Part shown: piece by piece, positions 1 to 64,000 of the stretch
Layout of the letters: each line of letters starts with the position of its first letter
How positions within the stretch are numbered: position 1 is the first letter of the stretch
Source: Falciphora oryzae
Taxonomy: Eukaryota > Ascomycota > Sordariomycetes > Magnaporthales > Magnaporthaceae
Length of the DNA: 64,000 nt
Assembly: GCA_000733355.1 (NCBI GenBank)
Contig: JNVV01000068.1
Span: 124,001-188,000, forward strand
Direction: 5' to 3'
Translations under genes and position numbers: made by a program
The notes under the pieces: model-generated
The model's input: the letters and a program-made list of their open reading frames with translations, nothing else
The model's database searches: none
What the model was told of the DNA's origin: nothing

Positions 1-1976
1 TCGTCGGGACGCGAGAGGCCCTCGCATGAGGTCCACGAACTTCCAGTCCTGTTTATTTTCATGTGGCTGGCGTTATCGGCACAGATCGGGCCCGATGGGG
101 GGTCACGCCTCCCGTCGGTCGGGTAACCCCAGACTGGACGCGATAACCAAGTCGGCTGCCAGATTAACTTCGCCAAGCAAAGCACGATCCAGCCCAGAGT
201 CCGGCGCCCGCTGTGGTTCCAAGACATTCAAGCGCGGGATGGCGTCACGAGAGCATCGATGGCGATCTGGCTAGGGAGTCATCTGTCTGCTGGCAACCCG
301 TCACTATCGGTAGGGACGGACAGCTTGGCAGGTTGGTTGGGGCCGGCCCCGAAAAAAGGGCGGGTGCACGACTTTCAGAGTAGTCCGTCTCGTTGTAGTG
401 GGCCGTCTGACCAGTGCGACCTAGGCTGAGTGAGCGGACCCTCAAGCTTGCCCGCCAGCCTCGTTTGTGGTGCCGAGCCCAGGCGCTTCACCGTCTGGTC
501 TAGATCTCAAGGGACCAAGGGGCTAAAAGCTTTCAAATAGCCATCCCTCGAGCTCACTGATGGTACGGTGTGTAATAGCTTGCCCCAAAATTTGCCCATT
601 CAAAGCTCAGCGGCGAATCCTGTGCGAGCTCACAGCTACAACGTTTCTTATGGACGTCACAGAAACTGCAGATCCAGATAGGAGTTTTTAGGGAGACACC
701 GAGCGAGGGTGGGCGTCGCGGGACCGCTCCATGTCTCTCGTCTGCGGGGGAAGGGAGCAGCTGGTGCGGAGGGGTTGGCGGGCTGGGTGCTGTCAGCTGC
801 CTGCCGTGGCGCATTCTTGCCGAGGCCGACACAAGAAGCAAAACAGCACCCGCCGAACCCGCGGGACCGAAAGAAAACAGGAAACCTACCGACCCGCTCC
901 GGCAGCATCGAGAACACCGAGGCAATCGGGCGGGGTTCGAAGGAGGGTGGCTGGGTTCCTAGAGTGGCATGCAAGGAGCAATTTGGGCTGCTGACGCTTC
1001 GTTTTTCCCTCTCGTAAATGATATATCCCCCCATCGTGACTAAGTTGGGGTCAGCCTTACCTGCAGCGGGGCCATTGCGGACACGAGCAGGCTCGAACGG
1101 ACGGATAAACGAGGCCAAATACGGCCGATGCAGATAAATCGCTCGATGGATGCGTGCCGACTCGGTAAGGCCAGGCTTCGCTCGGTAAGGCAGCCAAAAA
1201 CAGCATGTGGCATTGGGCACGCTGGACACCTGCCCAGTCCAGCAGGCTCACAGAAGATGGCTGCCTCAAGGTGCCACGGCCGACTGGGATTGGACCCGTG
1301 CTGCGGCGACACATCGAAAAAGTCCAAGCCGTGCTGAGGTGTCAACACCCAGCCCGGGCGAGCCGCCCAAGCTGCGGCGTGCAATAGGCCGCCTCTTTCT
1401 TCCCCCCAGTTGCAGCGCCCGCCAGCGCAGCCAGCCATAGGTCGCCGCGCCGTGTTGTCACGCAGCAAAGCAAGCACGCGTGTGTGGTGTTGTCGTTGTC
1501 AAATGCTGGCTGGCCCGACCCAGCAGCGGTGCCTGATTAGCCGGGCGGTCTTCCATTCAGTGGCTGCAGATCGCCTCCGGGGAAGCATCCCACAAGCTGA
1601 GCGGCCCAACGACAAACATGGGTGCTTGAGCCTCCCTCCACCACACCACGTCGACCCGCGCTGCGCCCGTCAATCCCCTCCACTCTCCTCCACGGGCCTT
1701 CCCATCTTTGTTTGCTTGTGTGCAGCTCTTCTGCGCCGACGCAGTTGAAGACGCGCCCAACGCGCGCAATTCTGTTTCCCAGTTGGGGCGGCATGCATCC
1801 GATAGCTCAGACAGGGTCTAGGCAGGTGATATTTTCTACCTTGCCTGCAACGGAAGCCTTCCTGGATGACCACGACAGCCCGCGCCCGGCTGTGGGGTGA
1901 GCGAGGCGGGGGAGGGAGGGGTCGGTCTACAGAGTAGGTAGCAGGGTAGATCTGCAATGGTTTTCATTGTAATTCT

Positions 1977-1978
<2 letters not shown>

Positions 1979-2024
<46 letters not shown>
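1979..2024 (+). repeat. 46-nt poly(T) tract
   Basis: An uninterrupted run of 46 T lies in a gene-free region. It is the longest of seven such tracts in the window. It could be a promoter-type T tract, the poly(A) tail scar of a retroposed sequence on the minus strand, or a microsatellite. No flanking target-site duplication was obvious. Confidence 0.95.
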
Positions 2025-2025
<1 letters not shown>

Positions 2026-3454
2026 TTTCCTTGCATTTTCAGCCACAGGGAGACCATTGAAGGGATGATGAACCGGTGGAAAGCATGGAGCCAGCCCCGG
2101 ACCGCCCTCTCAATTATGAACGCCGCCTCTGCCGTCCTACTCCAATAATAGGACTACTGGATGCAGTAGGTCAGCCCCGGCAACTCCGCCGGCGCTCCCA
2201 TGGTAGTCAACAGCTCCATTGAGCCTCATGATACGATTTCGCCGTCAACAGGCATGGCATTCACCTTTGGGCTGCTACTCCAAGGGACTTGTCATCATCA
2301 TTGACGGACGTCCCACCGCGACAATCCCGCCGCCATCCCGGGCTGGGGACCTTGGCCTGCAGATCCCGCAGTGAACCCCGGTTTTAGTCCCTCCAAGAGA
2401 GGGCAAAAGGGCAAAAGGGCCGCAGGACCGTCTGCACCTCTCCCCAGCTGATTGGGGAGCATCCGGGGGACGTCGGACAGCCGAGCAATCAGGGGCAAAA
2501 TGAGTAAGCTAGCTCGGCGGAAAGAAGAGAAAGAAAATACCCCAAAAAGGTGAACATGCCACGTTGTCCGCTCCCCCTTCCCGAGCATGCCAATCAAGGA
2601 GAAGGGCCTATCGCCGGCGCCGGTTGAGTTGGGGCACTGAAAGGCCTTGCAAAAGAGCACGACATCACACGTCAGGGGAGTGGCGGCATCCGCGTAGATC
2701 AATCCTCAACCTTTGTCGTCTGGGACCTGGGCCGTAGCAAACAGATTGAACGCCTCCCCAGGACCCAGCGAGGAGCCACAGCTGGGTTCCGCCAAGCCCC
2801 GCCAGCCCCGTCAGACATCGTCATCGTTGACACTGTACACGTATTCGTCGACGTTTTTACGCTTTTTTTTACACCGCACTTTTTCATTTTTTCGCCTGTG
2901 CAGCAAAAAACCTGCTGCTGCTTGACCTGGTGGTGCACAGGGAGGCAGGGGGGAACACAAAAAGTAGCGGGAGTGAACCTTGCCGCCCAAGGCGTCAGTT
3001 TATCGCCATGATTGTATTATCGTTCCGTGACTACTTCGCCGCGACATGGAGACTGCCAGCCGGCTGCACGGGCAAGACAGGGCTGGGTAGCACACACGTC
3101 AGGTAGCACCAAACTCACTCTCGCACAGAACACTCTGCATGGTACCGCATTTGCTACCTACCTGTTTACTCCGAATTGTCGGGGCGGGGACTGGCGGGTC
3201 TCGGGTCCCACCGGGCGGCCGCCGCTGACCCTCCATCTCGCGCAAAGGGGGGATCACTGCTGGGCGGCCCGAGGTGAGGCCGCCTTCTCGTTCGTTCGCA
3301 GCAGCAGCTGGTACTCTCGCGGCTGCTGGCCGTTGCCTGCCTGCGCGCTGCTGATGTGATATAATAAAGTCCACAATCGCCCCTCCGCCACGTTTCTGGC
3401 CGCTGCATATAATAATCGTCCCAGCTTCGAAAGGTGTGCGTGCCCCAAATCGTG

Positions 3455-3463
3455 TATATAAAG
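3455..3463 (+). promoter_or_regulatory. TATA-box-like element
   Basis: TATATAAAG lies 1.55 kb upstream of the 5010 start codon, before pyrimidine-rich sequence and a possible 5' splice site (GTACGT near 3531). It may mark the start of a long leader. A second TATAAG near 4721 would give a shorter one. This is sequence pattern only. Confidence 0.35.
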
Positions 3464-3702
3464 GAGGCATCCGGACGAATCGTGAACTTATCAGATACCC
3501 ACCAATCGCGCCTCCAAGCCCAGATCCAGGTACGTGCCCCGTCTGCAGCCAGCGTGTGCGTGTGCGCCGTCAGCTCCGGACTGGATTTCCATTTCCCCTC
3601 ACGCCCATCAATCTTGTCGCGTCGTTTGTCGTTATCTGAGAGCACTGTTGTTTGCGACTCATGCGCCCGTGTTTCACGCGCGAAACGCACACGGTGGTGG
3701 AG

Positions 3703-3752
3703 GAGTGTGTGTGTGTGGTCGTGTGCGTGCGTGCGTGCGCGTGTGTGTGCCG
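3703..3752 (+). repeat. TG/CGTG microsatellite-like tract
   Basis: Imperfect alternating TG and CGTG repeats cover about 50 bp of the presumed leader or promoter of the 5010 gene. Such alternating purine-pyrimidine DNA can be length-variable between strains. Confidence 0.7.
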
Positions 3753-5009
3753 ATTCCGACCTCTGTGGCCGCGCTGGCCTCAAGGTCCGGCCCCGTGTCA
3801 TTTTCTCCTCGTCCCAGCCGTCTCCATAGGCCCAGAATACAAGATAATTCGTCAGCCCTTTTCCTGGTCACCTCCATTTTGGTTTTGTGTGCTTTGGGAA
3901 GCTGACGTGCCGTGAGCAATAGTCAGTCAGCCGCTCTTCGAGACGAATACGAATATCAAGGATAAGAAAGACCCAACCTAGACAGGCACCAAGAAAAGAG
4001 AATAAAATCAGGGAACCCTCCGCCGCCGCCGCACGAATCGAGATCAAACAATACTTCTTTTTGTCATTCCGGGCCGGATCATCGTCGATTGTCGGGTCCA
4101 GCCTGCCTCTTCCTCCGCTCCCCTCCATTATCCAGCCATTGCAAGACAACGGACGCCAGCCGGCCTCTGTTTGGAATTCTTTGTTTAGCACGCCCTGGCC
4201 CCGAGCTTCCTGTTCCGTCCATCCGCGGGCTCGCATCCAGCCATCCCTCCATCCACCAGCCGGCACGTCAAAACCCCACGACCCGACTGGGCCGAGGCCA
4301 CAGGGCGGGAGGGGGTCAGTTTATCAAAAACAAAAGGCCCAACCTACGCAGCACAACCCCGCACCCAACGTGGAAAGGAAGCGTGGAGCGAGCGGACGTG
4401 CACACCCCTGTGTGACACGTACCTTCCGCTGCGGCCGCAGGCCCGACCGACACCACCTGTACACACACACACCCCAGCAGCAAAGAGAAAAAAACAAGGT
4501 CCATTCAGTAGCCACCAGCCACCCAACCTTGCAGCCGCCCCCGATCGGTTCCGATCTTACATCGAACACACCTCCCATCCTCCGGCATCACACACCCTCC
4601 GGTTTTTTTCTGTTTTCGCCCTCTCGTCAACGACTCAACATTCCGCCGGCCCTAAACTGGTCTGGTGTACCCTCTTTCCTAGCACACACCATCCTGCGAG
4701 GCTCCCTTCCCGGCTCCAGATCTATAAGGCCAGGCCATGAGCACCCACAGCCCGAGGCCCAAGTTCTCAAGCTCATCTTCCGGCGCTCACCATCACCACC
4801 ATCATCACCTCACACGAGACGGCTCTGATAGACGCGTCCGAACTCCCACCCAGTCTCACCAGCCTTGCTGCTTCGCCCACTACCACCACTCCCACCACAC
4901 CGCCCACAGCCACAGGGACTCGTACAAGACCCAGAGCCCTTACCGCCACCAGCTTAAACAACAACACCCGCAACAGCACCTTTATTGTCACTATTCGACG
5001 CGGACCAAA

Positions 5010-5441
5010 ATGGCCAGCAGCCCGTCGAGCAATCAAGCCGCTTCGGCTGCCTCCTCATCCAACAGCTCCGCCGCCACGAGCACCTCGAGCATAATGCAAT
5101 ACTACTACGACACCAACGCTAGCTACGGCTTCATGCAGCAGGAGCCTGCATGGCTCATGGCCACGCCCATCGACGACGACGACCTCACTTTCGGCGGCAA
5201 GTCGCTTAGCACCTGGTACGAAGAGGACCGCCGGCGGTTCAGCCTCGGCGACGAGGAGGAAGAGTCCAGGGGTCGCCAGAGGGTATGCTCTCCTTGTCCC
5301 GACTCACAGAAGTCATGACGCATGCAGCTAGCTAACACAGCCTCTTCTGCCCGACAGGTTCGTGCCCACTACGATGCCCCGTCCACCTCTCACCGACACC
5401 ACAAGGCGCATGGCAGCAAGAGCGACGTGGCGAAGCACTAG
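5010..5441 (+). CDS. hypothetical 118-aa protein
   Basis: Two exons, 5010-5282 and 5358-5441, are separated by a 75-nt intron (GTATGC...GACAG) and encode 118 residues. The start sits in an AAA-ATG-G context and is preferred to the in-frame ATG at 4737, whose extension is His/Ser low complexity. Residues 1-30 are Ser/Ala/Asn-rich. Then comes a compact, less biased segment containing QQEPAWLMATPIDDDDL and STWYEEDRRRFS, then an acidic patch and a basic His-rich tail ending DVAKH. There is no signal peptide or membrane segment. The dense Trp, Tyr and acidic residues in residues 30-80 look like a conserved short motif protein rather than chance, and splicing gives a clean downstream frame. I do not recognise the family and assign no function. 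The long leader upstream is of a kind often found before regulated fungal genes. Confidence 0.62.
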
Positions 5442-6784
5442 GAGTCTCCGCCCATCGCTCGCCACCCACCTGCGCGATGTCCCCGATGTCACCGCCACCG
5501 CCGTCCCGCCTCGACCAGCGAAGCCATCGCCACCCCGCGATTCCAACCCGACTGGAGAACAACACCTCGAGTCGAACGGAGACCCGCGTCGCTGGCTGAC
5601 GGCAGGCCGCCTCGAGGCAGTGACCCCGGCGCCCATGACGACGCGCGCTTCGCTACACGGCTCTCGGAGCTGTTAGCGGCACTGCAGTGAGACGTGGGGA
5701 GGGGCAGCGCACCCTCTCACCAGGCTGCGTGCAAAGCCCCGCCCCACGGACGGCTCCTGCTTCGCGCCGACAAGAACAACAAGGCTGCAGCGCTGACAGC
5801 GCGCGGTCTGGGCGCTGAGGCCGCGGGCGCCAACACATCATAGCGCTGGGCTGGCCGTGCGGAATCATGCGAACGCACGGCCAGTGGCACGAACTGGCAG
5901 CCAGACTGCTGGCGACGCGGCTTCAAAATTGGAGAAGCCCGGCGCGCTCTGGCTTCGAAGCCTGCTTCGTTCAGCACCCTATTGCCGCGCTTCCCTTTTG
6001 ATATTTCCTTCTGTCTAAGTGGAGCAATAGCTACCATACACCAAGATACCCCGATACCCCAACTGCCTACCCTTGTGCCCTTTATATCAGCAAAGATTCA
6101 TCAGCGACGACGCATGCCATATTTCCTTCGCTCTATTTCCCCATGTTATGACGCCTGTGCGGGTTTCCTATCATATGGTGTATCATGGACCGGCGTTCTA
6201 CATGCCCCCGTCTTGCCATTCTCTGTCAGGCGGGGGTTCCTGTTTTTGATTCATCTGCATGATACCATCGCTTGCATATTCCCATCTTTCCTCGGCGCTC
6301 TTGTTATCAATATTATGGGTTTGGAAGACGGTGTCTCTCACTTTGGTCTCTTGTCTTTTTGAGCTTGGGTCCGGTGCATACCTGGTTTTCTCTGCATTTT
6401 TGCATGCCTGGGGCGTTTTCCGCACGCATTTGCATCTTCTGGATCAAGTGGAATAGAGCTTGTTCTTGGTCGGGTCACTTTTCTCTTGTTCCCTGGTGTC
6501 ATTTCTTGTACACGAGACATCGGACTGAAGTCTTTCGCTTCCACGGTTAGCGGGTCGGCCACCCTTGATGGGATTTGCTCTCTAGCACGATAGAATTGCA
6601 TAAACGCCTCGGATGAGGACGGATAATGTCACGCATTGCCTACCGATCATATTTCCATCCGCGCCAGTCCGTTTCGCACACTTGTATGGAGAAAGGTATC
6701 GTCTCTCTCGAGCTCTCGAGGCCTAGACCAGCAGCTCCCCAGTGCCCGGGCCGTTGGATCACAGGGTCTGCGACGGTCCTGCCC

Positions 6785-6823
6785 AAAACCAGACTGTTGG
6801 CCGTAAAACCAGACTGTTGGCCG
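6785..6823 (+). repeat. tandem duplication, two 19-bp copies
   Basis: Two identical copies of AAAACCAGACTGTTGGCCG (6785-6803 and 6805-6823) are separated by a single T. This looks like a small replication-slippage duplication in non-coding DNA. Confidence 0.9.
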
Positions 6824-8658
6824 GCTAGAGAGCCTAACACGCCTAGCTAGATCTATAAAACAAGACCATGCGCCATCGCATGTGCCGTGACCTCGACGGC
6901 GTCGTCGGCCCCTTGTCCTGGTGCATATTACGCCTACAACTAGGGCTCTCCGATACACCCACCTCGGAATCCAAATTCCCCGCGCGGGTTGCGCCGTCGC
7001 AGACCCATGACCCTTGACGGGAGGCCGGTCCGCCATGTGCGGGACCAGAAGGCGGGAGAGTAGAGTCATAGTAACGAAGCTACCATTACGATGATCTTTT
7101 TGCATGTTCTATGTTAATAAATAGCCGCCCCATTTGAATGATCGACAAGAGAAAAGAAAAATAGAGGGGCAGGGGAAAAAAAAAAAAAAAAAGGTGGTTC
7201 CCGCCTCCGAGAGCAATTGAGCAGAGTGCCGCCATCAACAGTCTCGTTCTCATCTCCGTCAACCTCAGCCCTCGTCTTTGTTATAGATTGACCGTGTCTC
7301 AACCCTGTCTAATTCAAGCACACGCTGCTTAACGATGCATACGGTATCGGCGACGATGATCCGAGACAGGTTCAGTGTCTAGATAACCGAGTAGGCAACA
7401 AAAAAACACAGGACGGAATGGAATGGGGATGCGAGACAATGTTCAGTAGTCACGTGTGTATCTCGTGACTTTGCATCATCTCCCAAGCCAGTGGAGTGTT
7501 GACAGACACACTCTTCCCTTTTTCAATATTGGGATCATGTCTTTCCTTCTATCTACCGATTGCAACCCTACAAACGACATGGCTCCCCGTCGAAAGCTCC
7601 TCCCCAGACAAGCAGGTCGTCGCAAGGGGATGCCGTGCTTCCCGGCCTTCAGCCTCCAAGCGCCTTATTTCCCGCACGCAAGTGATGGGGTATTTGGAGT
7701 CTTGGCGCCTTGGCGGATGGTCACCTTCCGGATCTGGGGTGGAGGGGGAAAGCGTAAACAAATCGTTAACATCTTTGGAACGCGCCAGCTCCAGCCCACC
7801 TAAGTTCAAGGTAGAGCTGATCCAGGCCTTGTTCCTCCTGCCCTCTACGGTCGGATTCGCTTCCTCGGGCAATGGCGAATGCCAGGTAGAAGCATGGCGC
7901 AGGCAATCCTACCACGCCTGCTTGCTTCCTTCGTCGGCTCCTTCAGAGCAAGCACGCCCTGCTCGACCATGCCTCGACATGAGGCTGGGCCCAAGCCAAC
8001 TGCGTTTGTCCTTTTGACATAGGGCTTTCGACTGGCTGCCGGCTTTGCGAAGCTACGAGGAACAGCCAACTAGATCGACGATCGCAATCCGAGCCACCCA
8101 CCCGCGGTCCCAAGGCCTTGAGCGCGGGGAAGGTTGGTTGGTGCCTGCCTTGGAGTCCCTTGCAGATGCTGCCCAAGCCACGCACCCGCCCTTGCGATCA
8201 TCCTACTCGCTTTCCCGGTCTCTATGGGCTGCTCTTCCGACACTTGGGCCGGGAGCCAAACACGCAGCATTTCCTCCCCGTGCTGACGTGCCAAGCAGCC
8301 CTGGGTGGCCCCACGAGCGCGAGGGCTGATGGGAGCTTCCGCTTCCAGAGTAGCTTCCCCGGAAGAGAGCGGCTAGGCAGGCAAACAACTCTTGGTTCCC
8401 GGGCACCAGGTGCAAGTAATGACACTTGCATTGTCGGTTTGTCGTGCGGTACGGCGTAATCAATAAGTGTGTCGGTATCACGGTCAGGGCCCCACCCGGG
8501 CGCAACGGTCGTATCACCACGGCCCACGACAGGACTGCATCCTTACCTTACCAAGGCGATGGTTGAGGGGTTCTGGGCATAGAAAGAAAGGCCCTGCGAG
8601 CAAATTACACCGCCAGGGGTCCAGGCCGCTGGGAAACGTGGGATGGCCTTGGCCCTGG

Positions 8659-8668
8659 ATAATAAATA
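8659..8668 (+). promoter_or_regulatory. TATA-like element of the aminopeptidase gene
   Basis: ATAATAAATA lies about 205 bp upstream of the start codon and overlaps a GATA core. Spacing suits transcription starting near 8690-8700 with a leader of about 175 nt. Secreted fungal peptidases are commonly under GATA-factor nitrogen control, so the GATA core is suggestive but unproven. Confidence 0.4.
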
Positions 8669-8873
8669 GAGAGCTTCTGTACCACTCCCGCTCCGATCCG
8701 ACGACTTCCACCTCTGTCCCAGCCTTCATCACCCTGTGCCTCCCGGTCTGACCAGCGCCCCGCGACATCCAGACCGCGCCTCGCCAGCAAGCAAGAGATT
8801 ACGGCTTCACTGCTCTTCTCTTGGCTCAAAACACCCCCTTCCCACAAGAGACCCCGTGCGAACAACCGCCACT

Positions 8874-10222
8874 ATGCAGCTCACCAACGCCCTGCTCATG
8901 GCCCTGGCCGCCACCTCGGTGAACGCCTGCGGCGTCGCCCCCGTCTCGCTCCCGCGCTCGGCCAAGTCCATCTTCGCAAGGGGCTCGGGCGCCAAGGTGT
9001 ACACGCTGGAGACCGCCCCCGGCGAGACCATCCAGGTGACCGAGGAGGAGAAGCTCGCACTCATGGACGTACGTATAGCGATACCCACCGCCCCTTCCTT
9101 TGCGCTGTGCGCATAGGGGTGACCCAAATGCCGCCTAATTCACTGCTAACGAACGCGCCCCAATGAAGCGGAGGGTTCACTTCTTCGACATCACCGAGTG
9201 GCCCGAGGCGCCCAACGCGATGCTCAACAGCGCCCAGAAGAGGGCTGCGCTCCCCTACCCCAGCTCGCTGACACACCGGCGCAATGCCACCAAGGCCGCC
9301 GCCAAGCTCAGCAAAGAGAACATGCAGGCCAACCTGGAGCGCTTCTCGGCGTTCCACAACCGCTACTACATGAGCAACTGGGGCGTCCAGAGCACCGAGT
9401 GGCTGTACGGCCAGATCAAGGCCGTCCTGGACCAGTACGCCCACCCGTCAGCCAACATCCGCTACGTAAGGCACAACGCCTGGGCGCAGCCGAGCATCAT
9501 CGTCACCCTGCCCGGCCAGACGGCGCGCACCGTGGTGGTCGGCGGCCACCTGGACTCTATCGTCTCGGGCGACCGCGGCACCGGCCGGGCCCCTGGAGCT
9601 GGTACGTTCTCCCGTCGTAATACAGTTTCTGCACTATGACTTCGTAGACCCGCCCAGCTAACCCACCCGCGCTCGTACAGACGACGACGGCTCCGGCACG
9701 ATGACGATTCTGGAGAGCATGCGCGTCTTCCTGCAGGACCCCCAGGTCCGCGCCGGCGAGCTGACCAACACGGTCGAGTTCCACTGGTACGCGGCCGAGG
9801 AGGCGGGGCTGCTCGGCAGCCAGCAGGTCTTCACCGAGTACGCGACGTTCCGGCGGCAGGTGGTGGCGATGCTGCAGCAGGACATGACGGGCTACGCGGG
9901 CCGGGACGGCAAGGAGCGGTTCGGGCTCATCACCGACTTTGTCGACGCCGACCTCAACGCCTTCCTCAAGCTCGTCATCGGCAACTACACCGACATCCCC
10001 TACGAGGAGGGCGTGTGCGGCTACGCCTGCTCGGACCACGCGTCGGCCTTCCGCAGCAACTACCCGTCGGCGTTTGTGTTCGAGACGGTGTTTGGCAACC
10101 ACAACCCCTACATCCACACGCCCAACGACACGGTCCAGCACGTTTCGTACGACCACATGATCCAGCACGCCAAGCTGATCACGGGCTACCTGTACGAGCT
10201 GGCATGGTGGGGCTTCGCCTAG
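8874..10222 (+). CDS. lap1: secreted leucine aminopeptidase, M28 family
   Basis: Three exons (8874-9068, 9169-9601, 9681-10222) encode 389 residues, close to the roughly 388 of fungal LAP1 enzymes. The introns are 100 and 79 nt, the first with a clear CTAAC branch site. Residues 1-18 form a signal peptide and a propeptide follows. The di-zinc M28 site is complete: His192 in GGHLDS, the Asp cluster 210-212 in ADDDGSG, the Glu249-Glu250 pair in AAEEAGLLGS, Asp295 in ITDFVD and His355 in YIHTPND. Two cysteines in GVCGYACSDH fit the family disulfide. The enzyme should release N-terminal hydrophobic residues, notably leucine, from extracellular peptides, supplying amino acids. Sites NAT and NDT could be glycosylated. 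All catalytic residues are intact and the flanking genes are unrelated. Confidence 0.95.
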
Positions 10223-12650
10223 GTGGTCGTGGCTCCTCCTGATGCTTCGCTGGGACGTTGCCGGGCAGAGATATGATGACGTTTGATGATGATGGATAGA
10301 TGTAAGAGGTAGGCCCGTTGCGTATTGTGTTGTGCGCTCGAGGTATCTGCTACACGTAAATAATAATGAAGACATAATGTCCAACTACAATTGCATCCTT
10401 CTGCACTGCCCGTTATATGCTTCGACGCTCGTTCGTAACATTGGGTGTTTAGGTACCACATAGGTTGGTCTCAACTACTTTTCTCGATACACTTGTTCCT
10501 TCATTATTATCACAATCCCGCCTCGCAATAAATTTTTGTCTTAACAATTGATTTCCTGTATTTGATCTTGTACATTTATCAATAGCATCACAAAAACGCG
10601 ATTAGGGAATGCAAAAATTGCCGAAAAGCAAGACACAATGAAATTAAGCCGATCTGGTCCGAGGCTCGTGGCACGCATGGTCTAACGGAAACCCGCCTTC
10701 GACAGTCTATTCGCCACGTGGGCGATCAGCAATGTAAAAGCAAAGCCGATCCAGCGCCTTGGCTACCAGCCGGTGGTGGCATTGTCACCGGCCGAAACCC
10801 GCAAGCATGGGAACCCGCTTGGCTGGAAGGATGGAGATACATCAGAGGCAATGACGTGAGGAGCTTGATACGGCACGATTTGATGATTTCTTGGCAAGGC
10901 GGCTCGTATACGCCCGCCTTGTGCCATCTTGATGGGTGCAAGTTTGCCTGGAGCACCACGATGTGAGCCCAATATACTGGTTTTCGTCACGGTCGACGAA
11001 TCCCCACTCGCGTATAGGTGGCCTTGTGGCTTCCAGTGTGTCCCCATCGCAGGATCTGTCCATGCTCTGGAACGCGGCCCTGCGTCCAACGGCTCTGGCC
11101 GATCGAACCCAGTGCCGCTGCTGGGCCACATGGCAACGGCATGGAAATAAGATCTTCCCGCCCAGGCCCTGGAAGCCGCCGGCTGCAATCTTGCGGTGGC
11201 ACGCCGACGGACCCGCCCGCACCAGCTGCCAGCCCAGCCACGCAGCCCAGGTCGAGGCCCCTGACCCCCCGCAGCAGCAGAGCGCGTGCTTCCTGCCCCC
11301 CCCAAGCCCCAAGGAAGTCGAGCTCGTGCTGCTAATCTGCGTGGAAGGTGGGGCCGGCCCAGCTGGGGGAGCCACAGTTGCACAGGGTGAGCGAGGGGGG
11401 ACGTGCTGGTGGTGTTGGCTGACCAAATGGGAATGGGACTCGTTGCCAGCTCGTCCAAGCGCCCGCCCACCCGTTCGAGTCCGTCAAGTCCAGCCGCCGC
11501 GTCCTGAGCCCTGGGTTGGCTGCTTTGTGTGTGTGCCCGGCTCCAGAACTGACTCTCAATGCCCGCGCCGCCCATTGCAAATCCAATTCTCTTATCCCGC
11601 CCTTCATTGTCGACCCGCGGAAACAGGAGCATAGCTTTGTCTTCTTCACTCACGCGCGCGCGTCCTCGACGAGCTTTCGTTCTTTTTCTGCAACTCTTGT
11701 AATTTATACCGACAGAGATCTGGAAGGCTTTCCTTTCCTGTAGGTGCCGTCGTCGTTCCCACCCCCGCCTCACCCGCTGCCCTGGCGCGAGAGCTTGCTT
11801 CCCCATCCATTCGTTTGCCTACCGCAGCCTGTCGTTTCTTGCGTTCTTGTCATTTCGCCGGGTTTCCCCTCTCCCCTCCAAATTTGAGAGCCCTCGGCAG
11901 CCGACGACACCCTGGTCTGCTTCCAGTTTGGCAGCCAGCCTAACGCTCCCGAATCGCGACCACGGCTGGCATTGATCCATCCTCGAATCCCTCGCTCCCG
12001 ATGGCAGGTGCTTTGCGTCCAACCGCGTGCTAGAGCATTGTCCTCGCCTCTCTGATTTGCACCCTTTGCCGCTGATGCGGGCTGTCTGCTCTCTGCTTTG
12101 ACAGGCGCCGAACCCGCGGCGCATTCTTACATCATCATCTTTTGCAGCCTCAGCACCCGCTCCACCTCCCACCTAGTACCCAGCACCCATACCCAGCACC
12201 TAGACTACGACCCAGAGGCAGCCAGCCTGACTCCTGGCCACCACTGAACTGACGCCTCTCGGAGCCGCTTCTTACAGTAGACCAATCGAGATACCCCTCC
12301 TTTTCGGCTATACGAGTACTTCTACGAGCATTTGCATGAATTCACGATCGCATTAGATCTGGTTCTGGCGTCCCTGGGGACATCATCTGTGGATCCTGGG
12401 CGAGATATACCCCTACCATCAATCGGCACACTTGCTGCCCAATCCGACAGCCCCCGTGGATTGCGTTTTGTCCGACCCGCCCGACACGCGCGAGCCCTCG
12501 GATCGCCGCATGCCACAGCCACGGGCACTCGCGCCCCCCTCCTCCCCCTCTGCACCAACGACGACGCACCACGACCACCACCGCCGTGGCTGCGCCCTCC
12601 CCTCTGCCATACCGCCATCCCTCCCCGGCTGCACCTGAAAGCGCGCCACC
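10223..12650. other. intergenic region and long leader of the SAPS gene
   Basis: No convincing gene. A 347-codon minus-strand frame (10763-11806) is Arg/Ser/Pro-rich and unlike a real protein. From about 11640 to 12640 the plus strand is rich in C and T, typical of a fungal housekeeping promoter and 5' leader. Confidence 0.55.
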
Positions 12651-12670
12651 ATGTTTTGGAGGTTTGGTAG
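12332..12670 (+). other. possible upstream ORF overlapping the SAPS start
   Basis: An ATG-initiated frame of 112 codons begins 319 nt before the SAPS start codon and ends at 12670, 20 nt beyond its first base, in a different frame. If the mRNA includes 12332, ribosomes using this ATG could not reinitiate at the main start, which would lower translation. The peptide (Pro/Arg-rich) is probably not functional. It matters only if the leader is long enough. Confidence 0.3.
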
Positions 12671-15600
12671 CTATGCCAGCGCGTCCGCCATCGACACAAT
12701 CCTGGACAAGCCCGAGTTCACCGTCGAAGAGCTCCTTGACGAGAGCGATTTGATCCAGGAGCTCAAGCAGCACAATGCCAAGCTCCTCGAGCACCTGAGG
12801 CGCCGCGAGGTCCTGGAAAAGCTACTCGACTATGCCGTCGCCCCCAAACTCGAGCCGGTCGCCGTCCCCGACAAGGACCAGGGCGAAGATGACGAGAAGG
12901 GCAAGGCTCTGACTTTTTCTTTCTCCCGCCCGAGGGCGTCGTCGCGCGCGGCCGAGGGCGGCAGCGAGGCCGACGAGGCCGAGAAGCGCCGCAACAAGTA
13001 TGCCTTCGTTGCGAGCGAGATCTTGTCCTGCGAGAACTGGTCCATCTGCGAGGCCATCATGGACGTCCAGAACCGTGACCTGCTGCGCAGCTTCTGGAGC
13101 TTCCTGCAGCGCCCGTCCCCGCTGGACCCGCTGCAGGCCAGCTACTTCACAAAGGTCAACGAGTCGCTGTTCGACAAGAAGACGCAGGAAATGATCGAGT
13201 TTCTCAAGTCGGTCGAGGGCGCCGTTCCCAACATGCTGAGACACGTCGACAGCCCCATGGTTATGGACCTGCTGCTGAAGATCATCAGTCTGGAGCGGAC
13301 GGCTAATGGCCAAGGTATTGTTGAGGTGAGTGCCTATCCGTCATGCAAGCCGAGGCTCTGTCGGTGATAAGCCGGCCCCTGTGCCGTGATCGCACCTCCG
13401 TTTGCCGCCCTAACAAGACTCTTTTGCCTCTCAGTGGCTCTACACCAAGGATGTTATGCCGTCGCTACTTTCATTCCTCGGCCCCAAACACAGCTGGGCG
13501 ACGCAAACCTCTGCTGGCGACTTCATAAAGGCCATAATCACCGTCTCTGCCAATGCGTCCCAGAACGAGCAGACGTGCATCGGACCGAACGAGCTTACGA
13601 GGCAACTTGTTTCGAGACCCTGCATCGAGCAGCTGATTGGGTACATGCTGGGCGGCGGGAACGCTCTGACGGTGGGCGTCGGCATTGTGATCGAAGTGAT
13701 CCGCAAGAACAACTCGGACTACGATCCAGACGTTGGCGTCGAAGCCAACTCGGTGCCCTCAAGCCGCGACCCGATCTACCTGGGCACCCTGCTGCGCCTG
13801 TTCGCCGAGAACGTGCCGAAATTCATGAACCTGATAATGGCTGGTCAGGGTCAGAAGCCACACCTCGAGTCTACCTTTGGCGGCAAGATCCAGCCTCTGG
13901 GATTTGACAGGTTCAAGACTTGCGAGCTTATGGCGGAGCTCCTTCACTGCAGCAACATGGGTCTGCTCAACGAGGTTGGATCCGAGGACCTGATCGCGGC
14001 TCGAGATGCCGAGCGCCAGCGACTCAGGGCCCAGGGCAGCTTGACTGCTGTCCGCGGAGAGGAGGCGCCGTCGAGCGCGGAAGATCTCACGATGAGGATC
14101 CCCGGGGCTTCGCCTGCGGACGAGGTTAGGCGCCTCGAGGTAACTAACATTTCCGACGACGACGGCTTCGAGGAGGTCATTGGCGCTGCCGAGATGGCCG
14201 AGGATACCTCACACGAGTTTGTCAAGGCTGAGGAGGAGATACAACATGCGCTCCCGACGTCGTCCTTCCTTGATAAGGACGAGGATGACTTCGTTGACGA
14301 GCCCCTGAGCTCGCCGCGACTTAATGTTTCGGACACTAAGATGGAGGATCATCAGTTCGAAGACCCGGAAATGGTGGTCGAGCCGCTGTCGCCTAAGAAG
14401 CAGGCTATGCCGGACGCGCCCCCCGCCGAGTCCACCAGCACCGCCGACCCCACAAGCGTCACAACCACGATTAAGGAAATCGAGGAGTTGGGGCTTGGCG
14501 ACGACCAGCTCGAAGGGAGCTTGGGCGTTGCGTCGGGTGGCCACGTGGAGAAGCGGTCTGCCAGTCCCGAGGCCGGCTCTTCGCCCCCATCATTCGCAAC
14601 TCATACGTCATCTGTCTCCGAGGCACAGTCCGCGATTACTCCAGAGACAGACAGCTCTTCGCAGGCTGAGATGACAGCTGCGGCTGTTGTAACGGCCTTC
14701 GAGCCCCATCCTGAGGATACGCCAGCCCCGCTCTTTTCAAGTTCTTCAAAGCAGCCCGCGGAGGCTGAAGCCAAGGTGGCACCCACGGTTGCGACATCTG
14801 CTGCTGACTCTGACAAGCTTGGGGCGGACTTCAAGGGTGATGCTATGGAGACGGATGAGCCGACCAAGGCTGTAACTGCTGAGGGCTTGAAGAGCCAAGA
14901 CAAAGAGGGTGGCGAGGCATCCGACGCTGTTCCTGCCCCGGAGACCGAGACGCAAGCAGCTTCCGAGGACAACAAGGTCACCCCTGTCGTCGGCGACTTC
15001 CTGAAGATGCAATTTGTGGAGCACCGTGTTGTGCCGACTATACTGGTAAGAGCCGTCGATGGTGTCACGGGTGTGCTCGTTGCTGACTTACGGTATCATA
15101 GTCATTCTTCTTCACGTACCCCTGGAACAACTTCCTCCACAACGTTGTGTATGACGTCGTCCAACAGGTCTTCAACGGCCCGATGGACCGAGGCTACAAC
15201 CCAACGCTGGCCATCTCGCTGTTCGAGGCGGCCGACATAACTGCGCAGATTATCAACGGTCAGCTTGCTAGCGAAGAATCCGAGGCCAAGAACAAGACGC
15301 GCATGGGCTACATGGGGCATTTGACCCTGATTGCTGAGGAGGTTGTCAAGTTCAACGAGCGCCATCCGCCCGAGCTTCTGTCTGAGACAGTGCTCGAGAA
15401 GGTCATGTCGCCCGAGTGGAGCAACTACGTCGAGGGAGCGCTGGCCGAAACGAGGGAACGTGATAACGCCATCCTGGGTGGAGTAAGGCCTGAGGTCGCT
15501 ATGAACAACCGCGCCGCTGCTCAGGGCAGTGGGCTCGCGGCTGCCGGCCTCTCGAGCCTCGGCTCCGCCCTGGGCGGATCTCATGGCTCGTCGGCGCTTG

Positions 15601-18468
15601 CAGACGCTGGTCTCAATGGAGGCCTGGATCTGCAGGAGAACGGCGGAATGGCCCAGTTCGCCATCAGCTCGGGCACGGTGGGGGGCACGTCAGGCTTCGG
15701 CAGCTCGAGCGACGAGGACGAGGATGAGGAGAATGACGAAGACGTTAACAACGAGGTTAGTCACCCCTTCCACAGCGGTCAGACGAACGCCCCTATCTCC
15801 TTTAGTAGAGGTCATTTTGTATGCTCTTCGAGTTTTTATCGGTACATTGGGGCGGAGCAGGGTGGGGAGGATTCAGTCGCGTCCCATGAGTCTCGCGCGT
15901 GGCTGCGGGGTTTGAGTGGATCTCGCAGTCAGCTCAGCGATGATATGTTTGTGGGTTCCGACGAGGACGAAGATATGGAGGATGTGGATGGCGACAAGTA
16001 TGTCGCGCATTACTACAAGGGTCAGTGGCTCTCTCTACCACAGTCCAAGGTCGGGGACACGCCGGCGATGGAGCAGGCACTGGCGCGCATGGATCTAGGC
16101 CGCCCGCTCCTTAGAAGAGGGCTCAGCGCGCAATTTCAGCGTGTTTGTGGCGGTGGTGGACCATGCGAGGACCACGAGGACTCGGCCGACGGCAGCACTA
16201 CCCTCGCCGGCATGAGCGAGATCGGTCCCGTCGATTGCCAATCTGGACTGGACTTGGATCGAGACGACGGCACGAATGCCCTGCACACCGCCGGTTGCGG
16301 GTGCGACGATCAGGACATCGGCCACGACGAGCCGGACTTTGCCAGCGTTGGTCGGTGCGGTCAAGAGCATGTTCCTGCCAAGGATCATCTGCAGGCCCGC
16401 GTGGCCAGCGGTGATGGCCCCAAGCTGCTTCCGCTTCTTCCCAACGGCATGCCGAAGCGTGCTGCTCGCAGCCCCTTTGCTAGGGCTCGATCAATAGGAC
16501 GTTCCTTCTTCGCCTTGGATTCCATCGACGATCAGGACACCGACCACACTTTCCACGCGGATGGGGAGAAATAGAGCTAACGCTAGACAGGGCTGGGGTG
16601 GTCCGTAGGTTTCATCGGGGACAAGCGTGGCGTGGCAGGGAAGGCGGTTCGACTTGACAAGGCGTTTTGGGATGGGCCGGAACCTATGAGGTTTTGTACT
16701 GTGATTATGGAGTATGGTTGGAGTATTGTATGACGAAAGAGTCGGAATCAGCTCATTGTTTGTGTCAGGGGCAGCGTGGCCGCAGAGGACCCAGCGTGAG
16801 ATCCGAGGAACGACAGGAGAGGGGTGGCCGATACCAGGCTGGCCCGCCAGGCTTGGATCGGACGTCCCGCCCCTTCTCCTTCCTCCCGTGTCTCCCTTTG
16901 TCATCCGGTGGTGGGATATCGGAGTGCTGTGGCCGTGTTTCCGTGTTGCCGTGCAGCGAGGCGGTGTGCACGTGCAAACAGCGGCAGTTCAGTGTTGTTC
17001 GGTGTGGTTGGCTAGCGGCGGCATGGATCCATCGTCCCTGGAACGACCCCGACGCAGCGACCCGAAGTCTCGACCCGACGAATCCGCCCGAACTGGTCCC
17101 CCGGCCGCCCGATTTCCCTGGCCATGGCAACCCCGGGATTCGCTGTTGTTATTATTGTGTTTTCTCTGTTCTAATGCGGCGCGAGGCTCGCAAGGCGACC
17201 TTACTGTGGGACGAGTGTCCCTGCGAATTTCTCTGTTTCTGTTCCGCCACTTCAGGACTAACGACGGCCGAGGATTCCTACAAAGTATTTCTAACTAACG
17301 TGAATGTCGCGTTCAGTTCCGAGCGTACACAGACCCGTTGAACTCGTCTACATCGTTGAATCCGCCATCCGTACCGCCTCCACCACCTCCGCCGCCGCCG
17401 CTGAACATACCTCCGTCGCGTGCGCGCCTCCAGCTCGCCGCACGCCTGGCGATGAACAAACGGAACACAACAGGCACGGCTGCTGATTCGAGTACGGCCG
17501 AGGGCGCTAGCTCTCAAGAAAACGGCACGGTGCCATTCGCATCAGGGAGCCGGCCGAGTTTTGACGGTAGTGTCGACCCGGACAGCCCCGAATCGGCCCA
17601 GCTTCAGCCAGCCGCGCCGCTTGCGGAGAGGCTGCGTGATCCATTTGCGGACGACATTGACGACGACGATGAGGATGATTTGATCCCTGGAGGCGGATCG
17701 GATGGAGCGGAAGGCGACAAGGCTACGGGCTCGGGCTCACGTTGGAACCGCGGCAACTGGTGGCGCGGGGTGGTGCGGAGCAAGCGGCCAGGCGAAGGCG
17801 ACAGCACGAACGAGCGCTTCGGGGACGGTAGGGACGACGACAGCGACGACGATGACGACAACGACGACGACGAGGAGTTTGGCGACTTCGCCATGCCCGA
17901 GGTCACGGATCCGCCGGTGCGCGCGTCGGACGGTCCCGTGGGCGCCCTCTTCGATCATGAGCGGGAGAAGGTGCTGCTCAAGCCGCTGCCCGTGCACCCG
18001 CCACACTCATCTGGGGGCAAGTTTGGCAGCCTCTGGCCGTTTGACGGGCTCGGATTTGGGTCGACCGGGTCGGGATCTTCGGCCGTGGGCTTGGTCGCCG
18101 GCCTCAAGAGTGGCGGCGGCGTCGCCACGGCCCAGGCTGGCGCCGCTGCGGGCGCGCCGCTGGCGCCTCCCAAGGACGATGAAGCCGAGGGCAGGCTCAG
18201 CGCCGCCTCCCCTGCCACAGCGAGCCCCGTCTCGCCCTTGTCCATGCCCGGCAACAAGATGGCTACTATCGACACCACGGTCGCGGCGGCGCAGGGCGGG
18301 CCGCCTCCTGCAAAGACCGAGGCGGAGGCATCGACAGCTGCGGCTGCGGCTCCTGCCGACGACGAGCCAGTCATTGTGGACGAGGACGGCAAGAGGGTGT
18401 CGAGGGCGAAGGAGGCCAAGAGGCGCACGAGCATCGAGGATCCAGAGGATGAGGAGGTCGTCGTCTGA
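12651..18468 (+). CDS. SIT4 phosphatase-associated (SAPS) family protein
   Basis: The start is in a near-perfect context (GCCACCATG). Exons 12651-13325, 13435-15045, 15102-15755 and 17317-18468 give 1,363 residues. The N-terminal half is the SAPS helical repeat region, opening MFWRFG and containing ILDKPEFTVEELLDE and the LLRLFAENVPKFM and HCSNMGLLNE segments. A long acidic, Ser-rich linker follows, then a second SAPS block (residues about 763-930) with FFTYPWNNFLHN and TRMGYMGHL. The C-terminal exon carries a proline run, LNIPPSRARLQLAARLA, acidic runs and the terminal AKRRTSIEDPEDE. Yeast SAP155/185/190 bind the PP2A-like phosphatase Sit4 and act in G1 progression, TOR and ion signalling; a similar regulatory-subunit role is inferred. 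The first two introns are ordinary (109 and 56 nt). The third is exceptionally long and partly open, so the model between 15756 and 17316 is the uncertain part. Confidence 0.88.
15756..17316 (+). other. 1,561-bp putative intron of the SAPS gene
   Basis: The donor is GAG|GTTAGT and the acceptor is preceded by TTTCTAACTAAC and ends GTTCAG, both good fungal signals. Splicing joins ...DVNNE to FRAYTDPLN in frame, which matches my memory of SAPS homologues. The sense frame stays open from the donor to a stop at 16574 (272 codons) and includes an acidic stretch resembling the neighbouring exon (SDDMFVGSDEDEDMEDVDGD, about 15934-15993). The interval may therefore hide an additional exon, an alternative C terminus, or an inserted or decayed sequence. 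The remainder, 16575-17300, shows nothing recognisable. Confidence 0.55.
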
Positions 18469-19932
18469 GCTGAGATTCGCCCGCCTTGAGTTTTTTGTTA
18501 GGAGTTGATGCCCCAGGGCGCGACGAGAACCCGGGGCGGTCGTGATTACAGTATGCCCGCCTGCCCTCCCAGCCATGTTTGCACTCGCCATCACCATCCC
18601 CCGCCGTCCGCTCGCATTTCTTCTGACGCTTCTTCTCGTTGTTCTCCACAGGCTGCCCTTTCGTCCCTTATCGATTTGGTAGGTATAGATAGAAACTAGA
18701 ATTATGGGCACTGCGTGCGGGGATGAAGGAATACGGGGTCAGGAGTAATGCATGGGCCAAACCAGGTAAATTGGTGATGGATGGAGGAATAGGTATGGAT
18801 GGAACGCACATAAAGGTAACCTAAGAAATCCTTTTTATCTAAGGCCGCTCGGGATACATGGAATGGAACGGGATTCAATGGGACGCGACTGTTTTGTAGG
18901 TTTGCGAAGGTAGGTAGGCAGGGTTGGTAGGTGGCCGTGTCCCGCCTCTCTCTCCTCACCTTAGTTTCGTTGGACGGTTTGGTGTCTTTGTGTATTACTT
19001 GTCCGGTTCATTTTGTACGATAACTTGCGTTTGACTGCTTCTCCTTGACTTCATATCGTTGTTTTCCCACGCGCTTCTCTGAGGGTGCGCGGGGACCAGG
19101 CGGCCGGCTGCAGTGGCCCTACTTGGCCTATACCGACGGATGATGGCGCTGCGCTGGACCCCGTGCTTCAACAGGAGAGACTATCTCGGCAGGACCAGTG
19201 ACACCCCTGGGCGTGTGTCCCAGAGACGCACCCCCATCGGAGCCCCGCGCGCGACAGCCCGCCGAGCTCCCCCTTTTCGCGGGTAGCGGTTCAGCATGGG
19301 GTGATCGCACAGATTCTATTTCCAACATTACTGCTAACAATTGACCCATTATAGTATGAAATCAGGGATCGCAGAAAAATTCAAATGTTCTTTTCGGCTG
19401 GGCCAAGGGGTGGTATCACTGCTCAGAAGGAGCCTGGGCTGCGCGAGTTGGGCCAGCTGCGAAACTGCTGGCGTGGAATTGACAGATTCTCTCCATAAAA
19501 GCGCCCGCTTCCCCAACTCGTTTCTCAAAGGCGGTTCTGTGCGCATCATGCCCGCTAACGCCAGTACGCTGACATACGCTGCTCGGCGTCCATATCCATG
19601 CGGTATGTTCCCATCTGGGCCTTTTCCTACTACTCGCTAGTCTAGTGGTCTAAGAATGCACCTAGAACTCCTGTTTCCTTCTACGCTGTGTCATGCCTGG
19701 CCTTCTATCCTTCCCTTGCGCCATTGACCACTCGAGACCCGGCCCAGAGCTGGTGTTCTCCATCACAAAACCCTTCCAAAAAAAAAAAAAAAAAAAAAAA
19801 AAGAACAATAGGTGTTGGAGAAAATGCCAAAGCATCAACATCTCACAAAAAGCCAACCATTCACGCTCTCCTGCTTGCTCTATCCGTGCGTCGTGCCAAG
19901 CCGCCGGCTCAGAAGTCCCCAGCGAATCGACA
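18469..19932. other. intergenic region
   Basis: About 1.46 kb between the ends of the converging SAPS and 19933 genes. It must contain both 3' ends. The only notable structure is a 25-nt poly(A) tract at 19778-19802. No credible gene seen. Confidence 0.6.
19778..19802 (+). repeat. 25-nt poly(A) tract
   Basis: Uninterrupted run of 25 A, ending 130 bp beyond the stop codon of the 19933 gene. On the minus strand it is a T tract downstream of that gene. Confidence 0.95.
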
Positions 19933-20685
19933 TCACTGAACCGTCGGCGTACAGACCGGAGCGTCGCAGCGGAACTTGAACGGCTTGCTGGCCGTCTGCT
20001 CCGTCATCTGTGGCGCGGGCGTCGCGGTGCTGTTGCTTCCTCCAGAACGGCCCGAGGCCTTGGCGCGGAGGTCGGCGGCCGCCATTGAAAGGAGGCGCCG
20101 GGTGAGACTTTGGGCGTCGTCGTCGTCGTCGTCGTTGTCGTTGCCGCCGTCGCTATCATCATCTCTAGCCGAGGCCGTCGGAGTCACGGGGCCTATAGCC
20201 GGCTTTGCGGCACACTCGACCGCCTCCTCCGGCCCAGGGGAGCTCAAGGGCGATGAACCGCCTGGGCTGGTAGAGTATCTGGTGTATGAGAGCTCGGGAA
20301 GGCCGGAAGCCTCGTCGAGGGATAGGTTTCCGAAGAGGGGTGGTTGCTCTCCGCAAAGGATCGATCGTTCTCCGAACAGGCGCTGCAGTGAGTCGTGCCG
20401 GTGACGTTGGGCCATCTGGCGGTTGGTCGAAGCGAGTCCATCTTTCTTGGGCTCCCAGATGGAGAGGCTCTTCTGGGAAGTCATGGGGCCTGCGTCAATA
20501 CCCAGGGAGGGCTTGGCGGGCCAGAGTTTCTTGACGCCCTCCCACCGCGCCAGCGCTTCTTTCGAGAGTCGAGAGCGGCCCGGAATCTGGGCCGGGCTTT
20601 GGAATGCGGCCCAGTCCCAGAGGATGGAATAGCAACTCGTCTTTATGGCTGGTCCGGATCTCGAGACCAGCTCCTCGGACGCCAT
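19933..20685 (-). CDS. hypothetical 250-aa protein
   Basis: A single-exon frame of 250 codons. The start at 20685 has a strong context (GACACCATGG) and is preferred to an in-frame ATG at 20742. Residues 1-60 look ordered and contain a Trp-rich segment (SILWDWAAF) followed by WEGVKKLWPAKPSLGID. The middle has FGNLSLDEASGLPEL, and a run of Asp (about residues 185-195) precedes RRLLSMAAADLRAKASGR. The tail is basic/polar with two cysteines. There is no signal peptide or membrane helix. Codon use is GC3-rich like neighbouring genes, and the minus strand reads as protein much better than the plus strand. I do not recognise it. A nuclear or regulatory role would be a guess. Confidence 0.5.
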   Translation of the reverse strand: MASEELVSRSGPAIKTSCYSILWDWAAFQSPAQIPGRSRLSKEALARWEGVKKLWPAKPSLGIDAGPMTSQKSLSIWEPKKDGLASTNRQMAQRHRHDSLQRLFGERSILCGEQPPLFGNLSLDEASGLPELSYTRYSTSPGGSSPLSSPGPEEAVECAAKPAIGPVTPTASARDDDSDGGNDNDDDDDDAQSLTRRLLSMAAADLRAKASGRSGGSNSTATPAPQMTEQTASKPFKFRCDAPVCTPTVQ

Positions 20686-22322
20686 GGTGTCTTCGGGCTC
20701 TGGGTCCTGGAGGACGGGAACGGGAGTCGAGAGTGATAGCAAGGCCGAGGAGAGGCGAAGGCTGCCGTCGTAGGTGCCTCCTGCAACGTTGGCGATGGAG
20801 ATAGCTATGATGTAGCTGAGGCTGGTGAGGTGTAAGCGAATGAATAAAATTGACCAGTGTCAAGTTTGGATGGTGGACAAGCTACGATAATTTTTGTGGA
20901 CGGCTTGAGCACAAAGACTTGGTGGCCGCCCCTTTGTTCTTGCCAACAAACGATAGCCTGACGCGTCCGCCATTTGTTGACCTTTCAGCTCTTCATCCTG
21001 CCGTCAGACTACCACCTACCCAAGACTGGAAAGGCGGGAGGGATGAGCTGCTGGAAACCGTAGTCACCTCTCCGGCAAGTGATACCCGACAGGATAGAGG
21101 CCATTCTCGGTAGTATGTTTGTATATATTGCTCTTTCCTTAATCCCGCGCTTGGATGATGACAAGATCGCAAGAACATAGAACATTCCATTGACTTTTTG
21201 AGGAGAGCGCAACCTCACTTTTGTGTTACGCAGACATCCATCAACTGTTTGAATGGACAAACCAGGTCACAGAGTGCAGCTAAAGGATCTAAATACTTTT
21301 AGGGGCTACCGTCGGCCCCTGGGTGCCTACCTACCAACCTATATGTATAAGTTCGATATTGGCCTCAAAGGTGCAATCCTTGCCACGCGAGTTGGTTGTG
21401 CTTGGGCCAGGACCGTCAACGACCGAGAGGCATTTATGCGCCAAGATGCGACGAAAGCAAATAGATCATGTCCGTGGCATTGCATCTTGGAGGACAGTGT
21501 TTTGTCTGGGCGGCTCCTGATGATGGATACGAAGGAGAAGAGGTCGTTGAAATCTGCAGCAGAGGTAGGCATTTTATCATCAATCAGCAAATCTCGTCAA
21601 GACCTTTCTTGCTGTTCGGTGTACCGATTTGGCGGGAATGGAGCACAAGCACGCACCAGACGTTCGGTCGTGGAGCGGCGTCCCACTGTAAACCCCTACC
21701 CCAGCACGATCCGAGGTAAGCACATGAAGGCTGCCCACCCAAGGATCTTCCCTTGATTCTCCTCGGATGGAGCTCCCCTCCCATGCTCTCTCCATGACAC
21801 CACTCAATGCCACGTACGTTTCCGGCTCGACGGAACAGCAAGTTGCCAGGTTCCTATCTCGCAGTGTTTCTGCACTTTCCAAGTGCCGAAACACACCCCA
21901 GATTCGCCATCGGGCCCGGGTAAATTAATTATCGCTTTGCATTTCGGCGGCTTGGTGGCCGGCAAGATACCGAGCCCGCACGCAGGTCCCTCAAACAAGG
22001 CGTCTTCTTCCGCGCGTCCCCACGATGATTTGCAGGGCCATATATGGGGCCCTGGCCCTGTTCTATGTTTCCATCTATCTCAAGGTGAGCTTCCCTTCCG
22101 GCTGCTACTCGTTGAGCTCCCCCAGATCCCGCCGTCTCGCCACTGGTCTTACTGCTGGTGGGAAGTTCTATGGCCTAGCCGACTGACAAGCAACACATAG
22201 CTGGTCTACGCAACCCGACCGCAGCCACGAATCCGCACATAGTCGGCCCGCTATCAGAGCCCGATCACCGGCGTCCGCGCACGTCATACCGCTAAGAAAG
22301 ACATCCACAATCGAGAGCCGCA
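20686..22322. other. intergenic region between divergent genes
   Basis: About 1.6 kb separate the divergent 20685 (minus) and 22323 (plus) starts. A short methionine-initiated frame at 22026 followed by a GTGAGC donor could be an upstream leader or uORF of the hydrolase, but no splice joins it in frame to the hydrolase. No other structure seen. Confidence 0.5.
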
Positions 22323-23685
22323 ATGAGAAAGAGGCCACAGGAACCCGACGCCCAGGGGGGGTCGGATGCGGCCGCCCGGGCGAGTGTGCGCACAAACATG
22401 GAAACCCCGTCGCTACTCCAGAGGATGGCCTACGCCTCTTGGATGTATACCACGCAAAGCATCATCTCGAGTTTCGTGTGGTTCCATGAGTGGAAAGAGT
22501 GGTACTCTCCGCCAGATGGCCGCCCGGATATTGTCAAGGCCTACGACTGTCGCCCTTACCTCCCCGTCCGGTAAGCTCTACCTACCCTCCCGGGCGACGA
22601 CCTGAAGCATGTGTAGCTGGCAGGCAGGCAGACGAGACCGCCCATACTGACCTGGCATGCGAGTCTTCAGCTTCTTCTTCCCCGCCTCTCACGACCTGTC
22701 TTCCCCGACCCCGCTTCCGACCCTTATCACGATCCATGGTGGCGGCTTCTGCATCGGCACGGCACGCGACGCGGACGAGTGGAACCGCGACTTCGCCAAC
22801 AAGCACAAAGTCCTCGTCATCTCGCTGTCTTACTCCAAGGCGCCCGCCTCTCCATTCCCCGGAGCGCTGCACGATCTCGAGGCCGTGTACGGCGCCGTCA
22901 TGGCCGACGAGTCCCTTCCCATCGCGCGCGCGGGCAGCACGACGGGCGGCGCCGACGGGCGCGCGCGCATCGCGATTCTGGGCTGGTCTGCGGGCGGCAA
23001 CCTCGCCCTGTCGCTGTCGCAGCTGCCCAGCGTGCGGAACTCGCCCCGCGGCGCGCCCTCGGCCGCCGTCACCGTCTACGGCGCGCTCGACCTGGCCACC
23101 CCGCCCGCGGCCAAGACAAAGTCACGCGTCTACAAGGTTAAGCTGCCGCCGCCGCGCAACCAGTGGGCCGACTCGCTGATCCAGCTCGCGCCCGTCTTCG
23201 ACTGGAGCTACGTCCCCTACGACCAGGACCTGCGCGACCCGCTCCTCAGCCCCGCCTTTGCGCCCGAGGCCGCCCTCCCGCCGTACGTGTGCGTCGTGGC
23301 CTGCGAGCTCGACATGCTCGCGCACGAGTCGTGGCGGCTCGCCGTCCGCCTGGCCAACGAGCGCTTCGACGTCGGCAGGGACCTGCCGGACGCCTTCGCC
23401 AAGAACAACATGTCCCTGACCTTTGCGGGCCGCCGCGCGCCCAGCCGGCGCAGGGGCGAGCTGGACGAGGAGGCGGGCGGGGACGAGCGGTTCGGTTTCG
23501 AGGACGACGGGGACGGCAAGGGCGTCAAGTGGATGCTGGTGCCTGACGTGCTGCACGGGTTCGACTGCAAATCGATGCGGGAGATGATGGGCGGCGAAGA
23601 GGCCATCAAGGACGCCGAGATGAAGACGGTCCACGAGATTGACAGGATAGGGAGGTGGTTGCGGGAGAAGGCTTGGAAGACCTGA
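22323..23685 (+). CDS. alpha/beta hydrolase, HSL/GDXG-type lipase/esterase
   Basis: Exons 22323-22570 and 22671-23685 (100-nt intron, GTAAGC...CTTCAG, splitting an Arg codon) encode 420 residues. The hormone-sensitive-lipase signature is complete: oxyanion motif HGGGF (residues 105-109), nucleophile Ser189 in GWSAGG, Asp297 in CELDMLAHES and His378 in LHGFD. The N-terminal segment with METPSLLQRMAYASWMY (from residue 26) is a plausible cap or membrane-associating region. No classical signal peptide, so probably intracellular. It should hydrolyse a carboxylic ester or lactone whose identity cannot be read. A polar insertion rich in Arg, Asp and Gly (residues about 340-365) lies between the Asp and His of the triad. 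An alternative start is Met26 at 22398. Confidence 0.87.
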
Positions 23686-26600
23686 AGCGACTTGGAGTAG
23701 GAGAAATTTGGGTTGGGATGACGCCATGATTTCTCTCCCTCATTTTTACTATTTGACCCCTTTCCACACTTCGCCCGATTTTGATCACAACACCTATCGA
23801 GGCACCTTTCTTTCCAATGCAAGCAAATGAATACGCCCAATTCGGCCTTACCGTGGCTTTTTAGGACATTCACTATCGAATCTTCCGGATACATGCATTT
23901 GCTCTAGGATACGACGCTCGAGGAGCACAGCAGCCTTGGCACTTTGGGTGGGAGTTTAACCAAATCCGTATTGCCAAACAGGGACATAGACGTCAAGGTA
24001 AAAGAACCGTGGCTGCGGGGGCACGGAGCGTATACACTTACCACAGGTGATAGTGCCGCCTTGGTTAGTATTGTTTTCATGTGGCAGATCTTTCCAACTT
24101 TGGCAGCGACATGGAAAACCATAATTCTGACGCCGACTCCAAGGGCCAGAGCCCCAAGGCGTTTTCCGTGCTCCTCGCCAGCCTGGTGCCCAGCAGCCTC
24201 TGTGCGCGCGGCTTCTTCAGCCACACTATATCACCAGCCTTGCTGAGGGAGGATTGTTCTATGAAAGATATCTAGGTAGGCAGACTGGCAAGCGAGCCAG
24301 CTTGTTGGTAGCACATCTACCAACACAATGGCGAACCAACACACAACCGCAAGCAAATTCAGCAGCAGACCAACAACCAGCAAGCTCCCGGTATCCTATC
24401 ATATTACCTATGAGAATATTGGCCCCCGTGTCGCTTTACACGGGGTCGGATTCACGTTGCTCGATTGCAAGTCGTAAAAACCGAAAGTGACTGATCGCCC
24501 CGATATTCTATCTTTGGGCGATTAGACATCATTCGTTTCGCACAGAAAACAGCTCACACCATGGGCAGTATTCCGCCGCGACTGGCCATTTATTTACTGT
24601 ACTATTAGTCCGGGTTCTTTTTTGGACGACACATTAGTGCGTGCGCGAATACGCTCAGCCGCTCGGCCCGAAGCCTGGGTCGTTGGAAGGGCAAGTGACA
24701 TTTTCACAACGTCGAAACAAACGGCGACATGCCTCCAACCACGGCATCCTTTGGAAGTTTAGCTGCGGGCAACCCACATCCCGTTGGATTTCCCATGCAG
24801 GCTTTGCTTGCTGAGCCTCCGTCACTCCGGCCTCCTGTCAGACTTGCAGGATTCCCGACGTGGCACCGGCATACAGGGTTTAGCTTCACGCCCATGCGTC
24901 ACGCGCTCGGCCACTCCCCTGTCGTCTCCCGCTATTTTGATGTCTCTTCAAGTTCCAGAAGCACTGAGAACGAGCCGTGCAGGTATTCTGTGGGGTCGAC
25001 GACCTACGGGGGGCATGGAGTGAGAGCTTACGACGTTGCGAAACCGCAAGCCTAAGCGCTATAATGGCTGCTGATTGTCGTGATCGTAGTGCTGATTAGG
25101 CCTTTTGCCGTCGGACGATGCCCACCTCTTCTGGATCGTGGGGTCAAGTGGTATTTTGGGGAGGGCGAGCTGCCCGTGCGCGTTTGGCACCATCACAAAC
25201 CAGGAAACCAGGAAGTGATTCGGATACGCTGCGGAATGGTGTTGGGTCGCCATGAGCACGGGTTGCTTCTTCTGTTCTATCTGCCCCTGATGGCATCCAA
25301 ATCCGCTGTGCTCACGTCTCAGCGGCTGGGTACATTGCTTCGCCACGGACTTTGGATTGATCGAGACTTTGGCCGAGGCACACGGAAATATGCAACCGTT
25401 GGATTCCGGGGGGCTTCGACCGCGAACATACTCTGTACCATCCGAGCACCTTTTAGCCGAGTGAGGATTGCCTTTGTGCCCCGTCCTGTCCCGGAGGAAT
25501 CTGCATACACATCGGATCGGTGTCCTGGGTTATTTCGTCTCAAAAAAGGTCTGAACCACGCATTCCACCACCACAGGGCTTGCGGCTTGTTTGCCTCCTT
25601 CCATTGGAGGCAAGTGCTTGAAGGCGTAGTGTTACTTCATCCCAAGTGTGGCAGTCTATATGTAGAATCCTATAGGGGCGTAGGCAGGACTTCATGCGGA
25701 ATCAGGCGCGGGGTAGGCATTACGCCCGGCGAGATTCGGGCTCCTGGGGGAAGGCGATATGCCGGGGCTAGCGGGGGGGTTAAGCGAGGTTGTAACCCGT
25801 CTCTTTCAGTCAGGAACACATGGTTCTACCCGCACCTCCGAGACGGCGCAGAGCGCTGGCGTCTTCGATCGCGGGGGGGTTTCGAAGTGTGTGGAGGGTG
25901 TGCAATCGCCAAAGAACGCACGACGAAGAAATTACGGAGGGGAAGTGGTGGGGGTGTTGGATGCCATGATGGTGTGGACTGCTTCAAAACGGGCTTGCTC
26001 TCGGAGCATCCAGTCACGCCAGCGCATCTCAACCAGTACCAATTGACGGTAGGTGAAGGAGACGGTGTGTGCCAGGTGGCCGAGACGCGTCTTCTCGGAT
26101 CCATCGCTGAAACGAGTGGCCACGCTTACTGCAGGTGGGGGCCAGCCTTGGGAGCTTACTCTTGCTACGCCACACGGGGAGGCTTGAGGATGGCAGTTGA
26201 GCTGCTGGCCAGTGCGGCCGACCCCACCCTCTCACTGTGCCGTAGTTATCCAAAGTCTATTGCTTTTGCTGTGCTTGTGCAATGCAGATCTCCTGTTTGA
26301 TTGTCATGGAAAATTGTCATGGAAAAAGCTTGGTAGCCTCAGGGCTCGATCCAAATGCCACAACGCCCAACGCCTATTATTGCCTGCAGTCTCTAAACTA
26401 TCCAACCTGCTGGAGGTGTGCCGCGCGGAAGTGAAAGGGAAAAGAAACATTCCTAGGAACTAGACGGCGGTAGCGTGCAATCGTCTCGAGGAAACATAGC
26501 ATAAAACTAGACTTCAAGCTCATCGAATGCGAATCAGGTTTGCCTAGCACCGAGCTTCAAAACTGCTGACTGAAAAAGAAGTCACCTTTCACAGGAGCTG

Positions 26601-27963
26601 GTTTCTAATTCTATTTGGGGAGATTTTGACCTGTAAGCTTCCGTCTTCTTGATACGTAGCGTGGCATTTCCAAGTGTTTAACGTATTTTTGTCCTGCGGG
26701 CGTCCATTGATCACACTTGAACTACGCGTCGGGTTGCTCGCAACTCGACCACGACGCGATTCACACACGGCTGTCAATTTGGGACATGCACTTCTGAGAG
26801 ATGCACCGTGCGGGAAGCAACCACAAGCAAGCAAGCTTAACCGCTCACGGTTCTGCCCCACGGCTGGGTCCTGCCAACATTGCGTGCCGGCGCTGATTGG
26901 CCACTTTATTCTCCGAAAGTGCCCAGTTTACCCAGATTCGGGCTAGCCTGGTTCCTTTTTTAAAGACGGTTGCACTGCACGGGTGAGGCCCGCTCTTTCC
27001 TTCAGCGCCCTGGCTCAGCCCCGCTGCCCTGAAGCGAACCGATGGGGCCACGGCTGCTGCTCACGCTCTCGATTGACTCGTGGGGTGTGCACCCGCCGTC
27101 TCCTTTGTGTTTGGCATCTTTCGAAAGAGGGGCCGCTGGGTAAACGACGCCGTCTGATCACTCGCCCTGCCCAGGTTGGCACGCAGGCAATGCCATTCCA
27201 ACTTTCGGGGCAGCGCGGCCGTCGGCTTCATGCGACGGCGCTCCTCTCGTCGCATCTTCTTCCCACCGCCCGTCGGCGTTCCCCAGCCCTGCGCTTCGGA
27301 CGCACGCATCCATTCCCGCCTATTGCCTGCCTTAGCTCGCTGCCAGCGCAGCAGCAGCAGCGGCAGCGGCACCGACCAAATCTGTCCGCGCGCCTGGCTT
27401 CGCCCCGGCCGCTGGCTGTCTTTTTGAGTTGGCCCGAGAGGCTGAGCCCAGCCGGCCTTGGCCCTGCTGGACGCTACATTGACTGCCGCGTAGCGAGGGG
27501 CCGGCCATGTCTGAGGAAGCTTACGGGGCTCTGTGGCCCCCCCTCCTCCGCTGGAGCGTTACTACTGTCCAGGATCCCAGGAATCCCGCTCTGTCCGGCC
27601 CCAGGCGGCGTCCGACAGTGGATCTCACTCCAACATCCTGGCGTCGCCGTTGCCTGACCCCCGGCTCGCGGATGACACGTCCTGGGGCGGCGCACATCGT
27701 ACATGATGCCTTTTGATCCCACTGCTGGCCCACCGCCGCACCGTTTCTCTCTCTCTCTTGTTTTCCTTCTCTCCCTTTTCGGTCGTTTCGTCAATCCTAG
27801 GACTTTCCTAGTTGGAAGCTATTCTTCTCCTTTTGTTATTTTCGGCCTCCTTCGTTGTTGATACCCATGGCTTCTTCTCTCGTTGGAGGACTGTGAGAAG
27901 CATCTACTCTCGTCCTTTTCTTCTTGCTTCTGTTTTGTTCCTTTCAGGATACGATACCATTTT
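23686..27963. other. long intergenic region with no convincing gene
   Basis: Over 4 kb. The longest frame (25080-26300, plus) is treated separately as doubtful. Other frames are short. 27061-27716 is open in several frames at once, typical of GC-rich non-coding DNA. From about 27730 to the gap the plus strand is strongly T/C-rich (TCTCTCTC, TTTCTTCTT), as expected of a promoter and leader for the large NRPS-like gene. Confidence 0.5.
25080..26300 (+). other. doubtful 406-codon open frame
   Basis: This is the longest unassigned frame. Its translation is rich in Arg, Gly, His and Cys, lacks recognisable motifs, shows no hydrophobic core pattern, and has no promoter or conserved start context. 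Similar long spurious frames occur elsewhere in the window on non-coding strands. It is recorded so that it can be tested, not as a gene. Confidence 0.15.
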
Positions 27964-28214
27964 NNNNNNNNNNNNNNNNNNNNNNNNNNNNNNNNNNNNN
28001 NNNNNNNNNNNNNNNNNNNNNNNNNNNNNNNNNNNNNNNNNNNNNNNNNNNNNNNNNNNNNNNNNNNNNNNNNNNNNNNNNNNNNNNNNNNNNNNNNNNN
28101 NNNNNNNNNNNNNNNNNNNNNNNNNNNNNNNNNNNNNNNNNNNNNNNNNNNNNNNNNNNNNNNNNNNNNNNNNNNNNNNNNNNNNNNNNNNNNNNNNNNN
28201 NNNNNNNNNNNNNN
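27964..28214. other. assembly gap (251 N)
   Basis: A run of 251 undetermined bases lies 24 bp upstream of the chosen start of the NRPS-like gene. Its true length may differ. Missing sequence could hold promoter, leader or an additional N-terminal exon. Confidence 0.99.
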
Positions 28215-28238
28215 CATGCCGGCGGGAAACACATCACA

Positions 28239-31200
28239 ATGGACTATTCACTGCAGCCACTGGGCTCACCGAAGCCCCAGCTTCCCCGCATCGACACGAC
28301 AAACTCATGGGACGCGCCCGACGTTATAAGACCAGAGCCGCTCGAATCCAAGCTAGTATGGGCCATCGCTCATGTTCTGCAGCTCGATGCCAGCTCTATA
28401 CAGGTGATGGACTCTTTTCAAGACCTGGGCGGCGACCAGCGCACAGCCACCCTTCTCAGGAGGAAATGCAGGAGTCTCGGCCTGGATGTCAGGATAAAAG
28501 ACATCCTGAGCTGCGTTACCATCGCCGAGCTGGAGACGTGCATAAAACCATGCAGGCGTGACGATACACTAACACCGGCCGACGCTTCGGCATCCCCTAA
28601 CCCGCTGCAACTCCGACCCCGCAAGCCGAGCCGGTTTTCGTACGCCAGCGATGCCTCGACGTTGCACTCGCGCAACTCCAGCACATCAAGCGCCGTGCTC
28701 TCGGCACCCGCAGTCGAGATCGATGTCGACAAGTTCATAAGCGACGACAAAGCCGTCGAGCGGTCGGCCATTATAAAGCCCCGGGCGGGACCCTTCGACG
28801 GGAAGGGGGTCGCGTTCCTTGTGCTTCAAGACATCGAGATCCCGGGGAGCCCTGCATCGGACGTCGAGGTCATTCCGCAAATCCACATGTTCCTCGCCGG
28901 AACCAAAGTCGCCGCAATCCGACGCAGCCTCGAGGAGGCAGCCAGCGGATGCGAACTTCCCGAAGTTTGGATCGTGCTTAGGAAGATCCCCACGACCGAG
29001 ACTGGCGAGGTTAACAAGAGGAGGCTACGGACCTGGATCCAGAATGTCAACGACGAGACTCAGCAACAGATCATGAGCATGGACATCGAGGAGGCCGCGC
29101 AAGAGCCTTTGACTGATATTGAGAAGGCGCTGCAGGGAGCTGTCAGCAGGGCGCTTCAGATGCCCGTTGAGAACATTGGGATGAACTTCTCCTTTGCACA
29201 ACTCGGCGGCGATGACATCAGCGCCATGCAGGTCGTGGCAATGGCCAAGGCCGATTCCATCTTTCTCAACCCGTCCGAGATTCTGCAGAACCACACGCTG
29301 GCCCAGCTTGCGAGGATCGCCTCGGCGCGCGCCGAACCCTCTCGGCGCTGGGACGGCACGCCTCTCAACAGTGGATTCGAGCTCTCGCCGATGCAGAACC
29401 TCTACTTCCTGACGGCGATGGGCGGCGACTCAACCCATCGTTCGGTGCGCGACGGTAGCTACCGCTTTAACCAGAGCATTCTCCTCAGGATAAGCAGGAA
29501 TTTCGGTCTCGACGACGTTTCAGCCGCGGTAGAAGCCGTGGTAGGACACCACGCGATGCTCAGATCTCGTTTTTCGAAGGCCCCGACGGGCGCATGGACC
29601 CAGCGGGTTGTTCCTGCGGCTGCCGGCTCCTACAGCCTGTGCTTCCACACCGTTAGCACCGACAAGGAGCTCCAGGCCATCATCGAAGAGAGCCAGACCA
29701 TGGTCGATATAGAGCAGGGGCCTGTGTTTGTCGTGGACCACGTCCAGACCAACGACGGGCACCAGATGATCTACCTGGTGGCACACCATCTGGTTGTCGA
29801 CCTGCTCTCGTGGAGAGTCATCATCCAGGACCTGGACGAGCTCCTGACGAACGGCAGCCTACTGTCCCAACGGTCCCTGCCTTTCCAGCAATGGAACCAG
29901 CTCCAGAAGCGCGAGATCGAGCAGACGGACATCAGCAGCCCAATCCCGACCGGTACCCCTGCGGGAAACTACGCCTACTGGGGCCTGCAGGACGCCCCCA
30001 ACACCTACGCCGATGCGCGCGAGGCCAGCTTCTGCCTGAGCCCCGAGCTGACGTCAATACTGCAGACGACTTGCAATGCAGTTTTCCAGACCGAGTCTGT
30101 CGATATCTACCTGGCCGCCCTCCTCCTATCCTTCTCCCAGACTTTCCACGACCGGCCGGTTCCCGTTATCTGGAACCAGGAGCATGGCCGTGAGGTCACC
30201 GACCCGACCATTGACATAACCGACACTGTCGGATGGTTTACCAGCCTGAGCCCGATTGGTTCAGTGTTGGAGCCCGGAATGAATGATTTCCTGGATGTCC
30301 TGCGGCGGCTCAAGGACCTGCGCCGGGCGATGCCGAGGAGGGGAGCGCAATACTTTGCCTCCAAGTTTTTCAACCGCAACGGCCCGGACCTGTTCACCGA
30401 AGACTGGCCCATCGAGCTGATCTTCAGCCACGCGGGGTCGATGCAGCAGCTCGAGCGGGAGAACGGCGTCCTGGAGCAGCTCACAATCCCGGGCAGGACG
30501 CTGGCGTCCAAGACTTCGGACATTGGTCCTAGAGTCGGCCGCATAGCTCTGTTCGAGGTCAACGCTGTGATCTCGCGAGGCTCGGCCAAGATCAAGCTGC
30601 TCTATAACCGACAGTCGCAGCACCAGGAGCTCGTTGCCCAGTGGGTCGAGAACTTTGAGCACCTTCTGCTTGAGGCCATCGGCCGGCTGCGCTATCACAC
30701 CCCGGAGCTCACCTTGGCAGACGTGCCGCAGCTTGATGTGACGTATGCTGGACTGGAAAAGCTGAACAAAGACCGCTTAGCCGGTCTCGGCCTGAACAGC
30801 GTGCGCGACATCGAGGCGGTCTATCCAGTCACTGCAGTCCAGCAGGCCATTCTTATCAGACAGGAGAGCGTCCCCGAATCGTCGCAGCTCCACGGTATCT
30901 ACGAGCTCACCTCGGCAACCGGCGAATCCGTCGACATTTCCCGACTGTGCGCGGCGTGGCAGAATGTGACGGTGAAGCATGCGGCGCTCCGCACCATCTT
31001 CATCGAGAGTGTTACCGAGACGGGCGTCTACGACCAGGTCGTCCTCCGCAAGTGCTCACCGCACATGCTGTTTATCGACGTCCACGCCGGCGAGGATCCC
31101 ATCGAGGCTCTCAATAACCTGCCCATGGTCCCGGGCGGGACCTCCCGTCCGCAGCATAGGTTTGCGGTCTGCAAAGCCCCAACCAAAACGCTGGTCAAGC

Positions 31201-34200
31201 TTGATATCAACGAGGCGTTGTGTGACGCCCAGAGCATGAACGTCATCTTCGTCGACGTCCGCCGCGCCTACGCTTCGAACATGCCCCTGCAGGACGCCAC
31301 GGGCCTGACTTACCCCGAGTACCTCAAGTTCCTCGAGACGGCGCGCACCAGCCAGAGCCTCGATTTCTGGATGCACCGACTCAAAGACGTCGAGCCCTGC
31401 ACATTCCCGCGCCTTGTCCTGCTCACAAACGAGCAGCGCTTCTACGAGAACTCGCACTTCGACCTTGAGATCGACGCCAAGACGTTCATGGACTTTTCGC
31501 GTGCGAACCAGGTTTCTGGCGACGCAGTCTTGCGCCTCGCCTGGGGTCTCGTGCTGCGGGCGTTTGTTGGAAATGACAAGGTCTGCTTCGGCTACCGCGC
31601 CACTGGGCGAGAGGCTGTATCGGGTGGACCCAGCATGCGCAACGCAGTCGGCTGCTTCGGCAACACTATCGTGTGCAACCTGACACTGTCCCCGTTCAAG
31701 TCACTCTCATCGATGCTGAGGACTGTCGAGTCGGAGTACGTCGCCAGCCTCCGCCACCAGCACGTCTCTATCCCAGAGCTCCACCACGTCCTCGGTGTTC
31801 GGGGCCACGAGCGCTTCTTCAATTCGTGCGTTTCGCTCACCCACGAGCCGGCCGAGCTGAACAGCCGCTTCACGACGCAGACCAACTTTGAGCTCCACGG
31901 AGTGTCGCACCGCGAGACTTCCAGCTTCGACCTGGCTATCAATGCCCGCTTCATGAACGGCAGTCTCGTAGTTGACATCGCAAGCAACTCTCTGCTTTCG
32001 GAGCGTGAGGCAAGGAACGTGTCTAACACACTGAAGAAGGCGCTCAATGCCATCTTGGAGATGCCTAGCGGCTCTATCGAGGGCGTTGACCTCTTCACCG
32101 ATCACGACTATGCTCAGGTCGTGGCTTGGGCCAACGAGAGGGATACTCCTCAGCCACGCTCCGCCGTGGTGCACGAGCTTGTGGAGAAGAATGTCCGCGA
32201 GAGCCCCCAGGCGACCGCGATCTGCGCGTGGGACGGCGAACTCACCTACCATCAGCTCGACGACCTCGCCTCCCGCCTGGCGCTGCGCCTGATTGATGCC
32301 GGCGTCGGACACCGCGACACGGTGCCTCTCGTTCTAGAGAAGAGCTTCTGGTCCCCAGTGGCCATGCTCGCGGTACTCAAGACGGGCGCTGCCTTTGTTC
32401 CCATTGACGCGTCCGACATGGGCTTCATCCAGCCAATCTTCGAGCAGCTCAACTCGTCACGTGTCGCTATCCAGTGCCAGAACGCGTCGGCCGTGCTGGG
32501 TAACCTCTTCGAGAGAGTCATTATCCTGAACGGCGAGCTTTTGAGGGAGCTCCAGCTTCAGCCGATGCGGCCCATAGTGACGCACACGTCTGAGGAGGAT
32601 ACCGCCTGCGTTTTCTTTGTGCCCGCGTCGTCTAAGCAGGTCAAAGGCATCGCCTTCTCGCACGCCTCTATGTCGATGGCGCTACTGACGCAGGGCCCCG
32701 CAGCCATGATCTCGGCCACAAGCAGGGTCATGCAACTGTCGTCCTACAACGTGGATATTGCACTCTCCGAGGTCTTCGCGACCCTCATCCACGGAGGGTG
32801 CGTCTGCATCCCCACCGACTCGGAGCGCGTCCTCGACTTCACCGGGGCGGTGCAGCGCATGGAGGTCAACTGGTCCTACATGACGCCCTTGCTCTCGCGC
32901 AAGCTCAACGTCGACATCCTGCCGACTCTCAAGACCATCTGCTTCCGCACGCGATCCCTGGACGAGGACTCGTACGCGCCGTGGGCTGGCAAGAAGAAGG
33001 TGCTTTTTGCCTACGGTGCCCCGGATATCTGCCCCCTGGGTATCTCGTTCCTCGAAGTGTTTGGCACCCACCAGCTTAACCGCATCGGCGGTCCGCTCGC
33101 GGGCAACTTCTGGATTGTCAACCCTGACGACCACCGTAGGCTGATGCCTATTGGCGCCGTCGGCGAGCTCGTCATCGAGGGTCCGACTCTGGGTTGCGAC
33201 TTCCGTAACGGCCAGGTTGACCAGACGCACTGGAACGCTGCCGAGTTCTCGACCGGCGGCCCCAACAGGAAGACCCGGTACTTCAAGACGGGCCACCGGG
33301 TCCGCTATACCGAGGGAGGCTTCATCCAGATCATCTCGAGCAAGAAGGAGGATCTTGAGATTGGCGGACACACTATCGTCGTCTCGGAGCTGGAGCAGCA
33401 CATTCGCCGCAGTCTCGGCCTTGGAGTGGACGTTATTACTGAGGCGATTGCGTTCAAGGGAGCCCAGGTCGAGCCTGTGCTGACTGCCTTCGTCGAGCTT
33501 GGCGAGATGTTCGATGGGCCTGAGGATCTGCATCGGCTGTCGCGCACGACCCGTGAACGCCTCTTTGCGGCACGGCGGCTTGCAGAGACAGGTCTGCGCA
33601 ATGCGGTGTCATCGTACATGATCCCGCAGATCTACCTCCCTGTGAAGCACCTGCCGGTGACGGCCTCGCTCAAGGTCAACCGCCGCAAGCTGCAGAAGAT
33701 CATCCATGGCCTCTCCCGGGAGCAGCTGGTTGCCCTTTCGACGGTGCCGAACCCGGGCGAGGTGCAGCGGTACTGCATGAAGCCGCTCCCGCTGAACCAG
33801 ATGGAAGAGCGGATGCGTCAGATCTGGGCACACGTGCTCAACATTGAGGATGAGACCGTTATCAGCGGCGGAGACGGCTTTATCAAGGCTGGTGGCGACG
33901 ACATCCTTGCTACTAAGCTGCTCGTCTGCTGTCGTCAAGAGGGCATCATCATCTCGATCGCAGATGTGCTCCGCAACATCACTCTCTCCGAGCTCTGTAG
34001 GACTGTGAAGTTTACTGATGATGCGCAGCAGGCGCACGCCCAGGCTCATGCGTCCTCGCACTCGGCTCAGATCTCCATGTCATCTGTTGTTTCGGCCCCG
34101 ACTGCAGCAGCCACATATCCCGAAGATGCACAGCATCAACAACAGCCTCAGATGCAGCAGCAGCGGCAGTCGAGGAACAGCATTGCCGCAGTGCCTGCTG

Positions 34201-36009
34201 CCGTCGATCCGTCTCAGCAGCCCAGGAGAGGTAGCAACGGCGATGATCTCGAGACGGTCCTTGCCACCAAGATCGGCGTCGACAGGGCCACGGTCAGGGA
34301 GGTTGCCGAAGCCTCGTCGATGCAGGCTCGCTTCATCGAGTCGGGTATGCTTCGCGGGCGTGCCAACATCAACTACTTTGTCTTTTCCTTCTCGGGCACT
34401 GTCAACTACAAGAAACTCGAGGACGCATGCCAGACGCTGGTGACGATCCACCCGATCCTTCGCACCGCGTTCGTGCCTCACAAGCGCCGCATGTACCAAA
34501 TTGTGTTCAAGTCCAGCGCGGGCGCCACCTTCAAGCGCTACCTCTGCCCGAGCTGGCGCCTGGCCGCGTTCGCCGAGAAGGTGATCAAGAAGGACCAGGC
34601 GGCGCCGCTTGCCTTCGCATCGCCCATGACCAAGTTCATCCTCCTCGATGGCGGCAAGCAGTCGACGCTTCTGCTGCGGCTGTCCAAGGCGCAGTACGAC
34701 GACCTGTCGGTGGCGCTGCTGGTCAAGGACCTCAAGAAGCTGTACGACGGAGCGCAGAACCCGCCGCGACGGCCGTCGTACGTCGAATTTGTGCGTTCGG
34801 CGCAGGCGGCCAACTCGAGGGGCGCACCCGACTATTGGCGGTCGCTGCTCGAGGGCGCGTCCATAACCAAGGTGGTGCAGCACGCGCGGCCGTACCAGCT
34901 GACCAACCACAGCAAGACCATCAAGCAGCGCGTCACGGTGGGCTCGCTCGCGCACCTCGAGATCTCATTCGAGACGGTCATCAAGTCCGCCTGGGCCATG
35001 ACGCTGGCGGCGCTGTCGGGCTCCAGCGACATCGTCTTCGGCGAGATGGTCGACGGCCGCCAGATCCGGCTGCCCGGAGGCCAGTCTGTCGCGGGCGTGC
35101 TGGGCCCGACGGCCAACGCGGTCCCGGTGCGAGTCAAGTTCCCCGACCGACAGATCGCGCCGCTGGACCTGCTCAAGTCTGTTCAGGCGCAGCGCGTGGC
35201 CGGCATCCAGTTCGAGAACTTTGGCTTCCTCGACTTGGTGCAGTCGTGCACAACGTGGCCCTACTGGACCAAGTTCAGCACCATCGTGCATCACCAGTAC
35301 GAGGAGACGACGGTGATGCCATCCGAGGCCAAGCTCTTCAACCTCGGCAAGGGCGGCGCCGGTCCCTCGTGCAGGTTCACCATTATCGAGAGCCGCGCCC
35401 AGGACGTGCCCGACATGTACGTGCACTCGCTCGCGCGCGGCGGTGGCGGGTCCGGCCCCGGCAGCCACACGAGCAGCGTCGAGGTGTGCATCACCTTCTG
35501 CGAGAGCCGCATCCCTGTTAGCTTCGCCGAGGAGACGCTCCGGATGCTCGTTGACAACGTGGCTGCCTTTACGTCTGCCTCCATCACGGCTCCTCTCGTG
35601 CCGTCGTCCTCGGAGTTCCAGAAGCTCAAGGCGCAGATCCCGCTGCCGCAGGCACCGTCGACGCCGAGCATGGTTGCCGGCGACCTGCACGCCGTACCCA
35701 ACAGCGACGTGGCTCCCAACCACGCCGCGGCGATTCGCAAGGCCGTCGAAAAGGCCTGGACTTCGTCGTCGCTCAACCCCGCGACGCTCAATGTTCCTGA
35801 GCAGCACAGAGACCACGCAGCCTTCTACGACCTGTGGGGCTCGCTGATCCCAGCGTCGCAGCTGGCCTCAGCCCTGACCCGGGAGGTCCCCAAGCTCGGC
35901 CTGCCTGGGATCGGGGGACCGGGAGAGTTTTCCGTCTCGATGGAGGAGGTCTTGGACAACCCGACCATGGCGAGGCAGTTCAACCTCATCGCGAGGAAGA
36001 TGGCCGGAC

Positions 36010-36044
<35 letters not shown>

Positions 36045-36998
36045 GCACACAAGCGCAACGTGTCTTCGTCGTCTCACCACTCGATATCGCTTCCGCGCTC
36101 GTCGCTCGTGTCCAAGATAGCGAGCAAGATCAAGGGTCACGACCAGCTACCGCCGGTGCCTCCGACGCCTTCCTTCGTCGTCGACTCCCACGCCACCGCG
36201 GAGAATGTCCGGACTCCTCCCCGTTCAACGCGGGACGGGGCCCTGCCGACACCGTTGGCGGTCCCGGCATCCTCGATGCTCACGCCCGGCCTGCTGGTCA
36301 ACACACCCGGCGCACCCACGCCTCTGGGCGCATCGTTCACGGGACCGCTCCGCGACGACGACGAACTCGAGCGCCAACTGGAGCGGGCGCTGCACGAGAT
36401 CTCAGGCGAAGCGCAGGTGCGACCGCAGGTGCGCAACGAGTCGGCCGAAATGCGCCGCGGCGGCAGCTCGGGCGGCAGCAGCGGCATGGAGAGCCTGACG
36501 GACGGCAGCAGCGCTGTCAGCAGCGGCGCCCCCGAAGACCTCGAGCAGCACACTGTCTTCCCGGGCATGGTCCCTGCGAGCTACGGCGGCTTCTCCTACA
36601 TCGGCACACCGCGCAAGGACAGCACCGTCAGCGCCCTCACGCCCATCTCGCCTCCGACCCCCGGCAGCAAGCAAGGTCTCTCAGCCATGACGCCCACGCC
36701 TATCTCGCCGCCCACGCCGGCCATGAAGCAGAACGCGTACTACCACCAGCAGCACCATGCGCAGAGGCAGCAGCGCTACAGGCAGAACCGGCCGGCGGAC
36801 CTCAACATGTCGCTGGCGAGGCCGCCGCTACCGCCGATCCCGGCTGATGAGGTGCCGGACGACGTGGTCTCCCCCGTGACTCCACCAACGAACAGCACCC
36901 GCTACTTCGATCGGGCGCACCGGCGCGGCGACTCGTCGCTCGTCACGCCGCTAGTCACCCGGGCCCCGCGGCACTTTCGCAGCTTCAGCCGGAGCTAA
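28239..36998 (+). CDS. NRPS-like megasynthetase with degenerate active sites
   Basis: One uninterrupted frame of 2,919 residues, starting at ATG 28239 (CACAATGG) just after an assembly gap. Domain order: carrier (about 20-90), C-terminal part of an adenylation domain (155-265), carrier (280-350), epimerization-like domain (365-800), condensation (855-1290), adenylation (1310-1800), carrier (1830-1915), condensation (2000-2445), carrier (2505-2575), then a low-complexity tail. Every carrier lacks the phosphopantetheine serine: LGGDQ (Gln67), LGGDD (Asp326), AGGDD (Asp1888) and LWGSL (Leu2536). The first condensation motif reads NEALCDA (991-997) instead of HHxxxDG, and the second reads SKAQYDD with Lys2150 for His. 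The adenylation P-loop is PASSKQVKG (1462-1470) and the YxTGD motif has become FKTGH. The epimerization domain keeps HHLVVDLLSW (516-525) but has Gln647 where EGHGR is expected. An intact frame this long suggests a retained non-catalytic role, which is inference. Confidence 0.9.
36012..36042 (+). repeat. (AGC)10 microsatellite inside the NRPS-like gene
   Basis: About ten AGC triplets encode a run of ten serines at the start of the low-complexity tail. Being trinucleotide, length changes keep the frame. The downstream tail also has short SPPTP-type repeats. Confidence 0.9.
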
Positions 36999-37621
36999 AG
37001 ATTCACCACGAAAAGCATAGGTGGTGTCTACCTCCATATCTACTACATATCTGATAGTTTTCTTTCCTTTGTTGTTTTTATTTTTATTTTTTTGTTTTTC
37101 TCAGGCTTGTTTGGACCGATGCCATCCATCACTGTGTATTTTTTCTTTGTTACGATTCTCTGATGTCGCTGACGATCGATGTCCCGAGTTGATCTCTTTT
37201 GTACTCATTTTTTGTGCATTCTCTGTCGATGGATTTTCTTTTTAGTTTGCGCGGCGTTGCAACATTCGGGCGGGGAATTTGGAGTTGATCTGCCATGGCA
37301 GCACCCACAGATCGGGATAGCATGGTATTATTTATTAACATATAGATACCTGGCTCACTGCTCATAGGAGCCATTGAACTGATACCTCTTGTTTGGCCAC
37401 GGTGTTGCTCTCCACATGTTTGTTGAGTGCTTGAGCGCTTCCTTGCCCGTCAGACGACCAGGGGATGTGGCGTGCGGGACTTTGTTTCCACCGGCTCGTG
37501 TTTCCGAACTGAACCCTGCGTCTTCGTGACACTTGAACCTCCACATGTGTGCAGATCCGTATGCTTGATTCGTTCGGCTATATAAAGCTAAGATGGACCC
37601 CGTCCAGCATCAAGCGCAACA
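36999..37621. other. 3' flank of the NRPS-like gene
   Basis: A T-rich stretch (37050-37110) just past the stop codon probably contains the 3' UTR and polyadenylation signals. No gene seen before the tRNA. Confidence 0.6.
37579..37587 (+). promoter_or_regulatory. TATA element upstream of tRNA-Thr
   Basis: TATATAAAG ends 34 bp before the tRNA. TATA-like sequences at this distance are common upstream of fungal tRNA genes and assist TFIIIB placement, in addition to the internal boxes. Confidence 0.5.
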
Positions 37622-37708
37622 GCCCGCTTGGCTTAGTGGTAAAGCGTATCACTAGTAGGGAAACCTCATGATATGATAAGATCGTCAGTTCGATTCTGAC
37701 AGTGGGCA
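37622..37708 (+). tRNA. tRNA-Thr (anticodon AGT) with a 15-nt intron
   Basis: The cloverleaf closes fully. The acceptor stem GCCCGCT pairs with AGTGGGC (one G-U), followed by discriminator A at 37708. The D arm is GCTT-AGTGGTA-AAGC. The anticodon stem TATCA pairs with TGATA around loop CTAGTA plus A, giving AGT at 37654-37656 (decodes ACU and, as inosine, ACC). The variable loop is AGATC and the T arm is GTCAG-TTCGATT-CTGAC. A 15-nt intron (37658-37672) sits at the canonical position after base 37. The internal A and B boxes are intact, and a TTTT terminator follows at 37714. CCA is not encoded, as in eukaryotes. Confidence 0.94.
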
Positions 37709-38738
37709 TTCACTTTTGCTGGCAGCGCCTTGTGGCTGTCCCGGCGATATATACATACACTAATTCCCATCCCCTTTTTTCTTATTTCCATCTGCCAGGT
37801 TGACCACTTCTTTGGCCTGGGCTTATTTCCCGCTACGATCTCCCAATCCAACCAGTGCTTGGCAACACCGAAGAAGCCTGCGTTCTGGAACCTCGCCCTG
37901 AATGCTGCCTCTCATGGATAGGTTTCTTTTTAACATGTGGCATCTTCTCTCAGCTCCGGGGGTCTTCCCGGCCGTTTGGCTCCACAGCGAGGGCTCGTCC
38001 AGTGGGCCGCCACCTTCGGCCCCTACGTTGTGCATCCGCCGATACCAGACCAGTGAACGCTTCCGTCCGTCCCTCTCGATAGGCCTGTCCATCCCCTTTT
38101 GACGGTGAAGGAAGGGTTCGTGGCCGGGTATGGATCACCGCCAGCAATCTCTCTTCACGTGTGTGATTGCCTCGGTACCCAAGTATCCTCGAGGCACCTA
38201 GTGTCCATTCCGTAGCCGTCCAAATCTCTCTGGCCCACGAGTCAGAGCGTCCCAAGAGTCCAGACGGCCCATCAATGGGAGCAGTAGGTGGATGGCGTCG
38301 ATGGCGGGCCAAGAAAGCGCCTGCTGCGCAAATCCGTTGAGCTTCGCTGGCCCAGAAGCGGGCTCCTGTCGGTTTCTGAATTTCCCCCTTTCCGTAGCTA
38401 GGTGGCCCAGACCTGGCGCCCAATCTGCTCATTTCCCGCCACTCCACCCCCCAGCCATTCCCCCAACCCCCGCTCCTCACATTGATAGCTCCTGAGAATG
38501 GGAAACTGCCACCGGTGTGCGATTGCAATTGGCATTTGGCGGTGTGCGAGGGACCCTGGATTGTGTGGGCTGTGTGGAATTTTGCCCACCCAAGACGCAT
38601 TCTCTATTTTTTCTCGGGTTTTGCCAACCCGTGGCAAAACATATCCCTCCTTCTTCCCTCCATGCGAAGAAGCTGCGGACTCTTGCTGCAGTAGCTCCAA
38701 TTCGCTCTGCCGTTCTTTGCAAGAGAAGCCTGCAAACC
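37709..38738. other. intergenic region upstream of the methyltransferase
   Basis: About 1 kb containing the tRNA 3' flank and the promoter and leader of the methyltransferase gene. No credible coding region or repeat was seen. Confidence 0.6.
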
Positions 38739-40501
38739 ATGGCTCCCCTCACGGAAAAGGACGTCGACTTCCCGCCGACGCCTCCGCAGGCGAAGTCGAC
38801 CATCGAGTCGCTGGGCGACGGGGTTGGCGTCAAGATCACCACTGTAAGTGAGGGACGAGGCCGCTGTCACGGGCTGTGCTGTAGACTAACGCCCTCTCCC
38901 CAAAAACACGCAGTCTCCTACCATCTACAACCCGCCTCTGCCCGCCGACGGCCCCGGAGCGGCCGACTTCTCCAATGGCCTGCTCATCTCGCTGCTCGTC
39001 GGCGCCCCGACCTTCCTCGCCTGGAAGCTCGGCGGCGGCCTCAAGACCACCATCTTCTTCTTCCTCCTCACCGCGATCCCCATCCTGATCGCCTTCTGGA
39101 CCTTCACGTCCAGCTTCAGCCCGCGCGTCAACGACAAGGTCAAGCTGCCCGGTCGCCCCCTCGACTTCTACCTGACCTTCAAGAACCCCGCCGACAAGGC
39201 CCGCTACGGCGCCCGCGGCGCCAAGATCGCCCAGGAGACCTTCCAGGAGATGTACTTCAACGGCGACGTCGACGTCAACGGCGACATGCTCGAGGTCCTC
39301 GAGTACCGCCACGACTGGACCACCTTCAACTTCACCGTCAACACCTTCAAGTTCCTCTTCTTCACCTTCTTCCCCGACGTGCTCTTCCACACCCGCGCCC
39401 AGGACGAGGACCAGGTCCGCGACACGTACGACCGCGGCAACGACTTCTACGCCTGGTTCCTGGGCCCCCGCATGATCTACACCTCGGGCATCATCTCGGA
39501 CCCCACCCGCGAGGAGACGCTGGAGGAGCTGCAGGACAACAAGCTGTCGGTCGTCATGGAGAAGATCGGCCTCAAGGAGGGCGACCGCCTGCTCGACATT
39601 GGCTGCGGCTGGGGCACCCTCACCCGCTTCGCCTCGGTCAACTACGGCGCCAAGGTCACTGGTGTCACTCTGGCCCGCGAGCAGGTCGCTTGGGGTAACG
39701 CCGGCCTCCGCGCCGCCGGTGTGCCCGAGGAGCAGAGCAGGCTGCTGTGCTGCGACTACCGCGACATCCCCAACGCCGAGAAGTTCGACAAGATCACCGC
39801 CCTCGAGATGGCCGAGCACGTCGGCGTCCGCCGCATGGTCACCTTCTGGCGCCAGGTCTCGGACCACCTCGTCGACGACGGTGTGCTCTACGTCCAGGTT
39901 TCCGGTCTGCGCAAGGCTTGGCAGTACGAGGACTTCATCTGGGGTCTGTTCATGAACAAGTACATCTTCCCCGGTGCCGACGCGTCCACGCCCCTGGGCC
40001 CCTACGTCGACCAGCTTGAGGCCGCCGGGTTCGAGATCAAGAGGTAAGCAGAGCCACTCTGGCAGTTATCCGCTGCCGCCGAGGTGTAGGTGGCTCGAAT
40101 CCCGATGCTAACAAACTGTCCAACTTAGCGTTGACACTGTTGGTGTCCACTACTCTGCCACTCTCTGGAGATGGTACCGTAACTGGCTCGGCAACAAGGA
40201 CAAGGTCAAGGCCAAGTACGGCGACAAGTGGTACAGGGTAAGATTTCCCTCCGCTTGAATAGCTTCTTGGGACAACCAAGGACACGGTTACTAATAGAAT
40301 TCATAGATTTGGGAGTACTTCCTTGCCTCGTCCGTCATTGCCTCCCGCCAGGGCAGCGCCACCTGCTTCCAGATCGTCTGCGTCAAGAACATCAACTCGA
40401 CTCACCGCATTGAGGGCGTTAACACGCAGTTTGGCCTCTCTGGCGCGCTCGCTGCCGCCAAGGCCGTTGGAAAGTCGGTCCTGCCGCCCTTCAAGAAGTA
40501 A
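38739..40501 (+). CDS. sphingolipid C9-methyltransferase
   Basis: Four exons (38739-38843, 38914-40043, 40129-40237, 40307-40501) encode 512 residues. Introns are 70, 85 and 69 nt with CTAAC-type branch sites. The protein has a short cytosolic N terminus, two transmembrane helices (about residues 58-76 and 83-105) and a cyclopropane-fatty-acid-synthase-type SAM methyltransferase domain. SAM motif I is LDIGCGWG (262-269), preceded by the family motif TYDRGNDFYAWFLGPRMIYT, and EMAEHVGVR follows. The enzyme adds the C9 methyl branch to the sphingoid base of fungal glucosylceramides at the endoplasmic reticulum, a modification important for hyphal growth and virulence in several fungi. Length and topology match the family. 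The neighbouring tRNA and BAHD gene are not functionally related as far as I can see. Confidence 0.95.
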
Positions 40502-41546
40502 ACAATCACGTGGCGTGGCATTCTTGCTTGTCCAAAGCGCCGTCCGAGCCGGGCCGAGCTTCTCCAGGTCGCGAAGCTCGGCTCCTCCGGCGCAATGCTG
40601 TACGCTCATCTCGCGTCGAGATTCGCGAGCGATCTAGCCGACGGCCTCACTGGGTGGGACGCCGCGGTAGCAAGGAGTGCTGGCAGTAATGTATACACAT
40701 AGAGTCGTAACGATGGCCCTCCTCGCCTTAGAGAGGAGGGCGAGGATTAATTGAGTGGGAGGCGCAGGGATCTGCGCTGAAAGATGAACAATTGTGCCCA
40801 ACGAGACCCTTGTTGGCCTCTGACTCGATGTGTTTGGAGGCGGCATCTACTCCAACCGCCCTGCAAACGTGACTAGCGAGACAGCTCAGTTGTGGTTCCC
40901 ACCAACAGGGGACGGCAGCTAGACATGAATAGCATCCATCCCGTATGCTTGCCACCATACTTGGAGCGCACAGTGAAACAGGTGATGCCGAGGCGGGATA
41001 TTCAATTTGGAGTCTGTCCAGCTATGGAGGTCTTCCTACCATAGCTACTCCGCGAGTTTTCCTCGTCGGGACCTCGTTCCGCCCCAAATCCCGTGTGGAG
41101 GGGCAATGCCACGCCCGAGGCATAAGGGGAGGCAGGGCACGAAGTCAAATCAAGGGGACTCAAGTCCACGCCTCTCACTTTCGAGGGTCACTGCATATGG
41201 CCTTCTACTCTGCGTCACTGAGATGAGGACGATAAGAGTGTCAGTGTCACACAGTTTTTTTTTTTTTTTTTTTTTTTTTACAGTCAGTATTTGACAGCTG
41301 TCTAAGGCTATAAAGACCGACATAGTCCCGGGTATTATACATGTGTCGACTAAAATCAGAAAATTTCTTTGCCCCATGGCAAAGAGTACCTTTTTATACG
41401 CCCATGCGCCTTGCTTGCTAGTAAGAAAGCCCCAGGTCGAAAAGAAACACCAGAACCCCCAGATCCCGGTCTTATACTGTCGTATCCCGAAAAGAAAACA
41501 CAAGCCTAAAGGTAGAGAATAGATCACAAACGACCCTTCAGGGGCG
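40502..41546. other. intergenic region between convergent genes
   Basis: About 1 kb between the convergent methyltransferase and acyltransferase genes. It includes a 25-nt poly(T) tract at 41255-41279 (an A tract on the acyltransferase strand, beyond its stop). No gene seen. Confidence 0.6.
41255..41279 (+). repeat. 25-nt poly(T) tract
   Basis: Uninterrupted run of 25 T, 268 bp downstream of the stop of the minus-strand acyltransferase gene. The flanks ACAG...ACAG are only four bases and do not prove insertion. Confidence 0.95.
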
Positions 41547-43469
41547 CTACTCCGCCCAGCCACTCGCCCAGCGGCCAAGCTCGTCCGCGCCGCAGAGGAC
41601 CTCCATGTCCTCCTCGCGCAGCGCGAGGAGCACGTCCCAGGGCTCCTGGTCGCCCTTGGTGCCGCCGCGGCGCTGCATGACGTTCATGGAGCCGTCGGCG
41701 GCGGACCACGTCTTGCGCACAAACTCGGCCCTGCCGTCGCCGGCCGCGCCGGGGATGCCAAAGTCGACGTCGGCGCCCATGTGCGCCCACACACTGCAGC
41801 CCAGGCCGGCCCGGCCCGGCTGGAGGGCCCGGTCGTGCGCCGCGCCGAGCACCGCGTGGGCCTCGTCGCCGTCCGCGCTGGAGAGCAGCTGCACGGCCCG
41901 GACGATGCGCTCTTGCATGTGGCCAGGGTCGCCGGCGGCCGTGGCGGTGAAGGCGGGCCGGCCCGTCCGGAGGGCCCAGCTGCGCGCCGCGGCGAGCGCC
42001 GCGTTGACCTCGTTGCTGCCTGAGCGGGAGAGCAGCAGCAGCTTGGCCAGGGCGATGCGCTTCGAGATGTAGTCGGCGTCGGCGGGGGCCAAGGTGGGGA
42101 TGGCGGCTGCTGCGCGGAGTCCCGACTGGAGAGGAGGGGCCCGGCTGTGCGCCGCCGCCGACCCGACGAGCACTGCGTGGCCCTCGTCGTCGCCACCACT
42201 GTCAGAGGCTAGTAGACGCCGAGCTAGGGCGATGCGCTTGGGCATGTAGTCGGCGTCGGCGGCGGCGGCGGCGATGGCGGCGCGGATCCGGCGCGCCTGG
42301 GCCAGGACCGCGGGGACGGCATCCTTGGGGACCGCTGCTGCTGCTGCGTCGCCGTCGTTGTCCTCGTCGTCGCCGAGCGCGATCAGGCGCCGCACGCTCG
42401 CGCCGCTGTCTGAAACCATGACCGGCGCCCACATGTTGCCCCACGAGCCCCTGCTGCGGCGCGGCGCCACGCGGTCGCGGAAGTCGCCCGCCGTCGAGAA
42501 GGCCGCCGTCTCGTCCGGGTCGATCCTGCGCGCGCCGCCCCGCAGCAGGCCGGCCTTGTATCGGGCGCGGCACACGTGCACCTGCACGAGGGCGCACAGG
42601 ATGTCGACCATGCTGAGGAAGCCGCCGTGGGGCTGCTGCTCGAGGGCCAGGTCGTGCAGGGCTTTCAGCTTGGCGTGCTCGAAGCGGAAGATGCGGCAGA
42701 CGGCCTTGTCCGGCCTGCGGTTGGCCTCGGTGCTCGGCTCGCCGCCAAAGTCGTACTCGGGGAACCCGTCGAGGCGGACGGCGTGCTGCTCCGTCTCGTC
42801 CAGGCTCGGGATCTTGCTCAGCTCGGCCTCGTAGTTGTCGCTCTCCTCGAGAGCCTCGTCGCCGCTGCCGCCGGCAAAGTAGTTCAGGAAGGTGCGTATG
42901 AAGCCGCCATCGAGGATGCCGTGGTGGAAGGCGAAGCAGACGAAGAGCCCGCCGCCGCCCGCCAGCTCGGTCGCCTTGAGCGTAACGGGCGGGTACGAGG
43001 CGCCCGGCCGCGGGTGCTGCGGCGACAGCGAGAAGACGTCCTTGTCCATGGCCGACGGGGGCATGCCCCGCGCGGCTAGGGCGTCGTAGGAGACGACCTC
43101 GCCCTTGATCAGCGCCTTCTCGAGAGTGTTGTAGAGGAATATATCCGGGCGGAGTCGCGGGTCCATGGCGGATTCGTCGTCCGGGTCGAAGATGAGCTCG
43201 AGGCTGCCGCGCGGGTTGGTCTTGGCCTTGATGATGTTGTCCCTGTCTGCTGCCGTATTGGCTGGGCGGAGCTGGCCAGCGAGGAAGGGCCAGCGGCGGA
43301 GGGCGTGGCGGAAGCGCGTCTCGAGGTGCTTGCGGGCGTTGGTGGGGTTGTAGGTGGCCCGCAGCTTGAAGGTGAAGACGAGCCGGACGTAGATGCGCGG
43401 CGCAACCTGGTCGAGAAAGGTGAGAGGTAGCATCCTCGCGCCATTGACGGCGGACGCCGTGCCGTCCAT
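41547..43469 (-). CDS. BAHD acyltransferase, trichothecene 3-O-acetyltransferase-like
   Basis: A single exon of 640 residues. The catalytic motif is His183-Gly-Ile-Leu-Asp187-Gly in FHHGILDGG, and the C-terminal structural motif is DFGIP (569-573), the family's DFGWG equivalent, followed by FVRKTWSAADGSMNV and LALREEDMEVL. This architecture matches the TRI101-like branch of HxxxD acyl-CoA-dependent transferases, which acetylate hydroxyl groups of secondary metabolites. The acceptor here is unknown. The protein is about 150 residues longer than usual because a helical segment between the two motifs is present three times: DADYMPKRIALA from residue 405, DADYISKRIALA from 464 and DPGHMQERIVRA from 514. 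No signal peptide, so probably cytosolic. It could serve the nearby oxygenase and A-T-R genes or act alone in detoxification. Confidence 0.9.
   Translation of the reverse strand: MDGTASAVNGARMLPLTFLDQVAPRIYVRLVFTFKLRATYNPTNARKHLETRFRHALRRWPFLAGQLRPANTAADRDNIIKAKTNPRGSLELIFDPDDESAMDPRLRPDIFLYNTLEKALIKGEVVSYDALAARGMPPSAMDKDVFSLSPQHPRPGASYPPVTLKATELAGGGGLFVCFAFHHGILDGGFIRTFLNYFAGGSGDEALEESDNYEAELSKIPSLDETEQHAVRLDGFPEYDFGGEPSTEANRRPDKAVCRIFRFEHAKLKALHDLALEQQPHGGFLSMVDILCALVQVHVCRARYKAGLLRGGARRIDPDETAAFSTAGDFRDRVAPRRSRGSWGNMWAPVMVSDSGASVRRLIALGDDEDNDGDAAAAAVPKDAVPAVLAQARRIRAAIAAAAADADYMPKRIALARRLLASDSGGDDEGHAVLVGSAAAHSRAPPLQSGLRAAAAIPTLAPADADYISKRIALAKLLLLSRSGSNEVNAALAAARSWALRTGRPAFTATAAGDPGHMQERIVRAVQLLSSADGDEAHAVLGAAHDRALQPGRAGLGCSVWAHMGADVDFGIPGAAGDGRAEFVRKTWSAADGSMNVMQRRGGTKGDQEPWDVLLALREEDMEVLCGADELGRWASGWAE
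41805..42257 (-). repeat. triplicated internal segment in the acyltransferase gene
   Basis: Three tandem, diverged copies of a roughly 130-177-bp unit encode residues about 405-463, 464-513 and 514-555. Each begins with a D(A/P)(D/G)(Y/H)xxxRI signature followed by (A/V)xxLL and an Ala/Arg-rich stretch. Copies differ at many positions, so the duplication is not recent. The frame is kept throughout. Confidence 0.8.
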
Positions 43470-45345
43470 GATGGAGGACGGAGGGTGTGTTGTGAAGGGT
43501 ATAGATAGTTATGGGTCTGAGGCGGGGATCCTCTCAAGTCTGGGCCAGCCCGAGGGCCGCCTGCGGGGTCGCAAGGAGGAGGAAGGCAAGTGCAGTTGCT
43601 TTCGAGTGTTCACCTGGGGTTTTTGGCTTGTGCTTGTCAGGAACGAAATTCTCTGCCGTTCCTGAGAGCCTGGTTCTAGCAACCGGAGGTGCGGCTCCGG
43701 TGTGCAGGCTGAGGCTCCTGTGAAAACTTGCTGCTAGATATGGTCAAAGTGCTAGGGATTAGCACTCCACGTATCTTAGACCGCCACTGGGCGTATATAT
43801 CTCTCATCACAGCATACACTTGGCCCTCACCTTCCCTTGTATCAACGGTGACCCACATTGATACAAACATGTTGACTTCAATGTCTTCTTAAAGACCATG
43901 CTTTTGTTCTCGGGCACCTTACTACCGCTCCGCATTGAAAGAGGCTTGAAAGAGTAGGTAAGAGAATCGAGGTTCCTGACCACAGTCTTTGTTTTGATGG
44001 CTTTGTGACTGGTAATAAATGCCCTGACAATCGAGCCCCTGGCCAATAACGGAAGAGGCAAAATTCATTTGGACCCCTGTCCGTAATAATGTAGTAAAAC
44101 TATGCGTCCCGGCAGCCTCCTTTCGCCTCGACGTCCCTCGCAACCCGACCTTGGGGGTTTCACCATCATTTCAACTCTCCCGGCGTGGGCCCAAACGCCT
44201 AAGGTGAAAGGTGAAGAAGCAACAAGGTGGAGCTTGCGTGCAGAGTTCGCTGTTCAAAGTTCTAGTCTAAACCGTTCTAGGACATGCCGGCTTCCGGCCC
44301 AACCGAGTTCGTTTGCGATGCTGCCCGATGACGAACAACGTCAGGTGAGGATGTCAGATGCTTGGGCATAACGTAAAATATTTCAAGGGGAGAAAAGAAT
44401 TGTGCTTGTGCTGACTGCAGACACTGACGGTTAGTGTGAAGCTAATTAGAGAATGTTATTTTTGCAGCGGAAACCCCGGGATTTCGGTCCTCCAGTTCAC
44501 ACAGACTTCTGGATGTCTCGAGGCCTACTAACTCGGTGATGGGAAAGGATACACCACGAACTTGCCCGAAGCCATGTGGGCCAAGCCTTAGCAGTGGTCG
44601 TGGTCGCTGTCCATGAGAAGCCACAGTCGGCCTTGTGGCCCTTCCTTTTCCATCCGTGAGCTTGGCACACCTGACCATTGAAGGGCTACAATTTCCTTAT
44701 CTTACTTTAAAGCTAACAAAAAGATATATATTAACGTTAAATTTCAAAGCATTTACTCGATTGCCTAAACTTTTGGTATTCGGTGCACCTCCTCAGCGAG
44801 GATTCGTTATTTCCAGGCCGCAGCCTTGACATTTCTTCTTTCCCTTACGGCTTGGCAGGACCGTATGCTCTTGAACTCGGACACTCAGCGCCATTTCGTT
44901 AGCCAACTTCGAGTTCCGGCGTCGTCTGAGGTGAAAGAGGGATGAGGTCTCGTTGAATACCACGGAAGATCTAAAGATATTTGCGGTGGGCGAGTGTTTT
45001 TGTAACATGCCAGATAACAAAAAAGTCTTTGTTTCCCCCTTGCTCTTTCTGGTGGTCGTTGGTTATTGCATGGGCACAGTGTTTGTTGTCTCGGTGAGTC
45101 TTTAATGGTACAATGCCGTTAGCAGAATGAATAATATTGAATTGAAGGGTTTTTACACTAGGGCCCACTTTATCGGCCGATATGAACACGACGTCGAGCA
45201 TCATGATGGCGTCAGCTTCAGCATTCATTTCTCGACATATGAACTGGCACGGCTTTCACACATGCATGCTTGCTCCTTTCACCACCATATGTCCATTTTT
45301 TCTGGAAAGAACAGGTCAAGTACTTTTCGAATCCATTGAAACCAA
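43470..45345. other. intergenic region between divergent genes
   Basis: About 1.9 kb separate the divergent acyltransferase (minus) and dioxygenase (plus) starts. It is AT-richer than the rest of the window, most clearly at 44695-44790 where ATATATATTAACGTTAA occurs. No gene is recognisable. The AT-rich patch may be promoter DNA or a decayed repeat. Confidence 0.6.
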
Positions 45346-46542
45346 ATGCTAGCCCACGGCTTTAGCGCAATTCCGCGGCTCGACCTCTCGCTGGCCGAAG
45401 ACGCGGTGCAGAGGCCGGAGCTGCTCCAACAGCTCCGCCAGGCGCTCACAGACGTCGGGTTTCTCTACGTGAAGAACCACGGGGTTCCGGAAGAGGTTAT
45501 CGCTGACATGACAAACGTGGCTCTCCCAGCTATCCCTTGTCTATCCGCTGAGACCAAAGCTGAGATCTCACTCGAGCGTTCCCCGCACTTCCTCGGCTAC
45601 AGCACTGTCGGGTCCGAAACAACGGCCGGGCTGAGCGACCACCGCGAGCAGATCGAGTTCGCAACAGAGCTGCCGGCCAGATGGAGCCCGGGGAGGCCGC
45701 TTTATGAGCGGCTGATTGGGCCGAACCAGGTGGGCATGGTGTGGCCATAGGGCTATGTGCCTGTTGCATTATAACAACAAGCTGGATTACCTTGGCGGGT
45801 CTAACACTTGAGCTCGTATTAGTGGCCGTCGTCAAACCCTGAGCTCAGGCCAGTGGTCGAGGCGTATATTCATCACCTCACTCTTCTCGGCGACAGGTTC
45901 TTGCGGCTCGTCGCCGAGGCACTTTCTCTGCCGCCTGCCACATTCCTCCCTTTCCTCTCTGACCAGCACCGTCTCAAGCTGGTCCGCTACCCGGGAACAG
46001 ACGCGAATGGCCCGGGAGAAACGGATCCCATCCAGGGGGTCGGTCCGCACAAGGACTCCTCGGGCTGGTGGACCTTCCTCCTCCAGGCCTCGCCGCCGGG
46101 CGTGGGCGGGCTGCAGGCGCTCAACCGACGGGGGGAGTGGATTGACGTGCCCAGCGTCCCCGGGACGTTTGTCGTCAACATCGGCCAGGCCTTCGAGGTG
46201 GTGACGCACGGCGTCTGCCCGGCCACGACGCACCGCGTGGTCCGGCGGCCCGGTCAGGAGCGGCGCGAGGACAGGTACAGCGTGCCTTTCTTCCAAGGTG
46301 TGCGGCTGGACCTCACCAAAGAGGAGGCATTGGGTGGGCTGCGCGAGCACTTCTGCGGCGGTGGTGGCATGTTGGCTGGTGGGGTCCACGAGTCCAGCGC
46401 TGGAAAGGAGATCGATTCGGCCTTCCTGCGTGGAAATTATGACACCTGGGGTGAGAGCCAGCTGCGGACAAAGGTTCGGAGCCACAGGGAGGTCGGCCGG
46501 AGGTTTTACCCCGAGGTGTACGAGGCTTATCTCAAAGATTAG
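45346..46542 (+). CDS. 2-oxoglutarate/Fe(II)-dependent oxygenase, IPNS-like
   Basis: Exons 45346-45729 and 45823-46542 (93-nt intron with a CTAAC branch site) encode 367 residues. The N-terminal half has the DIOX_N features, IPRLDLS and GFLYVKNHGVP. The C-terminal 2OG-FeII domain keeps the full iron triad: His204 and Asp206 in GPHKDSSGW, and His265 in ATTHRV. The 2-oxoglutarate-binding pair is Arg279-x-Ser281 in DRYSVPFF. The size and both domains are typical of the isopenicillin-N-synthase-like superfamily, which hydroxylates, desaturates or cyclises small molecules; the substrate is not predictable. There is no targeting signal. It lies between an acyltransferase and a set of secreted oxidoreductases and faces away from the acyltransferase across a shared intergenic region, which is compatible with co-regulation. 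Confidence 0.92.
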
Positions 46543-47111
46543 GCCGTATTATCCGCGGCAAATAGGCATTGCAGCCTAGATAGTTTCCATGGCGACGCAT
46601 GAGGTGACGAGATCCAGATCCCGATTCGGCCCATGTAGGAGTGTGTAAGGATGATGGCGAGCTGCACGACCGGGTGCTTGGGAAGAGGCCTCGTTGGGAA
46701 ATCGGCGCTGATGGATGATCCATGTCCTGACGTCGCACGCTACCGGGTGCATCCCCGACCCGATGGCGACGATTATCAAGGATCGGATCTGCCTCTCAAA
46801 CTGATAATCAGGGCGAATTGTGTGATTGCGATTGCGCATTTCTTCTTCGATCCGAGGTTCTATTGATGACGCGAACATCGAGGCCGTCGCCGTCTGCAAA
46901 ATGTTTCCAGCGGACTCCGACCGTGATACGTTTTCTACCAAACCCTACCGGACCTCTACCAAAAAGGTGCCGACGACCTCCAAGTCACCATAACGGCGTC
47001 AGCGTATCTCCCTAATCCCATCCGCATTTCGGGGGCTCAGCAGGATCCGCCGATGACGGCTACATCTAGCTGAATAGAGGGAAAGTGGATGAGAAATCAA
47101 GCATGTCTGAC

Positions 47112-47120
47112 TATATAAAG
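47112..47120 (+). promoter_or_regulatory. TATA box upstream of the 62-aa gene
   Basis: TATATAAAG lies 132 bp upstream of the ATG at 47252, directly before a 22-nt T tract. TATA plus T-rich DNA is a common layout of strongly or inducibly expressed fungal genes and supports the small frame being expressed. Confidence 0.5.
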
Positions 47121-47135
47121 CTGTTCGAATGGCTC

Positions 47136-47157
47136 TTTTTTTTTTTTTTTTTTTTTT
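47136..47157 (+). repeat. 22-nt poly(T) tract
   Basis: Uninterrupted run of 22 T between a TATA box and the start of the 62-aa frame. Position suggests a promoter T tract rather than a retroposon tail. Confidence 0.95.
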
Positions 47158-47251
47158 AGAAGGGTATCTACGGCTTCGTCATCACAACAGTGCCTTCTTC
47201 GACTGCTACATTCCGATTTGCCATCAAGAAAACTTCTTACGCAGGGAAGAG

Positions 47252-47440
47252 ATGCGTCGACATGAAGTGTCGTCACAGGTCCACCCCACCGGCAAGGAGC
47301 CCGGCCAGTCGACCAACAAAACGCAAGCGCTGGACGATGGCAACGACTCCGTCGTCCCCAAGAAGCTTCAGGAGAAGCTCCCCGAGAGCGTCGAGCGCGC
47401 CGTACCCAACGCCATTCACAACACTGGCGACAAGAAGTAA
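47252..47440 (+). CDS. hypothetical 62-aa hydrophilic protein
   Basis: A short frame of 62 codons begins at ATG 47252. It is entirely hydrophilic, with QSTNKTQALDDG near the middle and a C-terminal block PKKLQEKLPESVERAVPNAI that reads like an amphipathic helix. Real-protein features (Lys/Glu balance, regular Leu/Val spacing, no Cys) and the TATA box 132 bp upstream support it. The extension to the in-frame ATG at 47129 is coded by the poly(T) tract and is unlikely. An acceptor-like TTACGCAG just before the start means an upstream exon is possible. The sequence resembles small, stress-associated fungal proteins in composition only. Function unknown. It converges with the AA8 gene, whose stop is 227 bp away. 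Confidence 0.42.
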   Translation: MRRHEVSSQVHPTGKEPGQSTNKTQALDDGNDSVVPKKLQEKLPESVERAVPNAIHNTGDKK

Positions 47441-47667
47441 TGGAGCTTGGCGTTGGCGTCTCAGACTTGGCTTGGAACTCAGTGGTTGCATATGTGTTCG
47501 AGAAATGCTAGCTTGTACAAGTAGAAGTTTGTCCCAAGGCTGTGGACTTCAATAGACTGGTTTAAATCTACATATCAAGCCCCTAAATCTATTTGTATTC
47601 CCATATCAATGCCTAACACATGCCTTGCATCCTTGCTGGTCCACAAAATCTCCATGGTCGATGCCAG

Positions 47668-48529
47668 CTAGGAACACGTGCCTGTGACGGTTTCTGTGGC
47701 CAGGGCAGCCCACTCCTTGTACTTGGGACTGACGGCCTCGGCATATTCGGCAATGTACTGTGCGAAGCCGTCGTCGTGGAACGAAAAGCCAATCCTTTCG
47801 GGGCACTCTGCGGGCTGCGGCGCCACTTTGGACTGCGCGTAGCCCAGGATGGCGTACTGGTCCGGGTTGCTGGTGCTTAGAAAGCCCGGCTCGTACCCTT
47901 CCTCGCTCCACCAGAGGCAGTCCTGGCACCGGAAAACGACCTCGTAGTTCGTATCGTTGACGGCGGACCGGATCTGGGTGACGGTCGAGTTCCCGGAGTA
48001 GGGCGCCGGCATGTAGTAGCCGCTCGCGTACCGGAACGAGGTCAGGACTTTGCCGTCGTGCGGCCAGGCCATCAGCAGCAGGTCGTCCACCATGTGACCC
48101 GCGTGGGCGACGCCACACCAGCCCGATTCGTCAGGGGAGGTCTTGGAGCATTGCTGTGATGGTTGTAGTGGTGTTTGATTAGTAAAAGTCGGAACTTGAG
48201 CGGTTGGGATGCTGGGTTGTGGTATTACCAGGAACCCAATGTATTCCTTGGAGTCTGTCTCCAAGGCGTCCTCCGGAAGCGCAATACCAAAGGTGTACGC
48301 CCCAACGCCGCCCTCGCCGGTCCAGGGCGACCAGGTCACAAAGTCGATTCCGGTCTCCGGGTCCGTGTATGTCCCCGGGACCATCTCTATGTACTGGGCC
48401 AAGGCATGGCCGAAGACTGTGTCGAGCGGCCGTCAGGATCGATTGGCAATGGGTTAGATAGAAAGAGCAATTAGCTGAGCGGGACTCACGCAAGAAGACA
48501 GCTGCTCGAAGAAGATTGTTAGAGTTCAT
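47668..48529 (-). CDS. secreted AA8 cytochrome (CDH-type haem b domain)
   Basis: Three exons on the minus strand (48529-48490, 48416-48229, 48153-47668) encode 237 residues. Residues 1-20 are a signal peptide ending ALA, and the mature protein begins at Gln21. The whole mature part matches the cytochrome domain of cellobiose dehydrogenase: TYTDPETGI, FGIALPEDAL, SGWCGVAH, TSFRYASGY, FRCQDCLWW and CPERIGFSFHDDG. Both axial haem ligands are present, Met97 (AGHM) and His202 (SFHDDG), and Cys pairs 78/89 and 152/155 fit the family disulfides. There is no flavin dehydrogenase domain, carbohydrate module or GPI signal. A stand-alone AA8 protein should shuttle single electrons outside the cell, for example to lytic polysaccharide monooxygenases, Fe(III) or quinones. 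The second intron (48154-48228) is 75 nt and open in frame, so retention would only insert 25 residues. Confidence 0.92.
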
Positions 48530-48600
48530 GTTTCTTGCCAGTCAAAAATCCGACGTTTAAACAAAAAATTTCCTGAGTCGTCGTCCTCGGCAAGTACCGT

Positions 48601-48656
48601 GAACTCAATCGGTTTTCTCCACCGTGAACTCGATCGGCGCGAACTCAATCGGTTTT
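48601..48656 (+). promoter_or_regulatory. three direct repeats in the AA8 promoter
   Basis: GAACTCAATCGGTTTT occurs at 48601-48616 and 48641-48656, with a shorter variant GAACTCGATCGG at 48626-48637. All have the same orientation, roughly 70-130 bp upstream of the AA8 start codon. Spacing of 25 and 15 bp and position suit transcription-factor sites. No known binding site is claimed. Confidence 0.45.
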
Positions 48657-49680
48657 CCCTAGGGCGCCTAACCTTCTTTTTGGCTTTCCATGCTGTTTCC
48701 GAGCGCGGTCACCATGCCGCGTCTAAATATTCCGAAATGCCCCTGTGCTGGATGGCGCCTCAATTGACGTCGCGCATATCTGCTGAGTCGGGTGCAAGAT
48801 GGCGACGGACACTATGGCTAAATTGCGACGCCTTCTTACTATCTGTCTCCCATATTGGCCCAGCCCTCGACAATTTGCCTGATCCGGGCGCGCACCCGTG
48901 GACGAATGCCCGTTGGCCTGTTTCAATTTGCGATTGCCTGTTTCGCTCCGCGTTGGTGCCCCATCCGGACAAAAAACGTCGTCATGGGTCGCACAACAAA
49001 AGCTTTCAGAGGGACAGGCGGCTCCGCCAGCTTCTCGGGAGTCGGTCGATCGCCATCACGGCAGTGCGTGTAGGGCCGGGGAGCACAGGCCACGGAACGG
49101 CGAGCTCCGGGCTGCGCGGCCGCCGTGCTCGTCGACAGATTGAATGACAAACGTCCCGGGCCCCGGCATGGGGTTCCGGGTGATGGCTGTGGCTCGCACG
49201 CACGCCCTGTGGCAACCGAGGAATCCGAGGAAGAACATCAAACAGTTGGTCGGGAGGCTAGCCGACAGATGAGCCCCCCGCGGGGCCATCCTTTCCCCTA
49301 TACCGCCATCCGTGTCCCCTTTTTCGTTTCCCCTTCGCCTGCCCGACTGGGAAGTTTGGCCCAGCATGTCCCCGGATCTTGGGCTCAATCGGGCCAGGGC
49401 ATGACGGGCGTCGGAGATGGGATGGGGCAGTCGGGGTGGCCGCTGGTGGAGCTCTCTTTGTTCTCTGCCAATGGCGCTGCGTTGGATGGTCATCGCCTGC
49501 GCCGAGGCTCGTCCCGCCCAGGGGCCCGAGCGACATTGGCACCAGGCGACACAGCCGCTGCCCTTACGGAAACGCAGGGTCCAGTCAGGAACCAGGAACT
49601 GACCACTCGAGCGAGGATGGGACGTCAAGGGCAGGTGCGAGATGGGGTTATTGGTGCATTTGGCGCGCGTCTCCTGAGCA

Positions 49681-49687
49681 TATAATG
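49681..49687 (+). promoter_or_regulatory. TATA element of the peroxygenase gene
   Basis: CATATAATG (TATAATG from 49681) lies about 220 bp upstream of the start codon. A C/T-rich leader of about 190 nt would follow, typical of strongly expressed secreted fungal proteins. Confidence 0.45.
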
Positions 49688-49901
49688 TTGAGCCGCCCGG
49701 CGCTCGGGTTCCTACAAGTCTTCAGAAGGCATCCGGCTTCATCGGTTCTCATTCAGGTCTTTCTTTCACAGCCTTGCCTTCTTTTTCTTTCCTTGCTACT
49801 CGCCTCACCTCAGTCACTCTCTCGAGACACTCGACGATTCCATCCAGCCCTTCCGAACAAGAGACCCTTCTTTCACTCTTCCATCCAACACTCTCATCAA
49901 G

Positions 49902-50621
49902 ATGCTTCCCACCCCCACCTTCTTCGTCGCCCTCCTTTCAGTCGTCTCGGCCTTCCCCACCGAGGGCGAGCACGCCTGGAAGCCCGCTGGCCCCAACGAC
50001 CTGCGCGGCCCCTGCCCCATGGTCAACTCCCTGGCCAACCACGGCTTCCTGCCGCGCGACGGCCGCAACATCTCGCTCGACCAGTTCGTGACCGCCTTCC
50101 GCGACTCCGTCTTCCTCGAGGACTCGGCTACCAAGCTCGTCGCCGCCAAGGCCATGGCCGCCTCGACCACGGGCAACCCGGCCACCATCCACCTGACGGA
50201 CCTCAACAAGCACGGCGTCATCGAGCACGACGGCTCGCTGTCACGCGCCGACGCCGCCCAGGGCGACAACCACTCGTTCAACAAGGCCATCTTCGACTCC
50301 GTCGCCGCCCACTTCACTGACGACAAGATCACCATCGCCCAGGCCGCCAAGGCTCGCAAGGACCGCCTCGCCGCCGCCAAGGCCGCCAACCCGGCCTTCA
50401 ACATGGGCGCCGCCGACGTTCAGGCCTCCATGCTCGAGACCGCCCTGTACCTCCGCGTCTTTGGCGACGGCACCAACGGCAACGCCGACAAGAAGATGGT
50501 CACGACCTTCTTCGAGAAGGAGCAGCTGCCCTACGAGCTTGGCTACAAGAGGCCCGACTCCGCCATCACCGTCGCCTCGCTCCAGGCGGTGGCTGGCAAG
50601 GTTGCCGCAGCTTCTGTCTAA
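49902..50621 (+). CDS. short unspecific peroxygenase / haem-thiolate peroxidase
   Basis: A single exon of 239 residues with a clear signal peptide (residues 1-17, cleavage after VSA). The chloroperoxidase-family signature is present: proximal Cys38 in GPCP, the haem thiolate ligand, followed by NSLANHGFLPRDG, and the distal EHDGS motif at 108-112 with Glu108, His109, Asp110 and Ser112. The C-terminal FFEKEQLPYELGYKRP is the usual family ending. The length places it in the short (group I) peroxygenases. These enzymes use H2O2 to insert oxygen into unactivated C-H bonds or aromatics, and some halogenate. It should be secreted. Its head-to-head neighbour is the AA8 cytochrome, so the two may be co-expressed in extracellular redox chemistry. 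A role tailoring a metabolite is the alternative. Confidence 0.92.
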   Translation: MLPTPTFFVALLSVVSAFPTEGEHAWKPAGPNDLRGPCPMVNSLANHGFLPRDGRNISLDQFVTAFRDSVFLEDSATKLVAAKAMAASTTGNPATIHLTDLNKHGVIEHDGSLSRADAAQGDNHSFNKAIFDSVAAHFTDDKITIAQAAKARKDRLAAAKAANPAFNMGAADVQASMLETALYLRVFGDGTNGNADKKMVTTFFEKEQLPYELGYKRPDSAITVASLQAVAGKVAAASV

Positions 50622-51487
50622 GTTCGTATGCGCCGGTGGCTGGATTTGGATTTGGATTGGAAATTTTTCATAGACGGTTTTTCTTGGGGTTTAAAAAGGA
50701 ATCAAATAATAGCATTTGTTCAAAAATATGCTGATGGGTCCATGACGTCGTAACAACGTATCAGGGAGTGCTAGTCGATCGCAAGTATTGGGAGAGGACG
50801 TTCTTCCTACCTCTACATCATCATCATCCACCCCCTTTTTCCACTTTTCTATATCCGGAAGGCAAGTAGACCTCTTTCTACGCTTATCGTAATAGTTGAT
50901 TCTCTGAATACATCTCTCCAGGTTTGTCCGGACAGTGAAGCCAGCTCAGGCTCGCCAGGAGAGCATGGTTAAGTTCCTACCACCGAGTAATCGACCATAA
51001 TGCCTGTCTGGGCCATCTCGGCCCCAGCGGCCCGTCCCTCGTCTGTATGTTCGTGAAACGGTGTTGTAGCGTTACAGCAGCCGACCGTGGAAGCTCCCGT
51101 GATGTGACCGCAATAGCGCCGATCGTCATAATCTTAGTCGATAGAGGGTGGATCTATAGATGACCTGTCGATCATGCCATACAAAATACCGCAGTCTTGT
51201 GCAAGAACAAACATTCTTCTTACACCAGTGCCCTTTTGCCATTGTTACTTTCTGACGTCAGAGGGCATACCCGAGCTGCAATATTGCTCACTTCGGTTCA
51301 AGCACGCTGGGAGTTCGAGACTGAGGGTCACATGTTGGGCATCGAAATCCATCGTTGTATTGTCTCCTAGATAGCCTGGCCAGCTGGCCGAGTACCTCCA
51401 AGCTCTGCGGAAGTCACATGGACGACCTCCTAAACACTGGATGACGAATCACATCGTTCCATCGGTTGCAACACTCGCTCCGAGAAT
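50622..51487. other. intergenic region between convergent genes
   Basis: About 0.87 kb between the convergent peroxygenase and knottin-like genes. It must hold both 3' ends. No further gene, tRNA or repeat seen. Confidence 0.6.
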
Positions 51488-51771
51488 TTAAGCGCGGCAG
51501 GTCGAGGGGTGCTGGGGCGAGGGAGGGTAGTCTCCCCAGCGGCAGCTCTTGGACTGTAGCCAGTGAATTTGGTCAGCTTTCTGGCATCGCGCTCGATGGG
51601 AGTGTACAGCGAAAGCGACGGAGAATCAAAACTTACGCAGCACTGCTGGTGGTCGGTGCAGGCGGCGCCGACGCGGCGGCACTGGCGCTCCTCGAGGGCG
51701 TTGGGCACGGGGCTGCTGGGGGCGGCGACGGCAGCGGCGACGAGGGCCATGAAGAAAACGGCGACCTTCAT
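51488..51771 (-). CDS. small secreted six-cysteine (knottin-like) protein
   Basis: Two exons (51771-51637 and 51553-51488, 83-nt intron GTAAGT...CTACAG) encode a 66-residue precursor. Residues 1-17 are a strong signal peptide ending AVAA, then a short Pro/Ser/Glu spacer. The mature part has exactly six cysteines: Cys31, Cys38, Cys44, Cys45, Cys49 and Cys64. The spacing C-x6-C-x5-CC-x3-C-x14-C is that of an inhibitor-cystine-knot fold with three disulfides. Without splicing the frame reads into low-complexity sequence, so the spliced form is preferred. Such fungal peptides include apoplastic effectors, antimicrobial peptides and enzyme inhibitors. Which applies cannot be said, and toxicity is not implied. 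A TATA element lies 141 bp upstream. Confidence 0.7.
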
Positions 51772-53681
51772 TTTGGCGGTTGGTGGGATGACTTTTGAAG
51801 TCTTGGAGTGACTGAGTGACTGAAGTGAGTGTTGAGGGGTCGGTAGTCTGGATTGGAGCCGATGGAGAGGAAGCAAAGAGGAAGAGAGTCTGGCGAGGGA
51901 GAGCCGGCCTTCTTATAGACGACGGTGTACGGTGTACGGTGCTCCTGGTGTTGCACCCACAGCACGCCTATGGACAATATCTACATCAATCACACCTCGA
52001 GCTCTCCGATGGGGGTGACGGCCTGGCGGAGGCTGGCCCGAGTCTGGCTCCATTGGAGAAGCTCCTGTCCCCTTTGCGGCAGCCCTGCTCACGCATTTCT
52101 TGGGCGGCCTGCGGGTCTGGCTCCCCAAAACAAAACGTGCATGCATTGCCATCGGCGTCGAAACCGGTGGCTCGGAGATTGGCCGCTGTCACCGCAGCAC
52201 AGGATCTGCTGGCGCCGAGCCTGGCGCTGTGCGGGCCGCCAGAGGCTGGATGTGGGCTTCTGGATGCCACGGCAAGAAAAGAAATCCACAGCAAGTGATA
52301 CGCTTTGTTACCGGTAAAGCCGCCGATGACAGGTAACCACGCATGCATGCATGACAGCAACAGCGTCGCTTGCGCATGCGACGGCAAAGGCCGGGCTCTC
52401 TCTCCTTGACGGCGAATGTCACGCTGGGCGGTGCAACCGAGACGAGGGCTCGCTCCGTTTAAGAGCCACGCAATATAGGGGCTAGATGCTGGGAAAGCTG
52501 GCATCGGAATAGAGTCGATGTGATTATGATGGTTATGAAGGAAACAGTCGCCGACAGGCGCCTGACCGGTGGGCCAGACCGGGTCTGCGTGGCCTGTCAT
52601 AGTGATGGCAAACAAACAAAGAATGAGGGGGTGGGCAGCCAAACCTCCGCCCGTGTGCAGATCGCTGTGTCCGCAAAGAGAGGACCTGGAACCTGGAGGC
52701 TCCGCACCCCGTTGATATCGGCAAGGTCGTCGGTCCTTCTGTCCATGGCAGCTGGTGGATCTGGATCGGGTGAGATGCATGTGATATTTACCTGTTTCGG
52801 TCTGATGCGTGTGGACTGGGAGCTGAGGCTGTTTACCAACGCTGACAAGGATGATTTCCGGGAGCACAGCGGGATTACCAAACGGGTGTATCTCGGAAGT
52901 ATCTTCCGCGTCGTCTTGGCGGTCGCTAGCGTGTCCTTGCCCACCAGTAATGGGGCAGCATGGACGACATTGTGACATACCGTTCACTCGTGCTATCTGA
53001 TGTCTATCCATGGGGCAGTCAAGACCATGGAGACCGAGCCCATCAGCCGCACTCAACTCACCGTCAACCGAGACCTGTTTGCCAGGTAGTTGTTGGTAGC
53101 CGGGTAGACCATGCACACCTTATCCATCCTCCACGGCTGCGATCCGATACAGATCTCACGTCAGTTCGCCTGCCTGTGCTGCCGAGATTGCGGAGTAATG
53201 CAGGCTGCGGCCCCGGATTTTTGTGCTTGGGGCGAAGATAGCGTACGCAGCCTTGACAGGCTGGGACAGGGTTCAAGGCCTTGGCATGACTCGCGCGAGC
53301 ATGGACTCGGTGGGGAGCAGGCACACATTTAGGGCAGGCACGACAGCTCAACTCCGCGCACTGCCACCTTCTCTTCTGAGACCAGCCTCATCCGCGACAA
53401 CCAAACTCCAAGACCAAATTCATCACCACCACACCCAGTCCCGCGTTACATAGTACAATGCGCGCGCAGTCGCCTCCTTTAGTCTGCATACATTTGTGGG
53501 GTTGCCGGCCCCTCCTCCACCCGGATGTCGGCCCACGCCCGCCAGCCCCTTTATGCTGGCTCGGCGGCCCATCGCCAGCCATACGCTGCACGGCTGACAG
53601 GAGGCTTGTTTCCGCCCTGCCCCCCACCTCCCGTCCGCCCTGAGCCGCCATCGCCAGCAGCACCCCACTCAGGACCCCGGT
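51772..53681. other. intergenic region
   Basis: About 1.9 kb upstream of the knottin-like gene and downstream of the A-T-R gene. A 376-codon minus-strand frame (51986-53116) is rich in His, Cys, Pro and Ser with no motif and is not accepted. No other structure seen. Confidence 0.55.
51912..51917 (-). promoter_or_regulatory. TATA box of the knottin-like gene
   Basis: On the minus strand the sequence reads GTCTATAAGAAGG, with TATAAG 141 bp upstream of the start codon. This supports a minus-strand transcript ending in the six-cysteine frame. Confidence 0.5.
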
Positions 53682-56600
53682 TCACGCCGAGGTCCATCTC
53701 TCAAGCCACCTACTCAGAAACTTGCGGACATACCCGTCCTCGATCATGCGCGGCGGCTGCCGTAGAACCGCTGCGTCTCTCGGTCCTGCCTTGGTCTCGA
53801 AGAACACGCTGCCGACCCTTCGCGCCGCCTTCTCCCCCTCTTCGCCTACCACCCCGAGGCTCCCGCCAAACTCCTTCTCGTAGAACCCGATCAGCTTCAC
53901 CGCCGGGTTGCGCACCTCCTCGCCACCACGCGCCGCGCTCTCGCGCAGCCTCTCCAGCCAGGTGCGCGGAGGCACGGCCTCGAAGTCCAAGCCTGCCGCC
54001 CTCAGCTCCGCCAGCAGGTCTGACCACGCGAACTCGTGCGGATTGACCATGTTGTAGAACACGGGCGGTGTCTGCGCGTCCACCTCGCGTGGGAGTGGCG
54101 CGGCTGCCAGCGTCTGTGAGAGCTGGAGGATGGCCGTCGCGAGCGTGTCGACGGGAAGCCAGGAGCAAGCCTGTGAAAAAGAGGATTTTGCTGATGGTCA
54201 ATCATGCATCCAAGTATCGCGGCGCCCTCGGTCAAAACCCAAGCGTCCCCATGCTTTCATACCTGATCTAAGCTCGGCAGCACCCCAAGGGTTAACGAAG
54301 AGCGTATCATGGCCGGGAGGAACTCGGCCTCATTCCAGATCCCGTTCTCCGCATCGCCCACAACCTGGCCGATGCGCAGGACGTAGCTGCGGGCACCTCG
54401 CCGCGCCGCGTTGAGCACCAGGTGCTCGCCCACGAGCTTGCCCTGCCCGTATCCCATGTCGGCCGCGCTGCGAAGGTCCTCGAGCGGCCCGTCCGGCACT
54501 GGTGTTGTGCTGCTGTTGGACGCGGCCGAAATGGAGGAGCAAAAGAAGAGCCTCGCCGGCTGCCGGTCCTGCCGTCCGTGGGCCGCGTCGGTCGAGAAGC
54601 GCAGAAGATTGCTCAGACCGCGGATGTGCGGCTCGAAGCTGGCCAGCTTGATGTTGAAGTTGACCGGCCATGCGACGTGCACAATCAGCGTCACCGTCCT
54701 CAGCATCTCGGCTGACAGAGCGGCGTCTTTGACTCCGAGAAGGTCGTTGCTATCTTCGGCACTACCGAGGTCCGCCATGTGGGCTGAGACCTTGGCCGTG
54801 GCTGTCCCGTCGAGCTTGAGTCCACGCTGCGCAAGCGACTCTCGGACTCTGCCCATGGGGTTTGCGCCCCGGACGAGGCAGTATACACGTCTCACATCCG
54901 GACTTGAGGCCATCCGATAAAGGGTGTGCGCGCCGAGAGACCCAGTGGCGCCGGTGAGAAGCTAAACAAGAAAACGCCATGCATCAGTCTCAGAGTCTTC
55001 AACCAGGTGCACGACCAGCGAAACTTACCACCGTCTCGCCCGCGTCCGAGTACTTGTTGATATATCGCCGCATTAGGTCATATCCGTCAACATTCGCATC
55101 GTCATTACCATAGGCTTCCGCATCTGCAGAGCTGATGGAAGTGCCATCAGGGGTCGACCCGTATTCGTCGCTGCCACTGCTGCTACTGTCACCGACAGTG
55201 GTGGCCCTGGCACTCTCCTGTGCAGCCACCAGAGTGTGCAAGTGCCGCGCAAGCCGCCCAGCGTTTTGGCAGTCGTAAATCACGTTAGCCCCAAGCGCCG
55301 AGCCCGAGAGCCCCAGAGCGCGCTGTAGCGCACGCCGCATCTGTATTGCGCGCAGGCTGTCCACCCCGGCCGCGAAGAAGTCCGCATCGGCCGACGGCAG
55401 CGGCCGCCCCACGACGTCGCGGAACACGCCGGCTACCGCCTCCTCCACCTCGGCGAGGTTCTTGAACGAGCCGTCGCCGCTGCTCCGGCTGCGCGAGGAG
55501 ACGTCCGCCACCTTGGTGGTGCTTTCGACGTCTTCGCCGCCCAGGAGCCGCTGGTACAGCGCGTCGATCTCGGGCGCAAACTGTGCGTAGACCTGCGCCC
55601 TGATGATGCTCCCCTTGTCCGTGCGCGGGTACGCGGTGCCCACGGGCAAGACGGCGATCATGTCGCGCGTTATCTGGGAGAAGCCCTCGGCGCGCGAGTT
55701 GGCGTCAGCGACCGACGGCCAGATCCTGTCGAGGTACGCCTCCTCATCGCCGTCGTCCTCGGAATCGGCTCGGAACACGAGCAGGCCCGGCACGGGCCTG
55801 TCGACGCCGACGACGACGGCCTCGCACACGAGCGGGTCCTCGCGCAGGCGGCCCTCGATGGGCAGCGGCAGCACCTTCTCGCCGTTGACGAGCGTGACGC
55901 GGTCGTCGAGCCGCGTAACGTACTTCCACGCGTCCGGCACTGTCGGGTGCGGCCGGAACACGTCCTTGGACCGCCAGGACCCGGGAAGCGGGTCGTCAGA
56001 GTTGGCGGCCGACAGCGCCGGGTGACCTTTGAGGTAGACTGCCTCGAATAGACCGTCTCTCGCCGGAGCCATGTGGATGAAGCGCCGGATCATCGGGTAG
56101 AAGTGGATGTAAGCCCACGAGTCGTCGTGGAGCTCGCGCTCTTCTATCGTCTCGCCGGCAAGGCCCGCTTCGGTACTGAGTAGCCACGACGGAACATATC
56201 CCCAACCACGTCAGTGTCACTTTAACATGAGCTTTTTTTTTTTTTTTTTCCTTTACAGCCTAGATCTACTTACGTCCCGATCATGTTGCGAAGGTTAACA
56301 CCGGCCTGGACGAGCCGGTCCCCCAGCTCGTCGGGGGTACGCGCGCCCGCCGCCTTGACGTAGACACAGCGCCGCAGCAGCTCCACGCCGCGGGGCTTCT
56401 CGGCGATAAGGCCGAGGGCGTATGGCACGATATGCACCGCCTCGGGGCGCGCCGCCTCGACAGCTCTGACCAGGCCGTCGGCGGTCAGGGGAGCGGCCGC
56501 GCTGTACAGGTATGCCGTCTTGCCGCGGTACATGGCCTGGAGCGCTGTCGAGATGCCGTACAGGTGGAACCACGGCAGAGCGCCGAAATTATGGACACCG

Positions 56601-57350
56601 GGGCTCTGGAGCGGGTGTGTCAGGATGGCGCGGTGCGAAAGCGTCACGGGCTTCGGTAAACCGGTTGACCCGGACGAATGCATTATAATAGCCGGCCGGG
56701 TCCGCTCGGCGTCGGGGTCGAAGCTACGCTCAAAGCGCGGTTCGTCATTGGAGGCGAGGTCGTACTCGTCGCGGGTCGGTATCGGCATCGTTATCAGCTC
56801 TGGGTACTCCTCGCGCGTGCCAGCTACGGACGCCTCGATGTTTGCTCCGCCCCCGTGTACGATGTGGCGGCAGTCGGTCTGGCGCAGCAGGTTGGTGATG
56901 GCGACGGGCGCGATCCGCAGGGAGAGGGTCAATACGGTATACCCCAGCCTGCTGAGCGCGAACAAAGCCACGGCAAAGTCGACATCCGAAGGGGCGAGGA
57001 GCCCGATGACCTTGTGGCCGTTCTGCTCATGAGGAAACATCCCACAAACCGTCAGTCAAGGCCTAACTGCAGCAGACTTGTGCTAGCGGGTACGTGGCAA
57101 TGGCGAGAGCCGGCGTCCTTACGGGCTCTAACCCCCGGGCCATAAAACGTTTTGCTGCCACATCGACGAAGCAGTCCAGCTGCTTGCCGGTAATGAGTTC
57201 GTAGTCATCGATAGTGCCTGGTCGAGGGTAACCAAGGATCGGCACGGGCGGGTCGTCGGTTGCGCGGTGACGAATTATGTCGTCGAACACCTTTAACTCT
57301 CCATACTCCTCATACACTCTCTTGATATGTTCGTCTGTCAGCTGAGACAT
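53682..57350 (-). CDS. NRPS-like A-T-R carboxylic acid reductase
   Basis: Five minus-strand exons (57350-57123, 57022-56274, 56175-55029, 54961-54263, 54170-53682) encode 1,103 residues. Introns are 100, 98, 67 and 92 nt, all GT..AG. The order is adenylation, thiolation, reductase. The adenylation domain has an intact P-loop, SSGSTGLPKP (192-201), and the GTTEAG motif (about 324-329) reconstituted exactly across intron 2. The carrier has Ser599 in DFFAAGVDSLRAIQ, suitable for phosphopantetheine. The reductase domain begins LLTGATGSLG (709-718), the NAD(P)H Rossmann loop, and has the Tyr879-x3-Lys883 pair in GYGQGK. The enzyme should activate a carboxylic acid with ATP, load it as a thioester and release it reductively as an aldehyde or alcohol. 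The substrate (aryl, fatty or amino acid) is not predictable by eye. It lacks a condensation domain, so it does not form peptide bonds. Confidence 0.94.
56233..56249 (+). repeat. 17-nt poly(T) tract inside an A-T-R intron
   Basis: A run of 17 T on the plus strand (17 A on the coding strand) lies in the second intron of the A-T-R gene, close to its donor site. Confidence 0.95.
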
Positions 57351-58953
57351 CTTGAGGTTGTGCGATTATGGACGCCAAGAGAAAAATACAGCAAATGGTG
57401 AACAGGTAGAAGCGAGGGCGGCGAGAACGACAAGGCACCCGAACATTCCGTGATCGGACGAGGGGGTTGGTTATAAGAGCGACAAGCCCCGTGCCAGCAT
57501 GGCATCTCGATTCATGGAAGCTCCACGCTGTATATTAAGCTATCGCTTCCTGGTCCCCGTGCTTGTGTCTGCTGCGTATCCGAGTCTCCGCGAGCTCGGG
57601 ATACCCGGTGGACTTTGAGCTTCTGCCAAGACGCGACCCAAACGCAGGTCGCCGCAAGACCTCGCAGCCCATCAAGTCCACCAGCCCACTTCGACGGGCT
57701 TAGCAAACGACTTCGCCATTGCCTCTTTGGGAGAGCTTTCCATGGCCGAAAAGAGCCCCGTGCCGAGCGGCGGTTGCCATCCGTGTCACCCATCGCATCT
57801 TCCCAACCGGGTGAGGTCCACTGGTCAAAAAGCTTAATTATACCTCGTACCATACCCAGCCCACGAGGATTCGGAAATGAAAGAGCCAGGAGAGTTCATG
57901 GGCAGCTGACTCGATCCCCCTTACATAGACAAAAAGTTAAGGGCTGGGCATGCGCCACGTTTATTCCCAGAAAACTTCGATCGGGAAGACTTTCTGGAAG
58001 CCTTTTCGGCGATTAAGAGTAACATCGGGATTCCGGGTCATGGGGTGAAGCCTAAAAATCCAGCCACGGTTTCGAGATATCGTTAGCTGGCAGCGCGCCG
58101 CTCCGAGAAAGAAAAAAAAAGGGGGGGTCGTCGTGCTCGACCCGCAGGGTTCCTGTTACTCAGACCGACTTTCCGGTCTTGGCTGCGGGTATACCCTTTG
58201 TCAGTCGCACCGCGAGCTCCAGCCACTGCCGGCTCCAAGGCCAGGCTCCCGGTCGTCCTGAGCGTGTATCCATCTTGACGACGAACCGTTACTCTGGGCC
58301 GGCAACCCCATGGGGATGGGTCAACACGGCATCAACGTCCACGTTGAGTCGGCAGTAGGCCTTGGCGTAACTCTATACCCGTCAGGATCTGTCCTGGTCC
58401 TGTGTCCGGGGACAACTTTCATGAAGCTTCCTGGTCTTGTGTGCGGGCATAAATTCATATGCCCTTGGATTAGTCAGCGAAATTTTCGGCTGCGCAACGG
58501 CCACCATCGAAGGCGGTCTGTCATCCGATCTGCTTAACCTCGTCAGCGTAAGCAGCCAAAGCAAACGACTCACTTGGGCCAGGCACATCAACGGCAACAT
58601 AACACAGCAGCAGAACCAGCAAAGGAGATAAAAGTAGAGCGCAACCAGATGGTATTGCGGGTATCAAGTCTTCGTTCCTTCTCAATCTTGACGCATGCCA
58701 TCATCAGTCTACTCAAAAGGAAACCCCCAAAGAAAGAACACCGCCAGAAAAACCCCAGTTGAAACAAAAAAGAGAAAAATAAACCAGCCTGGCCGATAAA
58801 AATGGCCGAGGCGCGAACCCAGCGCCGTGCTATGTAAGTAATGTCATGAAATAGGATCTTGGAAGATCAAAAGGTCGTGGGAGAAAAAAAAACGAGGAGA
58901 CAAAAGAAAAAGTGGAAATGCACAGGTGGAAAAGCCGTCAAGCAAAAAGCTCC
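57351..58953. other. intergenic region upstream of the A-T-R gene
   Basis: About 1.6 kb. A TTATAA element near 57474, 120 bp upstream of the A-T-R start, may be its TATA box. An A-rich stretch (58720-58910) precedes the end of the next gene. No other gene seen. Confidence 0.55.
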
Positions 58954-60116
58954 TCAAGCGAGGCTTCTCCAGAGGCTCCGTCGCTTCCGGGACGGCTTCT
59001 TCTCTCCGTGCTCGATGAAGTACTCGACCTGCTCACGCTCGTCCTCTGGGAGGTGCGCGATGCTGTCGTTAAGGAGATCAAGGCATGCTCTCGAAGCTGT
59101 TGGTTGTTTGTCAACTGGTGTTAGCAAGGGGAATCCGATTCGCTGGTTTGCATGTGGAATCATTGCCCCGTTTTAATCGGTTGTCAAGGCCCAGGAAGAC
59201 ATTTGGTGACGGGTCGGCGAGCAGGCTGTATGACGTGGCACAAGCACTGGCTCCCTGACTCTGCCCCAGAAAAAAAAATATGTGCGACGGGTTCCCAGAG
59301 CTAACTTTAGCCAGGGGCGGGTGCAAAGTGATGACCAAGGTAAGCAGTCAAGCACAGCTGTCAAGCGCGCGCCAGCAGTAAGGTTTTTTCTGAGCGTGGC
59401 TTTGACATCACCCACGCAACCCCCTGTCTCGTGCATATGCTGTAAGCAGGCTCCGCGTGCAAATGCCAATTCGAGGAATTGAGCAGTTGTGTGCCACGAA
59501 GCGCCGCCAGCCCTGCCCGTTTTGGGCAACTGGAGGGATAATTGGCCCAATGCGGCTGTTGATGGGGTGTGTAGGGGCCAAAGGCTTGCCGTTGTGCTGG
59601 GATTGTTTGAGAGTGAAATACGAGAAAATAAAAAAAAAACCATAGATCAGAAGAGAAAAGGAGCAAAAAGGGATACTTACGAACACGGCTTTGCAGGGTC
59701 TCGTCGTCCAGGGCGGCGCTGATGCGGGCCGAGTTGTAGCAGCCAAAGACGCGCTGGACGGCCAGCATGCGCCGCCAGAGGCTCAACGAGTCCATGCCCG
59801 CCGCCAGCGGGTCCGAGGCGGAGGCGGCGTCGTAGTTGCGGCTCGCGTCCAGGTAGCAGCAGCCAATGTCGTCGTCCAAGCTGAAGCTCGGGACGTCCGG
59901 GTTGGAGTCGGCGGGGGACACGGCGCGCCGCTTCCGGCGGCTGACTTTGTTGTTGCTGCTGCTATTCCTCGTCTCCTCGGCGGCGGCGGCAACGACGACG
60001 GGTCCCGCGGGAGTGATGGCGTCCTCGTCGTCGCTCAGAGAGGCCGACGACGCCCGTGAGGCCGCGCAGCTCGAGGCGGTTGACCGGTACCTGGGGTGGG
60101 CTGGCCTTGATGCCAT
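58954..60116 (-). CDS. hypothetical 192-aa protein
   Basis: Proposed exons are 60116-59681 and 59096-58954, joined across a 584-nt intron (GTAAGT donor, CAACAG acceptor), giving 192 residues. Residues 1-90 are Ser/Ala-rich with a basic KVSRRKRRAVSP stretch that could be a nuclear localization signal. Residues 90-145 are ordered: IGCCYLDASRNYDAA and MDSLSLWRRMLAVQRVFGCY. The second exon, CLDLLNDSIAHLPEDEREQV to the basic RKRRSLWRSLA end, is strongly helical and protein-like. That both halves lack independent good starts or stops supports splicing, but the intron is long for this genome and another acceptor six bases downstream, or an extra exon, is possible. No family is recognised and no function is proposed. 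Confidence 0.5.
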
Positions 60117-63100
60117 TGTGTGTGATGTGATGTGGGAGTGTTGGGTTGGTGGGTTTGGTGCGGGTATGGTTTGCTCAAAGTTGAACACCCGAGTCGTTGT
60201 GGACAGTGTTATAGAACAAGTCAGGAGTTGGGAAGGCGGAGCTTGCGTCAAGAAGGCAAAAAGTCCGCCGCAGGTTCGGGGCGATCCCGTACTCCTAATA
60301 TACTCGTTTGGAGAAGGGATGTGATGCACCTGAATGCTCTGTTGGGCTGGTCCTGATGCCCCCCTTTTTTTTCCTATCTGGGGCTACCACCCATCCGGGG
60401 TTGACAAACAAGGCCGACGAGGTACGTAACAAAGGGAGGCTGTTTTCGCCAGCCAAAGCTTGGCTAGTGGTCACACTGGAGGCTTGTCGATTTGGTGCGC
60501 TGGCCAAGATCGGGCAGGCCAGTAGGTTCTCGGGCTAGGAAACTGGGCAAGGCGCGAATCGAGACGAGGGGATGTTGTAGCACCAGCAAGGCAAAGCAAA
60601 AATCATTCCATTAAAAAAAGGGGTAGGTGCTAAGGGGGCATGCGGGTCAATATATACGGCCTCTCCGTAGCCGTCACAGGAGCAGGTTTTTTCTTTTTTT
60701 CTTTTTTTCTGGTGCGGCTTGCGGCTTGATGGTGCACCAGGCTGGAGACGGGCCCTCGCCCGCTCAATTTCACCATCGCCACGGCGGCACGGGAGCAGAC
60801 ATCAGAGGTCGGGTCGGGTCCCATCGGGCATGCATCGTCCACTGCGGGCCTGAGTCAGAGCATGGATGGGTAAGCAACGCAGGCGGTACGTACCCTCCAT
60901 GCGATGGAGATTTGCTTCGGAGGGGGGACGGAGAAGAAGAAAAAAAACAAAAGTCATCACGACGACGCAGCAGAGTGCCTCCCCCTGCCGCTTACCCACA
61001 TGTTACAGACGGCTTGCTTTCTTGGGGCCGTGGGGTGTGTGTGTGTGTGGTGGAAAGGCCGTCCGTCAGTTGCTTCAAAATTGGGTCCCATGCCCGGTAC
61101 GTCCTAGGCCGCGAGTCCCCGCCCAACTCCCGGCGGTGGGCCCTGGGCAGCGGGCCACCAGGCGCCATTGAAGGCCATTGAGGCGACCCCCCTGCCCTAG
61201 AGGCATGTTTTTAGTGAGCCCTGACGTGGATGTTCTGGGTCTTGTTGCTGGCATGGAGCTAGGTTGGAAGCGGAAAAAGGGGGGCATAAAAAATCGAAAT
61301 TCCACTGCCATATGGCACAAACGAAAAAAAGGGTCATGCGGCTCGCCTCTTGGAGCTGACTTGTCTTGCGATAACAGGAACCGGAAACCTCCTGGTCTAG
61401 CTCGCTCTGTGGGTATGCGCTACATGTGCTGGATGTCTGAGACAGTGGCACGAGCCGCTACAAAGTTTGGCGCGAGCTCGTTTTTGTCTCAAAGTTCCAG
61501 CGGCGGGGTGATTTTTCCTTTTTTCCTCGCTCTTTCTTTTTCTATTGTCGGCAACCTGGCGGTAACCCCTTTAGAATTGGATCCATTTTCTTGGGCTCTT
61601 CGGGGGCTGTCATTGGAATCACTCGCATCCACCTCCCTTCGCACGCCTCCTCAGGGCGGGCTGTGCCTGCGTTTGCATCATACCATCAGCGTCAGCCCGC
61701 GCCCGACAATGTCTGGTGCCTGCCTCCCTAATGCAGCGCTGTGTTGCGTTCGCGCTTGTCAAGGTTAGGTACCTCCCTGGGCCAGACTGTGGACCACACA
61801 CCGTGTCGGCACAGCTTTGGCGGCGCCGAATGCAAACCCTCGGAGTTCCCAGCGTTTTCGCCGGCACCGCACCGCGCCAGAAACGAACGATGGGAATCCC
61901 AGAAACAAAGGGGTCCGCTGTCAGCCCATCAGCCAGGGTTTGGCCGGCGGGATGGGTTAAGAAACAGTGGAAACATGCATCTTTATGGCTCAGTAACAGG
62001 GCGGAACCGGATGGGCACAGCCCTACTACCGCCACCCTCGCACCCTGCATTGCTTTTTGAAATTGCGAGGAATGCGGACGACGGATATTGATTAGAGGAC
62101 CAGCGCACGCCCCGATTCGTGATGCAGGGCTGGTGAGATTTTGTCCCGGATTACGACTGATGGTCGATCTTTGCAGCGAATCGACCGCCAAGCCCTGCGC
62201 GTTTGCAGGCCGGGGAGTCCACACGTCGATCCTAGGACCATTGGCACATCCACACTCCCTCACATCCATCCATTACCCAGCAGGCCGTCTCCCATCCCGC
62301 CTCGCTTGCCCGGGACAACAAGCTCAAGGCCTTGGCGATGGCTGTGCAATCCGGCAATCTGCTTTTTTTTTTTTTTTTTTTTTTTTCACCGTGATTTGTA
62401 TTCGTTTTCCATCTTCTCCCACCGGGCCAAGGAGCACATGGACAGACATTGAACGCCATGCCTCCGTCAACGCTCCGGATGACGCAATGGCTTGTGAAAT
62501 GTTTTGTCAAATTGGCGACCCAAAAGAGATCAGCCACATCCAATCAAGACTTGGCGACCTGCGCACCCCGCATGGAAATCTTTTTGCCATCCTGGTCCGG
62601 CGTGATGGATGCTTTCGCCGGTCGTTGTATCCTTTTGGCTTTCCAATGTTGACCCCCCTCCATCTTGTCCACGGAGGTCTAGGGATGTGGTCACACGATG
62701 ACAAAGCCGCACGGGAGCCCACCGCAACGACGCTCGCGTCCACTTTCCTTATCTCTTGGCCGCAAACGCGCATCGCCATCGTGTCTCGAAGTCGTGCTCC
62801 TGACCACGACAGTCTAGCATCCAGCTCGCTTGCTCCCTCCACGGCATTATCTTGCCTGCTCTGAGGATATTTGGGCTAGCGAGGAGGATGGGTGTGAACC
62901 TTGTCCAGAGCCAGGCGAATAGATAACACGGAGCAACAGCAGCAACACGGTGATGATTCACCTCATCATGCAGGCTAGTCCCGTCACACACAATCATCCA
63001 TGCACAAGCACATCGATCCATCCACCATGGGTCGCCATTTGGCGGGCGAGTGATCGACGACAGGGGGCTTTGGTTGTCTTTTTTTTCTCCCATCGCCTTT

Positions 63101-64000
63101 GCCCCGCCCGCCGGCCGGCACTTGAGGTGAGTTTGCTCTCGCGTCAAATTGGGTGGGTGGAGCGAAGCAAAAAAGCCCAGGCACTGGACGCACACATCAA
63201 CAACCCCTCCCGACGAAGCCGGCCGCCCCGCCATCCTCACTCGCTGGCCCCGTCGCCGCTTTCAGGCGACCTCGGCATTTGCGACAGATCAATACCACCT
63301 CATGACAGCCCTGCTGCCTCCGGACACAAGCCGGGCGCTGCGGGAATAATGCCAGGCCGCTGTATTGCGTCGAGAGGGGTCGTGGCCCGGACTATCTGTC
63401 AATGATCCCCGAGAGATGTTGTCTCGCATCTTTTTTCCTCCTTTTCTCGGCGGGGCTAGTGGAAAACGCAAGGAAAACCGCAAGGAAAATCCTTGGATGG
63501 AGATGACTGCTTCAATAGATTGGACCCATTTCGTGTGTCAAGGATGGCGCAAACAGCCTAATGCGCTGGCCAGCAGATATGACGACTATACGAAAGGCAG
63601 GCGGATAGCCAGCGATCTCCAACGAGATGCCTGAACGCAAGGCCAGACCAACACATGGCCCTCGCCGCTGGCGGCCAGGAGATTTCCCGCCTCAGATCTC
63701 CGCCTCGCCATCAGGTGCATCTACATAGTTCAAGCCGACGTGGCCGAGAAATACATCTACGACAAGGCATCGATCCGTCGGGCTGTGGGCGGGGTGTGTC
63801 CAGACCGATCTTCTGGTCCTTGTCCCCATCACGGCTCTCGTTCCGGCACGCGCTCATCCAAACAAGGCAGCGAGCGGTACGGGCGGTGGATACTACTTCC
63901 CTGGTCTTAACAAACATCCAACTCCCACTATTATTGATGACTGGCGACATGGATTCGCGCGCGTATTTCTCTCTTTCTTCCCTTTTACTAGACGTGGATT
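60117..64000. other. gene-free right end of the window
   Basis: No credible gene. Frames such as 62088-62864 (plus) are unbiased by codon position and run through a 24-nt poly(T) tract at 62363-62386. The first kilobase is probably the promoter of the 60116 minus-strand gene. A short tandem GGAAAACGCAAGGAAAACCGCAA-like triplication lies near 63461-63490. A gene extending in from beyond 64000 cannot be excluded. Confidence 0.5.
62363..62386 (+). repeat. 24-nt poly(T) tract
   Basis: Uninterrupted run of 24 T in non-coding DNA near the right end. It shares no obvious flanking sequence with the other tracts. Confidence 0.95.

Follow-up and report, generated by a model that had tools for sequence, protein, structure and literature searches.

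The window, a stretch of 64,000 nt from Falciphora oryzae (assembly GCA_000733355.1, contig JNVV01000068.1, positions 124,001-188,000 of the forward strand), contains a long open frame at 28239-36998 (+), identified by Pfam and composition as NRPS-derived and read here as a probable pseudo-synthetase. Its product has 2,919 amino acids and, judged by length, a mass of roughly 320 kDa. As the initial annotation had claimed, not one stop interrupts the 2,919 codons. Pfam detects three Condensation stretches, one AMP-binding stretch and three PP-binding stretches, all three families scoring higher than their curated cut-offs for whole proteins, and by this homology the protein is a descendant of the NRPS superfamily. 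In-genome comparisons cover the 50.2-Mb genome in 123 contigs, cited here by short labels; the window lies on contig C68.

The true N-terminus may be longer and an upstream exon is possible, because a run of 251 N (27964-28214, no strand) ends 24 bases ahead of the ATG, and just before that run a pyrimidine tract terminates in CAG, a possible splice acceptor. A search of 23685-28238 for further NRPS exons with six in-genome NRPS and NRPS-like queries yielded nothing better than E 4.9, and the two frames upstream of the gene have no Pfam match above cut-off. This upstream stretch of about 4.5 kb is without a recognised gene. On the other side, between 39250 and 50621, lie possible metabolic genes: a CMAS methyltransferase (39250, +), a Transferase family member (41547, -), a 2OG-Fe(II) oxygenase (45853, +), a CDH cytochrome domain (47668, -) and a peroxidase of family 2 (49902, +). 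Pieces of an A-T-reductase NRPS-like gene occupy 54257-57040 (-), with AMP-binding, PP-binding (the Ser of its GVDSL motif intact) and NAD_binding_4. A SAPS-domain gene (SIT4 phosphatase-associated) in at least three open pieces, likely a housekeeping neighbour, is found at 12651-16574 (+).

Pfam, profile and solved-structure searches place the domains of the pseudo-synthetase in the order T1, remnant of an A-domain C-terminal subdomain, T2, E, C, A, T3, CT-like domain and low-complexity tail, all on the plus strand. The remnant (28746-29078, residues 170-280; profile match 30.2 bits) is all that is left of adenylation between T1 and T2, where a core A domain is absent. From T3 a linker rich in Gln and Ala, recognised in the sequence, leads to the terminal condensation domain (34026-34268). 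The tail (35994-36995, residues 2586-2919, 334 residues), delimited by composition, holds 17 S/T-P motifs; shuffled versions hold 9.5 on average, and 12 of 2,000 shuffles reach 17.

Which catalytic residues does this protein retain? Each domain was compared with rows from the same genome and with a bacterial set consisting of the best 80 of 566 relatives, whose loci were found by E-domain alignment. Both the E-domain HHL motif and TVGWF were part of the patterns used to collect these loci, so that conservation of HHxxxD and TVGWF in the bacterial set arises partly by selection; the patterns include neither the carrier Ser, nor the condensation His, nor the Glu and Tyr of the E domain. Rows below 85% profile coverage (E) or below 80% (C, A, T) were dropped from the joint bacterial and in-genome comparison, and rows below 90% (E, A) or below 85% (C) from the comparison confined to the genome. 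The bacterial A-T stretches used in a further step are the best-scoring 43 of 61.

The three carriers have lost the serine that bears phosphopantetheine. By profile alignment, T1 (28338-28529), T2 (29097-29306) and T3 (33783-33992) carry Gln67 (codon 28437), Asp326 (codon 29214) and Asp1888 (codon 33900), respectively, in a column that is Ser in 76/76 bacterial rows (best 80 of 566 relatives) and 16/16 in-genome rows. None of the three thus has the residue that marks a functional NRPS carrier in 92 of 92 comparison rows. An in-genome survey outside the pseudo-synthetase gene likewise finds Ser in 20/20 carriers. The remainder of each carrier is well preserved: of six columns conserved at 90% among the best 80 of 566 relatives and the in-genome rows, T1, T2 and T3 each keep five and lose the Ser alone. 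The initial annotation had counted four such carriers. Its first three stand; the fourth (35760-35993, Leu2536), at most a possible carrier remnant, was a resemblance seen by eye that has no profile support: Pfam gives no family at E 10 for residues 2475-2610, and the best match of a carrier profile to residues 2381-2919 scores 0.2 bits (E 0.031) and spans 15 profile positions. AlphaFold2, run on the single sequence of this putative carrier, returns a pLDDT of 48. The absence of a phosphopantetheinyl transferase was considered as a cause of the carrier losses and rejected, the genome having two ACPS-type matches, one of them inside a 1,665-aa frame.

Both condensation domains have lost the catalytic histidine. 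In place of HHxxxDG, and as previously claimed, the C domain (30813-32117; Pfam and comparison rows) reads NEALCDA at 991-997 and the CT-like domain (34290-35303; sequence comparison) reads SKAQYDD at 2149-2155; the aspartates, Asp996 and Asp2154, are kept. The His expected of a functional NRPS condensation domain is present in 77/77 bacterial rows (best 80 of 566 relatives) and 15/15 in-genome rows, 92 of 92 altogether, and is replaced by Glu992 and Lys2150. Within the genome each domain keeps nine of ten conserved columns and loses only the His; by leave-one-out, intact C rows lose 0 to 7. In the larger set, which includes the best 80 of 566 relatives, the C domain loses two of 13 columns (the His and a neighbouring Gly) and the CT-like domain three of 13 (the His, that same Gly and one gapped column).

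The E domain (29448-30713; comparison rows) retains HHxxxD but lacks two further residues of a functional epimerization domain. The catalytic Glu, present in 77/77 bacterial (best 80 of 566 relatives) and 4/4 in-genome rows, is Gln647, in agreement with the first reading of the sequence. The Tyr found in the same 77/77 bacterial rows (again from the best 80 of 566) and 4/4 in-genome rows is His731, the Asn730-Tyr731 pair having become Ser-His. A glutamate, Glu648, adjoins the lost one. This domain is less clear-cut. Compared with the joint set, which includes the best 80 of 566 relatives, it has lost 13 of 52 conserved columns, the Glu and Tyr among them; in the comparison confined to the genome it has lost 23 of 92, and intact in-genome E rows lose 6 to 33 of 98 to 125 columns by leave-one-out.

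The A domain (32169-33710) is altered at several of its motifs. Against 43 bacterial rows (from the best 80 of 566 relatives) and eight in-genome rows, its P-loop is changed, the A5 Glu is Asp1596, the A7 Asp is His1686 and the A8 Arg is Ser1701; of these features of a functional A domain and the A10 Lys, only the last, Lys1812, survives. Lys1469 and Asp1506 are kept as well. The altered P-loop and the conversion of TGD to TGH, both claimed at the outset, were thus borne out by the comparison rows, and six of the eight P-loop columns conserved within the genome are changed. In leave-one-out controls, between 0 and 3 conserved columns are missing from intact NRPS A domains, 10 of 51 from an NRPS-like A domain on C67 and 20 of 41 from that of the pseudo-synthetase. 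Losses fall on motif columns (18/26) more than on others (6/30; Fisher p 3.5e-4, with motif ranges set from general knowledge after the list of lost columns had been seen). AlphaFold2 nevertheless predicts a normal A-domain fold for A-T3, the one region with a confident model; the other domains were judged by sequence. Among the matches listed in the fold search (50 rows), the VIA-align rows span mainly model residues 1-498, so that T3 is barely covered by this comparison. A kept fold with lost catalytic residues, the signature of a pseudoenzyme, is thus what the A-T3 region has, its fold being taken from the model.

Does the pseudo-synthetase gene simply decay? It might have encoded a working synthetase until lately and be drifting unselected, without a stop so far by luck. 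The missing active sites, the core A domain absent between T1 and T2 and the presence of another NRPS relic in the genome would fit such a recent inactivation. This relic, likely decayed, lies on C17 (479001-486500, at about 2367-5290 (-) of that piece) and matches the C78 gene at 76% identity over 299 aa; it shows one stop in the 299-aa match, five in a 439-column match and eight in a 967-column match, as well as a change of frame, although introns may explain some of the stops and the frame change. If losses in the pseudo-synthetase fell at random among the conserved carrier and condensation columns, all five catalytic residues (three Ser, two His) would be hit with a probability of about 1.6e-4. 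None of the five codons can be turned back into one for Ser or His, respectively, by a single base change, and the structural columns next to these sites are preserved. In simulated drift (20 runs each), 0.1 substitutions per site produced a mean of 23 stops (minimum 17) and 0.3 substitutions per site a mean of 57 (minimum 46); even at 0.3, the chance of finding all five codons two changes away is about 5e-7, a value derived for Ser and used for the two His codons as well. Drift deep enough to make the two-base losses would therefore bring dozens of stops, which makes a neutral pseudogene, recent or old, unlikely, and we regard recent inactivation as very improbable.

Nor does the gene have the disrupted frame or decayed composition of a pseudogene. 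Its GC content by codon position, 0.61/0.45/0.80, is coding-like in all eight gene segments, compared with 0.57/0.56/0.56 in the upstream non-coding sequence. Synonymous codon use correlates with that of the C78 (0.97), C5 (0.99), C9 (0.92) and SAPS (0.90) genes, a measure that discriminates weakly because a frame shifted by one base in the pseudo-synthetase gene also reaches 0.85-0.87. Testing the codons for translational accuracy gave a null result both for the pseudo-synthetase gene (odds ratio 0.95) and for an intact control (0.98), and so does not discriminate. Two sources of artefactual or induced change were also considered. RIP damage was rejected, as the TpA/ApT value of the gene (0.47) and the other index (1.21) fall inside the ranges spanned by three intact NRPS genes (0.47-0.59 and 1.10-1.28). 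Assembly or sequencing error is thought unlikely: the changes are in frame, several involve two bases and their positions are spread across 8.8 kb; that the other NRPS-like gene in the window (54999-56093) keeps its carrier Ser also counts against it. Selective loss of catalytic residues, coding-like composition and the uninterrupted frame together argue, from one sequence, that selection has kept the gene.

Could the protein still be an enzyme, with altered chemistry, for instance through its E domain or an A domain acting on a free substrate? Residual binding or chemistry may persist, given that the E-domain HHxxxD and two putative amino-acid-contact residues of the A domain are kept; by the usual numbering, Asp1506 and Lys1812 would contact the amino acid. 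The kept Lys1469 and the position of Glu648 next to the lost Glu would also suit an enzyme of this kind. What speaks against it is that the carrier Ser, the condensation His, the Glu and Tyr of the E domain and the ATP-binding motifs are lost together, and that every thiotemplate step, as the mechanism is known, requires a carrier Ser, of which none remains. An altered chemistry seems quite unlikely to us.

The initial annotation had proposed that the protein is kept without canonical NRPS catalysis. The roles it suggested, as a scaffold, a regulator or a docking partner, would all be compatible with the data. Support for this comes from catalytic loss beside kept structural columns, the absence of stops, the coding-like composition and the predicted A-T3 fold; that selection keeps the gene, that the protein is made and that it serves as a scaffold we infer from a single sequence. 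With moderate confidence, we consider it to be a whole-protein pseudo-synthetase maintained by selection, its most likely role being that of a binding scaffold devoid of enzymatic activity. No recognisable domain, catalytic or carrier, has kept all the residues that the canonical mechanism requires, and selection would have retained frame and folds. Surfaces of the carrier, condensation and adenylation domains, which formerly docked with one another, might instead bind partner proteins, perhaps other synthetases or the carriers of these, and the long tail rich in S/T-P could offer regulation by proline-directed kinases. We read a scaffold here because making contacts is what carrier and condensation domains naturally do, because non-catalytic columns are kept with the chemistry gone, and because the S/T-P tail suggests regulation.

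A narrower role is also conceivable, that of a subunit docking in trans to another synthetase, such as the C78 or C5 NRPS, in the manner of an X domain. The closest in-genome relatives of the pseudo-synthetase are indeed the E-C-A modules of C78 (31-33% identity), and its non-catalytic carrier and condensation columns, kept as they are, would serve docking equally well; however, C78, C5 and the pseudo-synthetase gene lie on three different contigs. We think such a dedicated subunit rather unlikely. The scaffold reading can also be extended, more tentatively, to a conserved ascomycete family of dead NRPS that would act as signalling scaffolds, perhaps as amino-acid sensors that have lost nucleotide-binding residues and kept Asp1506 and Lys1812. 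It is the retention of these two residues that leaves room for a sensor role; the family as a whole we put forward as a possibility rather than an expectation. If the same losses turn up in orthologues, genome mining would be mistaken in assigning genes of this kind to biosynthesis, and scaffolds without catalysis would have arisen from NRPS folds as they have from kinases.

How does the pseudo-synthetase compare with known systems? Like the multimodular NRPS of C78 and C5, it has the order E, C, A, with 29-34% identity over these domains, but the compared catalytic residues are kept in C78 and C5. The latter genes (C5:1351001-1370500 and C78:99001-128000) contain NRPS frames of 5,478 and 8,631 aa, and domains common to both reach up to 96% identity, which points to recent duplication or recombination. 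Among solved structures, the CT domain of TqaA (PDB 5EJD and others) is the closest in sequence to residues 2018-2355; unlike TqaA, which has SHSQWDG, the pseudo-synthetase has SKAQYDD, with the His replaced by Lys2150 and the Gly by Asp2155. Relatives in viral contigs were also sought, and none of the three pattern matches there is a relative.

Degeneration of single domains in conserved NRPS is already known; here, every recognisable domain is inactivated and the protein still looks constrained. In the X domain of bacterial glycopeptide NRPS, a condensation fold without catalysis serves as a platform that recruits oxygenases. The X domain is a single domain of an active synthetase, whereas the pseudo-synthetase appears to be inactive as a whole. 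A fungal parallel is offered by the homologues of ChNPS6, extracellular siderophore synthetases described by Bushley and Turgeon (2010, PMC2823734) as A-T-C-dA-T-C proteins with one degenerate A domain fixed in a conserved fungal NRPS. Like them, the pseudo-synthetase is a fungal NRPS-derived protein with a degenerate A domain. According to that description (PMC2823734), one A domain is degenerate in the ChNPS6 type, in contrast to every recognisable domain here; the pseudo-synthetase also differs in domain order and has no carrier Ser. Within the same genome, a 1,894-aa frame at C18:40001-49000 resembles a ChNPS6-type siderophore synthetase of order A-T-C-dA-T-C, its A domain being degenerate by eye. 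Partial degeneration in a synthetase of this type looks different, because the C18 gene keeps the carrier Ser and the condensation His. The pseudo-synthetase also resembles pseudokinases and other pseudoenzymes, which have lost catalytic residues and kept their fold; they differ in having other folds, and for several of them the function is known from experiment.
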